Assembly (NCBI RefSeq): GCF_000194605.1
Contig: NC_015321.1
Coordinates: 4,340,001-4,404,000, forward strand
Length of the DNA: 64,000 nucleotides
Direction of reading: 5' to 3'
Source: Fluviicola taffensis DSM 16823
GTDB lineage: Bacteria > Bacteroidota > Bacteroidia > Flavobacteriales_D > Crocinitomicaceae
Position 1 is the first letter of the stretch; every line of letters starts with the position of its first letter. Positions 1-64,000 of this stretch are shown here, one piece after another. The notes under the pieces are model-generated. The model did no database searches and was not told the DNA's origin. It was given only the letters and a program-made list of their open reading frames with translations. Position numbers and translations under genes: made by a program.

Positions 1-195
1 GTTTCCCTTATAAACTTTATTTCCGTCGATTGTATAGCGGCAATTGGAATAACTCGTTGAGTTCCCTTCATACACTTTATTTCCTTCCACGGTGAAAGCA
101 CAATCGGAATAACTAGTAGAATTGCTATGATAAATCTTCTTTCCGCTAAATGTAAACAAACAGTCAGAATAACTCGTAGAGTTTCCCTTATAGAC
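1..195 (-). repeat. Coding tandem repeat, 60-bp unit
   Basis: The sequence repeats with a 60-bp period (positions 1-60, 61-120, 121-180 align almost base for base), matching the 20-residue protein repeats of the truncated gene. Copies differ at about a quarter of positions, so the array is not freshly amplified. It continues beyond the left edge. Confidence 0.85.
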
Positions 196-261
196 CTTGG
201 TTTGGGCATTTAAAGCTCCAAAACTCATTAAAATAGATGCAAGTAGAAGAAGTTGTTTCAT
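1..261 (-). CDS. Exported protein of 20-residue repeats, 3' end outside window
   Basis: The first 87 codons are visible and the frame is still open at the window edge. The product begins with a clear signal peptide (MKQLLLLASILMSFGALNAQ), then residues 23 onward consist of near-identical 20-residue units of the form VYxGNSTSYSxCxFTxxGNK. Each unit carries one Cys and an STSYS motif; three full units and the start of a fourth are visible. I do not recognise a named family. The short units with aromatic and Gly positions suggest a repeated beta-hairpin surface or periplasmic protein, which is inference. The start ATG at 261 is chosen because it gives the signal peptide. The downstream neighbour on the same strand is outside the window. 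Confidence 0.8.
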   Translation of the reverse strand, partial: MKQLLLLASILMSFGALNAQTKVYKGNSTSYSDCLFTFSGKKIYHSNSTSYSDCAFTVEGNKVYEGNSTSYSNCRYTIDGNKVYKGN

Positions 262-360
262 GGAATATTTTATATTGTTTTTAGTTTTCAAACAAAAACC
301 TTGCCTTTATTAACATAAATTTACCTGGAAAGTAAAAAAATTGAATCAAAAATCAAGTTC

Positions 361-2337
361 TCAACGAAAACACTCCAAGCTCCATTGAGTCTTTTCATCC
401 TTATACCAATACAATTCGTTTGTTAATCTCTTGGTTTCTTTCAACTGCGTTTGATTCACACATATTTTTAACAGCTTTGGATTCTTTTCTGTTGAGACAG
501 TATGTAAGTTCATATTCTGACTCAAATCAAGCGTCGTCAAATTATTTCCCCAGCAAAAGAGACTTTCCAAATCCTGGTTTTTACTTATATCCAAAAAGGT
601 GAGTTTATTCAACTGACAACTTAACTGCTCAAGATCACTATTTTTGCTGATATCCAAGGTAGAAAGCTTGTTGTTATAGATACTTAGGATTTTTAAAGCT
701 CGATTTTGAGTAGTATTTATCTCTTCTAGATTATTGTGTTCGCAACTCAAATACTCCAGTTGATTATTGTTACTGATCTCCAATGTTTTCAGTTGATTGT
801 TATTGATACTCATATTTCTCAAAAAACAATTCTCACTCAAATCAATAGAAGTGAGTTCATTATGCGTACATCTAAGTGTTTGAAGTTTCACATTGAGATT
901 GACATTCAAAACAGTCAGTTGATTTGCTACACATGCCAATTCATCTATAAGAGGATTCTTACTCACATCTAATTGAGTCAGTTGATTACTACTGCAATCC
1001 AGTTTTTGTAAGTACGTGTTTTTGCTGCAATCCAATTCTGGAAGCTCGTTCTTGCTACAATGCAATATCACTAAAGCTTGATTGTGAGTTACATCGAGAG
1101 ACTTTAGTTTGTTCGAGGAACAATACAAATTCTCGAGATTCGTTAAACTTGTAATATCCAAAGACTTTAGTTGGTTGTAATCACACGATATTAATTTAAG
1201 CTTCGAATTTTCTTGACTAGTCAGTACCAAACTAATCAGTTTGTTTTTATTACAAACGAGGTAGTCCAGATGATGGTTATCGCTCAGATCCAATTTCACA
1301 AGGTTGTTCATCGTACATTCTAGCCGAACCAATGCCTTATTTTCACTTAGACTTAGTTCACTCAGATTGTTTGAAACACAATTCAATTTTATTAAATCTG
1401 GACTACTACAATAATATTTTGAAACGAAGTTGTATGAAAAATTCAGTTCTCTTACTGGAGCAGTGATAATTAATCGCTTTATCCGATTGTTATTACATTT
1501 GAGAAAGAAAAGCGAGTAGTTTCCCGTAAAATCCAAATTCTCAATCTGGTTTCTTGAACAATCTAGTGACAAAAGTTTAGATCCGAATTTTAAAACAGTA
1601 AGAGCATTCGATTCACAATTTAACCAATAAAGATTCTTGTTTTGAGAAAGATCCAATTGACTGAGTTGATTGAAACCAAGTCTTACATCTTTTAATTGAG
1701 TATTCAGTGTGTAAATAAGCGATGTGAGTTGGTTGTTCGTACAATCCAAATAATTTAATGCTGGTACATGACTAATATTGAGTGTTGTCAATTTATTTTC
1801 ACTACAGATCAGCTTTTGTAGTTCAGGAAGGGAACCAAAGTCTATCGCTGTTAATTCATTGGAAGAACAATGAAGTTCTTTCAAATGGGTATTAGCTTGA
1901 AGATTCAGTGTTTTCAGTTGATTTCCGTTACACAGGAATACCTCCAGAAGAAGGTTTTTACTCAAATCAATTTCAGTAATCAGTTTATTGTTTCCAATGA
2001 ATTCATGAGGTTGATTCGTTAAAGACGAATAAAATTCGAACTGGTTATTTATGTTTAAATACCGTAAGTTGGTAAATGCTTCAATTCCTGTAAGTTCTTT
2101 AATCAAACCATCTTCTTGAAAATTCGGATAACTTGAATAAATAACATTCTCTGAATGAGTTTCCAGATTTAAGGAATCTATACGCTCTGCCTCACTTTGC
2201 TGAATCTGGTTATCCTTGTTCTTATCAAAACCTAAGTGGATTAATCGAGATAAAAACGCTTTATCAGGAATAGTAACTGTTTGTGAATGAATTTTTAGAG
2301 AAAGAAGCAGAATACTGGAAATAGTACAGATTTTCAT
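361..2337 (-). CDS. Exported leucine-rich-repeat protein
   Basis: The product (658 residues from the ATG at 2337; an upstream in-frame ATG at 2361 would add 8) has a signal peptide MKICTISSILLLSLKIHSQ and then more than twenty leucine-rich repeats of about 21-23 residues with the pattern LxxLxCxxNxLxxLDxSxN. The Cys position in place of the usual Leu/Asn is typical of internalin-like LRR proteins in Bacteroidota. Before the repeats lies DKNKDNQIQQSE, a 12-residue loop that fits an EF-hand calcium site. No T9SS sorting domain is seen at the C-terminus, which ends in a short capping region. LRR proteins of this kind usually bind protein or glycan ligands at the cell surface or in the periplasm; the ligand here cannot be told. 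Start 2337 is preferred because the signal peptide begins there. Confidence 0.85.
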   Translation of the reverse strand: MKICTISSILLLSLKIHSQTVTIPDKAFLSRLIHLGFDKNKDNQIQQSEAERIDSLNLETHSENVIYSSYPNFQEDGLIKELTGIEAFTNLRYLNINNQFEFYSSLTNQPHEFIGNNKLITEIDLSKNLLLEVFLCNGNQLKTLNLQANTHLKELHCSSNELTAIDFGSLPELQKLICSENKLTTLNISHVPALNYLDCTNNQLTSLIYTLNTQLKDVRLGFNQLSQLDLSQNKNLYWLNCESNALTVLKFGSKLLSLDCSRNQIENLDFTGNYSLFFLKCNNNRIKRLIITAPVRELNFSYNFVSKYYCSSPDLIKLNCVSNNLSELSLSENKALVRLECTMNNLVKLDLSDNHHLDYLVCNKNKLISLVLTSQENSKLKLISCDYNQLKSLDITSLTNLENLYCSSNKLKSLDVTHNQALVILHCSKNELPELDCSKNTYLQKLDCSSNQLTQLDVSKNPLIDELACVANQLTVLNVNLNVKLQTLRCTHNELTSIDLSENCFLRNMSINNNQLKTLEISNNNQLEYLSCEHNNLEEINTTQNRALKILSIYNNKLSTLDISKNSDLEQLSCQLNKLTFLDISKNQDLESLFCWGNNLTTLDLSQNMNLHTVSTEKNPKLLKICVNQTQLKETKRLTNELYWYKDEKTQWSLECFR

Positions 2338-2389
2338 GAGGAAGTAATTGTACGAATCCAATACAATTACTCCCAGATTTGGTTCATTA

Positions 2390-3406
2390 TTAAATCCCAG
2401 CTTTCACAATCGGTGAAACCTTTGTTCCAATCAATTCAATCGCTTTCATCAATTTTTCATGTGTTAAACCTGCATCCATTTGAAAAGTAAAACGCGAAAT
2501 TCCTCCCAACGATTCACTGTGTCTCAAGATTTTCTCTGCTACTTCAACTGGTTCTCCAACCAATAAAGCTCCCATTTTGCCGTTTTGAGCATCGAAACGT
2601 TCTTTTGTAACTGGTGGAAAACCTCTTTCCTTGCCGATTTTGGTAAACATTCGCTCATACCCTGGATAGTAATCTCCCACAGCTTCTTCCTTGCTTGCGG
2701 CCACATAACCCAAGGAATGTAATCCGACTTTCAATTGTTTCGAATCATGTCCTGCTTTTGCTGCTGCATCTTTGTATAAATCGATTAATGGTCTGAAACG
2801 ATACGTTTCTCCACCAATCACAGCAACCATCAATGGTAATCCCAATTGTCCGGCACGAACAAAAGAAGCAGGTGTTCCTCCTACTCCAAGCCACACAGGA
2901 AGTTTCTCTTGCAAAGGACGCGGATAAATTGCTTGATCATTCAATGATGCCCGAAATTTTCCCGACCAATTAACCGTTTCATTCTGCTGGATTTGAAGCA
3001 ATAAATCCAGTTTTTCAGCAAAGAGTGCATCGTAATCGTTCAAGTCGAGACCGAATAATGGATATGCTTCAATGAAAGAACCTCTTCCGACTACCATTTC
3101 TGCTCTTCCGTTTGAGATCAAATCAAGCGTTGCAAAATTCTGGAACACTCTTACTGGATCAGCAGCACTCAATACTGTTACTGCGCTTGTTAAGCGAATT
3201 TGTTTCGTTTTCGAGGCTGCAGCTGCAAGAATCATAGTTGGGGCAGAATCTAAAAATTCTTTCCGATGATGTTCACCTATTCCAAAAATGTCTAAACCAA
3301 CTTGATCCGCCAATTGGATTCGTTCCAATAATTCCTTAATTGCTTGAGCATTACTGATGCTTTTATCTGCCGGCACTGCAGCAAAACTGTCTATTCCTAT
3401 TTCCAT
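2390..3406 (-). CDS. LLM-class flavin-dependent oxidoreductase
   Basis: The 338-residue product is a full-length luciferase-like monooxygenase fold (F420/FMN-dependent TIM barrel). Visible marks are the N-terminal MEIGIDSFA strand, the GEHHRKEFLDSAP segment (about 45-57), TSAVTVLSAADPVRVFQNFATLDLISNGRAEMVVGRG (about 73-109, the typical flavin/substrate barrel region) and VWLGVGGTPAS further on. Family members use reduced FMN or F420 to oxidise small organic substrates; the substrate cannot be assigned. It stands alone, divergent from the MORN-repeat gene at 3828, with a structured intergenic region between. Its 3' end lies about 50 bp from the LRR gene, so read-through is possible. Confidence 0.85.
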   Translation of the reverse strand: MEIGIDSFAAVPADKSISNAQAIKELLERIQLADQVGLDIFGIGEHHRKEFLDSAPTMILAAAASKTKQIRLTSAVTVLSAADPVRVFQNFATLDLISNGRAEMVVGRGSFIEAYPLFGLDLNDYDALFAEKLDLLLQIQQNETVNWSGKFRASLNDQAIYPRPLQEKLPVWLGVGGTPASFVRAGQLGLPLMVAVIGGETYRFRPLIDLYKDAAAKAGHDSKQLKVGLHSLGYVAASKEEAVGDYYPGYERMFTKIGKERGFPPVTKERFDAQNGKMGALLVGEPVEVAEKILRHSESLGGISRFTFQMDAGLTHEKLMKAIELIGTKVSPIVKAGI

Positions 3407-3433
3407 CTTGGTTTAAAATTAAGCATTCTGATT

Positions 3434-3670
3434 CTTACTTTTTGCCAAGGCTGAAAAAGTAAGCAAAACATCCTTCTATCCCGATTACATCCTTCAAGCA
3501 TCCTTTCGTTTCTGATCAATCTATGGAAAGACTGGATCAGGACCCAAAATGGAAAGCACTTTCCGAGATTGTTAACCGAAACGAAAGGCTTTTACTTCTA
3601 AATTAAATAAAGACGAACGGCTAACGGTTTTCACTTCGAAATTAAAATTTCCCTGTCGAGTAATCGGGAT
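3434..3670. repeat. Structured intergenic element with nested inverted repeats
   Basis: Within the divergent intergenic region several perfect inverted pairs occur: CTTACTTTTT (3434-3443) with AAAAAGTAAG (3454-3463); ATCCCGATTAC (3478-3488) with GTAATCGGGAT (3660-3670); and, inside the latter pair, CCTTTCGTTTC (3502-3512) with GAAACGAAAGG (3578-3588). Short internal pairs (CTGATC/GATCAG, GGAAAG/CTTTCC) sit at the core. No gene is seen. The nesting suggests one long folded DNA or RNA element, probably a dispersed non-coding repeat; that it is dispersed is inference. Confidence 0.6.
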
Positions 3671-3757
3671 TTTGTCCGCAGCTATAAATTCCACAAACAA
3701 GTACATTCTTTTCCCGAAAGAAAGCCACACTGATAAAGAATTAATAAAACATGAGAT

Positions 3758-3765
3758 TATATTTG
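3758..3765 (+). promoter_or_regulatory. Candidate -7 promoter box for the MORN-repeat gene
   Basis: TATATTTG matches the Bacteroidota -7 consensus TAnnTTTG, 62 bp upstream of the ATG at 3828. No convincing -33 TTTG/TTG is seen at the expected distance, so the call rests on one box. Confidence 0.35.
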
Positions 3766-3827
3766 ATACAGCTAACTAAAATTCATTTTCCCACATACAA
3801 TGAATCTAAAATCCCTAATTTTGGTTC

Positions 3828-6080
3828 ATGCAATATTTGCTCTTCATTACATCATTTTTTGTTTGTCAATCACTTTTTGGTCAAAGTTCCTTGCTGAGCA
3901 CTTCTTTGAATTGGTTTACAAAGGCTGATAAAGCCAGTATTCAATCGTATCTTGAAAGCCACAACTATCAATTAATCGGTGAAAAAGACTCTTTGAATCT
4001 TCACTTTCAGCAGTATTCATTCGCGAAGTCTCAAAACGAAATTCAATTACATGCTTGCCTATTTCTAGGTGATTCGACAATTGAGTATTTATCTTTTGAA
4101 ATAACGAATCACGCAGATTTAACAAGTATTCGATCACAACTCAAAGCAAACCGTTTCCGGACATTAAACGCGGATTTGAATGGCGATTTTATTACAACCA
4201 CTTTTGATACGGATCGTTTTTTAGTACAGCAAGATTATCAGGCAATTGAGAATCCATTGGGTAAAGGAGAAATTCCGTATTACCGCTTTAGAATATTCCG
4301 AAAACATGGAAAATTTGACACCATGAACGGAGAAAAAATTTCATTTTCAGAAGATGGAACAAAAATTTCAGAAAACTATAAAAACGGACTTTTAGATGGA
4401 GAACGAACTTTCTATTTCTCCAATGGAACACTGAAGCGTAAAGAAAATTTCCGAGCTGGAAGATTGAATGGTTTAGTAAGCGATTTCAACGAAGAAGGAA
4501 AATTGATTCACAGTTCGACCCACAGCTACCATTGGAAATACGGGATGGAAAAATGGTACAATCACCAAGGAAAAATGGTCAAATCCTTACAATGGCAGCG
4601 AGATGTTCCGATTGGGATACAAAAGCAGACTTTCGAAGGAATCGTTATTGAACAGATTCCTTATGTAAAAGGAATCAAACAAGGTTTGGCAAAAGTACCT
4701 TATTTTGATGAGGCATCTATCAAAGCTAATTTCCCACGCAGTACGCTGAATGACGAACCTTTGGGTATTGAAACGGTAAATTTCGTCAATGACTTGAAAC
4801 AGGGAAAAGCGGTCTGTATCTATTTCAACAAAAAGGATACGATGTACGTTGGTTATTACAAATCGGGGAAGCTTGACAGTACCTATTCCCTTTACAGACA
4901 AAACGGAATTCTTTACAGCACAACCTTTAGCAATGGATTAGAAAACGGAACACGCATTTACCGCATTCCTTCTGGTCCCTTGAAAGACTCTATTCATCGC
5001 ATACAAAATTATAAAAACGGAAAGCTGGAGGGGATTTTAACCCAGTATTACCGAAAAGAAGCTGATCAGACCATTGAAGATCCAGATCCCCACATTCGTT
5101 TGCCTGGCGACATTTCCATTTATCCAATATTCATACCTGGCCCCTGGCTTCCCAACTATTATTCTTTCACTTACCGAGACGGTATAAAAAACGGACCTTA
5201 CTCATATCAGATGGATTCCATGAATTACGGTCGTGGAACGTATCTAAACGATCGTCTGGAAGGTTATTATGAAGCACAAGTGTTTTCAGACGGGCAACCG
5301 GGCAAAATAATCGACGACGTGCTAATGATTCCCGAGAAAAAGTGGGTCAAAAGCTCCGGATATTATCAAAACGGGCTTAAAACAAAAGAATGGACGACCA
5401 ACCATGTTTTAGATAGTATTGTGATAACAGAACATTTCGAGAAGAATCAGAAACATGGAAGTGTTATCAAAACAATAAAAGGCTTCAAAACCGAAGAACG
5501 TTTCTATCACCAAGACACACTCCAGCAATTGACATTCTTCGGAAAGAATCAGGAAATTGATTCTTATCAGCTTGAATTCATTAAAAACACCCATTTAGCT
5601 ATTATTACTCACAAAATTCAAAAACAAGATAGTTCTTTCCTGTTTTCTTATCTCATTGAAGTCGATGATTATTATAGAAAAGACACCTTACTCGGAGCGA
5701 TTGTTTCTACTTTAAAAAACAATCAGTCGGAAATGTCTCAAAAACTAAACGGCCTTTTCCATGTTAAAACTTCTTCTTACGAAACAAGCGGAAATTATCG
5801 AAATGGGAAATTAGATGGCATTATTTTGACTAAGCATTTTGACTCAAGCATTTTTGAGAATATAACTTATCGCAACGGAATTATTGAGGGTTATTCCTAT
5901 ACGCAATTCGATGATCAAGAACTATATACAGGAGCATTCATTTCCGCAACAAGTGGGGAACATATTTCCGTGAAGGATGGCTTGCGTCATGGTTGGTGTG
6001 TGGAGTACCTTGATTCAAAAGAGGAAATTAGAAGAACTAAATATATGAAAGGTGTTTTGAAGAAGACGGTGGAAAAATAA
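3828..6080 (+). CDS. Exported MORN/YwqK-repeat protein
   Basis: The 750-residue product starts with a signal peptide (MQYLLFITSFFVCQSLFGQ). From about residue 160 onward it is built of MORN-variant repeats of the YwqK/MORN_2 type: short units such as YKNGLLDGERTFYFSNG and FRAGRLNGLVSDFNEEG, again YKSGKLDSTYSLYRQNG, then FKNG/YRNG units to the end. Such repeats form a continuous beta-hairpin sheet and are common in exported Bacteroidota proteins annotated 'toxin-antitoxin system YwqK family antitoxin'; that label is historical and no partner toxin is visible here. The N-terminal 150 residues are not recognised. The gene is single, preceded by a TAnnTTTG box and followed by a small hairpin. Function unknown beyond a likely envelope scaffold role. 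Confidence 0.8.
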   Translation: MQYLLFITSFFVCQSLFGQSSLLSTSLNWFTKADKASIQSYLESHNYQLIGEKDSLNLHFQQYSFAKSQNEIQLHACLFLGDSTIEYLSFEITNHADLTSIRSQLKANRFRTLNADLNGDFITTTFDTDRFLVQQDYQAIENPLGKGEIPYYRFRIFRKHGKFDTMNGEKISFSEDGTKISENYKNGLLDGERTFYFSNGTLKRKENFRAGRLNGLVSDFNEEGKLIHSSTHSYHWKYGMEKWYNHQGKMVKSLQWQRDVPIGIQKQTFEGIVIEQIPYVKGIKQGLAKVPYFDEASIKANFPRSTLNDEPLGIETVNFVNDLKQGKAVCIYFNKKDTMYVGYYKSGKLDSTYSLYRQNGILYSTTFSNGLENGTRIYRIPSGPLKDSIHRIQNYKNGKLEGILTQYYRKEADQTIEDPDPHIRLPGDISIYPIFIPGPWLPNYYSFTYRDGIKNGPYSYQMDSMNYGRGTYLNDRLEGYYEAQVFSDGQPGKIIDDVLMIPEKKWVKSSGYYQNGLKTKEWTTNHVLDSIVITEHFEKNQKHGSVIKTIKGFKTEERFYHQDTLQQLTFFGKNQEIDSYQLEFIKNTHLAIITHKIQKQDSSFLFSYLIEVDDYYRKDTLLGAIVSTLKNNQSEMSQKLNGLFHVKTSSYETSGNYRNGKLDGIILTKHFDSSIFENITYRNGIIEGYSYTQFDDQELYTGAFISATSGEHISVKDGLRHGWCVEYLDSKEEIRRTKYMKGVLKKTVEK

Positions 6081-6091
6081 CTGCTTACTTA

Positions 6092-6107
6092 GGGCACCAA
6101 GATGCCC
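6092..6107 (+). terminator. Weak stem-loop after MORN-repeat gene
   Basis: GGGCA (6092-6096) pairs with TGCCC (6103-6107) over a 6-nt loop, 12 bp past the stop codon. There is no strong T-run after it, so termination activity is uncertain. Confidence 0.3.
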
Positions 6108-6190
6108 CAGAAATCTTTTGAAACAAAACTTGAGACCCATTTTATGAACTCTATAACCCCAGTCTTAATACTTTATATTTTCTTTCTCAT

Positions 6191-6661
6191 TTAATAAATA
6201 ACACCTGCCAATCTTACTAGTTTATCCAACAATTCCTGCAATTCCTTAGAAACCTGATGCATCATGCGCCAATGATATTCCTGTTGACTAATTACCAACT
6301 TAAAATAATCTCCATCGAGCATAACTCCATCAAGTTCTTCAATGATTATTTCCATTTCTTGGATATCAGAAATGAATGAGTAATCTCCAGTCGAAAGCGG
6401 GATTTTTTGTTCCTTGATATTTATATTACTCAAATCATAAATATGAATTCCCAAAGGAAATGCTGTTTTTTGATTCCACTTCCATTGCCTGACAATCAAA
6501 AAAGGTTGTTCTTCTTCAATGTATTGAACGGAAAAATGATCCGTGCCAAGAGAAGGGAAAACCGAAAAGAAGAGTGTACACTTTTCAGAAAAGAGAGTTG
6601 AAAGTTTCAGCTCTACCCTTTTGTTCAGTTCATTTGCATTGGTTGTTAATTCTGTTTTCAT
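6191..6661 (-). CDS. Hypothetical cytoplasmic protein
   Basis: The 156-residue product has no signal peptide or membrane segment. The middle alternates short beta-type stretches (CTLFFSVFPSLG, PFLIVRQWKW, YSFISDIQEMEIIIEELDG) and the last 35 residues look helical. I do not recognise the family. Its start overlaps the end of the upstream gene (6630-7010) by 32 bp, so the two are probably co-transcribed and perhaps translationally coupled. In size and acidity, and by being next to other small orphan genes, it resembles immunity-type proteins of polymorphic toxin systems, but no toxin gene is visible, so this is only a possibility. Confidence 0.6.
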   Translation of the reverse strand: MKTELTTNANELNKRVELKLSTLFSEKCTLFFSVFPSLGTDHFSVQYIEEEQPFLIVRQWKWNQKTAFPLGIHIYDLSNINIKEQKIPLSTGDYSFISDIQEMEIIIEELDGVMLDGDYFKLVISQQEYHWRMMHQVSKELQELLDKLVRLAGVIY

Positions 6662-7010
6662 TGGTACTCATTTGTTCCTTTCGGCAAATAAATTCCAGCT
6701 GTTTATTAGAATCCGCGGATAGAAAAGGCTGTAGTTTAAGCAACTCCTTGGCATTCATAATTGAGAAAACTTCCATCCTCAATATATTATTCCACTCGGG
6801 GTCTTGTTCAGAGCAGATTTCATCGATAAATGCGCATTGTTTCAGAAATAGTTTGTGATCATCTATCTTATTTAATAGTATGTCATGAAGCAATTCTCCG
6901 AACGCTCCAAAACTGGAATAATTTCCTTCCTGATAAACGTGTGCATAGTAAGGAATAAAATTGCGACTCCTTCCAAATTTCAGATACAGCTCTTTTCTAA
7001 AATCTTTCAT
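6630..7010 (-). CDS. Small helical protein, DUF7674-like (uncertain)
   Basis: The 126-residue product is mostly helical. The central stretch FGAFGELLHDILLNKIDD followed by FIDEICSEQDPEWNNIL resembles the DUF7674 pattern (a FGxFAxFLxDLL helix and a FIEELxxxxDxEVxNLxxxxFLE helix), a family of unknown function often found next to toxin or immunity genes; I call this from memory of the pattern and am not sure. Together with the neighbours at 6191 and 7018 it forms a tight minus-strand run (8-bp gap to 7018, 32-bp overlap with 6191). There is no export signal, so it acts in the cytoplasm. Confidence 0.6.
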   Translation of the reverse strand: MKDFRKELYLKFGRSRNFIPYYAHVYQEGNYSSFGAFGELLHDILLNKIDDHKLFLKQCAFIDEICSEQDPEWNNILRMEVFSIMNAKELLKLQPFLSADSNKQLEFICRKEQMSTNENRINNQCK

Positions 7011-7017
7011 CGCTGTT

Positions 7018-7422
7018 TCAGGTCGTTTTAATCATCTCATGATCCCCATCCCAGTCATCGGGATCTTTATACTTCAAAATCAGTTTTTCACCCGTTTCAA
7101 ATTCTAGCTTAATTTCGTTGTCTTTACAATAAGCAGAACGGATAATCTGATTTTTCACTGCGAATTTTTCGGCATAATCGTGATAAGAATAGGATTCATC
7201 ATCTATGTCGATTTCTCCCCAGTTTTCCCAAACGCCAAAACAAGATTCCAGAAAATATTGCGACCAGCTAATACCTTCGATCTTGATGTAGATAAGAATC
7301 GGTCCGCGCTCTGGACTGTCGGAATCTTCCACACCAATCATCTGCTCCAGTTTCTTTCCTGCTGCACTTTTTACTTTAAAATTTATATCTTGGAACATAC
7401 GTCCAGCTGCGGGTTTACTCAT
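7018..7422 (-). CDS. Hypothetical acidic protein
   Basis: The 134-residue product is acidic (many Asp/Glu, for example DDESYSYHDYAEK and KYKDPDDWDGDHE) and lacks an export signal. The pattern of alternating strands with ISWSQYFLESCFGVWENWGE in the middle is not one I recognise. It is the first gene of a three-gene run (7422 down to 6191). Its ATG lies 18 bp downstream of a 9-bp tandem array (7441-7503), so copy-number changes there could alter its promoter or leader spacing. An immunity-like role is possible from size and context but is not shown. Confidence 0.6.
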   Translation of the reverse strand: MSKPAAGRMFQDINFKVKSAAGKKLEQMIGVEDSDSPERGPILIYIKIEGISWSQYFLESCFGVWENWGEIDIDDESYSYHDYAEKFAVKNQIIRSAYCKDNEIKLEFETGEKLILKYKDPDDWDGDHEMIKTT

Positions 7423-7440
7423 TGTTTAAGTTAAAAATGG

Positions 7441-7503
7441 TTCAAATGGTTCAAATGGTTCAAATGGTTCAAATGGTTCAAATGGTTCAAATGGTCCAAA
7501 TGA
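7441..7503. repeat. 9-bp tandem repeat, TTCAAATGG
   Basis: Six perfect copies of TTCAAATGG (7441-7494) and one degenerate copy (7495-7503) lie between the minus-strand genes starting at 8276 and 7422. A further related stretch (GAACGTTTGAACTTGA) follows near 7535-7550. The TTTGAA core, read on the other strand, recurs in arrays at 31757 and 32134. Confidence 0.9.
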
Positions 7504-7550
7504 AAAAATCCCATTTTAAACTTTTGGATCTCTTGAACGTTTGAACTTGA

Positions 7551-8276
7551 CTATGCATATTTACTTCCAGTATCATACGTTTCTATCACTTTGATCATTT
7601 CATCAAGCTGCTTTCTTCCAAAATTTGGCAGTTCGCTGTAATTCGCAATTTTGACGTAGGCGTCTACATCTTTATTGGCTTTGATCGTTTTGATTTCTTC
7701 TTTCAATAGCTCAAATTCTTTTTTTCCTTCCAACTGAATGTACAAATTGGTGTAAACTTTGTAACTGCCTATATTTAGCTGATCAAAATGTACCGCAAAT
7801 AATGCCAGGTAGTGATTGAAATAGCCTTTCGGATACCTTTCTTCCAATTTCTCTGCGGCGACGCATTCGAATTGAAACCGATATTCCCCAGCTATACACT
7901 CGAAAATATGATTTGGCAAAAAGAAGATGAAATGCTTCAATTTAGTTGCTTTCAAGGAGTTATTGACAACCACTTTATCTGCTGAAAAATCTTTTCTCCA
8001 GCTAGAATTCGGTAATTCATAAAATTTGCCCCAAGGAAGTTCCTCGTTTTTGAATCTGAATTTACCCTGCTCATATTCCTCCTGATTAATTGGTTCCAGG
8101 TTGTAAGCGTAAACCTCCTGGAATTTCAGAATCCCTTTGTCTCCTTCGTCAATATGCGGAAATTGAAGATGATTCAAGTGAAACCTAAAACCAAGTCCAA
8201 TTTCTTCAACGGAAATCTCAGGTTCTGTCTCCGATTGGGCAACATTCCAATTTTTATTTAGTTTGGTGTATTTCAC
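7551..8276 (-). CDS. Hypothetical protein
   Basis: The 241-residue product has no signal peptide and no membrane helix. It contains long beta-type stretches with aromatic residues (FRFHLNHLQFPHI, HFIFFLPNHIFECIAGEYRFQFECVAAEK, YFNHYLALFAVHFD) and a helical, charged C-terminus. I do not recognise a family. It is separated from the next gene on the strand by the 9-bp array and from the DUF4199 gene upstream by 40 bp. Its context among orphan genes of 126-241 residues suggests an accessory locus, possibly immunity proteins, which remains a guess. Confidence 0.6.
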   Translation of the reverse strand: MKYTKLNKNWNVAQSETEPEISVEEIGLGFRFHLNHLQFPHIDEGDKGILKFQEVYAYNLEPINQEEYEQGKFRFKNEELPWGKFYELPNSSWRKDFSADKVVVNNSLKATKLKHFIFFLPNHIFECIAGEYRFQFECVAAEKLEERYPKGYFNHYLALFAVHFDQLNIGSYKVYTNLYIQLEGKKEFELLKEEIKTIKANKDVDAYVKIANYSELPNFGRKQLDEMIKVIETYDTGSKYA

Positions 8277-8316
8277 TCTTTTAATTTAGGGTAAAGTTAG
8301 GTCGAAAAAACAATTT

Positions 8317-8853
8317 CTAACCTTCTTTCGGCACTTTTCGTCTCATAGCAATTGCCGTGATCACTGTAAACAAAATTCCCATAGGAAGAATTTCCATATA
8401 CGTCATTGCTGCTTTGAACAAAGGGTTTTGATACTGCACCATAAATTCCTTCATTTCAGCATCTTGCTTTGCAATGAAAGTTGCACTTTTACCGCTTTCA
8501 ACCAACTGGTCATGCATCGATTTCGAATAAGATTCCATCATACGAGAATCAGTTGCATAATCATAAATTAACCAGTTTACCACATAAATCGTGGATGCGA
8601 GTAAAGTAATCAGAATCCCAACTTTAAACGCTTTACCAAAAGTAATGACTCCCCCATTGGTTTTATCGCGGTAATTCTTCACTCCTATCACTAGGAAAAT
8701 ATTTGCAATAAACATCGATGTATAACCGAGGATCATTCCAAGAGTCATATCCAGTCCGTGTGAGAAAATCACCATGGCAATCAATACCCAAGCAGCAGTT
8801 ATTAAGCCACCAATCGTTCCATAAACCAATACATTTTTTTTCATCTTTTTCAC
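8317..8853 (-). CDS. DUF4199 membrane protein
   Basis: The 178-residue product has four predicted membrane helices: about 9-28, 37-56, 74-95 and 150-170. A charged, helical loop between the third and fourth (DSRMMESYSKSMHDQLVESGK region) and the GGVITFGKAFKVGILITLLAS segment fit the DUF4199 family, common in Bacteroidota. Function is unknown. The gene lies 68 bp downstream of a membrane-anchored LuxR-type regulator on the same strand, a pairing that suggests co-expression. A second ATG three codons in (8844) is an equally good start. Confidence 0.75.
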   Translation of the reverse strand: MKKMKKNVLVYGTIGGLITAAWVLIAMVIFSHGLDMTLGMILGYTSMFIANIFLVIGVKNYRDKTNGGVITFGKAFKVGILITLLASTIYVVNWLIYDYATDSRMMESYSKSMHDQLVESGKSATFIAKQDAEMKEFMVQYQNPLFKAAMTYMEILPMGILFTVITAIAMRRKVPKEG

Positions 8854-8921
8854 TTTATCATTTTCACAAAAATGGGATTCTGTACCAATTCAGTACTCAT
8901 ACTTTCGGGTGATTTTGTGTT

Positions 8922-9392
8922 TTACAAGGAGATTATACCTAATCGTTTTGCTACTTCAACGGCTTGTGTTCTGCGATTAACTTCCAGTTTTTCAAAGAGT
9001 TTTGAACTGTGTGTTTTAATGGTATTCAGTGAAACGAATAAACGCTCCGCAATTTCATGATTACTAAATCCCTGAGCTATTAATTCCAATACTTCCAATT
9101 CGCGTTTACTGATTCCTAATTCTTCTACTACTTTTTCGTTTCGTTCAAAGTTTTCGGAGGGTGAAACATAGATTGTTTTTTCAACCAATACCGTTTTAGG
9201 CTTAGTAAGCTGTTTGGCAAGCCAAATTCCTAGTACTAGAAATACAATTGCAATCACAGCCGCATACAATTCAATGGCATGATCGATAATCAACAGACGA
9301 AACTCTAGCCAACGCATCAGAAATAATAACGCAGCTAATGAAACTCCATAGAGTAAAATCACTTTGTATGACCTCAGAAAGGTACGAAACAT
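8922..9392 (-). CDS. Membrane-anchored LuxR-type transcriptional regulator
   Basis: From the ATG at 9392 the product has 156 residues: two N-terminal membrane helices (about 8-24 and 33-57), a short linker, then a LuxR/GerE helix-turn-helix (about 90-150) with the hallmark ISKRELEVLELIAQG, SNHEIAERLFVSLNTIKTH and LEVNRRTQAVEVA. An upstream in-frame start at 9506 would overlap the methyltransferase gene and lose the membrane-start context, so 9392 is preferred; a TAnnTTTG box (9410-9417) just upstream supports this. DNA binding by a membrane-bound regulator implies it senses something in or at the inner membrane. Its likely partner is the DUF4199 protein encoded next. Confidence 0.85.
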   Translation of the reverse strand: MFRTFLRSYKVILLYGVSLAALLFLMRWLEFRLLIIDHAIELYAAVIAIVFLVLGIWLAKQLTKPKTVLVEKTIYVSPSENFERNEKVVEELGISKRELEVLELIAQGFSNHEIAERLFVSLNTIKTHSSKLFEKLEVNRRTQAVEVAKRLGIISL

Positions 9393-9409
9393 AATTCCTT
9401 GTTTAGTAA

Positions 9410-9417
9410 CAAAGATA
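9410..9417 (-). promoter_or_regulatory. Candidate -7 box for the LuxR-type gene
   Basis: On the minus strand the sequence is TATCTTTG, a match to TAnnTTTG, 17 bp upstream of the ATG at 9392 and inside the short gap after the methyltransferase stop. No -33 element at standard distance is seen. Confidence 0.45.
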
Positions 9418-9445
9418 GCTGAAATGAGTGTTAAATTTGGAGCTC

Positions 9446-10132
9446 TTATTTCTGAGCAACTCCGTAAGCAATGTATTTCCATTTGGATGGGGTTACATGA
9501 TTCCAAAATAACTGATCTATGGCTGCAAAAAATTTGCGCTGTTTTTCACCTCGCCCAAGTGTGGCTAAAAAACCAGTTGTTTTTAGTTCGTAACTAGAAA
9601 AAATACTCAAGCATTCTTCCATCTCACTAATCGAAAGATAGCGCCAAGGACTTCCCCAATTTGCATATCTTACCCTTAACTTTTTATGAACCTGAGAACC
9701 AATCAAATTTTCGGCAAACAACAACTTTCCTCCTGGTTTCAGTGCTTTATAAATTTCTTTGAAGACCTTTTTTTGAATTTCAAAGTTATCATTTCGACCA
9801 ATTCCACCAATGATAGATTTAAATACGATCACATCGAAATGATTTTCATATGGAATAGCAGCAGCATCTAAATTCTCGTAGCTTATGAGTGCTGTAACCT
9901 GATGTTTTACATGTAATTTTTCTGCAGTTTCTTTGATATTATTTAAATCTGTACAAAGAGTAGTTTTTCCTTTTAAAGCAAGCCAAAGAGAAAGTCCTCC
10001 TTCACGTCCACCCAACTCCAATCCATTTTCAACTTGGTTCCAATCAACATTTTTCTCCCAAAACAAAAGAGCTTTCGACCAGGATTTAATATCCCATTGG
10101 ATAATTTCTTTAAGTAGTTGATAATCTGTCAT
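9446..10132 (-). CDS. Class I SAM-dependent methyltransferase
   Basis: The 228-residue product has the Rossmann-type methyltransferase core: motif I as NGLELGGREGGLSLWLA (about 36-52), an acidic end of strand 2 (CTDLN, about 60-64), FDVIVFKSIIGGIG (about 98-111, motif IV) and LKPGGKLLFAENL (about 130-142). This places it in the Methyltransf_11/25 superfamily. The substrate cannot be inferred; the C-terminal part with YANWGSPWRYLSISEMEE is shared by small-molecule or lipid-type enzymes but is not diagnostic. The gene is upstream of the LuxR/DUF4199 pair with a promoter between them, so it is probably its own unit. Confidence 0.8.
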   Translation of the reverse strand: MTDYQLLKEIIQWDIKSWSKALLFWEKNVDWNQVENGLELGGREGGLSLWLALKGKTTLCTDLNNIKETAEKLHVKHQVTALISYENLDAAAIPYENHFDVIVFKSIIGGIGRNDNFEIQKKVFKEIYKALKPGGKLLFAENLIGSQVHKKLRVRYANWGSPWRYLSISEMEECLSIFSSYELKTTGFLATLGRGEKQRKFFAAIDQLFWNHVTPSKWKYIAYGVAQK

Positions 10133-10258
10133 TAGTAGTCGTTATTTTAGCTGTTTATCCATTTAAATCAATAAAACAGCTGTATATTGATTTAAGACGG
10201 CAGCTTATTTAGAATTCTAAGATAGAAATATCCTTCGTAAAACAAGTTATTCGGTCAC

Positions 10259-10585
10259 TCAATGTGATACTGCCTTCAACCCAATGATTGATCCAATCAA
10301 TGTGGTAATGAAAACTAATTTCCAGAGACTTATCGGTTCTTTAAATACCAAAATTCCGATTAAAACCGTTCCAACAGCACCAATTCCAGTCCAAACAGCA
10401 TAAGCTGTCCCTATTGGTAACGTTTGAATGGCTTTCATAAGTAATAACATACTAATAACTAATGAAACTCCAAACCCTGCGTACCACCAATACATGGTGT
10501 TTCCAGTTGTGTTTTTTGCTTTTTCCAAACACGAGGCAAATGCCACTTCAAATAGTCCTGCAATAATTAAAATAATCCAATTCAT
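10259..10585 (-). CDS. sugE: SMR-family exporter, SugE/Gdx type
   Basis: The 108-residue product has the normal size and four membrane helices of small multidrug resistance proteins. The conserved membrane Glu is at residue 13 (MNWIILIIAGLFE) and the second signature LPIGTAYAVWTGIGAVG (about 56-72) is nearly identical to SugE. Members of the SugE/Gdx branch export guanidinium ions, and some quaternary ammonium compounds, in exchange for protons, working as antiparallel dimers in the inner membrane. A Crp/Fnr-type regulator lies about 100 bp upstream on the same strand. No guanidine riboswitch was recognised in the gap. The subfamily call rests on the GTAYAVWTGIG motif. Confidence 0.88.
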   Translation of the reverse strand: MNWIILIIAGLFEVAFASCLEKAKNTTGNTMYWWYAGFGVSLVISMLLLMKAIQTLPIGTAYAVWTGIGAVGTVLIGILVFKEPISLWKLVFITTLIGSIIGLKAVSH

Positions 10586-10683
10586 TTTTCCCGTTATTAA
10601 AGAGTTCAGACAAATTTTATGTCTGCAAAATTGAGAAAGAAAATACAGGAATCTTTTTACAAATGATAAAAAATGGTCGTACT

Positions 10684-11247
10684 TTACCTGATTTCGGATC
10701 GAATACGGCTTAAACTGACTTGCGTAATTCCGAGATAAGAAGCAATATATCCTAATTGTACTCTTCGAATCAAATCTGGATGATTCCGTAAAAGATCTTG
10801 ATATCGCTCCAAAGCTGTTCTGAATTGTCTAGAAATTAAACGTTCTTCCGTTTTGATTAATTCCTTTTCTGCAAATCTTCTTCCCCAATTAGCTATGTGA
10901 AGGTCTTCTTCAAATAATCGTTTCAAATCTGCTGTTTTCAATTCCAACAAGTCACAATCTTCCAACAACTCAATATTCTCATAACCAGGAAGATTTTCAA
11001 CATAGCTTTTCATTGAAATAACGGCCTGACCTTCTGTTCCGAACCAAAAAGTAACTTCGTTATCGTTCTGATTTGAATATCCCCTTACAATTCCTCTACG
11101 AATGAAATACATACTGGATTCAACTTTATCTGCACGAAGTAACAGATGTCCTTTTCGATAATTCACTTCACTTAAGCATGCTTTCAAAGCTTCTTTGGAT
11201 TCAACAGGAAGTTTTGTAATTGCATCAAGCAACTGATCTGTATTCAT
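10684..11247 (-). CDS. Crp/Fnr-family transcriptional regulator
   Basis: The 187-residue product has an N-terminal cyclic-nucleotide-binding-type beta barrel (about 20-115; YRKGHLLLRADKVESSMYFIRRGIVRGY is the typical start) and a C-terminal winged helix with a shortened recognition region (LGYIASYLGITQVSLSRIRSEI, about 164-186). This matches the Bacteroidota Crp/Fnr group that rarely binds cAMP; I see no RxxSA phosphate-binding motif. It could control the SugE-type gene downstream or the small membrane genes upstream, which is inference from position. Confidence 0.85.
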   Translation of the reverse strand: MNTDQLLDAITKLPVESKEALKACLSEVNYRKGHLLLRADKVESSMYFIRRGIVRGYSNQNDNEVTFWFGTEGQAVISMKSYVENLPGYENIELLEDCDLLELKTADLKRLFEEDLHIANWGRRFAEKELIKTEERLISRQFRTALERYQDLLRNHPDLIRRVQLGYIASYLGITQVSLSRIRSEIR

Positions 11248-11294
11248 GTTATAAAGTTCAAAAGCTTAACAGTTTATATCTTTAATCTTTAGTA

Positions 11295-11480
11295 CTACCT
11301 TTTTTCATGCACTGACAAATACACAGCACTGAATATCAATCCCGCAGCAAAAATTGCATAACCGAATTGCATGACATTATTAATATAGGCAACAAATGAA
11401 AGTATTCCAATTAAAAGCAAGACCAGTTTAAGGCGTTTACCGAAGATAAATTCCATGAATTCATTGATAAAATGGTTCAT
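11295..11480 (-). CDS. Small membrane protein
   Basis: The 61-residue product has two hydrophobic segments (about 17-36 and 38-56) separated by a short turn, a basic N-terminal flank and a charged tail (SVHEKR). I do not recognise it. It sits 38 bp from the PepSY-like gene at 11519 and 47 bp from the Crp/Fnr gene, so it may be part of a small membrane operon. Confidence 0.6.
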   Translation of the reverse strand: MNHFINEFMEFIFGKRLKLVLLLIGILSFVAYINNVMQFGYAIFAAGLIFSAVYLSVHEKR

Positions 11481-11518
11481 TGAGTATCAATTTAGATGTT
11501 AACAAATTTAAGGAAATA

Positions 11519-12025
11519 CTAGATAAACAACAAAATTAAAGTCAAGACCATTCCAGCTAAAGAATAGATCAATCCAGCTTTGAAAGCTTTGGTTTTAGGT
11601 AAATACATCCAAAATGCAGATAAGACAAAAAATAAAAGAGAAACTCCAAAGAAGATATTCAACCAATAAAGTGGATCATCCGTACTTGCTTTATGTAAAT
11701 GACACATTTTATCCAAAACATAAGGAAGTTCTTTGGTAGTAATGTGTGCTACACCTGTTTTCTTATTATAGTCTCCATTCTTGAAATAAACCATATCTGC
11801 TGCTTCTCTCTCGAATTGATACTTGCGAATCCCAAGTTCTTTACCAATCAGCTCATTTTTAACATTCGGAGCAATTTTCACTTCTTCCGTATGTGCACTT
11901 TTGAGAAAATCAGTATCCCTAAAAATCAATACGATTCCACTAATGGCATAAACTGCCATGATACCTGCTAAGAAAAAACCAAGGTATCTGTGAAGGACAC
12001 GCATGGATACTTTTGAATTATTCAT
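11519..12025 (-). CDS. PepSY-type membrane protein (short)
   Basis: The 168-residue product begins with a membrane helix bearing RVLHRYLGFFLAGIMAVYAISGIVLIF (about 8-35), the usual first helix of PepSY-associated membrane proteins, which carries a His often assigned as a haem ligand. An extracytoplasmic segment (about 36-115, with MCHLHKAS) follows, then two more helices (about 120-140 and 148-167). It is much shorter than full PepSY iron-reductase-type proteins, so it is either a minimal member or a reduced one. Relatives are linked to iron uptake or ferric reduction; nothing local confirms this. Confidence 0.65.
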   Translation of the reverse strand: MNNSKVSMRVLHRYLGFFLAGIMAVYAISGIVLIFRDTDFLKSAHTEEVKIAPNVKNELIGKELGIRKYQFEREAADMVYFKNGDYNKKTGVAHITTKELPYVLDKMCHLHKASTDDPLYWLNIFFGVSLLFFVLSAFWMYLPKTKAFKAGLIYSLAGMVLTLILLFI

Positions 12026-12090
12026 GAAGTAAAATTAGTGATTCAATCGAAATTATGATTCACTAAAAAATTGATTTTGTTTTGAAAAAA

Positions 12091-12161
12091 TTACCGCAGA
12101 GAATGAAAGAGCACAAAGAGTAGTGAAATTCCCCTTTGCGCCTCTGTGCACTTTGCGTTAA
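12091..12161. repeat. Solo CGCAAAG-type palindrome
   Basis: An imperfect inverted repeat has a 28-nt left arm (12091-12118, beginning TTACCGCAGAG and ending GCACAAAG) and a right arm (12134-12161, beginning CTTTGCGCCTC and ending TTTGCGTTAA) around a 15-nt loop. It is related to the palindrome at 20447 and to the arms that flank the GxxExxY gene at 19293-19790. Confidence 0.8.
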
Positions 12162-12183
12162 AAAGACTTTGTTTCTTCATCGA

Positions 12184-13089
12184 TTAAAATTCGTCATCGA
12201 TTAATTCTCTACTTACCATCACTCCTGCAAGTGTTCCTTGTGCAACAACATTGGCAACCGAACGCATGGGTGTAGTGTTATCACCACAAGCAAAAACTCC
12301 TGGAATAGTTGTTTTTTGAAATTCATCTACTTGAATAAATCCTTGCTCTGTCAACGTACAACCTAATTTTTGAGGAATATCTGAATGCTGAACGAATGGC
12401 AATTTGGCATACATGGCTTTGAGATTCAACTTGCTTCCATCTTTCAAATAAACGTGTGTAATAAATCCATTAGTCTGGTCAAAAGCTTCAATTTCAGTTT
12501 CAATTAAATTAATTCCATGTTCTTCCAGTTTAGCTGTTTGTTCTGCTGTCAAAGTAGATTTTCCATTCGTAAACAAAGTCAATTCTTTCGTCCAATTATT
12601 GATCAACTTCGAAAATTGGAATGCCATTTCTCCATTTGCTAGAATCCCTGTTTTCTCATTGCGCACTTCATAACCGTGGCAATAGGGACAATGAATCATT
12701 GAAATTCCCCAAGATTCAGTTGCACCTTTAATTTCTGGCATCAAATCTTTCACTCCAGTTGCAAAAATGAGTTTTTTAGCAGCGAAAACTTCTCCAATTT
12801 CAGTCGTAATTTCAAATCCAAAAGCTGTTTTCTCTCCATCAATTGCTAATCCTGAATGAAATGTAACGGTTTTATATTTTGCTACCTGTTCTCTCGCTTT
12901 CAAAGTAATTGCTTGTGGAGTTTCTCCGTCTTGCGTAATAAAATTGTGTGAATGTGGTGTTTGAGCATTGCACGGTCTTCCACTATCAATAATGAGAACT
13001 TGTTTTAAAGCTCTTCCTAATGCCATTCCTGCTGAAAGTCCGGAATAACTTCCTCCGATAATGATCGTGTCGTAAATGATGTTTGTCAT
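12184..13089 (-). CDS. Thioredoxin-reductase-like FAD/NAD(P) oxidoreductase
   Basis: The 301-residue product has an FAD-binding GGSYSGLSAG motif (about 12-21), a redox-type CPYCHGYE site (Cys134 and Cys137), and the C-terminal FAD motif GVFACGDNTTP. The order is that of thioredoxin reductases, but the CxxC with the HGYE context and the missing GxGxxA-type second nucleotide motif place it in the broader TrxB-like group (often annotated NAD(P)/FAD-dependent oxidoreductase). It probably transfers electrons to a small disulfide protein. An upstream in-frame TTG at 13116 lies inside the -7 box of a strong promoter, so the ATG at 13089 is chosen. Confidence 0.85.
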   Translation of the reverse strand: MTNIIYDTIIIGGSYSGLSAGMALGRALKQVLIIDSGRPCNAQTPHSHNFITQDGETPQAITLKAREQVAKYKTVTFHSGLAIDGEKTAFGFEITTEIGEVFAAKKLIFATGVKDLMPEIKGATESWGISMIHCPYCHGYEVRNEKTGILANGEMAFQFSKLINNWTKELTLFTNGKSTLTAEQTAKLEEHGINLIETEIEAFDQTNGFITHVYLKDGSKLNLKAMYAKLPFVQHSDIPQKLGCTLTEQGFIQVDEFQKTTIPGVFACGDNTTPMRSVANVVAQGTLAGVMVSRELIDDEF

Positions 13090-13113
13090 GTTGCTGAAAG
13101 TTTGTTTGTTTGA

Positions 13114-13143
13114 CAAATTTACACTTTCAATTCATTATTGCAA
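13114..13143 (-). promoter_or_regulatory. Bacteroidota promoter of the TrxB-like gene
   Basis: On the minus strand there is TTG (13141-13143), a 19-bp spacer, then TAAATTTG (13114-13121), a very good match to the -33/-7 consensus. The box ends 24 bp upstream of the ATG at 13089. Confidence 0.65.
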
Positions 13144-13153
13144 CTTTATTGCG

Positions 13154-13693
13154 TTAAATACAATTCAAATTTCCAACCAATTCCTCCAGGCCAATTTCTT
13201 TTCTGCGTTCGTTGAATAATTTCAATTGATCTCCACAGAATTTCTCATTCGTATATTGACCAAAGTAAATAGGTTGATGCATATTTCGTTGACACCGATC
13301 ATACCACCAAGCATATTCTTTAGGAGGCATATTTCCTTTTTTAAGTTCACTGTAAAAAAGTTCTTTCAATTGAATGAAATCTTCTTCCAGTGTAAAATGA
13401 AGAATCATTCCGATAGTGCCTGCATAACGGACACGCCCCATGGTCGGATAACCATATTTTGTGGTCAACTCCACAAACGTTGCTTTGTTGATCGAATCAA
13501 TATCCGACTGTAGTTTCCAGATAGAATCGTTATTCAAGGCAGGATTTTTGGCCATCTTCACCCGATAATATTGATCGGATTTTTCCATTTTTTGAAGTTC
13601 GGTTTTCCACTCTTTTTTCTGTGCTGAAGAAAGCTCCTGCGCAAATGAAATTCCACTCATGAGTGAAAGGAAAAAAAGCAACAATTTATTCAT
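13154..13693 (-). CDS. Exported protein, DUF6624-like
   Basis: The product (179 residues from the ATG at 13693; another ATG at 13702) has a signal peptide MNKLLLFFLSLMSGISFAQ. The remainder is helical with LQKMEKSDQYYR, an INKATFVELTTKYGYPTMGRV segment and a LHFTLEEDFIQLKELFYSE stretch, which follow the DUF6624 outline (DQxxR, N..L..II..YGWP, then a helical pair). The family is of unknown function. It is close upstream of the TrxB-like promoter but transcribed separately, the promoter lying between them. Confidence 0.65.
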   Translation of the reverse strand: MNKLLLFFLSLMSGISFAQELSSAQKKEWKTELQKMEKSDQYYRVKMAKNPALNNDSIWKLQSDIDSINKATFVELTTKYGYPTMGRVRYAGTIGMILHFTLEEDFIQLKELFYSELKKGNMPPKEYAWWYDRCQRNMHQPIYFGQYTNEKFCGDQLKLFNERRKEIGLEELVGNLNCI

Positions 13694-13825
13694 AATCAGC
13701 ATGTTTTTTTCAACTAGTTAGTCATTCTAAATTATGTGATTTTTTAGAAGATCGTTTTCCAATTTTTATTCTTAATCAGATAAGCCCTTCTTTTTTCAGG
13801 ATGTTCATAGCTTCTTAAAGAATCA

Positions 13826-14410
13826 TCATTTACGCGCATATAAAATCCCCCATAAACCACCAGTATTCATTTTCACCTGAAAAGTGTCGCCAATATTCCA
13901 AGGATGAGGAGTATTCAATTGAATTCTTTCGTTTTGATACTCCATGTAGATATCATAGGAAGTGGGACCTTTGCCTAATTGAAAAATACGAGTCCTTCCA
14001 GTAGGCATATTAATAGATACTTCTTCAATCACTTGATTAAATCGCTCTGTTTCTGAAGAACCCCACCAATCATTTGTTTGAATGATGGTGTCATAAGTGA
14101 AAAATGAAAACAGGAAAATCAACAACATGAATGACGTAAACTTACTTCTGAAACGGTTCCATTTGGTTTCCTCTCGACGAGAAGATCGTTCATGAGAATA
14201 AAAAATAAAACGAGTAAATTTCTTCAAAATCGATAATGAAAACAGTAAAATAGGTACGGAAAAGTAACAAACCATCCACCAAAAAACCTTGGTCGACTCT
14301 AATACAAAATATACTTTAAGTACCCAAAAGAATTGAATAACTACGAGTAAAATTATCCCGATTAAAATCAAGCCCTTCGTTTTATTTGATAATTCTAGTT
14401 TCATTGACAC
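13826..14410 (-). CDS. Hypothetical membrane protein
   Basis: The 194-residue product has three membrane helices (about 11-32, 40-62 and 91-108), a strongly basic loop (HERSSRREETKWNRFRSK) facing the cytoplasm, and a C-terminal domain of about 80 residues with beta character (NMPTGRTRIFQLGKGPTSYD, TFQVKMNTGGLWGILYARK), probably outside the membrane. I recognise no family. It starts 3 bp after the stop of the lipocalin-like gene, so the two are co-transcribed. Confidence 0.6.
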   Translation of the reverse strand: MSMKLELSNKTKGLILIGIILLVVIQFFWVLKVYFVLESTKVFWWMVCYFSVPILLFSLSILKKFTRFIFYSHERSSRREETKWNRFRSKFTSFMLLIFLFSFFTYDTIIQTNDWWGSSETERFNQVIEEVSINMPTGRTRIFQLGKGPTSYDIYMEYQNERIQLNTPHPWNIGDTFQVKMNTGGLWGILYARK

Positions 14411-14413
14411 CTC

Positions 14414-14926
14414 TTAATCGTGATGAATAACCGACAACTTCTCTTCAATTCCAAATTCTTTCAGTTTCTTAAAGACTTCTTTTTGAACTTCCGAATCAAT
14501 CGTCTTGGACCTAGAAATCACATCATAACCTTCTGGGGTGAAAAGTGTTTTTTTAAAATGAATAATCATCCAGTTTTGATCTGTTGAGAGAAATAAAATG
14601 CTCCAATTACTTTTCAATAAACCTAGAATTCCTTTTCCGCGCCAAATAAACGAAGTATTCGAGTCATTCGAAGGTTTATCGTAACCAACAATACTTTTTA
14701 TTTTAGACTTCTTCGTGTAAAGAACTTCATCCAGTAAAACGGTTTCCCCTTTTCTAGTTGTGACTGAATAATTGAAAGAGGGATTCGTTTTATTTCCTTT
14801 CAACCACATGGGGAAATTGGATCGATTGACAAACCATTTTCCTTCCAGTTGATTTAATGGTGCTATTTGACTCATGAGCAATTGACTAATTGTTATAAAT
14901 AGAACTAAAAGCAGTATTTGTTTCAT
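14414..14926 (-). CDS. Exported lipocalin-like protein
   Basis: The 170-residue product has a signal peptide (MKQILLLVLFITISQLLMS) and then LNQLEGKWFVNRSNFPMWLKG, an N-terminal strand typical of lipocalins (GxW). A row of short strands follows, and the end TPEGYDVISRSKTIDSEVQKEVFKKLKEFGI resembles the final strand plus helix of Blc-type lipocalins. The match is partial, so I give it as lipocalin-like. Such proteins bind lipids or small hydrophobic molecules in the envelope. It is translationally close to the membrane protein at 13826. Confidence 0.6.
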   Translation of the reverse strand: MKQILLLVLFITISQLLMSQIAPLNQLEGKWFVNRSNFPMWLKGNKTNPSFNYSVTTRKGETVLLDEVLYTKKSKIKSIVGYDKPSNDSNTSFIWRGKGILGLLKSNWSILFLSTDQNWMIIHFKKTLFTPEGYDVISRSKTIDSEVQKEVFKKLKEFGIEEKLSVIHHD

Positions 14927-14960
14927 ATTGGAAGATACTGTTTTATCTTATGCAAATTAA

Positions 14961-15683
14961 TCAAAGTTCGAAGATATACTCTCCAACATATTCTTTGTCA
15001 TCCCAAAATAGCTCTTTCATCTTTTTGTTGGTCGATTTCTTCCAAAGAAAGCAATTTTTAGCTGTAGAAAACTCAAAAGTAACGAGTTCGGTCATTTTTA
15101 TTTTACCCAACTTAGAATCAACTATTCCCGATTCATAATTAGCTTTAAGAACAATTCTATTTTTATTCATATCAATTTCCTTCATTTCAACTTGGGAATA
15201 CGGAATTTCGTTAGGAAGAGCTTCAACATCTAAAAAACTCGCAAACTTAGAATAACAAAACAAAGTCGAAAAACGATTCTTTTCAACCCGAATAAGAGTT
15301 AAACTATAGGAATAATCTCCTGTTCCTTCGCCACTTTCAGAACACACAAACCAATCGTTCTTATAATTGTATTTTACTTTTTCGAGTTTGGATAGATCTT
15401 CTTGACAAGCTCTCAAAGAATCTAAAACAACAAACTTATCGGGATACAATTTGATTAAACGAATCATGTTTGAAACAGCCCCAAAGTCTTGAGTAATGTA
15501 AAGATCGGAATCTTTCAATCGAACAACATGGATGCTATCTACATTTTCTTTATCAATTGAAAGGAAGTGTTTCTTGACAACTTCAATAGTTATTGATTGT
15601 TTTTTCGAAGTATCCGAATTTTTCGATTTAGAATTGCAGGAACAAATAATTAATCCTATTAAAAAGTAAATGATTCTATGCAT
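14961..15683 (-). CDS. Hypothetical lipoprotein
   Basis: The 240-residue product starts MHRIIYFLIGLIICSCNSKSK, a lipoprotein signal with a Cys after a hydrophobic stretch, so it is probably anchored in a membrane facing the periplasm. The mature part alternates strands and charged turns (VDSIHVVRLKDSDLYITQDFG, RIVLKANYESGIVDSKLGKIKM) without a family I recognise. It is the first of three minus-strand genes (15683 down to 13826), with a 34-bp gap to the next, and may be co-transcribed with them. Confidence 0.6.
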   Translation of the reverse strand: MHRIIYFLIGLIICSCNSKSKNSDTSKKQSITIEVVKKHFLSIDKENVDSIHVVRLKDSDLYITQDFGAVSNMIRLIKLYPDKFVVLDSLRACQEDLSKLEKVKYNYKNDWFVCSESGEGTGDYSYSLTLIRVEKNRFSTLFCYSKFASFLDVEALPNEIPYSQVEMKEIDMNKNRIVLKANYESGIVDSKLGKIKMTELVTFEFSTAKNCFLWKKSTNKKMKELFWDDKEYVGEYIFEL

Positions 15684-15790
15684 GGTGATTTGTAAATGAT
15701 AAGGTGAAAATAGCCATTTTTATGTAATCTAAAAGTTCGAATGAATCCTATTAATAGGAACTGTTAATTATAGTAACTTTACAAATAAGA

Positions 15791-15862
15791 ATGAAAAAAA
15801 CTTTCAGATTACGAAAAATTATAAGCGTTCTGAAAATCAAGCGAAAATCATTCAAGGAATGA
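15791..15862 (+). CDS. Possible 23-residue basic peptide
   Basis: An ATG frame on the strand opposite to all neighbours encodes MKKTFRLRKIISVLKIKRK followed by SFKE, a strongly basic 23-residue peptide (10 Lys/Arg). TAACTTTA, one base off the -7 consensus, ends 9 bp upstream, and a hairpin with six Ts follows at 15921-15946, so a short transcript is plausible. A frame this short can arise by chance; the call is tentative. Confidence 0.25.
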   Translation: MKKTFRLRKIISVLKIKRKSFKE

Positions 15863-15920
15863 ATTTGGTTAATAAGAATCTAATAGCTAATAAAAAATAA
15901 AAAATGGATTTTTAGAGTCT

Positions 15921-15946
15921 AGCGATGCTGATAAGCTCGCTTTTTT
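15921..15946 (+). terminator. Rho-independent terminator, plus strand
   Basis: AGCGA (15921-15925) pairs with TCGCT (15937-15941), followed by a T-run (15941-15946). It points along the plus strand, where no annotated gene lies upstream except the short frame at 15791. The gap 15684-16032 otherwise holds no recognised gene. Confidence 0.5.
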
Positions 15947-16032
15947 ATCTGCGCATCTGTGCCTTTGGTGATCGCATGTCGGCAATAGCTTCAGCATAAG
16001 CGTTGTGGGAAGGAAAATCGAAGCAAGAATCA

Positions 16033-16287
16033 CTAACTAACCTCTTCGTAATCCACATCTTGAACATCACCTTTGGGACTTGATTTGGAAACAGAGACTT
16101 TTCCGAAATTCTTCAATTTCTCGTTCCGCTCTTTTACAAAACTCTTTTCACGAGCCAAATCAGCGCGTTCTTGGTCTAAATTGCGTTTTGCAATCATCAC
16201 ACGACCTAAAAACCGGAGCAAAATCAATGCTCCGATTATCATTAAGATCGTTTTAAAAAAACCAGTAATGCTTGCTTCAACAACCAT
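16033..16287 (-). CDS. DUF4834-like small membrane protein
   Basis: The 84-residue product has one membrane helix (about 10-30, GFFKTILMIIGALILLRFLG), a helical charged stretch and an acidic end with VDYEE (GDVQDVDYEEVS). This layout matches DUF4834, a small Bacteroidota family whose C-terminus usually reads GEYVDYEE. Its start codon is separated from the carB stop by one base, so it is translated from the carB mRNA. Function unknown; carriage with carB may simply reflect operon position. Confidence 0.65.
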   Translation of the reverse strand: MVVEASITGFFKTILMIIGALILLRFLGRVMIAKRNLDQERADLAREKSFVKERNEKLKNFGKVSVSKSSPKGDVQDVDYEEVS

Positions 16288-16288
16288 C

Positions 16289-19105
16289 CTACTTCGATAA
16301 ATGCATGTTTCTTTCCGAATAAATTTTTGTGAAGAACGGATCTTTTAAATTCTTAATGAAACGAATCGCTTCACCAGTTGATTTCATTTCTGGACCTAAT
16401 TCTTTCTTCACATCTGGGAATTTCTCATAAGAGAACACTGGAATTTTGATTGCATATCCTTCTTTCTTCGGAGTGAATTTGAAATCCTTCACTTTCTTGT
16501 CGCCCAGCATCACTTTCGTAGCATAGTTTACATATGGCTCATCATATGCTTTCGCAATGAAAGGAACAGTACGAGACGCTCTCGGATTCGCTTCGATCAC
16601 ATATACTTTATCGTCTTTAATGGCAAACTGAATATTAATCAAACCAACCGTTCGCAATTCAACTGCAATTTTTCGCGTAATGTCTTCTATTTGTTGCATC
16701 ACAAAATCTCCCAAGTTGTAAGGAGGAAGAACCGCATATGAATCACCAGAGTGAATTCCTGCTGGTTCAATGTGCTGCATCACACCAATGATGTAAACAT
16801 CTTCTCCGTCGCAAATCGCATCTGCTTCAGCTTCAATTGCTCCACCCAAAAAGTGATCCAACAAAATCTGATTGCTTCCCATTTCATTGATAATATCAAC
16901 TACGTGGTGTTCCAATTCTTCTTTGTTAATGACGATCTTCATTTTTTGTCCACCTAATACATAAGACGGGCGAACTAACAACGGAAATCCTAAATCTTTC
17001 GATAATTCGATTGCCTGTTCTGCACTTTCTACGATTCCGTATTTCGGGAAAGGAATGTTGTTTTTCTCTAATAATTTAGAGAAACGACCGCGGTCTTCTG
17101 CTAAATCCAATGCATCAAAGCTTGTTCCTAGAATTTTGATTCCGAAACGCTCTAATTTCTCAGCCAACTTCAAAGCAGTTTGTCCACCTAATTGAACAAT
17201 AACTCCTTCTGGTTTTTCATGCTGAATGATATCGTAAATATGTTCCCAGAAAACAGGCTCGAAGTACAACTTGTCTGCTGTATCGAAATCCGTAGAAACT
17301 GTTTCTGGATTACAGTTAATCATAATCGTTTCGTAACCACATTCTTTAGCAGCTAGAACTCCATGCACACAGGAGTAATCGAATTCAATTCCTTGTCCAA
17401 TGCGATTCGGTCCTGAACCCAAAACAACCACTTTTTTCTTGTCACTTACTTCACTTTCATTCTCAAACTCGAATGTAGAATAGTAATAAGGGGTTTTTGC
17501 GTCGAATTCTGCCGCACAGGTATCCACCAATTTGAACACACGTTTGATTCCCATTTCAGAACGCTTATTGTGCACTTCTGATTCCAGGCAACGCAACAAA
17601 TGTGCAACCTGACGGTCAGCATATCCTTTTTGTTTCGCTTCGAACATTAATTCCTTTGGCATATTCCCCAAATGGAATTTTTCAATGCGGCGTTCCAATT
17701 TTATTAAGTCCTCGATTTGTTTCAAGAACCAAGTATCTATTTTCGTTTTTTCAAAAATCGTTTTGAATGGAATTCCTAATTTAATCGCATCGTACACATG
17801 GAACAAACGATTCCAGCTTGGATTTTCCAAGGAATGCAAAATCTCATCTTGACTTGTCAATTCTTTTCCGTCAGCTCCTAACCCATTTCGGTTAATCTCC
17901 AACGACTGACATGCTTTTTGCAAAGCTTCTTGGAATGAACGTCCAATTCCCATTACTTCACCAACAGACTTCATTTGAAGGCCCAATCGGCGATCTGTTC
18001 CGGGGAATTTATTGAAATTCCAACGCGGTATTTTTACAATCACATAATCCAACGTCGGCTCGAATAAAGCAGATGTTGTTTTTGTAATTTGATTACTTAA
18101 TTCAGTTAAATAATATCCGATTGCCAATTTCGAAGCAATTTTCGCAATTGGATAACCTGTTGCTTTAGAAGCCAATGCCGAAGAACGAGACACGCGCGGA
18201 TTGATCTCAATCGCAATGATATCTTCATTTTCATCTGGTGAAACAGCAAACTGCACATTACATCCTCCTGCAAAATTTCCGATAGAGCGCATCATTTTGA
18301 TGGCCATATCGCGCATACGTTGGAAAGTTGTGTCAGACAAGGTCATAGCTGGAGCAACAGTTATGGAATCTCCCGTATGAATTCCCATTGGATCAAAGTT
18401 TTCAATCGAACAGATGATCACGACATTATCGTTTGCATCACGCAATAATTCCAATTCGTATTCTTTCCAGCCTAACAAAGCTTTATCAATCATTACCTCG
18501 TGAATCGGAGACAATTGAAGTCCGCGTTCCAATAATCCATCAAATTCTTTTGGATCATAAACGATAGATGCTCCTGAACCTCCAAGAGTGTATGAAGGAC
18601 GAATACAAAGCGGAAAACCAAATTCCTGTGCAATTTCTTTTCCTTCCAGGAATGATTTCGCAGTAGCCTGTGGAGCCATTGGAACATCAATCTCTTGCAT
18701 CAACATGCGAAATGCTTCTCTATTTTCAGTGATTTCAATTGCAGCGATATCTACTCCAATAATATCAACACCATATTCTTCCCAAATGCCCATTTCATCG
18801 CATTTAATAGCGAGATTTAAAGCTGTTTGCCCTCCCATTGTTGGCAATACCGCATCAATTTTGTGATTTTTCAAAATTTCGATGATGCTTTCAGGCTCAA
18901 GAGGTTGAAGGTAAATATTATCTGCAACAACTTTATCCGTCATGATTGTAGCCGGATTCGAGTTAATCAATGTTACCTCAATCCCTTCATCGCGAAGCGA
19001 ACGAGCAGCTTGAGAACCTGCGTAATCGAATTCACATGCTTGACCAATGACGATAGGACCTGAACCAATAATTAGTACTGACTTAATGGAATTGTTTTTT
19101 GGCAT
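16289..19105 (-). CDS. carB: Carbamoyl-phosphate synthase large chain
   Basis: The 938-residue product makes carbamoyl phosphate from bicarbonate, ATP and glutamine-derived ammonia for arginine and pyrimidine synthesis, with CarA as glutaminase. Both halves are complete: an N-terminal pre-ATP-grasp fold (VLIIGSGPIVIGQACEFDYAG), a first ATP-grasp domain (GGSGASIVYD; INPRVSRSSALASKATGYP), the oligomerisation domain (about 400-550), and the second half (VVVLGSGPNRIGQGIEFDYS; VLGGQKMKIV; EANPRASRTVPFIAKA). It ends soon after GEAIRFIKNLKDPFF, so the roughly 130-residue MGS-like regulatory domain found in Escherichia coli CarB (about 1070 residues) is absent. This shorter form is common in flavobacteria. 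carA is not in the window. A promoter lies at 19195-19228. Confidence 0.97.
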   Translation of the reverse strand: MPKNNSIKSVLIIGSGPIVIGQACEFDYAGSQAARSLRDEGIEVTLINSNPATIMTDKVVADNIYLQPLEPESIIEILKNHKIDAVLPTMGGQTALNLAIKCDEMGIWEEYGVDIIGVDIAAIEITENREAFRMLMQEIDVPMAPQATAKSFLEGKEIAQEFGFPLCIRPSYTLGGSGASIVYDPKEFDGLLERGLQLSPIHEVMIDKALLGWKEYELELLRDANDNVVIICSIENFDPMGIHTGDSITVAPAMTLSDTTFQRMRDMAIKMMRSIGNFAGGCNVQFAVSPDENEDIIAIEINPRVSRSSALASKATGYPIAKIASKLAIGYYLTELSNQITKTTSALFEPTLDYVIVKIPRWNFNKFPGTDRRLGLQMKSVGEVMGIGRSFQEALQKACQSLEINRNGLGADGKELTSQDEILHSLENPSWNRLFHVYDAIKLGIPFKTIFEKTKIDTWFLKQIEDLIKLERRIEKFHLGNMPKELMFEAKQKGYADRQVAHLLRCLESEVHNKRSEMGIKRVFKLVDTCAAEFDAKTPYYYSTFEFENESEVSDKKKVVVLGSGPNRIGQGIEFDYSCVHGVLAAKECGYETIMINCNPETVSTDFDTADKLYFEPVFWEHIYDIIQHEKPEGVIVQLGGQTALKLAEKLERFGIKILGTSFDALDLAEDRGRFSKLLEKNNIPFPKYGIVESAEQAIELSKDLGFPLLVRPSYVLGGQKMKIVINKEELEHHVVDIINEMGSNQILLDHFLGGAIEAEADAICDGEDVYIIGVMQHIEPAGIHSGDSYAVLPPYNLGDFVMQQIEDITRKIAVELRTVGLINIQFAIKDDKVYVIEANPRASRTVPFIAKAYDEPYVNYATKVMLGDKKVKDFKFTPKKEGYAIKIPVFSYEKFPDVKKELGPEMKSTGEAIRFIKNLKDPFFTKIYSERNMHLSK

Positions 19106-19123
19106 TATGCGCTTTTTAAGAGT

Positions 19124-19191
19124 TCAATTTGTAATTAATTGTTGTTAATCTTTGTAACACGGTAAAAGGCTCTACCTATACTACAAATTGA
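19124..19191. promoter_or_regulatory. Inverted repeat in the carB leader
   Basis: TCAATTTGTA (19124-19133) is perfectly complementary to TACAAATTGA (19182-19191). In the minus-strand transcript the second arm falls at the predicted 5' end and the first arm about 20 bp before the carB ATG, so the leader could close into a long stem-loop. Confidence 0.4.
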
Positions 19192-19194
19192 GCG

Positions 19195-19228
19195 CAAATT
19201 TAGGGAATTTAATCCAGAATCTTACAAA
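19195..19228 (-). promoter_or_regulatory. Promoter of carB
   Basis: On the minus strand TTTG (19225-19228), a 22-bp spacer and TAAATTTG (19195-19202) match the Bacteroidota -33/-7 consensus. Transcription should start near 19188, giving a leader of about 80 nt. Confidence 0.65.
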
Positions 19229-19292
19229 ACCGATTTTGTTTTTTACGGAGTTATTAACAGCAAAACGTTTTCAACCAAAGAATCTAAAAATG

Positions 19293-19790
19293 AAACACAA
19301 AGAAGCAAAGGGCGCAAAGATTAATAAGGATTTAAAAAATTATTCTTAAATTAAAAGAAAGAAATACCACTATTAACAATGACTGAAAACGAATTATCCT
19401 CCATAATTATTGGAGCAGCAATAGATGTTCACACTTTGCTTGGACCAGGGCTACTTGAAAGTGTCTATGAAACATGTCTGTATTATGAATTAAAAGAAAT
19501 TGGATTAAAAGTAGAACGGCAACTTGATCTTCCAGTCGTATACAAAAATGTTCATTTGGATTCAGGATTTCGATTGGATTTATTGATTCAAGACAAAGTA
19601 ATTATCGAAATCAAAGCAGTAAAAGAACTTTCCGATATTCATTTAGCACAGACCATGACTTATTTAAGACTTTCCAACACGCAATTAGGTCTGTTGATTA
19701 ATTTTAATGAAACCAGATTGAAATATGGAATTAAACGGGTAGTGAATAATCTGTAAGCTCAGACTTTGCGCTCTTCGCTTCTTTGCGTTT
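19293..19790. mobile_element. Putative palindrome-bounded GxxExxY cassette
   Basis: A 27-nt arm at 19293-19319 (starts AAACACAAAG, ends GCGCAAAG) and its inverted partner at 19764-19790 match at 24 of 27 positions. The pair brackets the GxxExxY gene with about 60 bp of leader and 7 bp after the stop. The arms are of the same CGCAAAG type as the gene-less palindromes at 12091-12161 and 20447-20516, where the loop is only 13-15 nt. No target-site duplication was recognised. That this is a mobile unit is inference. Confidence 0.5.
19379..19756 (+). CDS. GxxExxY protein, PD-(D/E)XK nuclease-like
   Basis: The 125-residue product has the family's size and name-giving motif, GLLESVYE (about 22-29), preceded by the usual AAIDVHTLLGPG. 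The C-terminal half has RLDLLIQDKVIIEIKAV (about 64-80), which supplies the D...ExK residues of a PD-(D/E)XK nuclease core, then HLAQTMTYLRLSNTQLGLLINFN. Family members are widespread, often multicopy, and have no proven function. Here the gene is alone on the plus strand and is enclosed by inverted CGCAAAG arms (19293-19319 and 19764-19790), which suggests it is carried by, or acts on, that palindrome. Confidence 0.9.
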   Translation: MTENELSSIIIGAAIDVHTLLGPGLLESVYETCLYYELKEIGLKVERQLDLPVVYKNVHLDSGFRLDLLIQDKVIIEIKAVKELSDIHLAQTMTYLRLSNTQLGLLINFNETRLKYGIKRVVNNL

Positions 19791-19895
19791 AGTAAAAAAC
19801 AAATCTTGTATTGAATTTGCCACTTGGATTATTGGTGAATTTTAGTGAATTTCGGTAGACGAAAAATAGCACTTAATACTATAAAACTCTAAATC

Positions 19896-20441
19896 ATGAC
19901 TATACGCACTTTTTGGCATTTAATTCTCAAAACACTCGGAATCTGGTTGTTTATAAATGGAATGCTTTCATTGCCAACCTTAATCTATGCTGTTACAGCA
20001 GGCTTAAGAGGTGGTTATTCTTCTTTTGAAAGTATGGAAATAGCTTATTTTATTCTTGCTATTACTTTTTACCTCTTGGTACTTCAGTTCCTGATTTTGA
20101 AATCACAATGGACGATTGATTTTCTAAAACTCGAAAAGGGATTTGAAGAAACGCATATTGATCTAACATTGCCCTACAACAAATTATTGCGGATAGTTAT
20201 TATAATTATCGGAGGAATTTTGTTTATCCGCGCTATTCCAAGCTTGATTGAAGATCTTTATTTGTTTATTACAGGCAATCTTCCTTTTAGCCAAAGCCCG
20301 AAAGCTATAAGTTTGATTGTCGGTGCTGCTCAAGCAATCGTTGGTTTCTTAGTGATGAATAACAGCGATATCGTTCAACGCTACATCAACAAGAAAAGTG
20401 GAGATGCTGAGAGTAAGCAGTTGGATAAAGAAGAATTTTAG
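19896..20441 (+). CDS. Hypothetical membrane protein
   Basis: The 181-residue product has four membrane helices (about 10-34, 48-67, 92-113 and 133-153), a cytoplasmic loop between the second and third, and a charged tail (NKKSGDAESKQLDKEEF). I do not recognise a family. It is not inside the GxxExxY cassette but lies between that cassette and the solo palindrome at 20447, which begins 5 bp after its stop codon. It is a single-gene unit. Confidence 0.6.
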   Translation: MTIRTFWHLILKTLGIWLFINGMLSLPTLIYAVTAGLRGGYSSFESMEIAYFILAITFYLLVLQFLILKSQWTIDFLKLEKGFEETHIDLTLPYNKLLRIVIIIIGGILFIRAIPSLIEDLYLFITGNLPFSQSPKAISLIVGAAQAIVGFLVMNNSDIVQRYINKKSGDAESKQLDKEEF

Positions 20442-20446
20442 ATTTT

Positions 20447-20516
20447 TTACCGCAAAGAGTGCAAGAACGCAAAGTTATCTGAATTCTCTTTGCGCCTTCG
20501 AGTCCTCTGAGGTTAA
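20447..20516. repeat. Solo CGCAAAG-type palindrome
   Basis: The left arm (20447-20474, begins TTACCGCAAAGAG, ends CGCAAAG) and right arm (20488-20516, begins CTTTGCGCC, ends GGTTAA) form an imperfect hairpin with a 13-nt loop. It sits between convergent genes (20441 plus, 20532 minus), so it may also work as a bidirectional terminator. Confidence 0.8.
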
Positions 20517-20531
20517 ATAAAAGAAAGTATT

Positions 20532-21962
20532 TTAATTCTGCATGATCTTCGTTTGATCAAAATACTTCTTCGTCTGCATTTCTTTCAGTAAAGATTCCAA
20601 ATTGGCTTTATCCGCCGCATAAAGAATAATGATTGGTCGCTTTTGTGCATCGAAAAAACTGTAAATTTTATTGGGAACCATTTTCACTTTTGAAAGTTCG
20701 GGAAATATTTTCTTGATGGATTTGGCTGTCACTTCGTGATTCTGGTCAATAATTACAAGTTGTGTTTGCGGACTCGTTTTTAGGTTCTCAACAGCATTTG
20801 GATCTAGAATCGGAGCGGAAACACTAATGTGTGTCAATTGGAAATAGGATCCAGCCAAGTTCATCATATCCCCCATACCCTCATCTGTTTGTGAATCGGT
20901 ATAAATGGATACACGATTGAGTAAAATCCCATAATCTGTGATTGAATTCGGGAAAGTAGCTCCAAACAAATCAATTGCTCTATTTACGAATTCCTGATCT
21001 ATCTGCTTATTCGCTGAAATGTACTCAGTAACTAAAGGATAAAGCGCTTTTCCAAATCCATTGATGTATTCGTTGTTGTACCAATCTGCGGGATCTGGTT
21101 TGCCACTTAAAAAATTGTAAGCCCATCCATTTCCAAGCGCAGTAGCCAATCCTTCATCAATGAAATTGTAGGCAAACTGGTTGTACGGCGATTTACTTTC
21201 AAAAAAGTAGCTTTCCAGTTTATGTTGAAAATCACTCGGTTGTTCGTCATATAAAACATGGCACATTTCGTGTAAAACAACGCCAATAGTTGCAATGTGA
21301 TCTATTTCATCCGTAAAAACACCGATACACAAACTATTTGAATACGGATTTGAAGTACTACTTCCGCTTTTTCCCGGAATCGGATAAAGTGCTACTGTAA
21401 ACGGAATATCAGAAATCCAAAATGAATTATAAAAGCGATTAATTTTCGTAAATGCTTCAGAACATTGATCAGCGTATTTTTCCAAAGCAATTCGTTGCCC
21501 GTTCAATTTTTCTTCATAGTCTTTCCATATAATCCGATCATAATGTATTTCTGCTTGCTGCATGATTTCGATTAACTTCTGCAATTCGCTATTTGGCAAA
21601 ATCCCCAGCATTTTATTTCTAAATTCAAGAATAGTTGATGAATTCACCAGTGCAATCGCAAGGAAATCATACGTGGTACGTGATGGACGACGACTGTTTG
21701 GAAATTCCTCTCTTTTAAATGAATAATTCAATTTAATCCGATCAAAATCACTAATCAATTGGGCAAATTCTTTATCCTCTTTCGTTTTAGACACTATGAA
21801 TTGCTCCAAGGCAGATGATGTATTATGTTCATGATTCGCCGTTTCCAGAAAGTTTAAGATGCAATAAGGCTTACTTATCTTGAATTGAAATTGAATGGTA
21901 TTTTCCGAAAATGCGGTTTGGAATACCAAACAAAGAGAAGCAAGAACAAACAGTTTTTTCAT
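20532..21962 (-). CDS. Exported zinc metallopeptidase-like protein (HExxH)
   Basis: The 476-residue product has a signal peptide (MKKLFVLASLCLVFQTAFS). Residues 231-235 read HEMCH, a HExxH zinc motif in the hydrophobic setting IGVVLHEMCHVLYDE, and 35 residues on comes NFIDEGLATAL (Glu270), a suitable third ligand for a gluzincin-type site. The rest is not a family I recognise; the C-terminal third (about 370-476) may be a separate domain. It is probably a periplasmic or secreted peptidase, with unknown substrate. It is a single gene with no clear promoter. Confidence 0.7.
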   Translation of the reverse strand: MKKLFVLASLCLVFQTAFSENTIQFQFKISKPYCILNFLETANHEHNTSSALEQFIVSKTKEDKEFAQLISDFDRIKLNYSFKREEFPNSRRPSRTTYDFLAIALVNSSTILEFRNKMLGILPNSELQKLIEIMQQAEIHYDRIIWKDYEEKLNGQRIALEKYADQCSEAFTKINRFYNSFWISDIPFTVALYPIPGKSGSSTSNPYSNSLCIGVFTDEIDHIATIGVVLHEMCHVLYDEQPSDFQHKLESYFFESKSPYNQFAYNFIDEGLATALGNGWAYNFLSGKPDPADWYNNEYINGFGKALYPLVTEYISANKQIDQEFVNRAIDLFGATFPNSITDYGILLNRVSIYTDSQTDEGMGDMMNLAGSYFQLTHISVSAPILDPNAVENLKTSPQTQLVIIDQNHEVTAKSIKKIFPELSKVKMVPNKIYSFFDAQKRPIIILYAADKANLESLLKEMQTKKYFDQTKIMQN

Positions 21963-22103
21963 AATTTCGATAATGGGTTTATTGTTTTTATGCTCGTGTT
22001 TTTAGACTCAAAAAAGTGACTCCTAACGACAAAATAATGGTTTTCATTTTATTTACAGGCTACACTTTTGGTTAATTTATGTAAACTGTTCTTCCTTCAG
22101 TAA

Positions 22104-23099
22104 TTAAAAAAGTGACGCCAATGAATAGATTTCTTTTGTAACAAAACCGTTGTTTCCAGGTTTTGAAGCAGACAAAAATCCGATGGTGTATTTTTTTGTT
22201 GAAAGAACCATTCCATTTCTCACCTCTCTTTGAGAATAAAGGAAAATGGGATAGTTAAATTCGATTACATTGAACGGATCACGTTTCAAAATCTTTTTAG
22301 CGTTCAGGCAAGTTTCTGTTTTTAGTGGTTTTGCTTGCACGAAATCAGGTACATGCAGTGTTTTTCCATCGGAACTTTTTACATCCCCAAACAAGTTATT
22401 GCCACTCGAATAACCGTTTTGATTAATCACTACGCCTGTTTTAACCAAGTCAAATAACGAAGTTCTGAAATAATATCTTGGGAATATTTCGCCATCCGCA
22501 CAATCCCTTTCATTTTCAGACACCTCCAGTTTCTGAAGAAAAGTTGACCATTGGCTACAGGAGTAATTATCGAAAGGATATTTGTACTCCAATGAAGGAG
22601 CTGACATCCGGTAAAGTCTGGCAACAGTACTATCGTATTTTTTTTTACTGTATTTTCCAGTCCATGAAAAGGTATCCGCCAATTTCACTCCTTTTTCAAA
22701 AGATAAAAGTATTCCATACATTTTCATCATTTGGAGTCGCTGGCTGTAAACCGAAAGACTTTCCGAGTTCCGACAATAAACCACATTCCCTGTTTTATTT
22801 TCCAGTATCACCATGGTACTGACTTTTCCCATGGAACTTTTTTGAAAGTAGCTATCCAATTTCGTTTCGATTTTCTGATCTAAAAAGGTTTGAACATCGA
22901 GGCTGATAGTACTGTCGTATTCTGGGACCTGAACGGGTAACTCCTTCATTAAAAATTTAATCACCGTAGAATCTTTAACTAAAGTTCCATCTGAATAATG
23001 AAAATGAAGTTTGGGTTTCTTATTACAGGAATAGAAAAATCCAACAGACAACGTTATTAGAGTGAATAATAAATATCGATGTCTGTTTGTTCTAAACAT
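22104..23099 (-). CDS. Lipoprotein, weakly penicillin-binding-protein-like
   Basis: From the ATG at 23099 the product has 331 residues and a lipoprotein signal (YLLFTLITLSVGFFYSC). Around residue 95, STMVILENKTGNVVYC resembles the first strand of PBP transpeptidase domains (the AxVxxxxTGxIxA pattern), and a few later stretches (FPRYYFRTSLFDLVKTG; GFLSASKPGNNGF) recall the region up to the KTG motif. The SxxK and SxN motifs are not evident, so if related it is probably not an active transpeptidase. It overlaps the end of the upstream membrane-protein gene by 8 bp, indicating an operon with 23092-24946. Confidence 0.55.
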   Translation of the reverse strand: MFRTNRHRYLLFTLITLSVGFFYSCNKKPKLHFHYSDGTLVKDSTVIKFLMKELPVQVPEYDSTISLDVQTFLDQKIETKLDSYFQKSSMGKVSTMVILENKTGNVVYCRNSESLSVYSQRLQMMKMYGILLSFEKGVKLADTFSWTGKYSKKKYDSTVARLYRMSAPSLEYKYPFDNYSCSQWSTFLQKLEVSENERDCADGEIFPRYYFRTSLFDLVKTGVVINQNGYSSGNNLFGDVKSSDGKTLHVPDFVQAKPLKTETCLNAKKILKRDPFNVIEFNYPIFLYSQREVRNGMVLSTKKYTIGFLSASKPGNNGFVTKEIYSLASLF

Positions 23100-23601
23100 G
23101 AGCAGTTTCTGTTTTTGAAAGCAGTTTGTTCTTAACACTTACCCAAACCAATAGGAGTCCTGTCGAAAATGCTATCAAAGATGCCATTAAATTTGACATG
23201 TCAATCTTTTTTGAAAAAAGTCGTGCTAGTGAATTGATCCATAAGTCCAGATATCCGTTTGAAAAAACTCCAATCAGAAATAGAAGAATAAATAGAGCTG
23301 CAACCAAAACCGTATTCAAAAACGTTTTTTTACTTATTCCATTGACAATTGATATCAGGATAATGCCAAACAGAAATCCGTAAAGCATGTAATGAATCGG
23401 AGTAGCCATCATTTCTCCAATTGTTCTATTAGAAAAGTGCTCCATACAATTTGAAACTGATTCAAACTGATTTTTCAATAGGCATTCGTATAAATCGGCA
23501 TCCAAGAAATAATAAAACCGAGAAAATGCAATCCCAAAAAGATGAATCGCAAGGACTTGAAAAAGAATTAATCGAACTGAAAGTTTACGGATGATTTTCA
23601 T
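23092..23601 (-). CDS. Hypothetical membrane protein
   Basis: From the ATG at 23601 the product has 169 residues with four hydrophobic segments (about 8-28, 65-85, 95-118 and 140-160). An earlier in-frame start at 23706 would overlap the aspartyl-protease gene by 50 bp and add a non-membrane extension, so 23601 is preferred. A cysteine-bearing loop (DLYECLLKNQFESVSNCMEHF) lies between helices one and two, probably outside. No family recognised. It lies between the retropepsin-type gene (55-bp gap) and the PBP-like lipoprotein (8-bp overlap). Confidence 0.6.
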   Translation of the reverse strand: MKIIRKLSVRLILFQVLAIHLFGIAFSRFYYFLDADLYECLLKNQFESVSNCMEHFSNRTIGEMMATPIHYMLYGFLFGIILISIVNGISKKTFLNTVLVAALFILLFLIGVFSNGYLDLWINSLARLFSKKIDMSNLMASLIAFSTGLLLVWVSVKNKLLSKTETAHV

Positions 23602-23656
23602 TTTACCTGAAATGTCTGTTAATTCGTTATGATTTTTAACTTCTCCAACTATTCTT

Positions 23657-24946
23657 CTACTTGAAAAGAATATGTGAATACTTGAAACTAATAACCATGG
23701 TTTCAAATTGTTTGATGAAATCCTGACCTAGATTCCCTTCAAATAGCCCATCAGTTTCTCCAACAACATCTTTTCGTACTTGCATATTCACAAGCTTTGC
23801 TTTCGATGTGCCAACTGAAAGTGTTACTTGAGGTAATAAATATCCCTCGTATTCAACAATTCCACCTGCTCCACCAGATTTTAGTAATTGTTTTTTTCCT
23901 TTTCGCTCAATTTTCTTTTTGTATTTGGAATAATAACTGCTATTCAAAGATGTTTCTGCAGCACCCGTGTCAAAAGTAAAATTCAAGGTGTCAGAATCTT
24001 TTATCACTTGAACAACAGGGACGAAACCATTAATAATTAAGTTACTTACAGGAAACTCTTGAGCGATTTTTGGAATAAACAACTCATCTTTACTATTCAA
24101 ATGAATTTCATCCAGGTTTCGAATTACTGGGAAACCAATAATTCCTTGTATGGAATAATCTGCTTCTGAAAAAGTCAAATCAGCATCATCAAAAACCAAA
24201 AAAACCACATTCTCACATTTGATTCCTCCAATAAAAAGCTCTTTTGCTACAGCCAAGTCACTTTTAACAGTTGCACCAGTAATGGCAGACACATCAAATT
24301 GAATGGGCATAATTTCCAGATTCATTTCCAAGGCAACAGATCGCTGAATAACCGAAAAATTGGCTCCTGTATCGAATACAAAATTCTTCTTTTTATCTGA
24401 AATAGTTACTGGGATATTGGCTAAGTTGGCTTTGTCTCTTGTTAATTGAATTCGAGCATCATTGGAATGAGTTATTTTTTGTTTACCACTATTCTCTAAT
24501 GCTTTCCATATTTTACCTGTATTCAGTAAATCATCCAATTCAACAGGAGTGCAAATATTATTGAAATTCTCAAGAATGTATTGATTTAGATTACTTGCTT
24601 CCTCGTACTCAAAAAGACTAATCAGATTTAATTGTTTAATCATCAAAATTTCTTTGAAAAGACTGTCGTTATTCATTTGACCAGAGCCTACTAAAAATGA
24701 TTCAATCGCCTCATTCGATTCTTTAAAATGAGAAAAACCATTTTCAACTAGTCCTAAATAATAGAAATAAACCTCTGGATCAATTTTCGATTTGTACTTC
24801 GTGATTATTTCTTTAACCTCGAAATAATCCTTTTTACTTGCTAAGTGAGCAAGTGATTTGTAACATTTCTCTTCGTTAAAAGGCTCTTTTTGGGCGCTTA
24901 CAAATACGGATGAGACACAAATAAATAGTGTGAAAATAATTTTCAT
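23657..24946 (-). CDS. Exported double retropepsin-like aspartyl protease
   Basis: The 429-residue product has a signal peptide (MKIIFTLFICVSSVFVSAQ), a helical N-terminal region of about 130 residues with TPR-like character, and two clan AA aspartic-protease domains. The first has FDTGANFSVI (Asp192), the second FDTGAAETSLN (Asp326), each followed by the typical flap and the hydrophobic GxxGxP/GNLG stretch (IQGIIGFPV; FEGNLGQDF). Retropepsin-type proteins normally dimerise, each giving one Asp; having both in one chain could give an intramolecular site. Periplasmic or secreted. Genes on both sides follow within 40-60 bp. Confidence 0.75.
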   Translation of the reverse strand: MKIIFTLFICVSSVFVSAQKEPFNEEKCYKSLAHLASKKDYFEVKEIITKYKSKIDPEVYFYYLGLVENGFSHFKESNEAIESFLVGSGQMNNDSLFKEILMIKQLNLISLFEYEEASNLNQYILENFNNICTPVELDDLLNTGKIWKALENSGKQKITHSNDARIQLTRDKANLANIPVTISDKKKNFVFDTGANFSVIQRSVALEMNLEIMPIQFDVSAITGATVKSDLAVAKELFIGGIKCENVVFLVFDDADLTFSEADYSIQGIIGFPVIRNLDEIHLNSKDELFIPKIAQEFPVSNLIINGFVPVVQVIKDSDTLNFTFDTGAAETSLNSSYYSKYKKKIERKGKKQLLKSGGAGGIVEYEGYLLPQVTLSVGTSKAKLVNMQVRKDVVGETDGLFEGNLGQDFIKQFETMVISFKYSHILFK

Positions 24947-24984
24947 AACGAAGATTGTAGCATGAAGATACCGAAAGGAATCAA

Positions 24985-26136
24985 TTACTTCAATTCAGAC
25001 CAAGGTTTTTGAACAATTTTCTTGAATTCATCTCTTTTGAAAGCTCGTTCGTTAATACCGTCGTATTCTTTGATAATATTTCCATTCCACAAATAGAAAA
25101 CTCCCGGAGTATCTTTTGTTCCTCCTAAGACGGTCCAGAATTGACCAACTTCTACAATTTTGAATGGATATTTTCTTCCTGCAAATGCAAAAAAGTCGGG
25201 AATTAATTCTGCTTCTTCCTCCATGAATACAATTTTCACTTCTGGGAAAGTAGGATCTTTCGAAGCCATTTCAGTCAAGGCCTTAGCGGTTTCTTTGCAA
25301 TGATCACATCCTGGGGCAAAAAAACATAGAATTTTTCGACCTTTATCAATGTCGCTAAACTGAGATGCAAATCCAGATTTTTTCAATTTGGGTTCATCAA
25401 CAACAGTCTTTTCTAAAGGTTTATCAGAGGCTTTTTCTTCTTTCACCTCATTCTTTTCCGCATTTTCTAATGGCTGACTAGTTTCTTTTTTAGGAAGAGC
25501 TGCAACAACTGATTTATCGTCCAAAACTTTCTCTTCATCCTCAGACATTTCCATTTCTTTCATCATATCTTCTACCAATTGATCATTGGATTTACGCTGC
25601 ATTGGTCCAACTAAAAACACAGCAAGAATCGAAGCAAATGTAATAGCTGAAATAAAAGAAAAATTCAAACTGTCATTCTGTTTGGACGTTTTTTGATATA
25701 GCACAACCAAAAGTCCCATTCCGATGATATTTTTAATCAATGCCTGAACTGGAGTCATTGGCAACAAAGATCCAAAACAACCACAATTCCCGCTATTCCC
25801 TGAAGATGCAATTTCGTAGCTTAAATGAATACTAAAAATCAAAAGCATCAAGAACGACATGGGGACTACCAATCTTTTGAAATAGTTCTTTTGAAGCAAT
25901 AGAACTCCCAATGCCAATTCACAGCCAATTAAAATTCGTGAGAAATAAGCAGCACTCGTTTCACTGAATCCCATTGGGATAAGTTGCTTTACTTCAAATG
26001 TAGGAAGCGCCATATTCGGTGAAGGATACAATTTCGCCACTGCCGAAAGCAAAAACATAAATGCCATGATTCCTTTTATGATAACAGGAAGTTGTTTCTT
26101 CATAAATCCTTCGTTTTCTAAGCTTTTAGATGCCAT
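24985..26136 (-). CDS. MauE-like membrane protein fused to thioredoxin-like domain
   Basis: The 383-residue product begins with a four-helix MauE/DoxX-type redox membrane domain (about 13-180) with the CGCFG motif (Cys118, Cys120), then an acidic, Pro/Lys-rich linker (about 183-255) and a thioredoxin-like domain with CDHC (Cys277, Cys280) in the setting ILCFFAPGCDHCKETAK. This suggests electron transfer across the inner membrane to a periplasmic disulfide reaction; the target is unknown. A second ATG at 26103 has an AAGGA-like stretch upstream and is also possible. It starts a likely operon with the retropepsin-type gene (38-bp gap). Confidence 0.8.
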   Translation of the reverse strand: MASKSLENEGFMKKQLPVIIKGIMAFMFLLSAVAKLYPSPNMALPTFEVKQLIPMGFSETSAAYFSRILIGCELALGVLLLQKNYFKRLVVPMSFLMLLIFSIHLSYEIASSGNSGNCGCFGSLLPMTPVQALIKNIIGMGLLVVLYQKTSKQNDSLNFSFISAITFASILAVFLVGPMQRKSNDQLVEDMMKEMEMSEDEEKVLDDKSVVAALPKKETSQPLENAEKNEVKEEKASDKPLEKTVVDEPKLKKSGFASQFSDIDKGRKILCFFAPGCDHCKETAKALTEMASKDPTFPEVKIVFMEEEAELIPDFFAFAGRKYPFKIVEVGQFWTVLGGTKDTPGVFYLWNGNIIKEYDGINERAFKRDEFKKIVQKPWSELK

Positions 26137-26216
26137 AATACCATTTTATGCCTCTAAAATAATAGAAAGATATGGGCTTGGTTTCATTTTTAGGAAAAGG
26201 TTAACATTTCAATTTT

Positions 26217-27167
26217 CTAAACGCGATTAATAATGTAATCTCCGAACAATGATTTTTGATCGGTAAAGCAATCTTGCACTTCAAGAGGAGATTTACCAAT
26301 AATATTCGCTAAAATTTGATCGTTGTATTTTCTAGAAATCTCTGTGTGAATACGTTCATTTTCCTCAAATACAAAACTCTTCTCAATCGATTCTATTTTA
26401 ACAACTTGTCTCTTTGTACTCTTTAGAAAGCTTTTTGCAATTCCTTCCGATTCCGTGTATTCTGGATCGTGAACAAAATGGGCTAAATCAAAATTAGCTT
26501 TCAACTCTCGATTTATTCTTTCCAGAAGATTTAAATTAAAATCTCGCGTAATTCCTGCTGCATCATTGTATGCTGGAAGTACGATTTCCTTTTCTTTGAT
26601 TAAATCTACTCCTAAAACCAATTTGTCTCCAGGGTTCAAATTTTGACTCAAAGAAGCAATGAATGATTTAGCCTGTTCATCCGACATATTACCAATATTC
26701 GAACCTAAAAACAAGATGATTTTTCGATTGGGGGATTTCTTTAAGTCGTTCAGCATTTGAAAATAATCTCCTTGAAGTGTATTGATTGATAGATTAGGGA
26801 TCTCTTCCTTCATCCGATGTTCTAATCCGTTCAAAGCATTTGAAGAAATATCAATGGGAATATACTTGAATGTAACCCGAAATCGAATGAGTTCAAACAA
26901 GAGATGAATCGTTTTTGTACCATCTCCAGCACCTAATTCTACGACTTCAATTTCTTCTCCCTTTTGGATATTGAAACTTGAAATGATTTCATAAGATTGC
27001 TGTTGAAAGATTTCCATTTCAGCACGAGTCAAATAATACTCAGGCATATTCATAATTTGAACAAACAGTTCGTCTCCTCGTTTATCGTAAAAATACTTAG
27101 AGGGGAGTTGCTTTGGATTTTGTGAAAGCCCAGTTAATACATCTTGTTTGAATTGTTCTAAGTTCAT
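26217..27167 (-). CDS. egtD: L-histidine N-alpha-methyltransferase
   Basis: The 316-residue product trimethylates histidine to hercynine with SAM, the first step of ergothioneine synthesis in the cytoplasm. Visible marks: SKYFYDKRGDELFVQIMNMPEYYLTRAE near the start (the typical EgtD entry), the SAM motif VVELGAGDGTKTIHLL (ELGAGDG at 77-83), IPIDISSNAL, LFLGSNIGNM and the C-terminal substrate region. The length is normal. It starts one base after the egtB stop, so the two are one operon. No egtA, egtC or egtE homologue is visible; in bacteria such as this the last step may use an unlinked enzyme. Confidence 0.9.
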   Translation of the reverse strand: MNLEQFKQDVLTGLSQNPKQLPSKYFYDKRGDELFVQIMNMPEYYLTRAEMEIFQQQSYEIISSFNIQKGEEIEVVELGAGDGTKTIHLLFELIRFRVTFKYIPIDISSNALNGLEHRMKEEIPNLSINTLQGDYFQMLNDLKKSPNRKIILFLGSNIGNMSDEQAKSFIASLSQNLNPGDKLVLGVDLIKEKEIVLPAYNDAAGITRDFNLNLLERINRELKANFDLAHFVHDPEYTESEGIAKSFLKSTKRQVVKIESIEKSFVFEENERIHTEISRKYNDQILANIIGKSPLEVQDCFTDQKSLFGDYIINRV

Positions 27168-27168
27168 C

Positions 27169-28317
27169 TTACTTTGCTAATCTAATTCCTGAATATTGCC
27201 ACTGATAATGTGGATGAAAAAAATTGCGGTATGTTTTTCTACTATGATTGGGAGCTGTAACAACAGATGCTCCACGCAAAACCATTTGATTAATCATGAA
27301 TTTACCATTGTATTCCCCAACAGCACCTTCAGCAGTTTTAAAACCTGGATAAGGCAAATATGCACTATTAGTCCATTCCCATCTTTTTCCCCATGAAAAG
27401 GAATCCGAAGCAATTTCCCATTCAAATTCCGTTGGCAAACGCAATCCTTTCCAAGTTGCATAAGCCTGAGCCTCATAATAAGAAATATGGCCCAAAATGG
27501 CATTTGGATCAACTTCTTTTAAACCTGACAACGTGAAATAATACCATTTTCCATTTATTTTGTGCCAATAAAGCGGACTTTGAATCTTATTTTCATTCAA
27601 CCACGACCAACCTTCATCCAGCCAATAATCAAAATGCTGATACCCGCCAGCTTCTATAAATTTCAAGTATTCTCCGTTTGTAACCAAGGATTTTGAGATC
27701 TCGAAATTTTGGAGATAAACTTTGTGTTTGTTCAGTTCATTGTCGAAACAAAAAGCTCCTCCATCATGTCCAACTTCGTAAACACCTTCGTCAAAGGAAG
27801 CCCACCCTGACTCCAAATTAACATCAGCCAATAAATTCTGACTCGAATCATAAACTGGGAAAATGGGGTTGTGGCCAAGCATATATTTCAAATCTGTCAT
27901 CAACAATTCCTGATGCTGCTGTTCATGATTCAACCCCAATTCAATTAATTCTCTTAATTCAGATGACAGATTTTGTTCCAATAACTCACGCATTTTTTCG
28001 TCTACATGTGCGCGATAAGCATACACCTCAGAAACGCCTGGCCGGGTAATATTTCCTCTATCTGCACGGAAAGTTCGTTCGCCAATTGTATTGTAATACG
28101 AATTGAATAGAAACCCGAAATCCGCATGAAACTCTTGATATGATTGAAGATTTTTCTTTAAAATCATTTCCTCAAAAAACCAAGTTGAATGTGCCAAATG
28201 CCATTTAGGCGGGCTAGCAAATGGAACTGGTTGGGGAATGTAATCTTCCACCTGAAGTGGTTTACACAAATGTTCGGTTCGTTTTCTTATTTCTATGTAT
28301 TTTTCAATCAACTGCAT
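27169..28317 (-). CDS. egtB: Ergothioneine synthase, iron sulfoxide synthase
   Basis: The 382-residue product is the non-haem iron enzyme that joins hercynine to a thiol (gamma-Glu-Cys or Cys) to form the sulfoxide. The N-terminal DinB-like part carries the iron ligands: His43 (WHLAHSTWFFE) and the HxxxHxE motif His131/His135/Glu137 (NHEQQHQE). The C-terminal formylglycine-enzyme-type domain has LRLPTEFEWEIAS and MINQMVLRGASVVTAPNHSRKTYRNFF. Order and length fit EgtB. Context with egtD supports the role. A DUF427 gene 7 bp upstream may be co-transcribed. Confidence 0.9.
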   Translation of the reverse strand: MQLIEKYIEIRKRTEHLCKPLQVEDYIPQPVPFASPPKWHLAHSTWFFEEMILKKNLQSYQEFHADFGFLFNSYYNTIGERTFRADRGNITRPGVSEVYAYRAHVDEKMRELLEQNLSSELRELIELGLNHEQQHQELLMTDLKYMLGHNPIFPVYDSSQNLLADVNLESGWASFDEGVYEVGHDGGAFCFDNELNKHKVYLQNFEISKSLVTNGEYLKFIEAGGYQHFDYWLDEGWSWLNENKIQSPLYWHKINGKWYYFTLSGLKEVDPNAILGHISYYEAQAYATWKGLRLPTEFEWEIASDSFSWGKRWEWTNSAYLPYPGFKTAEGAVGEYNGKFMINQMVLRGASVVTAPNHSRKTYRNFFHPHYQWQYSGIRLAK

Positions 28318-28324
28318 AAAATTA

Positions 28325-28612
28325 TTAGTATTCTATAATTTTAACGCCTTTCCAAAATGCAATTCTTCCTTCAATAATCTTTGCCAATTTGGAAGTTCTT
28401 GGATAAAACCAAGCGGCGTCTTTATTTATTTGTTTGTTTACTTCCAAGGAATAATAAGAGGCAATTCCTTTCCAAGGACAAGCTGTATGTTTTTCAGATT
28501 CTTTGAAATATTCTTTTTTAATTGCTTCAACAGGAAAGTAATGATTTCCGTCGACAAGTATAGTAGCAGCACTTTCCGCGATTACTATATTGTTCCAAAT
28601 TGCTCGTTTCAT
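28325..28612 (-). CDS. DUF427 protein (copy 1)
   Basis: The 95-residue product is a single DUF427 domain: MKRAIWNNIVIAES, the ACPWKGIASYY stretch (about 43-53), AAWFYPRTSKLAKIIEGRIAFWKGV at the end. These beta-tent proteins are of unknown function and often occur near oxidoreductases or thiol metabolism. The stop is 7 bp from the egtB start, so it heads the egt transcript or is read with it. It is about three-quarters identical to the copy at 28772-29059, so a tandem duplication is likely. Confidence 0.85.
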   Translation of the reverse strand: MKRAIWNNIVIAESAATILVDGNHYFPVEAIKKEYFKESEKHTACPWKGIASYYSLEVNKQINKDAAWFYPRTSKLAKIIEGRIAFWKGVKIIEY

Positions 28613-28771
28613 AATTCAGTTTTTAGTAGTGAAGTGAGTTTTATTTCTAAAGAATCAAACTCAACTTTCCCAATTACGAACAAAACCAAAATTTGGATTT
28701 CGAAGTAGATTTATTCTTAAAATTAAACAAGTAACTCTACTAAAAGTTCATTCCAATACTCGAACAACCGA

Positions 28772-29059
28772 TTAATCTACTATTACTTGAACACCTTTCC
28801 AGAATGCAACTTTTCCTTCAATACTTTTAGCCAACTCAGACGTTTTTGGATAAAACCAAGCGGCATCTTTGTTTTGGTCCTTGTTTACTTCAATTGTGTA
28901 ATAAGAAGCAATTCCTTTCCACGGGCAAGTTGTATGAGTTGGAGATTCTTTGAAATATTCTTTCTTAATCGATTCGACAGGGAAATAATGATTTCCTTCA
29001 ATGATGACAGTCTTGTCACTTTCTGCAATGATTGTATTCTTCCAAATTGCTCTTTTCAT
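28772..29059 (-). CDS. DUF427 protein (copy 2)
   Basis: The 95-residue paralogue of copy 1 is the same length and has the same motifs (TTCPWKGIASYY, AAWFYPKTSELAKSIEGKVAFWKGV). The two are separated by 159 bp of non-coding DNA. Differences are spread along the protein, so the duplication is not very recent. No catalytic residue is known for the family. The surrounding genes give no further hint than ergothioneine synthesis. Confidence 0.85.
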   Translation of the reverse strand: MKRAIWKNTIIAESDKTVIIEGNHYFPVESIKKEYFKESPTHTTCPWKGIASYYTIEVNKDQNKDAAWFYPKTSELAKSIEGKVAFWKGVQVIVD

Positions 29060-29206
29060 ACTTCTCTATTTAGTTGTTTCCTATTGAATATTGTTCTTTG
29101 TAAAAGAAGCTCAATACTATCAAGGTACGTAAAGAATCTGAATTGAGATTTTTAAAATTGAAAATTAATTTGGATTAACAAACAAATTTATAACCGAAGT
29201 ATATTG

Positions 29207-30613
29207 TTAAATTCTAACCGCAATCATCGTTACATCATCAATCTGTTCGTTCAACCCCTTCCAATCATTAAAGGTTTGAAGAATAATCGTTTTTTGTTCA
29301 TTCAAAGGAAGACTCGCTAAGCGAAGAATCAATTCTTTCAACTGTTTATTCATAAATTTCTTTCCTTTTGGCCCCCCGAATTGATCTGCAAAACCATCTG
29401 TAAAACAGTAAACAACATCTTCTTTCATTAGTTGAACTTCTGTTTGATTAAAGGAAATTGTATCGTGTACATGTTTCCCCAAAGGCATTTTATCGCCTTT
29501 AAATTCCAACAAATCATAAGAGTTTGTTTCTTCGGAATACCGTGCAATCCAAATCGAATTATTCGCAGAAGTATAAGTCAATCTTGTTTTATCCTTATTG
29601 AAGGAAATCAAACTTCCGTCCATTCCGTCTTTTCCTCCTTCAATACTTCCATCATTCTTCAAGCGCTCAATAATGGTCATCCTTGCTTCATTGAATATTT
29701 GAGCTGGCTCAGTTTGATGTTCAATTGCTTTTTCCAAGCTCGTAATATTGAGTAAACTCATAATTGCACCTGGAACTCCATGACCTGTACTGTCTCCAGT
29801 TAACAGCAGAAAATTTCCACTAGCTAATTTAGATGCCCAATAGAAATCTCCGCTAACGACATCTCGTGGTTGAAAAATGACAAAATAATCATTCAAATTT
29901 TCTGAGAGAGTTGATTCCGTAGCTAAAAAACTTCGTTGAATGCGTTCTGCATAATTTATACTATCCTTGATTTCCTTATGTCGTTCAGTAATTTCCAAAT
30001 GTGTTCGATGCAATTCTTCCAAGGTTGATTTCAACTCTGTTTCTACAACTTTTCGGAGTGCAACTTCTCGTTTAAAATTCCGATTCCAACCATTCATGGC
30101 AATTAAAAAAATAAGAATACCTATTGCTAAAAGTGGAAGCGCAAATGGCCATTTTTGAATGATAAATAAAGCGCCCATTACCAAACAAAGCAATCCAATT
30201 AAATCCATAACACTCAGATAAATAACCTTTACTTTAGACGGAATTAATTCGACCAATCGCTCATAACGGCTTTTTATGATAAAAGGGAAATAGGAAAAAC
30301 TCAATAAAAAGAAAAAGAGTATAATTTCAACAGCTGCACCTGGCCAAAACATTAATTTGGAAAAAACACCGAAACAAGCCAAAAAAATTAAAAAGCCTAA
30401 AATGATTCGTGAAACCCGTTTTCTTTTTGTTACTGAACTATGGAGATAAATAAAAGTGATTCCCAAGAAAATAAAAAGAATCATCAACAAAAGATATACG
30501 ATTGTTACCACGTTTTCTACAAGAATAGAATGCCCAATAATTTCCGAAATCAAAAAAGTGAGGAAGGCTATGAGTCCAATTCCAAGAAGTAGTTTTCCTA
30601 TCTTATTGATCAT
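29207..30613 (-). CDS. Membrane SpoIIE-type PP2C phosphatase
   Basis: The 468-residue product has an N-terminal membrane region with six or seven helices (about 8-190), a coiled coil linker (LRKVVETELKSTLEELHRTHLEITERHKEIKDSINYAERIQRS region, about 185-232), and a C-terminal SpoIIE/PP2C phosphatase domain with FQPRDVVSGDFYWAS, LLTGDSTGHGVPGAIMSL and YCFTDGFADQFGG (metal-binding Asp residues). The coiled coil to phosphatase layout is common in Bacteroidota stress or two-component-like regulators acting on anti-anti-sigma (STAS) partners. No STAS or kinase gene is adjacent, so the partner is elsewhere. Confidence 0.88.
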   Translation of the reverse strand: MINKIGKLLLGIGLIAFLTFLISEIIGHSILVENVVTIVYLLLMILFIFLGITFIYLHSSVTKRKRVSRIILGFLIFLACFGVFSKLMFWPGAAVEIILFFFLLSFSYFPFIIKSRYERLVELIPSKVKVIYLSVMDLIGLLCLVMGALFIIQKWPFALPLLAIGILIFLIAMNGWNRNFKREVALRKVVETELKSTLEELHRTHLEITERHKEIKDSINYAERIQRSFLATESTLSENLNDYFVIFQPRDVVSGDFYWASKLASGNFLLLTGDSTGHGVPGAIMSLLNITSLEKAIEHQTEPAQIFNEARMTIIERLKNDGSIEGGKDGMDGSLISFNKDKTRLTYTSANNSIWIARYSEETNSYDLLEFKGDKMPLGKHVHDTISFNQTEVQLMKEDVVYCFTDGFADQFGGPKGKKFMNKQLKELILRLASLPLNEQKTIILQTFNDWKGLNEQIDDVTMIAVRI

Positions 30614-30813
30614 TTTTGAAGAGTTGTTTTATGATAATTTCTACTAAATTAATTTTGTTAGCGTTAATTCATTGATTCTGCTTGTTCTAAATGCTTGAAT
30701 GCAATCATAGGCTGTGTAATTAGTCAGTATCAGCAAATAAAAATGTAGCTTTTAAATAAATCACTTCGATAAGTTATCTATTTTAGAAGGATTATTAGCC
30801 CATTCAATTTATT

Positions 30814-31692
30814 ATGTCAAACATTCAACTCATTATAGAAGAAAGAGCAGCCGATATTGGCAATTTCCTAGTTGGTAGATTGCTTCCATTTCGACAGAAA
30901 AGAGCTGTTGGTCCATTTGTATTTATAGACCACATGGGACCAGCGAAATTGAGTGACCACCAAAATTTAGATGTAGGTCCTCATCCGCACATTGGTTTGT
31001 CTACTCTGACTTACTTATTCGAAGGAGCAATTATGCACCGTGACAGTGTTGGATCTGTAGTTGAAATTCAACCTGGAGCAGTCAATTGGATGACAGCAGG
31101 AAAAGGAGTTGTACATTCAGAAAGAACACCAGATTATTTGAGGCAATCGGAAAAGTATCTCCATGGATTGCAAATTTGGGTTGCTTTGCCTAAGGAACTG
31201 GAAGAAATGGAGCCTTCATTTACACATATTGAAGCCAGTGAAATTCCATCCTGGGAAGAAAATGGAGTTGGTTTCAAATTAATTGCTGGTGAAGCCTTCG
31301 GAAGAAAATCGGCAGTTCCTGTTTATAGCCCTCTTTATTTCCTTGAAATTAAAACAAAAGAAGCCGCTAAAATTGCCATTGGAGAAGAGCTTTTTGGAGA
31401 AAGTGCGTTATATATTTTAGAAGGAAGTATTCGGGATGGAGCTGAAAACTATGGGCCAAAGCAAATCTTGATTGCAAAAAATAGTGAGTTATGCACTTTC
31501 GACATGGCTGAGAACACAACTGTTTATATCTTTGGTGGAGAAGCATTTCCAGAAGAGCGGTTTATATTCTGGAACTTTGTTTCCTCTCGAAAAGAACGCA
31601 TTGAAGAGGCTAAAGCCGCATGGATTAATCAAACTTTTCCAAAAATTGAAGGCGAAAGTGAATTTGTACCATTGCCAGAACCGAGAGGTTAA
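30814..31692 (+). CDS. Pirin-family protein
   Basis: The 292-residue product has the pirin cupin domain with its metal ligands: His57 and His59 (PHPHIGLST), His101 (VVHSERTP) and Glu103. The second cupin-like half (about 160-275) and normal length agree. Pirins are iron-containing; some act as quercetinases, others regulate; none of this can be told here. It is the first gene of a short plus-strand run ending with the GNAT gene at 31812, but a non-coding array separates them. Confidence 0.88.
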   Translation: MSNIQLIIEERAADIGNFLVGRLLPFRQKRAVGPFVFIDHMGPAKLSDHQNLDVGPHPHIGLSTLTYLFEGAIMHRDSVGSVVEIQPGAVNWMTAGKGVVHSERTPDYLRQSEKYLHGLQIWVALPKELEEMEPSFTHIEASEIPSWEENGVGFKLIAGEAFGRKSAVPVYSPLYFLEIKTKEAAKIAIGEELFGESALYILEGSIRDGAENYGPKQILIAKNSELCTFDMAENTTVYIFGGEAFPEERFIFWNFVSSRKERIEEAKAAWINQTFPKIEGESEFVPLPEPRG

Positions 31693-31756
31693 ACCAAGGT
31701 TCAAATAGTTTCAAAAGTTGAAAAAGTTCCATTTAATGGATTAATTAAAACATTCT

Positions 31757-31796
31757 ATTTGAACATTTGAACATTTGAACATTTGAACATTTGAAC
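31757..31796. repeat. 8-bp tandem repeat, ATTTGAAC
   Basis: Five perfect copies of ATTTGAAC (31757-31796) end 15 bp before the ATG of the GNAT gene at 31812. Earlier sequence (31690-31730) contains weaker TTCAAA-type units. The unit shares the TTTGAA core with the arrays at 7441 and 32134. Confidence 0.9.
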
Positions 31797-31811
31797 ATTT
31801 TAAATAAAAAA

Positions 31812-32093
31812 ATGATAGAAGTAAAACAATTTGACCGTGAATCAAAAGGATTCTTTAAAGCAACAGAAGAGGAAGTAGAAGCAGGAAGAATGACTTATTC
31901 CTGGGTGAATAATGACCGGATTATCATAGATCACACAGAAGTAAATCCAGCATTCAGAGGTAAAAGTGTTGGGAATTTAATGGTACAAGCAGCTGTGGAA
32001 TTTGCACGAAAAGCAGGAATCAAAATCATCCCATTATGTCCGTTTGCAAAAAGTGTTTTTGATAAAACACCAGACTATCATGATGTACTATAA
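31812..32093 (+). CDS. Small GNAT N-acetyltransferase
   Basis: The 93-residue product is a compact acetyltransferase of the YidJ/NAT-like kind: VEAGRMTYSWVNNDRIIIDHTEVNPAFRGKSVGNLMVQAAVEFARKAGIKIIPLCPFAKS shows the acetyl-CoA-binding RGKSVGNLM loop (about 50-58) and the LCPF(A)K end. The frame also stays open upstream to a TTG inside the 8-bp array, but the ATG at 31812 fits the family start (MIEVKQFD). The acceptor is unknown. Confidence 0.85.
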   Translation: MIEVKQFDRESKGFFKATEEEVEAGRMTYSWVNNDRIIIDHTEVNPAFRGKSVGNLMVQAAVEFARKAGIKIIPLCPFAKSVFDKTPDYHDVL

Positions 32094-32133
32094 CTGAAAG
32101 TTCAATAGGTTCAATTGTTTAAAAGATTCAAAC

Positions 32134-32169
32134 TTTGAACTCTTTGAACTCTTTGAACTCTTTGAACTT
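32134..32169. repeat. 9-bp tandem repeat, TTTGAACTC
   Basis: Three perfect copies of TTTGAACTC and a fourth ending TT cover 32134-32169, in the gap between the convergent GNAT and PhnA-like genes. The array ends 8 bp from the PhnA-like stop codon. Confidence 0.88.
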
Positions 32170-32176
32170 GAAAAAA

Positions 32177-32743
32177 CTATTTCTTCACAAATTGTGTCAA
32201 GATGTATATGGATTGTCCATCGACTTTTCCTTCAATAAGGGTTGGGTCATCATGAACAAGTTTGATATTTCTAACTGCTGTTCCACGCTTTGCAGTAATC
32301 GTAGAGCCTTTTACATCCAATTCTTTGATTAAAACGACAGTATCTCCTGCTTTTAAGACCACTCCATTGGAGTCAATGTGCTTGATTGCATCTTCGTCTT
32401 CCATTCCAGCTTTTGCCCAAGTAAGTTCAGCTTCGTCCAAGTAAATCATTTCGAGTAAATCATTCGGCCAACCTTCCCCTTTCAATTGATCTAACATGCG
32501 GTATGCAACCACCTTTACCGCAGAAACCTCACTCCACATTGAATCATTCAAACATCTCCAATCATTAGCGGAAACTTCTACAGATCCTTCCAATTGATTT
32601 TTCAAGTTTTGAGAAATTAGAATAAAATCGTCCGCTGAGTTTCCTTCTGAAGGTTGTACTTGGTAGATTTGTAAATCTTCTGTTGCCCCACTCAATTCGC
32701 AGACATTTCCACTTCGGCTAATTACTTGTTTTTCGAAATTCAT
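32177..32743 (-). CDS. PhnA/YjdM-like protein
   Basis: The 188-residue product has the PhnA C-terminal domain: LKAGDTVVLIKELDVKGSTITAKRGTAVRNIKLVHDDPTLIEGKVDGQSIYILTQFVKK (about 130-188). The first residues (ISRSGNVCELSG) hold two widely spaced thiol or polar positions resembling a reduced zinc ribbon. The name comes from the alkylphosphonate operon, but these proteins have no proven role in phosphonate use. It is convergent with the GNAT gene and single. Confidence 0.8.
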   Translation of the reverse strand: MNFEKQVISRSGNVCELSGATEDLQIYQVQPSEGNSADDFILISQNLKNQLEGSVEVSANDWRCLNDSMWSEVSAVKVVAYRMLDQLKGEGWPNDLLEMIYLDEAELTWAKAGMEDEDAIKHIDSNGVVLKAGDTVVLIKELDVKGSTITAKRGTAVRNIKLVHDDPTLIEGKVDGQSIYILTQFVKK

Positions 32744-32798
32744 ACCGCAAAGTTAATCGAATCCTTTTGAGAATGTAGCTCAATCTACTTATTGGAGC

Positions 32799-32833
32799 AA
32801 AAAAAAACCTCCATCATTTCTGACAGAGGTTTC
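32799..32833 (-). terminator. Rho-independent terminator of the GEVED gene
   Basis: In minus-strand direction AAACCTC (from 32832-32826 complement) and GAGGTTT pair around a 14-nt loop and are followed by nine Ts. It lies 46 bp after the stop codon of the T9SS gene at 32879. Confidence 0.8.
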
Positions 32834-32878
32834 TATACAATGTTAAAGCTTATATTTAATCAAAAGCTGTGCTTTCTC

Positions 32879-35674
32879 TTATTGAATTACTACACGAACT
32901 ACTTTTTCAGCTGTATCGCTTGATAATTTAAAGAAATAAATACCGCTTTCAACTTGACTTAAATTAACAGTGCTTGTTCCTGCTGCAATGGAGTTCATTC
33001 CATTTTCAATAACTCGACCATTAACATCAGTAATTACCAAATTCAAAGTTCCTTCCGTAAAAGTAGACTCAATGAATACTAAACCTGTAGAAGGATTTGG
33101 ATATAAATTCACCGATTCTAAAGCCATTTCATCTACTGACAACCAGTTACACGATGCAATTACTGAAACAACAACACCAGCTGTATCATTTGGACAAACG
33201 TTATTTCCAGTAATATAATCGTAATTATATTGTCCAGGGAAGTTTGCGCTCATAATTTGACCAGAAGCAATCGCTTGATTTTGTGGGTCGTACCAAGTAC
33301 CTCCCATATCAACATTACCTGATAAACCAGCAAGTAAGTTCAATGGTTGATTTTTACAAACTGTAAGAATACCATCCTCACCTGCGTTTGAAGGAGGATA
33401 GATAGTCACCATTACTGATGCTGTATCTACTAAACATCCGTAAGTAATGTAATCTACACTTACAGTTCCTGCTGGAACAAATTGCGGATTAAACATCGTA
33501 TCATTCACAATCGTTGAAGGGTTTTGAGAGAATGTCCAATTACCCAATGGATCATTAATTGTAGCATTATCATTTAAATCAACCAATCCTTCAATTTGAC
33601 AAGCGTTAATAGCTAAGCCAGTTCCAGCTGTTGCAGCGCGTTCAACTAAACTAAAATCATCAAACGTTAAATCATCAGGAGTAAAGCTAGAGGATACATA
33701 AATTCCAAAAGAATAAACCCCGCTAACTGTTGGTGTAAAACAATAATATGATCTTCTATAATCTGCTGTTACATTTACAGATGGTGTAACAAACTCAGCA
33801 CCAAGAGATATTGCTCCTGTAGAACTTTGAGTTTCATTTACAAAAACTTCTCCATTCCAACCTGGAGAATCATCCCCTGCCCACATAAAAGAGAATTCGT
33901 ATTTTTTTCCTGCAGTTAATTGAAACTCTGGAGTCCAGATATGGTCATCACTATTATAGCTTATTCCTAAATAATTGTTTCCTGAATAAGGAATTGCAGA
34001 GTTAGAAATGTTGTTATTTACATCATCTGTATACCATTCTCCATTTTCACTTATCCAGCAACTAGGGAACAAATCGTAATCAAGATCTGGCATTGCATCG
34101 AAATTCTCTGTCCATGGGAAATTCGTAATTGCTCCGCAAAGTGTTGCTCCTGATACTAGTGTCCAGAAAGAAGAATCCGTTGAACTACAGCTCGCTTGAA
34201 CATAAAAATCATAGTTTGTTGAATGATCTAATCCAGCTACAGTATATGATTCTGTAGTAGTTTGAGCAGAATCAAGTCCCGTTCCTGTTCCAGGAGTAAA
34301 TCCAGGAGCTCCCCATTCAATATTCCATGCTGTTTCAACATCACCTGCTGTCCAGATGATATCTATTGTGTTTGTTGTTTCACCATCGATTTCAAGGTCA
34401 GAAACAGGTAAACAAGAAGGGGTCGGAACTACTTCAAACGTATAATCCTCCGCTTCACCATATCCGTAATCCGTAGAACAAGGATTATCTGGAGAACTAT
34501 TATCTGCATCAACAAGTACACGCATTCTATGACTTCCAACAGCAGTTCCAAGAGGTACTCCAAACGAACCAGAGAATGTTTCATCAAAGCCATTAGAGTA
34601 AACTTGTTCACTAGATTCAAAAATCATATTGTCATTCCAGTCAACCCAAATACTCAATCCATGGTAATAACCATTCCCATTATCAACCGTGAAGTTGATA
34701 TCAGGTCCTCCTTCAAAGCTTGAAACAATCATCGAAGTTGCATCTTCATATCCATTAGTTCCATAACCTGAACCTAAATTAGATATGTTAGATGTAGATC
34801 CTCCAGTAGTAGAGAAGTTTTGAATATAATAATCTGGATCGATAGTTTCAAATTCGCAATATCCCGTATACCCAGTAATCGGCCCGACCCAGATACTTTC
34901 ATCACCACCACCACAGTCAGCCTGTACATAAAAATCATAGTAAGTACCCGCAGATAAAGTTCCTGCGGTGAATTCTGCTGTACCTGAAGCAGTTCCCGGA
35001 GTTCCTGAACCAGGTGTAAACCCACTCACTCCATATTCGATATTCCAATCGGTCTCTGTTCCCTGGCTTGTCCAAGAAATATCAATTGAATTCGATGAAA
35101 CACCCTCAATTGTTAATCCCGCAACTGGCATACATGAAGGCGGTGGAGTAACTTCAAAAGTATAATCTTCTGCCTCTCCCTGTCCAAAAGCAAGAGAACA
35201 AGGGTTACTTGGAGAGGCATTATTGAAATCAGCAAGAACACGCATTCTGTAAGTTCCTACTGGCGTTCCTAACGGAACAGCAAAGGATCCGGAAAAAGAA
35301 TTACTATACCCACCACTGGATTGAAATACTTGTTCACCAGAATTAAACACATCGTTCTCATTCCAATCAATCCAAATACCGACTCCGAAAGTATCAAAGA
35401 TCGATGGCCCCATATCTATTTCGAAGTCAACGGCAGGACCTCCAGCAAATTGAGATACAATCATTGCTGTTCGATCCTCGTAATTATTTGTTCCACATAC
35501 CGTTCCTAAATTGGAAATATTGGCAATTCCACCAGTAGTAGAGAAGTTATCGATGTAGTAACTCGAACTTGCTACCCCACTTGTTGCACTGATTGCACAA
35601 TAAGGAGCCTGAGCAAACAGATTACCCGACAGCTGAAGCAGCAGCGCGCAACCTAACATGTAAATTTTCTTCAT
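32879..35674 (-). CDS. T9SS-secreted protein with two GEVED and two Fn3 domains
   Basis: The 931-residue product has a signal peptide (MKKIYMLGCALLLQLSGNLFAQ), two GEVED domains (about 40-177 and 270-415; each ends GEAEDYTFEV), each followed by a fibronectin type III domain (SNSIDISWTSQGTETDWNIEYG, TNTIDIIWTAGDVETAWNIEWG), a jelly-roll or MAM-like domain (about 515-690), a region of Cys-containing repeats, and a C-terminal T9SS type A sorting domain from LYPNPSTGLVF to the end. T9SS sends it across the outer membrane and often anchors it to lipopolysaccharide. Such proteins are adhesins or surface enzymes; no catalytic site is recognised. It is a single gene with a good terminator. Confidence 0.88.
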   Translation of the reverse strand: MKKIYMLGCALLLQLSGNLFAQAPYCAISATSGVASSSYYIDNFSTTGGIANISNLGTVCGTNNYEDRTAMIVSQFAGGPAVDFEIDMGPSIFDTFGVGIWIDWNENDVFNSGEQVFQSSGGYSNSFSGSFAVPLGTPVGTYRMRVLADFNNASPSNPCSLAFGQGEAEDYTFEVTPPPSCMPVAGLTIEGVSSNSIDISWTSQGTETDWNIEYGVSGFTPGSGTPGTASGTAEFTAGTLSAGTYYDFYVQADCGGGDESIWVGPITGYTGYCEFETIDPDYYIQNFSTTGGSTSNISNLGSGYGTNGYEDATSMIVSSFEGGPDINFTVDNGNGYYHGLSIWVDWNDNMIFESSEQVYSNGFDETFSGSFGVPLGTAVGSHRMRVLVDADNSSPDNPCSTDYGYGEAEDYTFEVVPTPSCLPVSDLEIDGETTNTIDIIWTAGDVETAWNIEWGAPGFTPGTGTGLDSAQTTTESYTVAGLDHSTNYDFYVQASCSSTDSSFWTLVSGATLCGAITNFPWTENFDAMPDLDYDLFPSCWISENGEWYTDDVNNNISNSAIPYSGNNYLGISYNSDDHIWTPEFQLTAGKKYEFSFMWAGDDSPGWNGEVFVNETQSSTGAISLGAEFVTPSVNVTADYRRSYYCFTPTVSGVYSFGIYVSSSFTPDDLTFDDFSLVERAATAGTGLAINACQIEGLVDLNDNATINDPLGNWTFSQNPSTIVNDTMFNPQFVPAGTVSVDYITYGCLVDTASVMVTIYPPSNAGEDGILTVCKNQPLNLLAGLSGNVDMGGTWYDPQNQAIASGQIMSANFPGQYNYDYITGNNVCPNDTAGVVVSVIASCNWLSVDEMALESVNLYPNPSTGLVFIESTFTEGTLNLVITDVNGRVIENGMNSIAAGTSTVNLSQVESGIYFFKLSSDTAEKVVRVVIQ

Positions 35675-35853
35675 AATTTATTAGTTTGTTTTTATAATTA
35701 TTAGTGTGAAAATACACAATAAATCTTACTCATTAAGACTCCAATTTGAGTAATTGTGTTGCTTTTAAGTCAAAAAAAAACAACTTTTTTTAGTTAAAAC
35801 TATTCATTGTAAGTCAATAATTGACATGTAAATAATCGGTTATTAATTGTATA

Positions 35854-36489
35854 TCAATTGAAATCGGAGTGTTGCCATTGAATCCAATATTCTTGCAACC
35901 CTTCTTTTGTACGAAATAATTTACTTATCCACAATCTTCGATTTTTAACAATTTTGCTTGGACTTGATAATAAATCATATTTTCTTTTCTTTATTTCTGG
36001 TTGGTGCCCCCAACCACCACAATGGTCAAAAGCAGTCATTGCTTGCGATTTAGGAACACGTTTGAAAGGAATATATATTTTATACTCCACGTAATTAGAA
36101 TCTCCGTTCATTCCTTTAGTTGAAAGTTTAATCTTCGAAAAATTGACTTTGCTATACAAACTATCTCTATATAATTGCTTGAGTTTTTTTCCAATATACT
36201 CGCACATTTTATTGGAATACTGATGAGCTATATCTGTTCCGTTGAGATTCAATTGATCGATATACTTTTCTGGAATAAATTCAGCTCCTTTATAGATTCC
36301 CCAACAAGCTGAATCTGTACAGATTGGAGTGTCAATAATACACTTAAAAGGAAAGATACGGGATGAATCGATGAAAAGTTGTTCTTGATTTTCATCCGTG
36401 AACATTTTCTTGTTTCGAGCACCTCCATTGCAGGAAAGCATAAGAATTAATCCAATGAAACAAGTAAATAATACAACTTTCCGACTCAT
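35854..36489 (-). CDS. Hypothetical lipoprotein
   Basis: The 211-residue product starts at the ATG at 36489 (a further ATG at 36501 is possible) and has a lipoprotein signal ending LILMLSCNGG. The mature part has MFTDENQEQLFIDSSRIFPFKCIIDTPICTDSACWG early, with three Cys, and KLSTKGMNGDSNYVEYKIYIPFKRVP in the middle; the end is basic and aromatic. I recognise no family. It is single and flanked by non-coding DNA on both sides. Confidence 0.6.
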   Translation of the reverse strand: MSRKVVLFTCFIGLILMLSCNGGARNKKMFTDENQEQLFIDSSRIFPFKCIIDTPICTDSACWGIYKGAEFIPEKYIDQLNLNGTDIAHQYSNKMCEYIGKKLKQLYRDSLYSKVNFSKIKLSTKGMNGDSNYVEYKIYIPFKRVPKSQAMTAFDHCGGWGHQPEIKKRKYDLLSSPSKIVKNRRLWISKLFRTKEGLQEYWIQWQHSDFN

Positions 36490-36614
36490 GAAATTATCCA
36501 TTCAAAGCCGAAAATATGAAAATCCCTGCTATTTTGGCTGAAAAACACTTAAAATTAACTTCAATTGTCTAAGTTCTAAGAATCACCAATTAAAATTAAG
36601 ATTGGAACAAAAAA

Positions 36615-37004
36615 TTAATCTCTTAATATTTTCACTGGCTGTTTATTCTCGTCGATTGCAACGAATGTAAACTCTCCCGTAACGGCTTTCTCACGTACTT
36701 CCGAATACATTTGTTCAATAAAAATTTCTACACGTATTTTTAAACTGGTGCTTCCCAAATAAGTCACCTTTCCTATTAATTCAATAATTGTTCCAGCAGG
36801 AATGGGTTTCTTGAAATCAATCTTATCACTGCTCACTGTTACCATTCTTTGACGACTGAAACGCGTTGCTGCAATGAAAGCAACCTCATCCATTAATTGC
36901 ATGGCAGTTCCTCCAAATAATGTATCATAATGATTCGTTGTATTGGGGAAAACAGCTTTAAAAATGCGTGTTTCTGCTTGTTGAATGCGTTCTTCTATGT
37001 TCAT
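36615..37004 (-). CDS. Acyl-CoA thioesterase, hotdog fold (YciA/BACH type)
   Basis: The 129-residue product has the single hotdog fold: FPNTTNHYDTLFGGTAMQLMDEVAFIAATRFSR (about 19-51, with the conserved N/D and E of the active site) and VTVSSDKIDFKKPIPAGTIIELIGKVTYLGSTSLKIRVEIF (about 55-95). This is the YciA-type or BACH family that cleaves acyl-CoA thioesters, active as a hexamer or tetramer. Specificity cannot be read. It is single; the CWC protein lies 66 bp upstream. Confidence 0.9.
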   Translation of the reverse strand: MNIEERIQQAETRIFKAVFPNTTNHYDTLFGGTAMQLMDEVAFIAATRFSRQRMVTVSSDKIDFKKPIPAGTIIELIGKVTYLGSTSLKIRVEIFIEQMYSEVREKAVTGEFTFVAIDENKQPVKILRD

Positions 37005-37070
37005 ATATTCTAATTACGAATGCCGAATGCCTAATTACGAATTGTTTATAATCAGGTATTTTTCATTCAA

Positions 37071-37313
37071 TTATTTTTTCTTGAAAAGAGTTGAGATTTG
37101 AGTGAATTTTTGCTCCAATAATTTTGCGTTGTATTCCTTTTTCATCTCCAACATACAGGAAGCGCAAAGGCATTCTTTGTAGCCATCACTAATAAATTGA
37201 CTTTCGTCTACACTTAATGAAACTGCTGTGCACTGGCACAAAGAAATAGATCCAACTTTGCATTCAAAACTGGCGTTACAGCGCGGGCAAGCTACCTTTT
37301 CATGTTCACACAT
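37071..37313 (-). CDS. Cysteine-rich CWC-type zinc protein
   Basis: The 80-residue product has CPRCNASFECKVGSISLCQC (about 9-28) and CLCASCM (about 48-54), the Cys pattern of the cysteine-rich CWC family, with a helical end. It should bind zinc; the biological function is not known. It faces away from the metal-efflux operon at 37749, with 435 bp of non-coding DNA between. Confidence 0.8.
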   Translation of the reverse strand: MCEHEKVACPRCNASFECKVGSISLCQCTAVSLSVDESQFISDGYKECLCASCMLEMKKEYNAKLLEQKFTQISTLFKKK

Positions 37314-37377
37314 ATCAAACTAGTTTCATTTATGTACTATCTGGTTCTCAGTAATACAACACGAAGAAAGAAAACAG

Positions 37378-37620
37378 GAATAGAAATTCAGCACACCTAG
37401 TTTGATGCATTGAAAACGGAATCCTGACTTTTACTTCATATCGCGAAAGCATGGTCAATTTCGAACACAAACAATGTGAGCGAATCAGAAATGGAAAGTA
37501 ACCTGGCTTTTCCAACTTCTCGATGAGTTGGAATTACAGTTGCGCGACAGCACGTGATTTTAACACGTTTCCCTTTTATTTTCGCCTAAACGAAAAACCT
37601 TTTCTGGATATTGAACAAAT
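37378..37620. other. Non-coding stretch with several short hairpins
   Basis: In the gap between 37313 and 37749 no gene is seen. Short inverted pairs follow each other: GGAAAG/CTTTTCC near 37492-37520, CCAACT/AGTTGG near 37520-37540, ACGTG/CACGT near 37553-37571 and TTTTCG/CGAAAA near 37578-37600. It may be a folded non-coding repeat similar in style to 3434-3670. Confidence 0.4.
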
Positions 37621-37736
37621 AAAGAACTTTTGGTAAATGTAAGGATAATTGCGAATGCTGAATTATTAATAGCGAATTATCTTGGGTAATTAATACCTCT
37701 TATAATTTTATTAGAATATTTAAGAAATCATTTAAC

Positions 37737-37744
37737 TACCTTTG
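37737..37744 (+). promoter_or_regulatory. -7 box at the start of the metal-efflux operon
   Basis: TACCTTTG matches TAnnTTTG exactly and ends 4 bp before the GTG at 37749. A -33 TTG is not evident (TTAG near 37711). The expected start of transcription falls on the start codon. Confidence 0.5.
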
Positions 37745-37748
37745 CAAA

Positions 37749-38129
37749 GTGAAAAAGGTATTCGTTTACATACTGTTACCCATTTTTATGTTTAATAGTT
37801 CCATAGGAGAATTATTTAAACTATCTGATTTATTTGTTCATTTTACAGAACACAAAACCATTAATAAACAGATTGACATATTTGAGTTTATTTCCATGCA
37901 TTATCTTGGAAATGATTTGAATGATAACGACCAAGAAAAGGATATGCAATTGCCCTTTAAGAAAGTATCTATTCATTTTTCATTTCAAATTGCGTCCATT
38001 CCAAACTTCAAATTGATTCCTGAAAAAAAAATCGAAGTCATTGATACTTATTTACAAGTATTGTTTAAAAAAAACCGACCTAAAGATCCTGCATTAGCTT
38101 CTTTATTCAGACCTCCCTGTCAAGCATAA
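37749..38129 (+). CDS. Small exported protein heading the metal RND operon
   Basis: The 126-residue product begins with a GTG start and a hydrophobic signal (MKKVFVYILLPIFMFNSSIG). The mature part has KLSDLFVHFTEHKTINKQIDIFEFISMHYLGND, an acidic run (NDNDQEKD), then strands, and ends LFRPPCQA. Proteins of this type stand directly before CusA-like genes in many Bacteroidota, but I know of no assigned function. The gene lies 64 bp upstream of the pump and has its own -7 box just before the start. If the transcript starts there, this start is leaderless; otherwise translation could begin at Met14 (37788), which would cut the signal. Confidence 0.7.
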   Translation: MKKVFVYILLPIFMFNSSIGELFKLSDLFVHFTEHKTINKQIDIFEFISMHYLGNDLNDNDQEKDMQLPFKKVSIHFSFQIASIPNFKLIPEKKIEVIDTYLQVLFKKNRPKDPALASLFRPPCQA

Positions 38130-38193
38130 TTTTATTCTAATAATTCTTCTACTTGAAATTCGAGTGGATTATTTCGTTTAAAATCTACAAATT

Positions 38194-41100
38194 ATGCTTC
38201 AAAAAATCATTGACTTTTCCGTCAGGAAAAAGTTTGTGATTGGGTTGTTTGTAATTGCCCTCATTTCTTGGGGAAGTTATGAATTAACCCAATTACCAAT
38301 AGATGCCTTACCTGACATCACAGACAATCAGGTACAAGTAATTACAGTATCCCCTTCTCTGGGAGCAACTGATATCGAACGTTTAATTACGTTCCCTATT
38401 GAACAATCCTGCAGTAACATTGCTGGATTGAAACAAGTTCGAAGCTTTTCGCGCTTTGGACTCTCCTTGGTTACATTGGTCTTTACTGATGAAACTGACA
38501 TTCACTTAGCGAGACAGCAAATTAACGAGCAACTTCAAAAAGTAACCCAAGAATTACCAACTGGAATTGGTGCACCAGAAATGGCTCCTCTCTCTACCGG
38601 ATTGGGAGAAATTTATCAGTATGTTGTTCGTCCAAAAGAAGGCTACGAAAAAGAATTCGGACCAATGGAATTACGAACCATTCAAGATTGGATTGTTCGG
38701 AGGCAATTATTGGGAACACCTGGTGTTGCCGAAGTATCCAGTTTTGGTGGGAAATTGAAACAATATGAAATTGCCATTCGACAAGAGCAACTGAAAGCTC
38801 ATAATTTGAGTATTACAGACATCTTCAATGCCTTGGAGAAAAATAATGAAAACACAGGTGGCGCTTATATCGAAAAAGGACCTACTGTTCTTTACATTCG
38901 AAGTGAGGGTCTGACGGAAAACATTGCTGATATTCAAAAAATCGTGTTGAAGAATTTGGATAATGGAACACCGCTTTTGATGCGAGATGTTGCGAACATT
39001 CGATTTGGAAGTGCGATTCGCTATGGAGCAATGACCTTCAATGCCAAAGGTGAAGTGGCTGGTGCAGTGGTGATGATGCTCAAAGGAGAAAATTCTTCTG
39101 ATGTAGTGAAAAGAGTAAAAGATCGCATGGAAGAAATTCAAAAGATGCTTCCTGAAGGTGTTGTAATAGAACCGTTTTTGGACCGAACAAAGATGGTCAA
39201 CAATGCCATCCAGACAGTTGAGACGAATTTACTAGAAGGGGCACTGATCGTGATTTTTGTCTTGGTGTTTTTCTTGGGAAATCTCCGTGCAGGATTAATC
39301 GTTTCTTCTGTTATTCCACTTTCTATGCTTTTTGCCATCATCCTGATGAATTTGTTTGGAGTTGGCGGGAATTTGATGTCACTTGGAGCTATTGATTTCG
39401 GATTAATTGTAGATGGTTCCGTAATTGTCGTAGAAGTTATCCTTCATCGTTTCTCCCATTCCAAGCAATTCAAGCTTGTTGAGCGAATTGACCAAAACCA
39501 AATGGATAGCGAAGTTTCAAAATCCACTGGTTCCATGATCAAATCTGCCGTATTTAGTCAAATCATCATTTTGATTGTTTACTTACCGATTCTATCGCTT
39601 CAAGGAATTGAAGGAAAAATGTTTAAACCAATGGCATTAACAATTGCCTTTGCCATTTTAGGAGCATTCATCTTATCAATTACTTATGTTCCGATGATGT
39701 CTGCTTTGTGTTTGAAAAAGAAAATTTCGCACAAAAAGAATCTCACAGATCGCTTGATGATTTGGTTGGAACGTACCTATCAACCTGCACTGAATCGATT
39801 ACTTCGATTTCCCAAAACTATTCTGACCATGACACTCCTTATGTTCAGTCTTGCAATTTACCTTTTATTACAAATGGGGGGAGAATTTATTCCACAATTG
39901 GAAGAAGGAGATTTTGCAGTTGAAACAAGGCTTCTAACAGGTAGTAACTTGAACAATACGATTCAGGCAACCCAAAAAGCATCCAAAATTCTCTTAGACC
40001 GATTTCCAGAAGTGACCAAGATCGTTACCAAAATAGGAAGTGCGGAAGTTCCAACAGATCCTATGCCATTTGAAGCTGGAGATATGATGGTGATTCTTAA
40101 AGACAAAAAAGAATGGACTTCTGCCAAGTCTTTCCCAGAACTGAGTGAAAAGATGACCAAAGCACTGGAAGAAGTTCCAGGAATTACGGTTGGATTTCAG
40201 TTCCCCGTTCAAATGCGATTCAACGAACTCATGACAGGAGCTAGACAAGATGTGGTTTGTAAAATATACGGAGAAAACCTAGACACTTTAACTCATTATG
40301 CACATCAATTGGCAGAAATTGTTGGGACCGTGAATGGTGCAATTACAATCTATGAAGAGAAAATGACTGGAATGCCACAGGTAGTAATCAAGTATGACCG
40401 TGATGGAATGGCAAAATACGGGCTCAACGTAGGTGATGTGAACCGCATTGTAAACACTGCTTTTGCGGGACAAATTGCAGGTCAGGTTTACGAAGGAGAA
40501 AAACGATTTGACCTAGTTGTTCGATTGGAAGATCAGCAGCGAAAAAGTATCGCAGACATTCAAAACCTGATGATTCAGACTCCTCAAAATACACAGATAC
40601 CTCTATCCTACTTAGCTAAAATTGAAGAAGTAGAAGGCGTGAATCAAATTCAGAGAGAAAATACAAAGCGAAGAATCATTGTTGGTTTCAATGTAAATGG
40701 CAGAGATGTACAATCTATTGTACAAGAATTACAACAAAAAGTTTCCGGAAAATTAAAATTACCCAAAGAATATAAAATCGTTTATGGCGGTTCCTTTGAA
40801 AATATGACTGCAGCGAAAGCACGCCTTTCTATTGTAGTTCCGATAGCACTTCTCTTAATTTTCTTGCTTTTATTCTTTGCTTTCAACTCAGTAAAACAAG
40901 GTTTACTAATCTATACAGCCATACCCTTATCTGCAATAGGTGGAATCATTGCTCTTTGGGCAAGAGATATGCCGTTTAGTATTTCTGCAGGTGTTGGTTT
41001 TATCGCGTTATTCGGTGTGGCAGTATTAAATGGAATTTTGCTCGTCAGCGAATTCAATCGATTAAAGAAAGAAGGTTGGAAAGACGTAAAAAGGATTGTG

Positions 41101-42573
41101 ATTCATGCTACGAAATCTAAACTAAGGGCAGTGTTAATGACTGCTTTGGTTCCTTCGTTAGGGTTTATTCCAATGGCAATTAGCACAGGTGCAGGGGGTG
41201 AAGTTCAAAAACCATTAGCAACAGTTGTTATTGGTGGATTGATCATTTCTACCATGTTGTCGTTATTTGTTTTACCCATTTTATACATTATTTCTGAAAA
41301 AGGAATGGTGCACTTCAAAACCAATAAATTTCCTAAAATAGCATTGGTTCTTCTGTTCACTTTGGGTAGTTTGTTCTCCCAAGCACAAAGCCCCATTGAA
41401 TTAGGAGCTGCAATTGATACAGCAATCAAAAACAATAACTATCTGAAGGTAGCTGAAACCCAAGTGAAATATGCACAGATACTCACGAAAAGCGGAATAG
41501 ATATCCAACAAGCAAATGTTGGTTTTGAATATGGTCAATTTAACAGTCTCAATTTGGACAATAAGTTTACCATCTCTCAAACGATTCAATTTCCGACTGT
41601 ATATCGCAATCAAGAGCGATTAATCCGCACGAATATTCGAATGAGTGAACTGAACTTTTTACAGAGACTCGTAGATCTTGAAATCGAAGTTAAACGGGTG
41701 TTTTACGAAACCTTGGTTCTGGAAGAACAACGGAAACTCCTTCTGCAAGCAGATAGTATTTATGCTCATTTTCAGCAAAAGGTAACACAACGATTTGAAA
41801 GTGGTGATATTGATATACTCGAAAAGGCTACAGCAGACAATCAGCGTATTCAAATCTCGAATCAATTGAATCAATTACAGACCGATTATGAATCACTTCT
41901 CCTGCAATTCAATGTACTTATAAATTCAAATGGAGAATACAAACCGGCATCCAATAAAAATAGTGCTCAATATTTACTTCCACAGGTTCCAGACACGAAT
42001 TCGCTCTCTAGAAATCCCACCAAGTTACTACAAGAACAGGAATTGCTCTATTCTAAACAGCAAGTTCAATTGGAAAAAAGCAAACTTCTGCCCTATTTAA
42101 GCGCTGGATTTAGTAATGCAACAATCATTGGCTGGCAAACTCCTTATTCCAATCCACAAGACCTTTATTTTAATGGAAATAAGCGATTTTCATCGGTCAA
42201 TTTTGGAATTGGTGTTCCCTTGTTTTTTGGTTCCCAACGATCTAAAATAAGAGCAAACAAGCTCTTTGTGCTTCAAAAAGAACAAGAACTCAACGCGTTG
42301 AATCAAGAGCTGAAAATGCAGTTAAGCAATTCAATCAGAATCTATATCAGAAGTAAGCAATTTCTCGAATCATTCGACCAAACAATGCTCCCCAATTCAG
42401 AACAACTGATTCATGCCGCTACAGAAAAATTGAATAGCGGTGAAATCGGTTACATTGAGTGGGTTGTCCTCTTGAATCAAGCCATGCAAATCAGAAGCGA
42501 CTATTACCGTACCATTCAACAATTTAATGAGGCTGCATTTCAAATTGAGAAAATCAGCGCTATCAACAATTAA
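38194..42573 (+). CDS. cusA: CusA/CzcA heavy-metal RND pump fused to CusC-like channel
   Basis: The 1459-residue product has two joined parts. Residues 1 to about 1035 are a full HME-RND pump with TQLPIDALPDITDNQVQVIT near the start, the proton-relay stretch GAIDFGLIVDGSVIVVE (about 399-415) and twelve membrane helices. After a short linker (KTNKFPK) comes IALVLLFTLGSLFSQAQS (about 1049-1066), which looks like a signal peptide, then an outer-membrane-factor domain (1066-1459) with two rounds of helical TolC-type repeats. It exports Cu/Ag or Zn/Co/Cd across both membranes; the metal is not certain. It is followed by the CusB-type gene 10 bp downstream. Confidence 0.93.
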   Translation: MLQKIIDFSVRKKFVIGLFVIALISWGSYELTQLPIDALPDITDNQVQVITVSPSLGATDIERLITFPIEQSCSNIAGLKQVRSFSRFGLSLVTLVFTDETDIHLARQQINEQLQKVTQELPTGIGAPEMAPLSTGLGEIYQYVVRPKEGYEKEFGPMELRTIQDWIVRRQLLGTPGVAEVSSFGGKLKQYEIAIRQEQLKAHNLSITDIFNALEKNNENTGGAYIEKGPTVLYIRSEGLTENIADIQKIVLKNLDNGTPLLMRDVANIRFGSAIRYGAMTFNAKGEVAGAVVMMLKGENSSDVVKRVKDRMEEIQKMLPEGVVIEPFLDRTKMVNNAIQTVETNLLEGALIVIFVLVFFLGNLRAGLIVSSVIPLSMLFAIILMNLFGVGGNLMSLGAIDFGLIVDGSVIVVEVILHRFSHSKQFKLVERIDQNQMDSEVSKSTGSMIKSAVFSQIIILIVYLPILSLQGIEGKMFKPMALTIAFAILGAFILSITYVPMMSALCLKKKISHKKNLTDRLMIWLERTYQPALNRLLRFPKTILTMTLLMFSLAIYLLLQMGGEFIPQLEEGDFAVETRLLTGSNLNNTIQATQKASKILLDRFPEVTKIVTKIGSAEVPTDPMPFEAGDMMVILKDKKEWTSAKSFPELSEKMTKALEEVPGITVGFQFPVQMRFNELMTGARQDVVCKIYGENLDTLTHYAHQLAEIVGTVNGAITIYEEKMTGMPQVVIKYDRDGMAKYGLNVGDVNRIVNTAFAGQIAGQVYEGEKRFDLVVRLEDQQRKSIADIQNLMIQTPQNTQIPLSYLAKIEEVEGVNQIQRENTKRRIIVGFNVNGRDVQSIVQELQQKVSGKLKLPKEYKIVYGGSFENMTAAKARLSIVVPIALLLIFLLLFFAFNSVKQGLLIYTAIPLSAIGGIIALWARDMPFSISAGVGFIALFGVAVLNGILLVSEFNRLKKEGWKDVKRIVIHATKSKLRAVLMTALVPSLGFIPMAISTGAGGEVQKPLATVVIGGLIISTMLSLFVLPILYIISEKGMVHFKTNKFPKIALVLLFTLGSLFSQAQSPIELGAAIDTAIKNNNYLKVAETQVKYAQILTKSGIDIQQANVGFEYGQFNSLNLDNKFTISQTIQFPTVYRNQERLIRTNIRMSELNFLQRLVDLEIEVKRVFYETLVLEEQRKLLLQADSIYAHFQQKVTQRFESGDIDILEKATADNQRIQISNQLNQLQTDYESLLLQFNVLINSNGEYKPASNKNSAQYLLPQVPDTNSLSRNPTKLLQEQELLYSKQQVQLEKSKLLPYLSAGFSNATIIGWQTPYSNPQDLYFNGNKRFSSVNFGIGVPLFFGSQRSKIRANKLFVLQKEQELNALNQELKMQLSNSIRIYIRSKQFLESFDQTMLPNSEQLIHAATEKLNSGEIGYIEWVVLLNQAMQIRSDYYRTIQQFNEAAFQIEKISAINN

Positions 42574-42583
42574 TACGAAAATC

Positions 42584-43714
42584 ATGAAAATACTTGTTCA
42601 TCTTATAGTAATCGGATTTCTACTCCAAGCTTGCAGCAATGCCGAAACTGGAAATAAATCCATGAAGGAAACACCTTCAAACAACCAAAGTAACCTCATT
42701 CAGTTAGATTCAAAGCAAATTAAAAATGGGGAACTTGTAATTGGAGAACTAATAACACGCAATATGCACCTTTCCCTTCAAGTAACTGGAGTGATCGACG
42801 TACATCCAAACAATAGCATTTCGGTAAGTGCACCTTTGGGTGGTTATCTGAAGAAAACGGATCTAATCCCTGGAAGGAAAGTGAAAAAAGGAAGTGTTTT
42901 AGCCATTTTAGAAGATCAACAATACATTCAGATCCAACAAGATTATTTGACCGCCAAAAACAAATTGCAATTATTAGAATCCGATTACAAGCGCCAAAAA
43001 GGATTGAACGAAACAAAAGTTGCGAGCGACAAAACCTTGCAACAGGTTCAAAGTGAATATGCAAATCAGCGAATTTTGGTGCGTTCTTTAGCAGAACAAT
43101 TGCGCTTAATTGGATTAGTTCCTGAAAAACTGACTGAAAACAACCTTTCCAGAAGTATTGCAATTCACTCACCTATTTCAGGATATGTTTCCAAGGTCAA
43201 TATCAATATTGGGAAATATGTGACTCCTTCAGAAGTACTTTTCGAATTAATTAATCCTGAAGATGTCTGTGTAAACCTAACCGTTTTTGAAAATGATAGT
43301 TATCGGATTGGAATCGGGCAAAACGTAAAGCTAAAATCAAACAGCAATCTGGAAAAGGAATATTCAGCAACAATCGAATTGATTTCCCCCAATATTGATG
43401 CAAATCGAAGCATTCAAGTTCATGCCAAAATGAATCAAAAAACGACTGATTTGCAACCCGGAACTTTTGTAAATGCGGAAATTGAACTAAATGATACTCC
43501 AGTGCTTTGCATTCCTTCTGATGCACTTGTGAAATGGGAAAATAAAGAGTATCTTTTTGTGGAAGAACAAATTGGTGTTTATAGAATGATCCCTGTTGAA
43601 ACGGGAATTTCCAATGAAGGATTTACCGAAATCAAGTCCAAACTTCATCACCCAAAAATTGTACTAAAAAACGCCTATACCCTTCTGATGAAATTAAAAA
43701 ATAATGAAGACTAA
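42584..43714 (+). CDS. cusB: CusB-like periplasmic adaptor (lipoprotein)
   Basis: The 376-residue product (start ATG 42584, which gives a lipoprotein signal ending LLQACSN) has the usual adaptor order: a barrel-sandwich/lipoyl part (IDVHPNNSISVSAPLGGYLKK), a long hairpin (YLTAKNKLQLLESDYKRQKG; about 120-180), the second lipoyl half (SPISGYVSKVNINIGKYV), a beta barrel and a membrane-proximal end (PVETGISNEGFTEIKS). It links the pump to the fused outer-membrane part. No metal-binding His-rich N-terminus is seen. The next gene follows 20 bp on. Confidence 0.92.
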   Translation: MKILVHLIVIGFLLQACSNAETGNKSMKETPSNNQSNLIQLDSKQIKNGELVIGELITRNMHLSLQVTGVIDVHPNNSISVSAPLGGYLKKTDLIPGRKVKKGSVLAILEDQQYIQIQQDYLTAKNKLQLLESDYKRQKGLNETKVASDKTLQQVQSEYANQRILVRSLAEQLRLIGLVPEKLTENNLSRSIAIHSPISGYVSKVNINIGKYVTPSEVLFELINPEDVCVNLTVFENDSYRIGIGQNVKLKSNSNLEKEYSATIELISPNIDANRSIQVHAKMNQKTTDLQPGTFVNAEIELNDTPVLCIPSDALVKWENKEYLFVEEQIGVYRMIPVETGISNEGFTEIKSKLHHPKIVLKNAYTLLMKLKNNED

Positions 43715-43733
43715 TTTATTGAATAAAAACAAC

Positions 43734-46121
43734 ATGAAAAAAACACTTTTAGCGATCAGTTTAGGTTTTTACCTAAGTCCTTTATTCGGACAAAATTGGA
43801 CTGGAGCAATCAATTCAGATTGGAACAATACTGCCAATTGGTCAACAACTCCCTCCAATGGAGATGATATCACCATTGATCCGGTCAATTATAGCGGAGT
43901 GATGGCACAGCCAATCATTCATGTAAACTCTACTTTTACCCCAGCTGAAATGTTAGTGCAAAACGGAGCACAATTAACGATATCGGCCACATTGAACACC
44001 ACAGATCGAGTAGAAATATTGGGAGCAGGAACCATAGTAACTCTTACCAATAGTGGCACTTTCTCGTTAATTGGAGGAGGAAATAATGCTCGTTTAATAT
44101 TTGCTGAAGATGCTCATCTAGAGATGAATGGAGGAATTTTATCCAGTGGTCAACGCTTACTTTTTGAATTAGGTGGTACTGGAACCATAAATAGCGGTAC
44201 TGTAACCGTAGGGGAAACGATTGCATTAGTGGATGGAAGCGCATTGGGATCGAGTAAACTCACTCAAAATGGTGGAACAATTACGACCAATGCAGAATTT
44301 GGTTTTGAAAATGAAGCAGGGATATTTTATCCAACTTTTGAGCAAAATGGAGGGGTAATCCAAATCAATGGATCCCTTTTATGGCTTGGTGCAGCTCCTG
44401 GAGCAGGGAAAGGGTATTTCCGTTCAACAGGCGGTTCGGTTTTCGTAACAGGAACCATTGGAAATGACCCTACTAGTACTATGGGAATGTATTTGGAATT
44501 GGATGGAGTTTCGGTAAATTTAGAAAATTCAGGAGCAGCTGTTAATTTACTTTTAGGAGATTCGATTGTTTTAAAAAATCAATCAACGTGGAAAGATCTA
44601 AATTCTGTCTTATGGCAAAACAATGGAGTTGTTCAGGGTCAAGACAGTTCGTTTTTTCAATCTGGCAATACAAGTATTAATGGATCAGGAAGTTATCAAT
44701 TAGCAAACGTAAATGTACCTCTTGGAAAAATATTCAATCACATTTCTCCAGTATCTCTCAGAATAAATGGAAATATTTCTATCTCTGGAATATTTAATAG
44801 TAATGGAAACACCGTGGTTTTAAACGGAATAAAAAATCAAGTTGTAAATCACACATTAAACAATTTGATTCTTGGCGGATTAATTGTTGAAAATAAAGCA
44901 AATGGTCCAGCAGATGGTGGATTTGGAGTTTCATTAAATACCAATTTGAGCTTGTCTTCTTTATTAGAATTGAACGATGGAATTATTGTTTCAGGATCAA
45001 ATGTATTGATAGAACTGGCTGATAACTTAGCTCTTTCGGGTCAATCAGACTCCACGTTTATTGCTGGATATGTAGAAAAAACAGGAAATGATTCGTTTGA
45101 ATTTCCATTAGGATTTATTCCTGACAAATATCGTCCGCTAAGTATTTCGGCACCTAGTTCGATCTCTTCTCAGATTAAAGTTGGTTACATTTCTAGCGCT
45201 TATCCAACTCTGAATCCATTGGAGAACCCCTTACAAAGTATCAGCGTATTTGAATATTGGGATTTCACGAACTCCATTAATTCAGATTTATTAAGTGCAA
45301 GTATTGGTTGGAACAATGCTTCTCAAAGCGGGCTCACAAATTGTACTGATATTTCTTTAAGTGTTTGGGACGGAACTAAATGGGCATTTACACCTTCAAA
45401 TACCAGCGGATTGTGTAATGGCTCCAATGAAGGAACACTTTTCAGTACAACAACCCTCCCTGCTAATGGTCCAATTACCATTGGATTTACAAGTAATGTT
45501 ACACAGCAAACTATTCATTTATGTGCCGGAGATTCGGTAACAGTTGGGACAAATACCTATTCCGTTTCAGGAACTTACTTTGATGTTTTAGAGGATATAA
45601 ATGGAGATGATAGCACAGTTGTAAGCGTTATTTCAGTTTCAAATCCAATCATAGCTGCAATCACCGATAATGTTACTTCTATCACTGTAAATGCTCCAAC
45701 AGCAACCAGTATAAACTGGATTAATTGTACAGACGGAACAGCTGCTATTGGAAGCGGAAACAATGCACTTACCTTTACTCCCTCTACAAATGGAATTTAT
45801 GCGGTTATTGCTGCTAACAACAGCTGCGTTGACACCAGTTCCTGCATTGTTATTGATCAGTTAGGTCTATCCGAATTGAGTAAAAATGAAATCCGAATTT
45901 TTCCAAATCCTGTTGCAAATGGTGCATCTATAAAGCTGGTATCCAACTCAACAAATTTCGTAATTCAAAGCTTAGACGGTAAAATTATTCAACCAATAAC
46001 TATTGTCCTACTTGATGGAAAATGTGAGGTTGAATTACCCATTTTAGAGAGTGGAATATACCTTTTAACTGAATATTATGGAATGAAAAATCCAAAAACA
46101 AGCCGTTTTAGAGTTAATTGA
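43734..46121 (+). CDS. T9SS-secreted beta-helix/adhesin-like protein
   Basis: From the ATG at 43734 the product has 795 residues: a signal peptide (MKKTLLAISLGFYLSPLFGQ), NWTGAINSDWNNTANWSTTP (a common start of Bacteroidota surface repeats), a long Gly/Asn/Thr-rich stretch with beta-helix-like periodicity (about 60-420), a later domain (about 430-590) and the C-terminal T9SS sorting domain from IFPNPVANGASI. It is exported by the type IX system and displayed or released. No enzyme motif is seen. It lies only 20 bp behind cusB and ahead of a strong hairpin, so it is probably read with the metal-efflux operon. Confidence 0.85.
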   Translation: MKKTLLAISLGFYLSPLFGQNWTGAINSDWNNTANWSTTPSNGDDITIDPVNYSGVMAQPIIHVNSTFTPAEMLVQNGAQLTISATLNTTDRVEILGAGTIVTLTNSGTFSLIGGGNNARLIFAEDAHLEMNGGILSSGQRLLFELGGTGTINSGTVTVGETIALVDGSALGSSKLTQNGGTITTNAEFGFENEAGIFYPTFEQNGGVIQINGSLLWLGAAPGAGKGYFRSTGGSVFVTGTIGNDPTSTMGMYLELDGVSVNLENSGAAVNLLLGDSIVLKNQSTWKDLNSVLWQNNGVVQGQDSSFFQSGNTSINGSGSYQLANVNVPLGKIFNHISPVSLRINGNISISGIFNSNGNTVVLNGIKNQVVNHTLNNLILGGLIVENKANGPADGGFGVSLNTNLSLSSLLELNDGIIVSGSNVLIELADNLALSGQSDSTFIAGYVEKTGNDSFEFPLGFIPDKYRPLSISAPSSISSQIKVGYISSAYPTLNPLENPLQSISVFEYWDFTNSINSDLLSASIGWNNASQSGLTNCTDISLSVWDGTKWAFTPSNTSGLCNGSNEGTLFSTTTLPANGPITIGFTSNVTQQTIHLCAGDSVTVGTNTYSVSGTYFDVLEDINGDDSTVVSVISVSNPIIAAITDNVTSITVNAPTATSINWINCTDGTAAIGSGNNALTFTPSTNGIYAVIAANNSCVDTSSCIVIDQLGLSELSKNEIRIFPNPVANGASIKLVSNSTNFVIQSLDGKIIQPITIVLLDGKCEVELPILESGIYLLTEYYGMKNPKTSRFRVN

Positions 46122-46139
46122 TTACTTATTAGTTGCAAA

Positions 46140-46169
46140 GAAAGCTTGATTCTCTTGAATCAAGCTTTC
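46140..46169 (+). terminator. Perfect 13-bp hairpin between convergent genes
   Basis: GAAAGCTTGATTC (46140-46152) and its exact complement (46157-46169) surround a 4-nt TCTT loop. It lies 19 bp past the T9SS gene's stop and 36 bp before the stop of the minus-strand SRPBCC gene, so it can end both transcripts. The U-run is poor on either side. Confidence 0.6.
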
Positions 46170-46204
46170 TGATTTATTATTATTGACTATTTGTTTCGTT
46201 TCGA

Positions 46205-46621
46205 CTAATTAGTCTCTACATACTTCTTGAAATTATCCAAAATTGCTTGCCAACCTCCTTGTTGCATTTCAACTGGATTTTGGGTTTCAGCTTCGAAGGT
46301 TTCAATCACTTTGGTTTCAGATCCTTCTTGAATGAACGTAATTTCCGTTTTTCGTCCGTCATCCATTGTATAACTGATTTTCTCATGAGGAATTACTTCA
46401 TCATACGTTCCTCCAAAATCAAAACCAAAACTTCCATCTTTTGCTTCCATACGAGAAGTGAACTTTCCTCCTGCTCTCAAATCATTTTCAGATCTAGGCG
46501 TATGCCAATCTGGTGAAGCACTATTCCATTGAGTAATGTGTTCAGGCGCATTCCAATACTCCCAAACTTTTTCCAACGGAGCATTGACATTGTTTTCTAC
46601 TGTTATTTTTATCTTTTCCAT
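46205..46621 (-). CDS. SRPBCC/AHSA1-type protein
   Basis: The 138-residue product is a START-like fold: VENNVNAPLEKVWEYWNAPEHITQWNSASPDWHTPRSEND near the start, GGKFTSRMEAKDGSFGFDFGGTYDEVIPHEKISYTM in the middle and WQAILDNFKKYVE at the end. Proteins of this group bind hydrophobic ligands; the ligand is unknown. It is the last gene of the ArsR-led run (48871 down to 46205). Confidence 0.85.
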   Translation of the reverse strand: MEKIKITVENNVNAPLEKVWEYWNAPEHITQWNSASPDWHTPRSENDLRAGGKFTSRMEAKDGSFGFDFGGTYDEVIPHEKISYTMDDGRKTEITFIQEGSETKVIETFEAETQNPVEMQQGGWQAILDNFKKYVETN

Positions 46622-46676
46622 TTCTTTGAGGTGTTAAAAAATCTATTTTGAACCTTTTGAATATTACTTGAACTTT

Positions 46677-47054
46677 CTATTTAAACATAGCAGCATACTT
46701 TGCTCGATTATCTATCATTATCCAAGCTAAAACAGCAAATAAAATCAAAGCTATTGGCAAACCAGATGGTGCATTAAAAATATGAGTTAAGAGAATTCCA
46801 ATCATAATTGGAAAAATCATAATTGCTCCGAGTGCTCTATATTTAGGTATAATCACCAAAACACCACCAATTATCTCAACAACAGCGATTAAAGGCATCA
46901 ACCAAACAATTGCTCCAAATGCCTCTACAACTTTCATCATATTCTCTGGCATATCTTTGGGCATGGGCATGTATTGAAAAAATTTATTCAATCCTGCATT
47001 CATAAACATCAATCCAAAAAGCAGACTGAAAACAAATAGAATCTTATTTTTCAT
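46677..47054 (-). CDS. DoxX-family membrane protein
   Basis: The product (125 residues from the ATG at 47054) has four membrane helices (about 4-22, 41-65, 68-92 and 99-115) and the DoxX outline FMNAGLNKFFQYMPMPKDMPE followed by WLMPLIAVVEIIGGVLVIIPKYRALGAIMIFPIMIGIL. DoxX proteins are of unclear role, some linked to redox stress. It overlaps the upstream SRPBCC gene by 11 bp, which shows operon coupling. Confidence 0.85.
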   Translation of the reverse strand: MKNKILFVFSLLFGLMFMNAGLNKFFQYMPMPKDMPENMMKVVEAFGAIVWLMPLIAVVEIIGGVLVIIPKYRALGAIMIFPIMIGILLTHIFNAPSGLPIALILFAVLAWIMIDNRAKYAAMFK

Positions 47055-47565
47055 AATCACTTATTTTTTTCAATGATACTAAAAGTTCGTCTAATCCTTC
47101 CATCGCAACTGTTAAACCTTTTTTGAATCCCATCTGGATAGTTGTCTCCAACTGAGCCAAATCATCGTAATGAATGAGAAATGAAACTCCCGTTAATTCG
47201 CCTTTATCTTCAAAAGAAACTTCCCATTTGGATTGTGGAAGTTCTTTATTCACCTGGGCTTCGACATCTGCAAACACATCTAGACCTGAAAATGATTTTT
47301 GAGGATGAATCTTAATGTAATTTACAAGCGCCCAATGTTCTTCACCTTCTGGACCAACCATCGCATAGTGCCAGGTTCCCCCTTCTCGAAAATCCATCGT
47401 TTTGGTTTTCGCTTTCCACGGTTTTGGTGCCCACCATTGATCCAAAATTTCAGATTTGGTATAGGCATCCCAAACTAAAGGTAGTTCGGCTGCGAATTCT
47501 CTCGTTACTGTGATTTTCCGATTGTCTTTATCCACAGAAAAATCAAATGCTAAATGGTGTTTCAT
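47044..47565 (-). CDS. SRPBCC/AHSA1-type protein
   Basis: The product (173 residues from the ATG at 47565) is a START-like fold with ITVTREFAAELPLVWDAYTKSEILDQWWAPKPWKAKTKTMDFREGG in the first half and GFKKGLTVAMEGLDELLVSL at the end. It is a clear paralogue of the first half of the neighbour at 47589-48554 (WWAPKPxxxKTKxMDFxEGGxWHY is shared), so a tandem duplication gave rise to the pair. An earlier in-frame TTG at 47583 is less likely as start. Confidence 0.85.
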   Translation of the reverse strand: MKHHLAFDFSVDKDNRKITVTREFAAELPLVWDAYTKSEILDQWWAPKPWKAKTKTMDFREGGTWHYAMVGPEGEEHWALVNYIKIHPQKSFSGLDVFADVEAQVNKELPQSKWEVSFEDKGELTGVSFLIHYDDLAQLETTIQMGFKKGLTVAMEGLDELLVSLKKISDYEK

Positions 47566-47588
47566 AATCTTATTTTTTATCAATTTGG

Positions 47589-48554
47589 TTAATCATTCTT
47601 GTAATTAATCATCCAATTCATTCCATATTTATCGGTAAAGGATCCGTAATACGCTCCGAAGAACATGTCTTCTAAGGGCATAGTAACATTTCCTCCAGCA
47701 GAAAGTTCATTAAAAATGCGCTTCGCCTCTTCCCTTGTTTCTGGTTCAATAGAAATGTGCATGTTATTTCCTGACGTAAGGGTAAATCCCATTTCCTTAG
47801 GCGCATCTGTTCCCATTAAGACATGATTTCCAGTGATCGGTAATTCGATATGCAAAATCATCTTTTTAATAGCTTCCGCTACTGGTGGATGATTGTCATT
47901 TGCAGGAATATCCCCAAATCGTTGAATTCCCTTTCCTGAAAATTCTGTTTTGAAAACCGATTTGTAAAACAAAAAGGCCTCTTCCGTGTTACCCGGAAAA
48001 TTCAAATAGTTACACACTCTAGGTAAACGATCTATTTTCAATTCATTTCGGAGTTTGATTTTTGCTTCGATGTACTGATCTAGGTTTTCCAAAGCCATTG
48101 ATAGTCCTTCTTTAAAACCAAGTGAAATGACTTTTTCAAGGTCTGCCAATGATTGGTATTGAATGGTTATTTCTACCGTGGTGTTTTCACCTTTCGCAGA
48201 GAATGTGTTATTCCACAATGAACGTGGAAATTCCATATTGAGAACTCCATCTTCATCACAAAAACCATCCAACCCAGAATATGACTTTTGGTCTTCGATT
48301 CTTCTGTAATCCAATCGGCACCAATGCACATCATTCTCTGCAGAAATCATGCAGTAATGCCAAGCTCCTCCCTCTTTGAAATCCATGGATTTTGTTTTGG
48401 TTTGATACGGTTTTGGTGCCCACCAAAGATCTAATAATTCAGGTTTCGTCCAAGCGCTCCAAACCAAGGAAACATTTGCAGCAAAATCACGGATGATTTG
48501 AATCGTGTTATTTTCCTTGTTTACGGAAAAATCAAAAAGCAGATTTGAATTCAT
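47589..48554 (-). CDS. SRPBCC-VOC (PhnB-like) fusion protein
   Basis: The 321-residue product joins an AHSA1-type START domain (1 to about 165) to a glyoxalase/VOC domain of the PhnB type (about 180-320; [24 protein letters not shown] and [19 protein letters not shown]). Both are usually separate proteins. The VOC end keeps the metal-site-like DxxGxNW stretch but no catalytic Glu pair can be assigned with confidence. Its start overlaps the ArsR stop by 4 bp (ATGA), so it is translated with the repressor. Confidence 0.85.
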
Positions 48555-48871
48555 GGATTGTTTTTTTTTAGGGTTGCTAATACATCGTCTAATTGGTTAA
48601 AGCGGCTTTCCCAAATCTTTCGAAATTGTTCCAGCCATTTGTCAATTTCTTTCATCTTATCTCCATTGAGTTCGTAGTAAATTTCTCTTCCAGACTGATT
48701 TTGTTTGACTAACTCACATTCTGTCAGAATCCGTAAATGCTTTGAAACAGCCTGACGCGTACTGTCAAAATGTTCCGCCAAAGCATTCGGTGTCATTGCC
48801 TGAACAGCAACCAGTAGAATAATTGCTCTTCTGGTAGGGTCTGCAATTGCTTGAAAAGCATCTCTTCTCAT
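48551..48871 (-). CDS. ArsR-family transcriptional repressor
   Basis: The 106-residue product is a winged helix of the ArsR type: [46 protein letters not shown] (about 4-51) with [21 protein letters not shown] (about 52-72) as the wing. No ELCVCDL-type metal motif is seen. It belongs to the group found next to SRPBCC genes, where it probably represses the operon that it opens. Downstream genes follow with overlaps or short gaps. A good promoter lies just upstream. Confidence 0.9.
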
Positions 48872-48904
48872 GAATTAAAATTTAAATATGAAACCAATTG
48901 ATTG

Positions 48905-48936
48905 CAAATATATGCGCAACTTTTCGGTTTCGCAAA
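48905..48936 (-). promoter_or_regulatory. Promoter of the ArsR-SRPBCC operon
   Basis: Minus strand TTTG (48933-48936), a 20-bp spacer and TATATTTG (48905-48912) fit the Bacteroidota consensus closely. The expected start lies about 27 bp before the ATG at 48871. Confidence 0.65.
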
Positions 48937-49050
48937 TTTTCAATTGATTTTTTTAAAATATTAGAATTTTCGAGATACGCTATGATTCTATTCATTGAAC
49001 GAAACAACCTATAAGGTGTATTCTCGTTAGGTTAAACAAAGGAACTTTAA

Positions 49051-49734
49051 ATGAATCGCAACTATCTTCTACTCCTCTTCTCTATTTCTTTATTGAAATC
49101 GAATGCCCAGCAAGATCATGTAGAATTTCCTGAAACAGATTCAATCAGTTCGATTATTTCAAATCCATTCAAGTTAGACAGCATCTATCATCCTCCTTGT
49201 ATTCTTCCATTAGAACCTGAAGCTAAAACTCATTTATTTTTAAAAAATCTGACTACAATCAACTTTGATTCAGGTTGCAATGCTAATGGAGCCAAAAAAG
49301 ATCTAAAGAACGAAAAAACCATTATTTGGTTTTCGGGTGGATTTGTAGGTTGTGATTTTAATTCAAAAGCAGATCAGGAATTCCAAAATAAATATCACGT
49401 ACAATTTATATCTCCTGGCTGCTGTAGATTTGGTGATGAAGACCCTGAAGCTTATAATGAAGTTGTTTTTGAATACCTCGATAAAAAATATGGAAAAGGC
49501 TGGCGAGATGAGTTGCGAATCGATGCAATAGGATTTAAAGCTCCTAGAAGCAATATCTTCGCACAAAAAACAATAAATGATTTACATTCCCTACAGATTG
49601 CAAATCCAACTCGCTCAGAAGCTATGAATCCAATGAATCCAGAAACGGAAAACTCTATCTGGTGGTACATTATGCCAACAAGTGGATTTGCGTTGCTTCT
49701 TGCACTTTATTTTATAAAAAGGAAGAAGGATTGA
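49051..49734 (+). CDS. Hypothetical exported protein with C-terminal anchor
   Basis: The 227-residue product has a signal peptide (MNRNYLLLLFSISLLKSNAQ), a Cys-bearing globular middle (FDSGCNANGAKKDLKNEKTIIWFSGGFVGCDFNSKADQEFQ and ISPGCCRFGDEDPEAYNEVVFEYLDKKYGKGWRDELR), and a C-terminal membrane helix (WWYIMPTSGFALLLALYFIKRKKD) with a basic stop. It thus lies on the outer face of the inner membrane or in the outer membrane by its tail. No family recognised. Its neighbour downstream is convergent. Confidence 0.6.
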   Translation: MNRNYLLLLFSISLLKSNAQQDHVEFPETDSISSIISNPFKLDSIYHPPCILPLEPEAKTHLFLKNLTTINFDSGCNANGAKKDLKNEKTIIWFSGGFVGCDFNSKADQEFQNKYHVQFISPGCCRFGDEDPEAYNEVVFEYLDKKYGKGWRDELRIDAIGFKAPRSNIFAQKTINDLHSLQIANPTRSEAMNPMNPETENSIWWYIMPTSGFALLLALYFIKRKKD

Positions 49735-49802
49735 TGATTGAATTTACGAAGGTCAATTGCTTTTTTTAAAGATCATTTCTTCATTTATAACCTTGATTAT
49801 CG

Positions 49803-50519
49803 TCAACAACCCATTGCTTCATCTACTGCAATGATTTTGATGATTGTTTTCCCGTTCATTTTACCCTTTAACCGAATAAATACGCTACTTATACCAATTC
49901 CAATAGGATATTGGCGAAGCTCTGAGCTATTTTTCACCAAATCATACATCTCTTCACCGCAATGCTTTTTCACTTCAGATTTCAACTCATCCACATCCAC
50001 TTGAGGAAAAATTTCTCCTTCTTTTTGAGTATAATTGAGACAAGAATAGAAACCATTTTTAGTTAATTGAAGAACTTTCCAGTTGGAAGTGAAATGCTTC
50101 CAATCTAACAAATCACAATGCGGACCTTCATTTGAAATAGAAACACTTGTTTGATAGGCTTGTTCTATTTTGAAGTCTGTTAGACTATTTGAGATAATCC
50201 TCAATTGTCCACCCAAAATTGATTCGTAAACATCTGCAGAAACGAAACAAGTATCAGCTGTTGTTTTTACAAATGACCCGACTTTATCGAATGGAACCAA
50301 TGGAGATAAATGGATGGTAATTTCATCAAATTGCACCGTAATCGAGCTGTCATTTGGAGAAAGTAAATATTTCTTTATTTTTTCAACAGTTGATCTATCC
50401 AAGGTGTCTTTAGTATGCTTTTCAGATGGAGTGGATTCAGTTGTATTAACAACGGACTCATGGCATGAATAAAACCCAAATAAGCACAACAAAATAAAAA
50501 GGGAGAAATGTTTATTCAT
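49803..50519 (-). CDS. Hypothetical lipoprotein
   Basis: The 238-residue product starts with a lipoprotein signal (MNKHFSLFILLCLFGFYSCHES) and has a helical run (DTLDRSTVEKIKKYLLSPND), a middle with LSPLVPFDKVGSFVKTTADTCFVSADVYESILGGQLRI and a late stretch HCGEEMYDLVKNSSELRQYPIGIGISSVFIRLKGKMNGK. I recognise no family. It is separated from the RND operon by a terminator-like structure and is probably a single gene. Confidence 0.6.
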   Translation of the reverse strand: MNKHFSLFILLCLFGFYSCHESVVNTTESTPSEKHTKDTLDRSTVEKIKKYLLSPNDSSITVQFDEITIHLSPLVPFDKVGSFVKTTADTCFVSADVYESILGGQLRIISNSLTDFKIEQAYQTSVSISNEGPHCDLLDWKHFTSNWKVLQLTKNGFYSCLNYTQKEGEIFPQVDVDELKSEVKKHCGEEMYDLVKNSSELRQYPIGIGISSVFIRLKGKMNGKTIIKIIAVDEAMGC

Positions 50520-50601
50520 CCTACTTCATTTAATGGTTTTATCATCCTTTTAACGAACTTAAGAAAAAGATTACAACTGAATTCAGAAAATCAATCTAAA
50601 A

Positions 50602-50659
50602 AGCCACAAGTATCCATATTGAAGGTAACTCGCACTTCAAATACATCAAACCTGTGGCT
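50602..50659 (-). terminator. Large stem-loop after the RND operon
   Basis: AGCCACA (50602-50608, plus strand) pairs with TGTGGCT (50653-50659); inside are TTGAAG and CTTCAA. On the minus strand the stem is followed by TTTTT. It lies 34 bp past the stop of the outer-membrane channel gene, the last in the operon. Confidence 0.55.
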
Positions 50660-50692
50660 AATCAACCTACATCCTAAAAATCTTTCCGAAAC

Positions 50693-52159
50693 TTACTTCC
50701 AACCGCCACCAAGTGCTTTGTAAAGGTGAACGTTGTTTTGATTCTTCAAACGGTAAATTTCCAGTAGTTCAATCTGAGATCTCAAATAATTTTCCTGAGA
50801 AGTAATAATCTCTAAATAACCTGCTCTTCCGGATGAAAAAAGTGTTCGAGATGTTTCAACCGATTGTTTCAACAAAGCAACTTGTTCGTTTTTCACCACA
50901 CTTCTGCTTTCGAAATTATTATCCAGTTTTACGAGTTGATACACCTCTGTGAAAGCTTGCAAAATGGTTTTCTCGTAATTCAAGTAAGCTTCTTGTTGCG
51001 ATGCCTTACTAGCCATCAAATCGGCTTTCAAAGCCCTTCGATTTAGAAGCGGAGTAACTAATCCACCCACAACATTGTATGCAATCGAAGCAGGCGATTC
51101 AAACAAAAATGCTGCACGAAACGCTTGATACCCCAAATTTGCATTGAGAGTCAAGTTCGGATAAAATGCGGCTTTGGCAGCTTTAACATCCGCATTTTGA
51201 GCTTTTAATCTGTACGCTGCTGTCAAAATATCGGGTCGATTCCCCAATAAATCAGAAGGGATTCCAGGTAATTCATTTTTGGTAAGCTCTGGCATTACGT
51301 TAAATTCCGAACGAAAAACGGGTTGCGGATAACGTCCCAATAGAAAATTAAGCGTGTTTTCTTCTTCGATAATCTCCTGATCTACTTCCATTAAGAGCGT
51401 TTTTGCAGCTAAAACCTGCGCAGAAATCAATTCGATTGCCAACTGATTCGACTTTCCGATATCTCTTTGAAAACCAACAACCTGTAATGCGTTTTCTTGC
51501 AACAAGATATTTTCAGCGATAATTGCTCGTTTGCGGTCTAAAAGCATCAAATTGTAATAATGTATGGCAATCTCTGAAATCAGATTAGTAATTACCAAAT
51601 TTCTCCCTTGCTCTTCCGCTAAAAAACGACTAAACGCAGCTTTTTTCTTAGCTTTTAACTTTCCCCAAATATCAATTTCCCAAGTGGAATAAACACCAAC
51701 ATAGAAATCGGGAATTGGATTCGGTAATTGCTGTTTGTTGTTCAAATTCGTAGAAAATTTGGTATCGTAATTCCCAACGCCATCAATGGTGTAATCACCA
51801 AATCGCCGAACTCCCGCTCCCAAATTCACTCCTAAATCCGGCAATCGGATTCCTTTGGTATATTGAACACCCGCTCTCGCCTGCTGCACTTTTTGAAAGG
51901 CAATTTGCATATCTAGGTTGTTCACCAACGCCGAATCGATTAATTGAACCAAGATCGGGTCTTTAAAAAAGGTTTGCCATTTCTCGGGTGTTTCCGTTAT
52001 TTTCTTGACGGAATCAATAGCTAATAATGGCGCTTCTGCTTCAAATTTCTGAGGAATTGAGATATCCGTTTTTAAAGCATCTTGATGCACTTTACAACTC
52101 GTTAAAAAAACGAGTACCGCCAAATGTATCCACGGATTTATTTTTTTATGTTGTTTCAT
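50693..52159 (-). CDS. Outer-membrane efflux channel, NodT/TolC type
   Basis: The 488-residue product has a lipoprotein-type signal ending FLTSCKVHQD and the tandem OEP repeat of TolC-like channels: about 75-265 and 290-480, with PDLGVNLGAG and YPNLTLNANLGYQAF strands and SNQLAIELISAQVLAAK helices. It is the NodT branch. It is the last gene of the AcrAB-like operon; its start overlaps the pump gene by 4 bp (ATGA). Confidence 0.92.
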   Translation of the reverse strand: MKQHKKINPWIHLAVLVFLTSCKVHQDALKTDISIPQKFEAEAPLLAIDSVKKITETPEKWQTFFKDPILVQLIDSALVNNLDMQIAFQKVQQARAGVQYTKGIRLPDLGVNLGAGVRRFGDYTIDGVGNYDTKFSTNLNNKQQLPNPIPDFYVGVYSTWEIDIWGKLKAKKKAAFSRFLAEEQGRNLVITNLISEIAIHYYNLMLLDRKRAIIAENILLQENALQVVGFQRDIGKSNQLAIELISAQVLAAKTLLMEVDQEIIEEENTLNFLLGRYPQPVFRSEFNVMPELTKNELPGIPSDLLGNRPDILTAAYRLKAQNADVKAAKAAFYPNLTLNANLGYQAFRAAFLFESPASIAYNVVGGLVTPLLNRRALKADLMASKASQQEAYLNYEKTILQAFTEVYQLVKLDNNFESRSVVKNEQVALLKQSVETSRTLFSSGRAGYLEIITSQENYLRSQIELLEIYRLKNQNNVHLYKALGGGWK

Positions 52160-55100
52160 TTGTTTGGTTTTGATTTGGAAGACATGGAAGCGAAAATGAC
52201 ATACAGTCCTGGAATGATAATGACTCCGAAAATGGTTCCGAAAAGCATTCCACCAGCGGCGGCAGAACCAATCGTACTATTTCCTATTTCACCCGCTCCG
52301 GAAGCCATCATCAATGGAATCATTCCTGCGGTAAAGGCAAAAGAAGTCATCAAAATTGGTCGTAGTCGGGCAACTGCACCATCAATCGCTGCTTGAACAA
52401 CGGTTCTTCCTTCGGAACGTTTCAGAATGGCAAATTCGATAATCAGGATGGCATTTTTCCCCAATAAACCAATCAACATGACCATAGCAACTTGTGCATA
52501 GATATTATTGTCCAATCCCAATATCTTTAAGAAGAATAACGACCCGAAAATTCCAATCGGCAGGAATAATAAAACAGGCAACGGAAGCAAGAAACTTTCG
52601 TATTGCGCCGCCAGTAAGAGATACACGAAGAGCAAACAAATTCCGAAGATGTAAAATACCTGGCTACCTGAAAGAACTTCTTCTCGGGTCATTCCTGACC
52701 ATTCGTAATCGAATCCACGAGGTAAATGTTTGGCTGCGGTTTCTTCAATCGCTTGAATAGCTTCTCCACTACTAAAACCATCAGCAGCTTCTCCATTGAG
52801 CATTGCTGATACATACATGTTGTATCGCGTTAATTGTTCTGGGCCGTAAACACGTTCGATTCGCGTAAAAGAACTGTAAGGAACCATCTCTCCTGCCGCA
52901 TTTTTGATTCGAAGTCGAAGTACATCTTCTGGTTGAGCCCGATATTTTGGATCAGCTTGTACCATCACTTTATACATTTGTCCATAGCGGATGAAATTGG
53001 TCGCATAATAACTTCCAATAAGAGCCTGTAAGTTGAATAAAGCATCATCCGCTGAAATTTGTTTACGCGCAGCAATATCTGGATCGATATGAATCAGATA
53101 CTGAGGAAAACTAGGGTCAAAACTTGAAAAAGCATCTTTTATTTCTGGTCGTTTTTTCAATTCGGTGATGAAATGATCGGTGATACGAGCGGTTTCCTGC
53201 AAATTTCCCTTTCCAGTTTTATCCAAAACACGTACTTCAAAACCATTCGCATTTCCAAATCCCGGAACTGCCGGCGGTGGGAAAAATTGAACTTCGGCAT
53301 CTTTTAAATGACTTGTTTTAGACTTTAAATCCGCAATGATATCATTCGCATTCTTCGTTCTATCATTCCACGGCTTGAGGTTGATTGTACCCATTCCGAA
53401 GGAAGCCCCTACTCCTTCAGTCATCATACTATATCCAGAAAGACTCGAAATCGATTCCACTTCTGGCAATGTTTGTGCAATTTTGTCGATTTCATCCATT
53501 ACGGCTTCCGTACGTTCGAGTGTAGAGCCTACCGGAGTTGTCACATTGACATAAACGGTTCCTTGGTCTTCCGTTGGAATAAAACCAGTGGGCAACACCT
53601 TCCCAATCCCCCAAGTTCCAAGGATAAATAAACACAGAATCGCAATAGTCAACGTTCTACGATTCACAATTAGCTCCAAGAGTCTTTTGTACCGGTCTGA
53701 AATTTTATCATAGCCTTTGTTAAAGCGATCGAAAAAACGTTGAATCCACGATTTTTTGGCATTTACATCAACTGGTTTCAACATAATCGCACAAAGTGCA
53801 GGTGTTAAAGTCAAGGCATTAATCCCTGAAATAACAATAGAAATGGCCATAGTTACCGAAAATTGTCGGTAGAAAACACCTACAGGACCTGACAAAAACG
53901 CAACTGGAATAAATACCGCGGACATCACCAAAGTAATTGCTAGAATTGCTCCAGTAATTTCCTTCATGGATTCAATGGTTGCCGTTTTAGCATCCAAGTG
54001 TTTTTCGTGCATTTTCGCATGGACAGCTTCCACTACTACAATCGCATTGTCTACCACAATACCAATCGAAAGTACCAGTGCAAACAGAGTCAGCAAGTTA
54101 ATTGAAAAGCCAAAAAGCTGCATAAAAGCAAAGGTCCCAATCAAGGAAACGGGAACCGCAAAAATGGGAATCAAAGTAGATCTCCAATCTTGCAAAAACA
54201 AAAACACGACCAATGCAACGAGAATAAATGCCTCAATCAAGGTTTTGATTACTTCACTAATGGATGCATCCAAAAATCGGGAAACATCATAGCTAATGGT
54301 GTAGTCCATTCCAGGAGGAAAAGACTTTTGCTTCATTTCTGCCAACCGCTCTTTCACCTGTTGAATCACATTGCTCGCATTGGATCCTGGTCGCTGTTTG
54401 AGTACAATTGCTGCAGAAGGACTTCCATTTTCTTTCGAAATCACATCGTATTCTACAGATCCAAATTCTACTTCTGCAATGTCTTTCAGACGGAGCATTT
54501 CACCTGTTTCTGTTACTTTAATGACAATATTTCCATACTGTTCTTTTTCCGTCAACTTTCCCGTATAGCGCAAAACGTATTGCATGGATTGAGACTTACG
54601 TCCAGAACTTTCTCCAATTTTCCCTGGAGCAGCCTCTAAATTTTGCTTGCGAAGAGCTTCAATGACATCCTGAGCAGAGATTTCGTAGGCATCTAAGCGC
54701 TGTGGCTTTAACCAAATTCGCATCGCATACTCCCGATTTCCCATGATATCGGCATAGCCAACCCCATTAATTCGGCGCAATTCAGGAAGCACATTTATGT
54801 CTGAGAAGTTATAGATGAACTTTTCGTCCAACGAAACATCGCTGCTTTTCAAGTTAATATACATCAACATACTATTGATTTCTTTCTCAGTAGAAACCCC
54901 TGCTTTTATTACTTCTTCTGGCAACTCATCCAATACAGTCGCTACCCTATTTTGAACATTCACTGCTGCCAAATCTGGGTCTGTTCCCACTTCGAAATAA
55001 ATTTGGATAATACTGGTTCCATCATTTCCAGAAACGGAACTCATATAAGTCATTCCAGGAACACCATTAATCGCTCTTTCAAGTGGCGTGACAACGGCTT

Positions 55101-55275
55101 TGGAACAAACTTCGGCATTTGCGCCGGTATAACGCGTAGTTACTGAAACCGCAGGAGGAGCAATATCAGGATATTGTGTAACGGGAAGTGACGTCATCGC
55201 CAGCAATCCCAACAACACTATGAAAATAGAAATCACCAATGAGAGCACTGGTCTTTCAATCATTTTTTTGATCAT
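52156..55275 (-). CDS. HAE1-family RND efflux pump, AcrB-like
   Basis: The 1039-residue product is full length with twelve membrane helices. Marks: the N-terminal MIERPVLSLVISIFIVLLGLLAMTSLPVTQYPDIAPP, the proton-relay segment LVLSIGIVVDNAIVVVEAVHAKM (about 400-422, with the single Asp of the DN variant), the central GFIPTEDQGTVYVNVTTPVGSTLERTE (second half start) and GLLGKNAILIIEFA (about 955-968, Lys of the relay). It exports hydrophobic drugs, dyes or detergents; substrate unassigned. Confidence 0.94.
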   Translation of the reverse strand: MIKKMIERPVLSLVISIFIVLLGLLAMTSLPVTQYPDIAPPAVSVTTRYTGANAEVCSKAVVTPLERAINGVPGMTYMSSVSGNDGTSIIQIYFEVGTDPDLAAVNVQNRVATVLDELPEEVIKAGVSTEKEINSMLMYINLKSSDVSLDEKFIYNFSDINVLPELRRINGVGYADIMGNREYAMRIWLKPQRLDAYEISAQDVIEALRKQNLEAAPGKIGESSGRKSQSMQYVLRYTGKLTEKEQYGNIVIKVTETGEMLRLKDIAEVEFGSVEYDVISKENGSPSAAIVLKQRPGSNASNVIQQVKERLAEMKQKSFPPGMDYTISYDVSRFLDASISEVIKTLIEAFILVALVVFLFLQDWRSTLIPIFAVPVSLIGTFAFMQLFGFSINLLTLFALVLSIGIVVDNAIVVVEAVHAKMHEKHLDAKTATIESMKEITGAILAITLVMSAVFIPVAFLSGPVGVFYRQFSVTMAISIVISGINALTLTPALCAIMLKPVDVNAKKSWIQRFFDRFNKGYDKISDRYKRLLELIVNRRTLTIAILCLFILGTWGIGKVLPTGFIPTEDQGTVYVNVTTPVGSTLERTEAVMDEIDKIAQTLPEVESISSLSGYSMMTEGVGASFGMGTINLKPWNDRTKNANDIIADLKSKTSHLKDAEVQFFPPPAVPGFGNANGFEVRVLDKTGKGNLQETARITDHFITELKKRPEIKDAFSSFDPSFPQYLIHIDPDIAARKQISADDALFNLQALIGSYYATNFIRYGQMYKVMVQADPKYRAQPEDVLRLRIKNAAGEMVPYSSFTRIERVYGPEQLTRYNMYVSAMLNGEAADGFSSGEAIQAIEETAAKHLPRGFDYEWSGMTREEVLSGSQVFYIFGICLLFVYLLLAAQYESFLLPLPVLLFLPIGIFGSLFFLKILGLDNNIYAQVAMVMLIGLLGKNAILIIEFAILKRSEGRTVVQAAIDGAVARLRPILMTSFAFTAGMIPLMMASGAGEIGNSTIGSAAAGGMLFGTIFGVIIIPGLYVIFASMSSKSKPNK

Positions 55276-55295
55276 CGTATTTTTTTTAGTTGGAT

Positions 55296-56420
55296 TTAAT
55301 TGACTGTTGACAACTCACGAATAATTCGTTTCAATGGAATTTTTTCAAGCTTCACTTTCATTCCATCACTAACAGACTGAATTCCTTCGTAAATAATGAC
55401 ATCATTTTTATGCAATCCTTTTGAGATAATATAAAAGTGTGGAATTCGTGCTTTGATTTCAACACGACGTGTTTTGACATGACCTTGTCTATCCAATAAA
55501 TAAACAAACACTTTATCTTGAATTTCAAAGGTGGCCTTTTGAGGAATAATCAATGCTTGTCGGAATTCTTGCTGCATTCTTATTTTACCACTAGCACCAT
55601 GCTTAAGAATCTTTCCCTTATTGCTAAATCGGGCACGAATAGCTAAGTTTCCAGTCTGAGGGTCAATTTGTCCATTGACCATTTCAATCAACCCATCACT
55701 TTTATGCAGTTCTCCATTCGCCATCACCAGTTGCACTTGTCGATCAAGTTCATTTCCTCGGGCAATTTTTGACATGAAATCCAAATACTCTTTTTCAGAG
55801 ACATTGAAATAGGCGAAAATTTCGTCATTTTGTGACAAATCGGTCAGTAGTGTTCCGTCTTCAATCAAGGAACCTATTTTATGCGGTAATCTAGAAATTG
55901 TTCCATTAAACGGAGCCCGAATCTCGGCATAGGAGAGCATTTGAATGCCATGTGCTTCTTCGGCAAGCATTTCCTCGACCTTCGCTTTAGCAATCTGTAA
56001 TTTGTTTTTCGCAAACTCATACTCAATGTGCGAAATTACATTTTTGTCTAAGAGCATTTTGGTATTCGTCAGTTCCAATTCTGCATTTTTTGCTTCGGCA
56101 CGTGCCATTTTCAATAAGGCTCTATCTTTTGCCAAAGCTTCGCTATACTCGCGGTTATTGATACTAAAAAGGAGTTGTCCTTGAGTCACGTAAGAACCTT
56201 CATCTACATGAACCTTTTCAAGATATCCCGCAGCTTTTGCGCGAATTTCAATGTTTCTAACAGCTGAAATATCAGCCACATATTCAATAAAGGTATTTGT
56301 ATCGATATGAATGGGGGAAGTTACGGGATACGTTTCTGTAACTTGTTTATTTGCTTTTTGATCTGCGCATGACGCAAGCAGAAGCAGTACTCCAAAAAGG
56401 AATACACCGGAATAATTCAT
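55296..56420 (-). CDS. RND periplasmic adaptor, AcrA-like
   Basis: The 374-residue product has a lipoprotein signal (LLLLASCADQ), an initial barrel-sandwich half (AVRNIEIRAKAAGYLEKVHVDEGSYVTQGQLLFSI), a long hairpin (NAELELTNTKMLLDKNVIS; about 95-150), the second half (YAEIRAPFNGTISRLPHKIGSLIED), and a beta barrel. The end FYIISKGLHKNDVIIYEGIQSVSDGMKVK is typical. The gap to the pump gene is 20 bp. It is the second gene of the operon, after the small protein at 56799. Confidence 0.93.
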   Translation of the reverse strand: MNYSGVFLFGVLLLLASCADQKANKQVTETYPVTSPIHIDTNTFIEYVADISAVRNIEIRAKAAGYLEKVHVDEGSYVTQGQLLFSINNREYSEALAKDRALLKMARAEAKNAELELTNTKMLLDKNVISHIEYEFAKNKLQIAKAKVEEMLAEEAHGIQMLSYAEIRAPFNGTISRLPHKIGSLIEDGTLLTDLSQNDEIFAYFNVSEKEYLDFMSKIARGNELDRQVQLVMANGELHKSDGLIEMVNGQIDPQTGNLAIRARFSNKGKILKHGASGKIRMQQEFRQALIIPQKATFEIQDKVFVYLLDRQGHVKTRRVEIKARIPHFYIISKGLHKNDVIIYEGIQSVSDGMKVKLEKIPLKRIIRELSTVN

Positions 56421-56469
56421 CTTGTAAAATATTATGTAATTCTAATTCGTATTTATAAAAAGTTCTAAA

Positions 56470-56799
56470 TCAACTTTTTAACCGTGGAGGTGGAATTAAA
56501 ATATCGAGATGAATAGGGTTAACATTTTGATTATCAACTAATTTTTGTTTGGTCTTATCAGTTGTAAGAATGGAACAAAAATCAACATGAACTACTTTCA
56601 GGACTAAATCATCTAAGAAATCCATTTCAAAATCGGACGATAAATCGCTCTCTGTTTCGTAGCAAACTTCGATTGTATCAGACTCGAATACCTTGTCTAA
56701 TTGAAAGTTAAGATTCAACATATAAGTAAAAGACAGCAGAATAACAGCCAAACAGGAAACAATCCTAAAACTCAAAAGCGAAGAATTTTTGTTATTCAT
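56470..56799 (-). CDS. Small exported protein heading the drug RND operon
   Basis: The 109-residue product has a hydrophobic N-terminal segment (FRIVSCLAVILLSFTYMLN, about 11-29), an acidic stretch (CYETESDLSSDFEMDFLDD) and ends LDILIPPPRLKS. I do not recognise it. It lies 49 bp upstream of the adaptor gene and is the first gene of the operon. A TAnnTTTG box ends 4 bp before its ATG, so translation may start at the 5' end of the mRNA. Layout and the Pro-Pro tail parallel the small gene at 37749. Confidence 0.65.
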   Translation of the reverse strand: MNNKNSSLLSFRIVSCLAVILLSFTYMLNLNFQLDKVFESDTIEVCYETESDLSSDFEMDFLDDLVLKVVHVDFCSILTTDKTKQKLVDNQNVNPIHLDILIPPPRLKS

Positions 56800-56803
56800 G
56801 AGC

Positions 56804-56811
56804 CAAAGTTA
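56804..56811 (-). promoter_or_regulatory. -7 box at the start of the drug-efflux operon
   Basis: Minus strand TAACTTTG matches TAnnTTTG exactly and lies 4 bp before the ATG at 56799. A TTTG 25 bp further up is a candidate -33, slightly further than usual. Confidence 0.5.
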
Positions 56812-56901
56812 CTCAAAAACCCATCACAGCTCTTCCCAAAAAGTAGTATTTGGGGTTCTATTTCACAAAAAATGCAAAAGACGAAGATTCTTCTATTTTC
56901 T

Positions 56902-57450
56902 TTAGATTAATCTAAAATCTTCTTCCAAAATAGCATAGAAATAATTATCCTTCCACTCTCCGCGAATTGGCAGTTTTTTTCTTTTTCGTCCTTCTCTGAT
57001 CATACCAACTTTTTCAAGAACTCGAATTGACCCAATATTCTCAATGGCGCAACCTGATTCAACACGATGGAGATTCAATTCTGAAAAGCAAAATTCTAAA
57101 ATCCTAGTTACTGCTTCTGTCGCATATCCATTACCCCAAAAGTCCTTGTGGAGTTTGTACCAAACTTCAGCAGTTCTGTAATTGGATATTACGGTATTTT
57201 TCAAACCAATCAAACCAACGAAATCAGTATCACATTCAATTTTAAAGGTATACCTATCTGGAGATTCTTGTTTTTGAATATTCAACCAATCTGTCACTAT
57301 TTTCTCGGTGACTTCCCTATTTTCAGGAATTCCCATCGTATTAAATTCATCCGTTTCTGGCAAAGAATGAAGGGTGTGAATTTTATCAATATCGGCTAAA
57401 TTTAACTCTAAAAGCACTAATCTATTTGTTTTCAGTATCAGTTCGTTCAT
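56902..57450 (-). CDS. GNAT N-acetyltransferase, RimJ/RimL type
   Basis: The 182-residue product is a GNAT of the RimJ/RimL-like group: LILKTNRLVLLELNLADIDKIHTLHSLPETDEF at the start, GLIGLKNTVISNYRTAEVWYKLHKDFWGNGYATEAVTRILEFCFSELNLHRVESGCAIENIGSIRVLEKVGMIREGRKRK later, where QGxGxA-like GNGYATEA (about 108-115) binds acetyl-CoA. Usual size. The acceptor may be a protein N-terminus or a small amine. Its start overlaps the stop of the upstream gene by 4 bp. Confidence 0.9.
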   Translation of the reverse strand: MNELILKTNRLVLLELNLADIDKIHTLHSLPETDEFNTMGIPENREVTEKIVTDWLNIQKQESPDRYTFKIECDTDFVGLIGLKNTVISNYRTAEVWYKLHKDFWGNGYATEAVTRILEFCFSELNLHRVESGCAIENIGSIRVLEKVGMIREGRKRKKLPIRGEWKDNYFYAILEEDFRLI

Positions 57451-57938
57451 GGTTGTTTCGTTAATTCATCAAATTTAGCTCTGTACTCTGCTAATTCAAG
57501 TTCTTCGTATAGAATGATCCGTGATTCTTTTAAATATTTTTCGGCGGCATCCCAGTCTCTGATTTGTAGATTATCGACCAAATTTCGAGGCAAAAAGAAG
57601 TCATTATTGGATAAACTGGAGATTTCTTTCCATTCGGTATATCCTCTATGTTCAGGCCACCATTTATAATCAGGTTCGTAATTATCTACCAATCTTAAAT
57701 CGTGATTGGTATGATCAATAGAAAAGGTTTCTATCACAGGCAATAAACGATGAATCCAATGATTATTCTCATTCAATGGTTCTACTTGTACCAATCCATT
57801 CTGAATGTCCAATAAACGAATTGAAGCCCCATCGATTCCCAAGGGAGATAAATCACAAACATGAGGAACCAATTTAAACTTATGTATATCTATAAATTCC
57901 TTACAGGTTGAACAGACTAAACGATATTCACGAGCCAT
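57447..57938 (-). CDS. Hypothetical protein with N-terminal Cys motif
   Basis: The 163-residue product has CSTCKEF (about 9-15) and a further HVC at 26-28, which could form a small zinc site, then QVEPLNENNHWIHRLLPVIETFSIDH and VDNYEPDYKWWPEHRGYTEW in the middle and a helical C-terminus. No export signal. I do not recognise the family. It overlaps the GNAT start by 4 bp and is part of a run of five genes from 59253 to 56902. Confidence 0.55.
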   Translation of the reverse strand: MAREYRLVCSTCKEFIDIHKFKLVPHVCDLSPLGIDGASIRLLDIQNGLVQVEPLNENNHWIHRLLPVIETFSIDHTNHDLRLVDNYEPDYKWWPEHRGYTEWKEISSLSNNDFFLPRNLVDNLQIRDWDAAEKYLKESRIILYEELELAEYRAKFDELTKQP

Positions 57939-57949
57939 TTTTTTTGTAT

Positions 57950-58360
57950 TTATTCCTGAATTTGATTTCTAACTGAAACTACTTTCATTTCTAACATTAC
58001 TAATCCCGCAATTACCCCGATTTCCACTAAAAAATAGATCATTCCTAAAGTGGTGATTTTTTCAAAAAAGTAAAAAACAAAAAAGGCAATCAAACAGCAA
58101 TATAAACTATTTGAAACTAGAATGATTTTCAAAAAAAAACGCCAATTATTCTTCGCGAAAAAGGAACAACACAAAGAATAAACAGCCATCGTAAGTGCCA
58201 AAAGTAAACCAACCTCCAAAATAAAGTGTGGCATTCCAAAGACACTTTGAAACGGAATCAGAATTCCAGCAATCAGTAAAGCAGTTAAGCAAGCTCCTAA
58301 ACCATCGATTAGAAAGAGTGCTTTCGGATTTGAATGTAATTTGTGAACTAATTGCTGCAT
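57950..58360 (-). CDS. Hypothetical membrane protein
   Basis: The 136-residue product has four membrane helices (about 14-35, 44-66, 75-96 and 103-127) with short charged loops and no large domain. I recognise no family. It starts 2 bp after the stop of the DUF6157 gene and ends 12 bp before the next start, so it is co-transcribed with both. Confidence 0.6.
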   Translation of the reverse strand: MQQLVHKLHSNPKALFLIDGLGACLTALLIAGILIPFQSVFGMPHFILEVGLLLALTMAVYSLCCSFFAKNNWRFFLKIILVSNSLYCCLIAFFVFYFFEKITTLGMIYFLVEIGVIAGLVMLEMKVVSVRNQIQE

Positions 58361-58362
58361 AC

Positions 58363-58776
58363 CTATCTATTCGATTTCATGGCTTTTACAACCTTCAAGC
58401 TCTCGTCTTCCATAAACTGCTTGTATTCTTCGCTCTCAGAACCAAAAAGTGCCATTTTTCCTTCTTTGTCGAAATGAACTCCCCAACCGTAACGCTTTGT
58501 GAGAGCTGAAGCTCTAAAACACGGTTGACCTTTCGAGAAAAACTGTGTTCTAGCTTCTATGTATTCGCTTTGAACCAACTCATTTCTATCTGCAAAAACC
58601 TGAAATAGCACATCATCAGAAGTATATTTGTACGGATTTTTACTGAGTAGTTCAACCTGTAAATTTGCTATTGTTTTACCATTCTCCTTTACCGGAGGAA
58701 TTTCTCCATTCCCTGAAGGACAATCATCAGCTACAGCAATGAATGTATCAAAGTAATTTGTAGTGTGGATTTTCAT
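58363..58776 (-). CDS. DUF6157-family protein
   Basis: The 137-residue product matches the DUF6157 outline: HTTNYFDTFIAVADDCPSGNGEIPPV at the start, SKNPYKYTSDDVLFQVFADRN, FFSKGQPCFRASALTKRYGWGVHFDKEGKMALFG and the acid-basic end. It is cytoplasmic and of unknown function. It stands in a co-oriented run of small genes. Confidence 0.75.
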   Translation of the reverse strand: MKIHTTNYFDTFIAVADDCPSGNGEIPPVKENGKTIANLQVELLSKNPYKYTSDDVLFQVFADRNELVQSEYIEARTQFFSKGQPCFRASALTKRYGWGVHFDKEGKMALFGSESEEYKQFMEDESLKVVKAMKSNR

Positions 58777-58824
58777 ACGAGCTAAGATAATGAATTATGT
58801 ATTTATTGTCTATCGAAACAACAT

Positions 58825-59253
58825 TTATTCTGTTCCACTGAGCGTCTTCAGCATGTTATTTATCTTTTCCATTTTCGCATGTCTATCAAAAGAATAAGTC
58901 GTTTCTGATTGTTCCAACCTCTTATAAATTTTCAAACATTTCTCAAAAAGTAAGGTTTGCTTCTGAGAATCAACTGTGTTATCTGCAAGAAGGAGAAATA
59001 AATCTGCTAATTTTTCAAAGTGCACTTCCTTGAACTGCTTTTCTTGTTCCAACAGTTGGATAAACGCTTCATTCTCAAGCAGAACAAATTCATCAGTTGT
59101 GAAGCCAAATTCAGCTTTCAAAGCTTGATCTGTTTCTTCCATTCCTTGGTTCAGTAGACCTTTATCTTTCAACCCCAATAAACCTGACAGCATTCTAGCT
59201 AACACTTGTCCGAGCTGGTCGATTTGTCTACGTAAATAATCTTCTTGTCCCAT
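58825..59253 (-). CDS. Hypothetical helical protein, DUF6483-like
   Basis: The 142-residue product is nearly all helix: DYLRRQIDQLGQVLARMLSGLLGLKDKG at the start (resembles DUF6483, DxxxRQIExL) and helical pairs that look like TPR units (FEKLADLFLLLADNT, LFEKCLKIYKRLEQS). Function unknown; the DUF assignment is tentative. It is the first gene of the run. Confidence 0.6.
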   Translation of the reverse strand: MGQEDYLRRQIDQLGQVLARMLSGLLGLKDKGLLNQGMEETDQALKAEFGFTTDEFVLLENEAFIQLLEQEKQFKEVHFEKLADLFLLLADNTVDSQKQTLLFEKCLKIYKRLEQSETTYSFDRHAKMEKINNMLKTLSGTE

Positions 59254-59714
59254 TTTCGATGATTATTTTCAATCCCTTATTTAGGGATACAAATAAGGTT
59301 CTTTATTCAATGTCATTTTGCGCATGTTCTCCAAAACTCTTATGTACTTTTGCGACATCGCATAGCATCAGTGTTTTGAATGCTCTTTCCAACGAACAAT
59401 GATAGATTGTTTTAACGGTAATTTTTGTTGCCATTCACTCCTTCAATTAATTCTTTTATCCATAACCAAGTATATCAAATCCTTCTTTTCAATGCCGCAT
59501 TCTCGTAAATGACAATAATCTGATTTCTGAAAAAATTGTTTTATATGTTTTCAGATTCCCATCATCAGTTTTATAACCACTAATTTAAGACCTTTTCGTT
59601 AAATCAAATTGACTTGAACTTCTTTAAAGAATTGTTAAAGACTCATCGAAGAGTACTCTCAATGGGAGATTTCCTGTATTATTGCGCACGTTATATACAC
59701 TCGCAAACAATTTT
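59254..59714. other. Non-coding region with a promoter-like element
   Basis: No gene is recognised in this 461-bp gap between divergent units. TTTG (59317-59320) and TACTTTTG (59345-59352, matches TAnnTTTG) point along the plus strand with a 24-bp spacer, slightly long. If used, it starts a leader of about 350 nt before the deacetylase ATG, or an unknown short RNA. Confidence 0.4.
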
Positions 59715-62198
59715 ATGAAACATTTATTTCTCATTCTAACATTTTCACTCGGACAGTACATAATCGCTCAGACATCTCCAGAACTCAATTCTGCAGAAAT
59801 TTTGTTGGGAATGAAAAAACTAAACACTGTTGGTTCTGTATTATACGTTGCTGCACATCCAGATGATGAAAACACGCGTTTGTTGGGTTATTTGGCCAAA
59901 GAAAAAAACTTCAGAACAGGTTATTTGTCGTTGACCCGCGGTGATGGTGGACAAAACCTCATTGGAAAAGAACAAGGTGAAGCTTTGGGTTTGATTCGGA
60001 CACAGGAATTACTAGCAGCGCGCAGAACTGATGGTGCAGAACAATTTTTTACACGTGCAAACGACTTTGGATTTTCTAAAAATCCCGAAGAAACATTTAC
60101 CATTTGGAACAGAGACAGTATTCTCGCAGATGTCGTATTGACCATTCGCCGATTCAAACCAGATGTTATTATTTGTCGTTTCCCAACAACTGGAGAAGGC
60201 GGTCATGGACATCACACAGCTTCAGCAATCTTGGCCATGGAAGCATTTGACTTAGCTGCAGATCCTACTAAATTTCCAGAACAATTGAAAGAAGTCGAAG
60301 TTTGGCAGGCAAAACGCATTTTTTGGAACACATTTAATTTTGGAGGAAATAATACTACTTCAGAAGACCAATTAAAATTAGATGTTGGAAGTTACAATCC
60401 TTTATTGGGATTAAATTACGGCGAAGTTGCCGCAAATAGCCGTTCGATGCACAAAAGCCAAGGTTTTGGTTCGGCAAAACAACGTGGAGAGAACATCGAA
60501 TACTTTAAACTACTGAAAGGTGAATCTGCTGGAAAAGATCTTTTTGAAGGAGTGAACAGTTCGTGGAAACGCATTGCGACAACAGCAAATTTAGGAGATT
60601 TAATCAATGAAAGTATTTCGACTTTCGATCCGCAACATCCAGAAAAATCAGTATCTAAGTTGGACAATATTTATACGCTATTGCAAAAATTAGATGAGAA
60701 AGATCCCAATACGCGTTATTGGAAAAAAATCAAATTGGCAGCTTGTCAAGAATTGATTATGCAATGTGCAGGATTATGGATGGAAGCTTATGCTTCGGAA
60801 TACAGCTCAGTACCTGGAAATGAGATTAACATCTCTGCTCAAATCATTGCACGCAACCCAAGCAATGTGACATTGAAATCCATTTCGTTTATTGGACAAA
60901 CTGACAAAAAATTAGATCTTCAATTGACTAACAATAAATTGGAAACGATAGATCAAAAAGAAGTTTTGACTAAATCAACTCCTTATTCTGCTCCTTATTG
61001 GTTGGTAGATCCGCATACCGTTGGAATGTACACCGTCAACAATCCTTCATTGATAGGAGTTCCTGAAAATCAAGCGGCGAAAAGCGTTATCTACCACTTA
61101 AACATAGATGGAATTGATTTCAATGTAGAGCGTGGATTGGTTTTCAAAGCAACAGATCCAGTAAAAGGAGAAGTGTATCGTCCATTTGAAATCTTACCTC
61201 CTGCAACTATCACTATTTCAGATCAGGTTTTTGTATTCAATGCAATTACTCCCAAAGAAGTTTCTTTCGTTGTGAAGGCAAATGCGGCAAACATCAAAGG
61301 AACCGTGAAAGTAAATGTTCCTGCTGGCTGGAAAATTACGATTGCAAATCCACTGATCAACTTGGTTAAAAAAGGTGATGAACAGATTGTGAAAGCAATT
61401 CTAACTCCAGATAAAACTGGAAAAGACGGACAATTACAAGCTTCTGTATCTATTGATGGAACTGATTACGCCAAAAGTATCACACGTATTGAATATGATC
61501 ACATTCCTTATCAATTCATTTTGAGTGATGCTACAGCTAAAATTGTGTTTCTAGATTTGAAGAAAACAGGAAATAAAATTGGATATATTCCAGGAGCTGG
61601 AGACAATGTTCCTGCTTGTTTGACACAAATTGGATACGATGTCACCTTACTGACAGATGAATTATTAGCGAAAGAAGATTTAAGTATTTATTCAAGTATT
61701 GTAACAGGAGTTCGTGCTTACAACACCAATGATCGCATGCCAATTTACTTCGATAAATTAATGGCTTATGTACATCAAGGTGGAAATTTAATTGTGCAGT
61801 ACAATACCAATAACCGCATTGCACCGATGGAAACGAAGATTGGACCTTATCCTTTTACAATCTCAAGAGACCGCGTTACGGATGACAACGCTACTGTCGA
61901 ATTCACCAATCCGAAACATCCTGTTTTGAATACACCGAACGTAATCACCCAAAAAGATTTTGAAGGCTGGGTTCAAGAACGAGGAATTTATTTCGCAACA
62001 GAACTGGATTCTCATTATGAAACTGTATTCTCGATGAACGATCCGAATGAGAAGCCAAGCAAGGGAAGTTTAATTATTGCGAAGCATGGCAAAGGAAACT
62101 TCGTTTATACAGGATTGGTCTTTTTCCGCGAATTACCTGCTGGAATTCCGGGAGCTTATCGTTTATTTGTGAATTTGTTGAGTTTGCCTAAAAATTAA
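59715..62198 (+). CDS. Exported PIG-L/LmbE-family deacetylase, multidomain
   Basis: From the ATG at 59715 the product has 827 residues: a signal peptide (MKHLFLILTFSLGQYIIAQ), a PIG-L deacetylase domain (about 30-270) with zinc motif AAHPDDE (His48, Asp51) and a GHGHHTAS motif (His163-His166), an NEW3-like beta domain (about 500-600, VPAGWKITIANP), and a ThuA/GATase-like C-terminal part (about 610-827; AYVHQGGNLIVQYNTNNR). The domain set suggests a secreted or periplasmic sugar or N-acyl deacetylase. An in-frame TTG at 59682 is less likely as start. It is followed by a microprotein and a symporter on the same strand. Confidence 0.85.
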   Translation: MKHLFLILTFSLGQYIIAQTSPELNSAEILLGMKKLNTVGSVLYVAAHPDDENTRLLGYLAKEKNFRTGYLSLTRGDGGQNLIGKEQGEALGLIRTQELLAARRTDGAEQFFTRANDFGFSKNPEETFTIWNRDSILADVVLTIRRFKPDVIICRFPTTGEGGHGHHTASAILAMEAFDLAADPTKFPEQLKEVEVWQAKRIFWNTFNFGGNNTTSEDQLKLDVGSYNPLLGLNYGEVAANSRSMHKSQGFGSAKQRGENIEYFKLLKGESAGKDLFEGVNSSWKRIATTANLGDLINESISTFDPQHPEKSVSKLDNIYTLLQKLDEKDPNTRYWKKIKLAACQELIMQCAGLWMEAYASEYSSVPGNEINISAQIIARNPSNVTLKSISFIGQTDKKLDLQLTNNKLETIDQKEVLTKSTPYSAPYWLVDPHTVGMYTVNNPSLIGVPENQAAKSVIYHLNIDGIDFNVERGLVFKATDPVKGEVYRPFEILPPATITISDQVFVFNAITPKEVSFVVKANAANIKGTVKVNVPAGWKITIANPLINLVKKGDEQIVKAILTPDKTGKDGQLQASVSIDGTDYAKSITRIEYDHIPYQFILSDATAKIVFLDLKKTGNKIGYIPGAGDNVPACLTQIGYDVTLLTDELLAKEDLSIYSSIVTGVRAYNTNDRMPIYFDKLMAYVHQGGNLIVQYNTNNRIAPMETKIGPYPFTISRDRVTDDNATVEFTNPKHPVLNTPNVITQKDFEGWVQERGIYFATELDSHYETVFSMNDPNEKPSKGSLIIAKHGKGNFVYTGLVFFRELPAGIPGAYRLFVNLLSLPKN

Positions 62199-62204
62199 TA
62201 GTCG

Positions 62205-62327
62205 TTTTGCTTTCAGTTCGAATCCCGCAGATGTCAGTTCGAGTGTCCGACTTTTCAGTCGGATGTATCGAGAAAAGCACCCGAGACTCGAACTAACACA
62301 GCAGCATGTATCGAGAACAAAGCAAAA
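62205..62327. repeat. Nested palindrome between deacetylase and microprotein
   Basis: Three nested perfect inverted pairs share one centre: TTTTGCTTT (62205-62213) with AAAGCAAAA (62319-62327), AGTTCGAGT (62236-62244) with ACTCGAACT (62286-62294), and TCCGAC (62246-62251) with GTCGGA (62258-62263). ATGTATCGAGAA occurs twice in the right half as a direct repeat. Non-coding; probably a dispersed intergenic element that folds in DNA or mRNA. Confidence 0.75.
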
Positions 62328-62342
62328 CTTTAAAATAAAGTA

Positions 62343-62450
62343 ATGGAAGAACAAGACAATAAAAACTGGAACTGGGCTTATGCTGGAGTCATTGGAGCTT
62401 TAGTTGCGCTACTAGTATTCTTTTACTTTTTCACACAGTATTTCTCATGA
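62343..62450 (+). CDS. 35-residue membrane microprotein
   Basis: The frame encodes MEEQDNKNWNWAYAGVIGAL followed by VALLVFFYFFTQYFS, with an acidic tip, an Asn/Trp-rich border and one membrane helix (about 13-31). Its TGA overlaps the ATG of the symporter gene (ATGA at 62447-62450), a classic sign of translational coupling. The size and placement suggest a small accessory subunit or a regulator of the symporter. I recognise no family name. Confidence 0.7.
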   Translation: MEEQDNKNWNWAYAGVIGALVALLVFFYFFTQYFS

Positions 62451-64000
62451 GTATCATTGATTGGATTGTTCTCAGTATTACTTTACTGGCTGTAATTGGT
62501 TACGGCTTGTATAAAAGCAAGAGCGAAAAAACCTTAGATGGGTATTTCAAAAGCAGCAATTCGATGAGCTGGATTTTGATTTTACTTTCCATTATGGGAA
62601 CGCAAGCAAGCGCCATTACTTTTCTTTCAGCTCCTGGTCAGGCATACACCGATGGAATGCGCTTTGTTCAATACTATTTCGGATTGCCTTTGGCTATGGT
62701 TGTTTTATGTGTCACTTTCATTCCAATTTATCACAAACTAAAAGTATTTACTGCTTACGAATACTTAGAGCAGCGTTTTGATTTAAAAACACGATCTCTA
62801 GCCTCTATTTTATTCTTAGTTCAACGTGCACTTTCTACTGGAATTAGCATTTATGCTCCTTCCATCATCTTAGCGTCACTACTTGGTTGGAACATTTATT
62901 ACACCAATTTAGTAATGGGTGGATTTCTAATCATTTACACCGTAACTGGGGGAACAAAAGCAGTAACTTATACACAAATGCAGCAATTGATTGTGGTATT
63001 TGTAGGAATGTTTTTGGCAGGATACATGGTGGTTCACATGCTTCCAAAAGATGTTAGTTTCACAGATGCTTTACACGTTGCAGGTAAAATGGGGAAACTC
63101 AATGTGATAGAAACCAAAATCGACGTAACGGATTCTGCCTGGTGGAAAGACAAATACAATATTTGGAGCGGAGTAATCGGTGGTTTTTTCTTAGCTCTCT
63201 CCTATTTCGGAACAGATCAATCTCAAGTGGGACGCTACTTAACAGCGAAAAACACCAAAGAAAGTCGAACTGGATTATTGATGAACGGATTAGTCAAAGT
63301 CCCTATGCAATTTTTGATTTTACTGGTAGGAAGTTTAGTTTTCGTGTTCTACATGTTCTTCCAATCTCCTATTTTCTTCAATCAGAAAGAAGTCGATAAA
63401 GTACTCACTTCAGAATACCGAGAAGAGTTTCAAGGTTTACAAGCTCAAAACGATTCTCTGAATCTCATTCGAAAAGCACAGACTACAAAATTAGCAACTG
63501 CTTTACATGCTGAAGACGAATCTCAAATCAAAACCTTACAATCTCAATTACTCCAAATCGAAGCCGAAACAAAAGTAGTTCGTGAAGATGCTTTGGCTGT
63601 GATGAAAAAAGCAGATAGTACGGCAGATACAAATGATACCAATTACATTTTCTTGTATTTCGTGGTAGAAAATCTCCCAAAAGGATTAATTGGTTTGCTC
63701 ATAGCAATGATTTTCTTAGCCGCTTGGGGAAGCATTGCTGCGGCCTTGAATTCCTTGGCTTCTACAACTGTTATTGACCTATACAAACGCATGTGGGTGA
63801 AAGACAAACCCGAATTGCATTATTACAAAGCGTCCAAATGGTTTACTTTCGGCTGGGGAATTTTCGCCATTGCAACTGCTATGTTTGCAAGTAAACTTGG
63901 AAGTTTGATAGAAGCAGTAAACGTATTGGGATCTTTATTCTACGGAACTATTTTGGGAATTTTCCTAGTTGCATTTTACCTCAAACGCATTGGTGGGAAA
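62447..64000 (+). CDS. Sodium:solute symporter, SSS family (3' end outside window)
   Basis: The visible 518 residues show the sodium:solute symporter (SSF) fold: DWIVLSITLLAVIGYGLYKSKSEKTLDGYFKSSNSM at the start, SIMGTQASAITFLSAPGQAYTDG (about 49-71), TGGTKAVTYTQMQQLIVVFVGMFLAGY (about 165-192) and GFFLALSYFGTDQSQVGRYLTAKN (about 245-268). Between about residues 312 and 398 there is an inserted, highly charged, coiled-coil-like stretch (EYREEFQGLQAQNDSLNLI and on) that most SSS proteins lack. The substrate may be a sugar or amino sugar given the deacetylase upstream, which is inference. The frame is open at the window end. Confidence 0.88.
   Translation, partial: MSIIDWIVLSITLLAVIGYGLYKSKSEKTLDGYFKSSNSMSWILILLSIMGTQASAITFLSAPGQAYTDGMRFVQYYFGLPLAMVVLCVTFIPIYHKLKVFTAYEYLEQRFDLKTRSLASILFLVQRALSTGISIYAPSIILASLLGWNIYYTNLVMGGFLIIYTVTGGTKAVTYTQMQQLIVVFVGMFLAGYMVVHMLPKDVSFTDALHVAGKMGKLNVIETKIDVTDSAWWKDKYNIWSGVIGGFFLALSYFGTDQSQVGRYLTAKNTKESRTGLLMNGLVKVPMQFLILLVGSLVFVFYMFFQSPIFFNQKEVDKVLTSEYREEFQGLQAQNDSLNLIRKAQTTKLATALHAEDESQIKTLQSQLLQIEAETKVVREDALAVMKKADSTADTNDTNYIFLYFVVENLPKGLIGLLIAMIFLAAWGSIAAALNSLASTTVIDLYKRMWVKDKPELHYYKASKWFTFGWGIFAIATAMFASKLGSLIEAVNVLGSLFYGTILGIFLVAFYLKRIGGK

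Follow-up and report, generated by a model that had tools for sequence, protein, structure and literature searches.

In the REPIN/RAYT system, short extragenic palindromes are present in many copies and form inverted doublets that fold into hairpins, and the RAYT gene is itself flanked by repeats, with enzyme lineages having their own repeat classes, as set out in two papers (PMC3116915, PMC3733652). A second related system is the 23S IVS of Coxiella, in which the insert carries a small ORF (S23p) with heptamer repeats adjoining it, according to PMC4990558. With respect to the GxxExxY protein family itself, a further paper reports a gene beside a CRISPR reverse transcriptase that is called cas4 by one pipeline and GxxExxY by another (PMC8934634). 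We found no literature on the function of GxxExxY and no description of GxxExxY together with palindromes, in a search that had most subscription journals and preprints outside its scope.

The GxxExxY element described here resembles REPIN/RAYT, including the TIR-flanked TIRYTs, in that an enzyme gene is flanked by class-specific repeats, but the enzyme is a predicted PD-(D/E)XK nuclease rather than an HUH tyrosine transposase, and the element ends in TTAACC...GGTTAA with CRCRRAG/T units where REPIN/RAYT has GTAG or CGTC tags. The arm sequences read (TTAA)CCRCRRAG/T, with no GTAG or CGTC tag. Inverted doublets of the REPIN/RAYT type, of the class that flanks the enzyme, are found in Gemmatirosa and, more loosely (imperfect arms, weak folds), in the window's genome (G000, 4.63 Mb). 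The likeness to REP/RAYT proposed in the initial annotation of this DNA holds for multi-copy inverted doublets flanking an enzyme, but not for the HUH transposase and the end tags, which are lacking; the likeness to IS200/IS605 that was also proposed does not hold, as the element has no Y1 gene. Set beside RAYT, the GxxExxY family reaches at most 13 matches per genome (fragments included), and it was found in 56 of 99 relatives. The element shares with the 23S IVS and S23p an insert that carries a small ORF and repeats beside that ORF, but differs in its protein family, its arm type, its purifying selection and the location of the window copy outside rRNA. With MITEs and insertion sequences it shares terminal inverted repeats, gene-less copies and differing sites in related species, but it has no transposase, its arms consist of short degenerate units in arrays and there is no consistent target duplication. 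Our best reading is that the system works like REPIN/RAYT, but that a nuclease takes the role of the HUH transposase.

The window, by which we mean the whole 64,000-nt stretch of DNA that was analysed, contains one such element at 19293..19790 (no strand assigned), composed of left arm, gene and right arm and delimited by its inverted arms and a shuffle test. The left arm (AAACACAAAGAAGCAAAGGGCGCAAAG, with CRCAAAG units) lies at 19293..19319 on the + strand, and the right arm (reverse complement AAACGCAAAGAAGCGAAGAGCGCAAAG) at 19764..19790 on the − strand; as originally noted, these 27-nt arms form an inverted repeat with 24 of 27 positions matched. Their local alignment score is 39, whereas 100 shuffles of the flank gave no score above 29, and a chance origin of the arms is ruled out by the shuffles and by the control anchors considered below; flank pairs from different loci are a blunter null with shared motifs, for which the 99th percentile is 50. 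The sole gene between the arms had been described as encoding a GxxExxY protein with a PD-(D/E)XK-type core, and this is confirmed: the 125-aa ORF at 19379..19756 (+ strand), the only one of at least 80 aa within the element, matches TIGR04256 GxxExxY (E 1.5e-45, 154.3 bits, curated cut-off 35) and PF13366 PDDEXK_3 (E 2.3e-43, 147.7 bits, curated cut-off 22), in agreement with its structure model. The element lies between two protein genes, carB and a 181-aa ORF, which are divergently oriented. Four congeners keep the pair of carB and the downstream gene with a gap of ∼305–420 nt, compared to 790 nt in the window, and with no GxxExxY inside. Thus, the empty or gene-less sites that the initial annotation had called for are found in congeners, but an exact empty site for the window element was not obtained, because the intergenic DNA is too diverged for the borders to be fixed.

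In structure prediction, the GxxExxY protein resembles a minimal Cas4/RecB-like PD-(D/E)XK nuclease. The AlphaFold model of the window protein has a pLDDT of 94.7, and its first Foldseek match is 4ic1 (SSO0001, which we take to be a Cas4 protein), with a modest TM score of 0.60 and an E value of 2.5e-3, followed by LHK exonuclease and lambda exonuclease; no Foldseek match had an E value <0.001, and no solved relative was found by sequence at E values up to 1. The residues D67, E77-x-K79 and Q91-xxx-Y95 are invariant in 38 aligned sequences, and presumably correspond to the D, ExK and QxxxY residues of the RecB/Cas4 PD-(D/E)XK pattern. GxxExxY shares this invariant D...ExK...QxxxY and the predicted fold with Cas4/RecB nucleases, but is only 125 aa long, has no invariant cysteine in the 38-sequence alignment and is located in inverted repeats, outside a cas/recBCD locus. 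The dN/dS ratio, which could be computed for 11 of 15 pairs taken (orthologues or same-clade copies; the other four were dS-saturated), is 0.03–0.13 in 10 of the 11; the eleventh pair, with almost no change and a stop in one member, has a ratio of 0.78. Judging from these ratios, GxxExxY is kept by purifying selection.

These results bear on the possibility that the element acts at the RNA level in the manner of an IVS, such that the arms would pair in the transcript, RNase III would excise the insert and the ORF would be dispensable. As single-stranded DNA, the whole window element has a fold z score of −1.71 relative to shuffles, and no known RNA family matched above its gathering score in window positions 9000–26000, the one sub-threshold match being a CRISPR repeat (E 0.67). 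Although the Coxiella 23S IVS with S23p has a similar anatomy (PMC4990558), and inverted arms are seen at the relatives' S23-family genes, the low dN/dS ratios of 10 of the 11 pairs and the position of the window element between protein genes argue against this possibility, which we consider very improbable.

The association between GxxExxY genes and inverted repeats extends far beyond the window. Inverted repeats with a score ≥28 enclose the gene at 106 of the 139 GxxExxY loci for which 350 nt of flank were available on each side, but at only 3 of 259 control anchors, which were drawn from all studied loci, those of the four-helix-bundle genes included. The 139 loci comprise 48 from the genus (49 loaded, 48 with both flanks), 18 of 21 from other relatives (L043, L052 and L061 are cut by contig ends) and 73 of 80 named GTDB loci; the relatives' loci are best matches, with most fragmentary matches and the broken copies L225–L227 left out. 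The arms are arrays of ∼7-nt CRCRRAG/T units. Similarly, at least two CRCDRAK heptamers are present on the coding strand in the 350 nt upstream of 118 of the 139 genes (37 on the opposite strand) and on the reverse strand in the 350 nt downstream of 122 (35 on the other strand), compared to 22 of 331 background windows. Even among the 33 genes with no inverted repeat at threshold, 17 have two or more units on each side; the 33 include L038 and L045, two of the four copies in the CGCAAAG clade, each with sub-threshold arms and units on both sides.

Loci with scores ≥28 come, based on record titles, from Bacteroidota, Planctomycetota, Acidobacteriota, Chloroflexota, Verrucomicrobiota, Cyanobacteria, proteobacteria, Omnitrophota and one methanosarcinal archaeon, but many of these are draft metagenome genomes, and contamination may therefore account for single placements, most of all for the archaeal one. 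The excess beside GxxExxY genes that had been predicted for CGCAAAG palindromes is seen for inverted repeats over many phyla (106 of 139 loci). The arms at the window locus are of the CGCAAAG type, but the arms in general are arrays of the broader unit type, and an association limited to CGCAAAG is ruled out by the other copies in the window's own genome. Four of its five GxxExxY genes have inverted repeats exceeding shuffles, and their arms are of four different types (CGCAAAG, CCACGAATT, CCCGCAAATG and CCGCGGAGG), and none was detected at the fifth (L005). A strict pattern, AACCRCRRAGN{20,50}CTYYGYGGTT, was too insensitive to serve as a palindrome counter, with matches in 4 of 99 genomes, all four of which contain GxxExxY.

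Arm type is inherited with the protein clade, independently of the host. In 13 genomes of the genus (the fourteenth, G011, has no GxxExxY match), arm type pairs with protein clade, and paralogues within one genome differ in their arms. We placed labels on a tree of the proteins from 98 of 111 loci with a score ≥26 (the 13 with fewer than two units were left out), a tree with few columns and many weak forks. The AG/AT ending of the unit requires 4 changes on this tree, compared to a mean of 22.6 and a minimum of 18 for shuffled labels, a result that comes mainly from the genus because only 1 of the 65 other rows is AT. The CAC/CGC label requires 18 changes (shuffled mean 28.1, minimum 20), and the host-genome label 23, compared to 24.3 when shuffled, and thus does not cluster. 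The idea that the pairing of left and right arms is maintained within each element holds moderately at most: only 66 of 106 elements have a left/right arm similarity above the cross-similarity to the arms of their nearest relative.

If palindromes that are recombinogenic or mobile simply acquire small genes, GxxExxY would be a passenger that does not act on the arms. Indeed, other small genes are found in inverted repeats; among the relatives (L065–L094, 28 of 30 loci used), four-helix-bundle genes (TIGR02436, the 23S-IVS family) have inverted repeats at 18 of 28 loci, as do some small GIY-YIG genes. Moreover, a match between the 10-nt interiors of gene-less arms and those of the resident gene's arms was equalled in 1572 of 5000 shuffles, which favours a passenger and leaves unsupported the idea that gene-less arms carry the interior of the resident gene's arms. 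However, the two gene families differ substantially in their arms: at least two CRCDRAK units are present in 94 of 106 GxxExxY arm pairs compared to 1 of 18 four-helix-bundle pairs, and at least two TTAG/ATAG units in 5 of 106 compared to 11 of 18. Within GxxExxY, arm type follows the protein subclade. Free cargo would mix, and the family-specific arm types therefore argue against it; we regard a passenger role as unlikely, though deserving of some weight.

Four-helix-bundle genes in short-unit inverted arrays constitute, as a separate observation, a parallel palindrome-gene line. Small GIY-YIG genes as a third line gave a mixed result, with TCGATAC/TGTCA-type arms at 5 of 22 small loci and terminator-like repeats or none at the rest; the six long-protein GIY-YIG control loci score ≤25. 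The small loci to note are L266, L268, L269, L277, L286 and L293, with TCGATAC / GTGTCA..TCGAG motifs in five of the 22.

Since the GxxExxY gene is usually located between repeats whose type follows the protein, the gene and its repeats look like one selfish element. We assign a probability of a little under 0.6 to the reading that arms and gene form a single selfish palindromic element, in which the nuclease processes its own repeats. There is good support for gene and arms being a single mobile unit; a role for GxxExxY itself in moving the palindromes is what we infer.

The window also contains two gene-less palindromes of the CGCAAAG type, reported from the outset as the same structure in its empty form. 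Both are present where reported (neither with a strand), but they are less perfect than was implied: the arms of 12091..12161 (12091–12118 and 12134–12161) match at 17 of 28 positions, and those of 20445..20517, which lies between convergent genes, match at 19 of 30 (20445–20474 and 20488–20517). They match poorly because the middle of the arms differs, and their symmetry consists of outer and inner CGCAAAG-like units; as single-stranded DNA, both fold slightly better than shuffles (z scores of −1.28 and −1.36). The same structure thus occurs empty and filled only roughly, as gene-less arms are imperfect and often pair two types; by eye, the gene-bearing copy has two arms of the same type, and many gene-less copies combine two types.

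By itself, CGCAAAG shows no striking enrichment in the window, with 11 occurrences compared to 6.6 expected and a maximum of 13 in 100 simulations. In the whole genome, CGCAAAG-N10-CGCAAAG with up to two mismatches has 61 matches, compared to 24 for a reversed control pattern, and 26 of these matches are arranged as 13 pairs on opposite strands, ≤130 nt apart (nine inward-facing and four outward-facing). The outward-facing pairs (CTTTGCG..GGTT, loop, AACCGC..AAG), which have the reverse of the usual order, are located at G000:C1:629115-629187, 1309711-1309782, 1345031-1345104 and 1972127-1972208.

Palindrome copy number was predicted to track the gene, and in the 14 genomes of the genus, uncorrected for relatedness, it is highest where the matching clade is present. 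The number of CGCAAAG-N10-CGCAAAG matches with at most one mismatch, which includes the genes' own arms and background, is 33, 29, 27 and 27 in the four genomes that contain genes of the CGCAAAG clade, and 12, 11, 10, 10, 9, 3, 3, 3, 2 and 0 in the other ten (one of which, G002, is 84% complete). The reversed control pattern occurs 1–6 times in these 14 genomes. The chance that the four clade genomes rank at the top is 1/1001, if relatedness is ignored.

Host transposases of the RAYT-like Y1 (HUH) type could in principle move the palindromes, with GxxExxY hitch-hiking. Y1_Tnp genes are present in 11 of the 14 genus genomes, including all four with many CGCAAAG arms, but they are also present in low-count genomes, and none of 14 Y1_Tnp loci (23 matches, 16 fetched, 14 used) has an inverted repeat of the GxxExxY type (best scores 29) or paired arms. 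We rejected RAYT-driven palindromes on this basis, and see hardly any likelihood of Y1-driven movement, although single CRCAAAG heptamers occur within 1.5 kb of 10 of the 14 loci.

Two genomes contain GxxExxY genes with palindromes next to them. As an independent case, a GxxExxY gene of Gemmatirosa kalamazoonensis has a complete palindrome on each side. The arms of the upstream one match at 28 of 28 positions, and the downstream one is found at ≥40 and 39 places on two megaplasmids (≥79 places in all), with no match elsewhere among 72,556 plasmid records. Six copies found within 250 kb with a filter of ≥22 matched positions, the upstream palindrome included, have arms that match at 26–28 of 28 positions. 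In G031 (L224, G031:C10:163900-167500), two GxxExxY genes have CACAGAG palindromes around them, and the 699-nt unit of gene and palindromes is tandemly duplicated with 99.6% identity. The gene may thus lie either within a palindrome that is split or between two complete palindromes.

If gene and arms form one mobile element, occupancy should be expected to differ between related genomes. The CGCAAAG-armed clade genes of G000, G001, G007 and G009 have element interiors with 73–77% nucleotide identity, and the four loci share no flanks within ∼1.25 kb on each side, confirming that this element occupies different sites in related species. Occupancy also differs at single sites. The L036 site has GxxExxY in G001, a small GIY-YIG gene instead in G008 (between other long repeats) and in G000, and gene-less inverted repeats of other kinds in G009 and G013, clearly above 40 shuffles; G002 was barely above these shuffles at most and G007 was not. 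Such exchange of GxxExxY, GIY-YIG and gene-less palindromes at one site is in favour of a passenger role. The L045 site, with GxxExxY in G009, has a perfect terminator-like palindrome in G003, less perfect ones in G002 and G008, and in G001 a gene-less palindrome of the type that belongs to another GxxExxY clade, all of which exceed 40 shuffles. Inverted repeats at this site do not exceed 40 shuffles in G013, G007 and G000, the last of which has a degraded CGCAAAG pair that is no longer above them. Neither L036 nor L045 provided clean empty sites, as several of these sites hold other palindromes or genes.

A closer comparison is provided by G009 and G002 (84% complete), which are 91–98% identical at the flanks of shared GxxExxY sites. 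Ten of 19 palindrome stretches in G009 were compared, of which three were unjudgeable and one (L324) was judged by one flank; none of the seven gene-less palindromes judged is intact in G002. One is kept partly, with ∼57 extra nucleotides, and one has a different palindrome at its place. A third, L318, is a 154-nt insertion relative to an empty site in G002, with a 20-nt direct repeat at its borders. Target duplications, which had been suggested as a mark of insertion, are thus represented by this one 20-nt case but not by any consistent duplication; in Gemmatirosa, no duplication of 3–8 nt is common to at least four of six palindromes.

The segment between the arms is inverted, relative to both conserved flanks, at 3 of 8 orthologous sites in the genus (L204 compared to five others; L210/L005; L215 compared to L197 and L191), and a fourth flip, at L190, is seen relative to one flank. 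In L204 compared to L060, the breakpoints are inside the arms, which persist. All flips were scored between species, and ordinary recombination between inverted arms could also yield them.

These sites also bear on whether the arms serve expression, as a terminator or RNA hairpin, an autoregulatory operator or a protector of mRNA, rather than mobility. In favour of such a role, there are two sites where relatives have terminator-like palindromes in the position of a CGCAAAG palindrome or element, and the gene-less palindrome 20445-20517 lies between convergent genes. However, gene-less arm pairs outnumber the genes (≥12 opposite-strand pairs compared to five GxxExxY genes in G000, as well as the ≥79 places in Gemmatirosa), the window element has divergent neighbours, the breakpoints of the gene flip fall within arms that persist, and the same sites differ in occupancy between species. 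We consider it improbable that expression is the role of the arms.

A selfish element with its own nuclease would most likely operate as follows. Hairpins or a cruciform would be extruded from the arms, most readily where lagging-strand DNA is single-stranded; the GxxExxY nuclease would recognise the array of units in the palindrome, and then cleave at it or trim it. Repair or re-copying of the cut hairpin would invert the loop, and the same repair would replace one palindrome by another at terminator-like intergenic sites and would spread gene-less copies, much as RAYT is proposed to act on REPINs, but without an HUH transposase. More tentatively, and with somewhat more doubt than belief, we suggest a class of mobile palindromes driven by small stand-alone nucleases rather than transposases: GxxExxY would be cognate to CRCRRAG/T palindromes in bacteria and perhaps archaea, parallel lines of four-helix-bundle (23S-IVS) and small GIY-YIG genes would have their own arm types, and all would compete for, and replace, terminator-like intergenic palindromes.

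GxxExxY is a widespread family annotated as 'unknown', and the cognate palindrome is its first candidate substrate. A link to palindromes would account for the patchy, multi-copy distribution of the family, and would provide a candidate enzyme for intergenic palindromes that do not belong to REP/RAYT systems. If a minimal Cas4/RecB-like domain handles hairpins, this would be relevant to how Cas4 originated and to the instability of palindromes.

Two further loci are worth noting. In Bacteroides finegoldii (L370, NZ_OY725952.1), a GxxExxY gene with CCACAGAGGACGCAGAGG arms is located between radA and another gene on the same strand. In the window itself, there is a second long inverted repeat, with 29-nt arms at 46469-46497 and 47280-47308 that are 83% identical and 782 nt apart, and this repeat encloses the ORF at 46677-47060.
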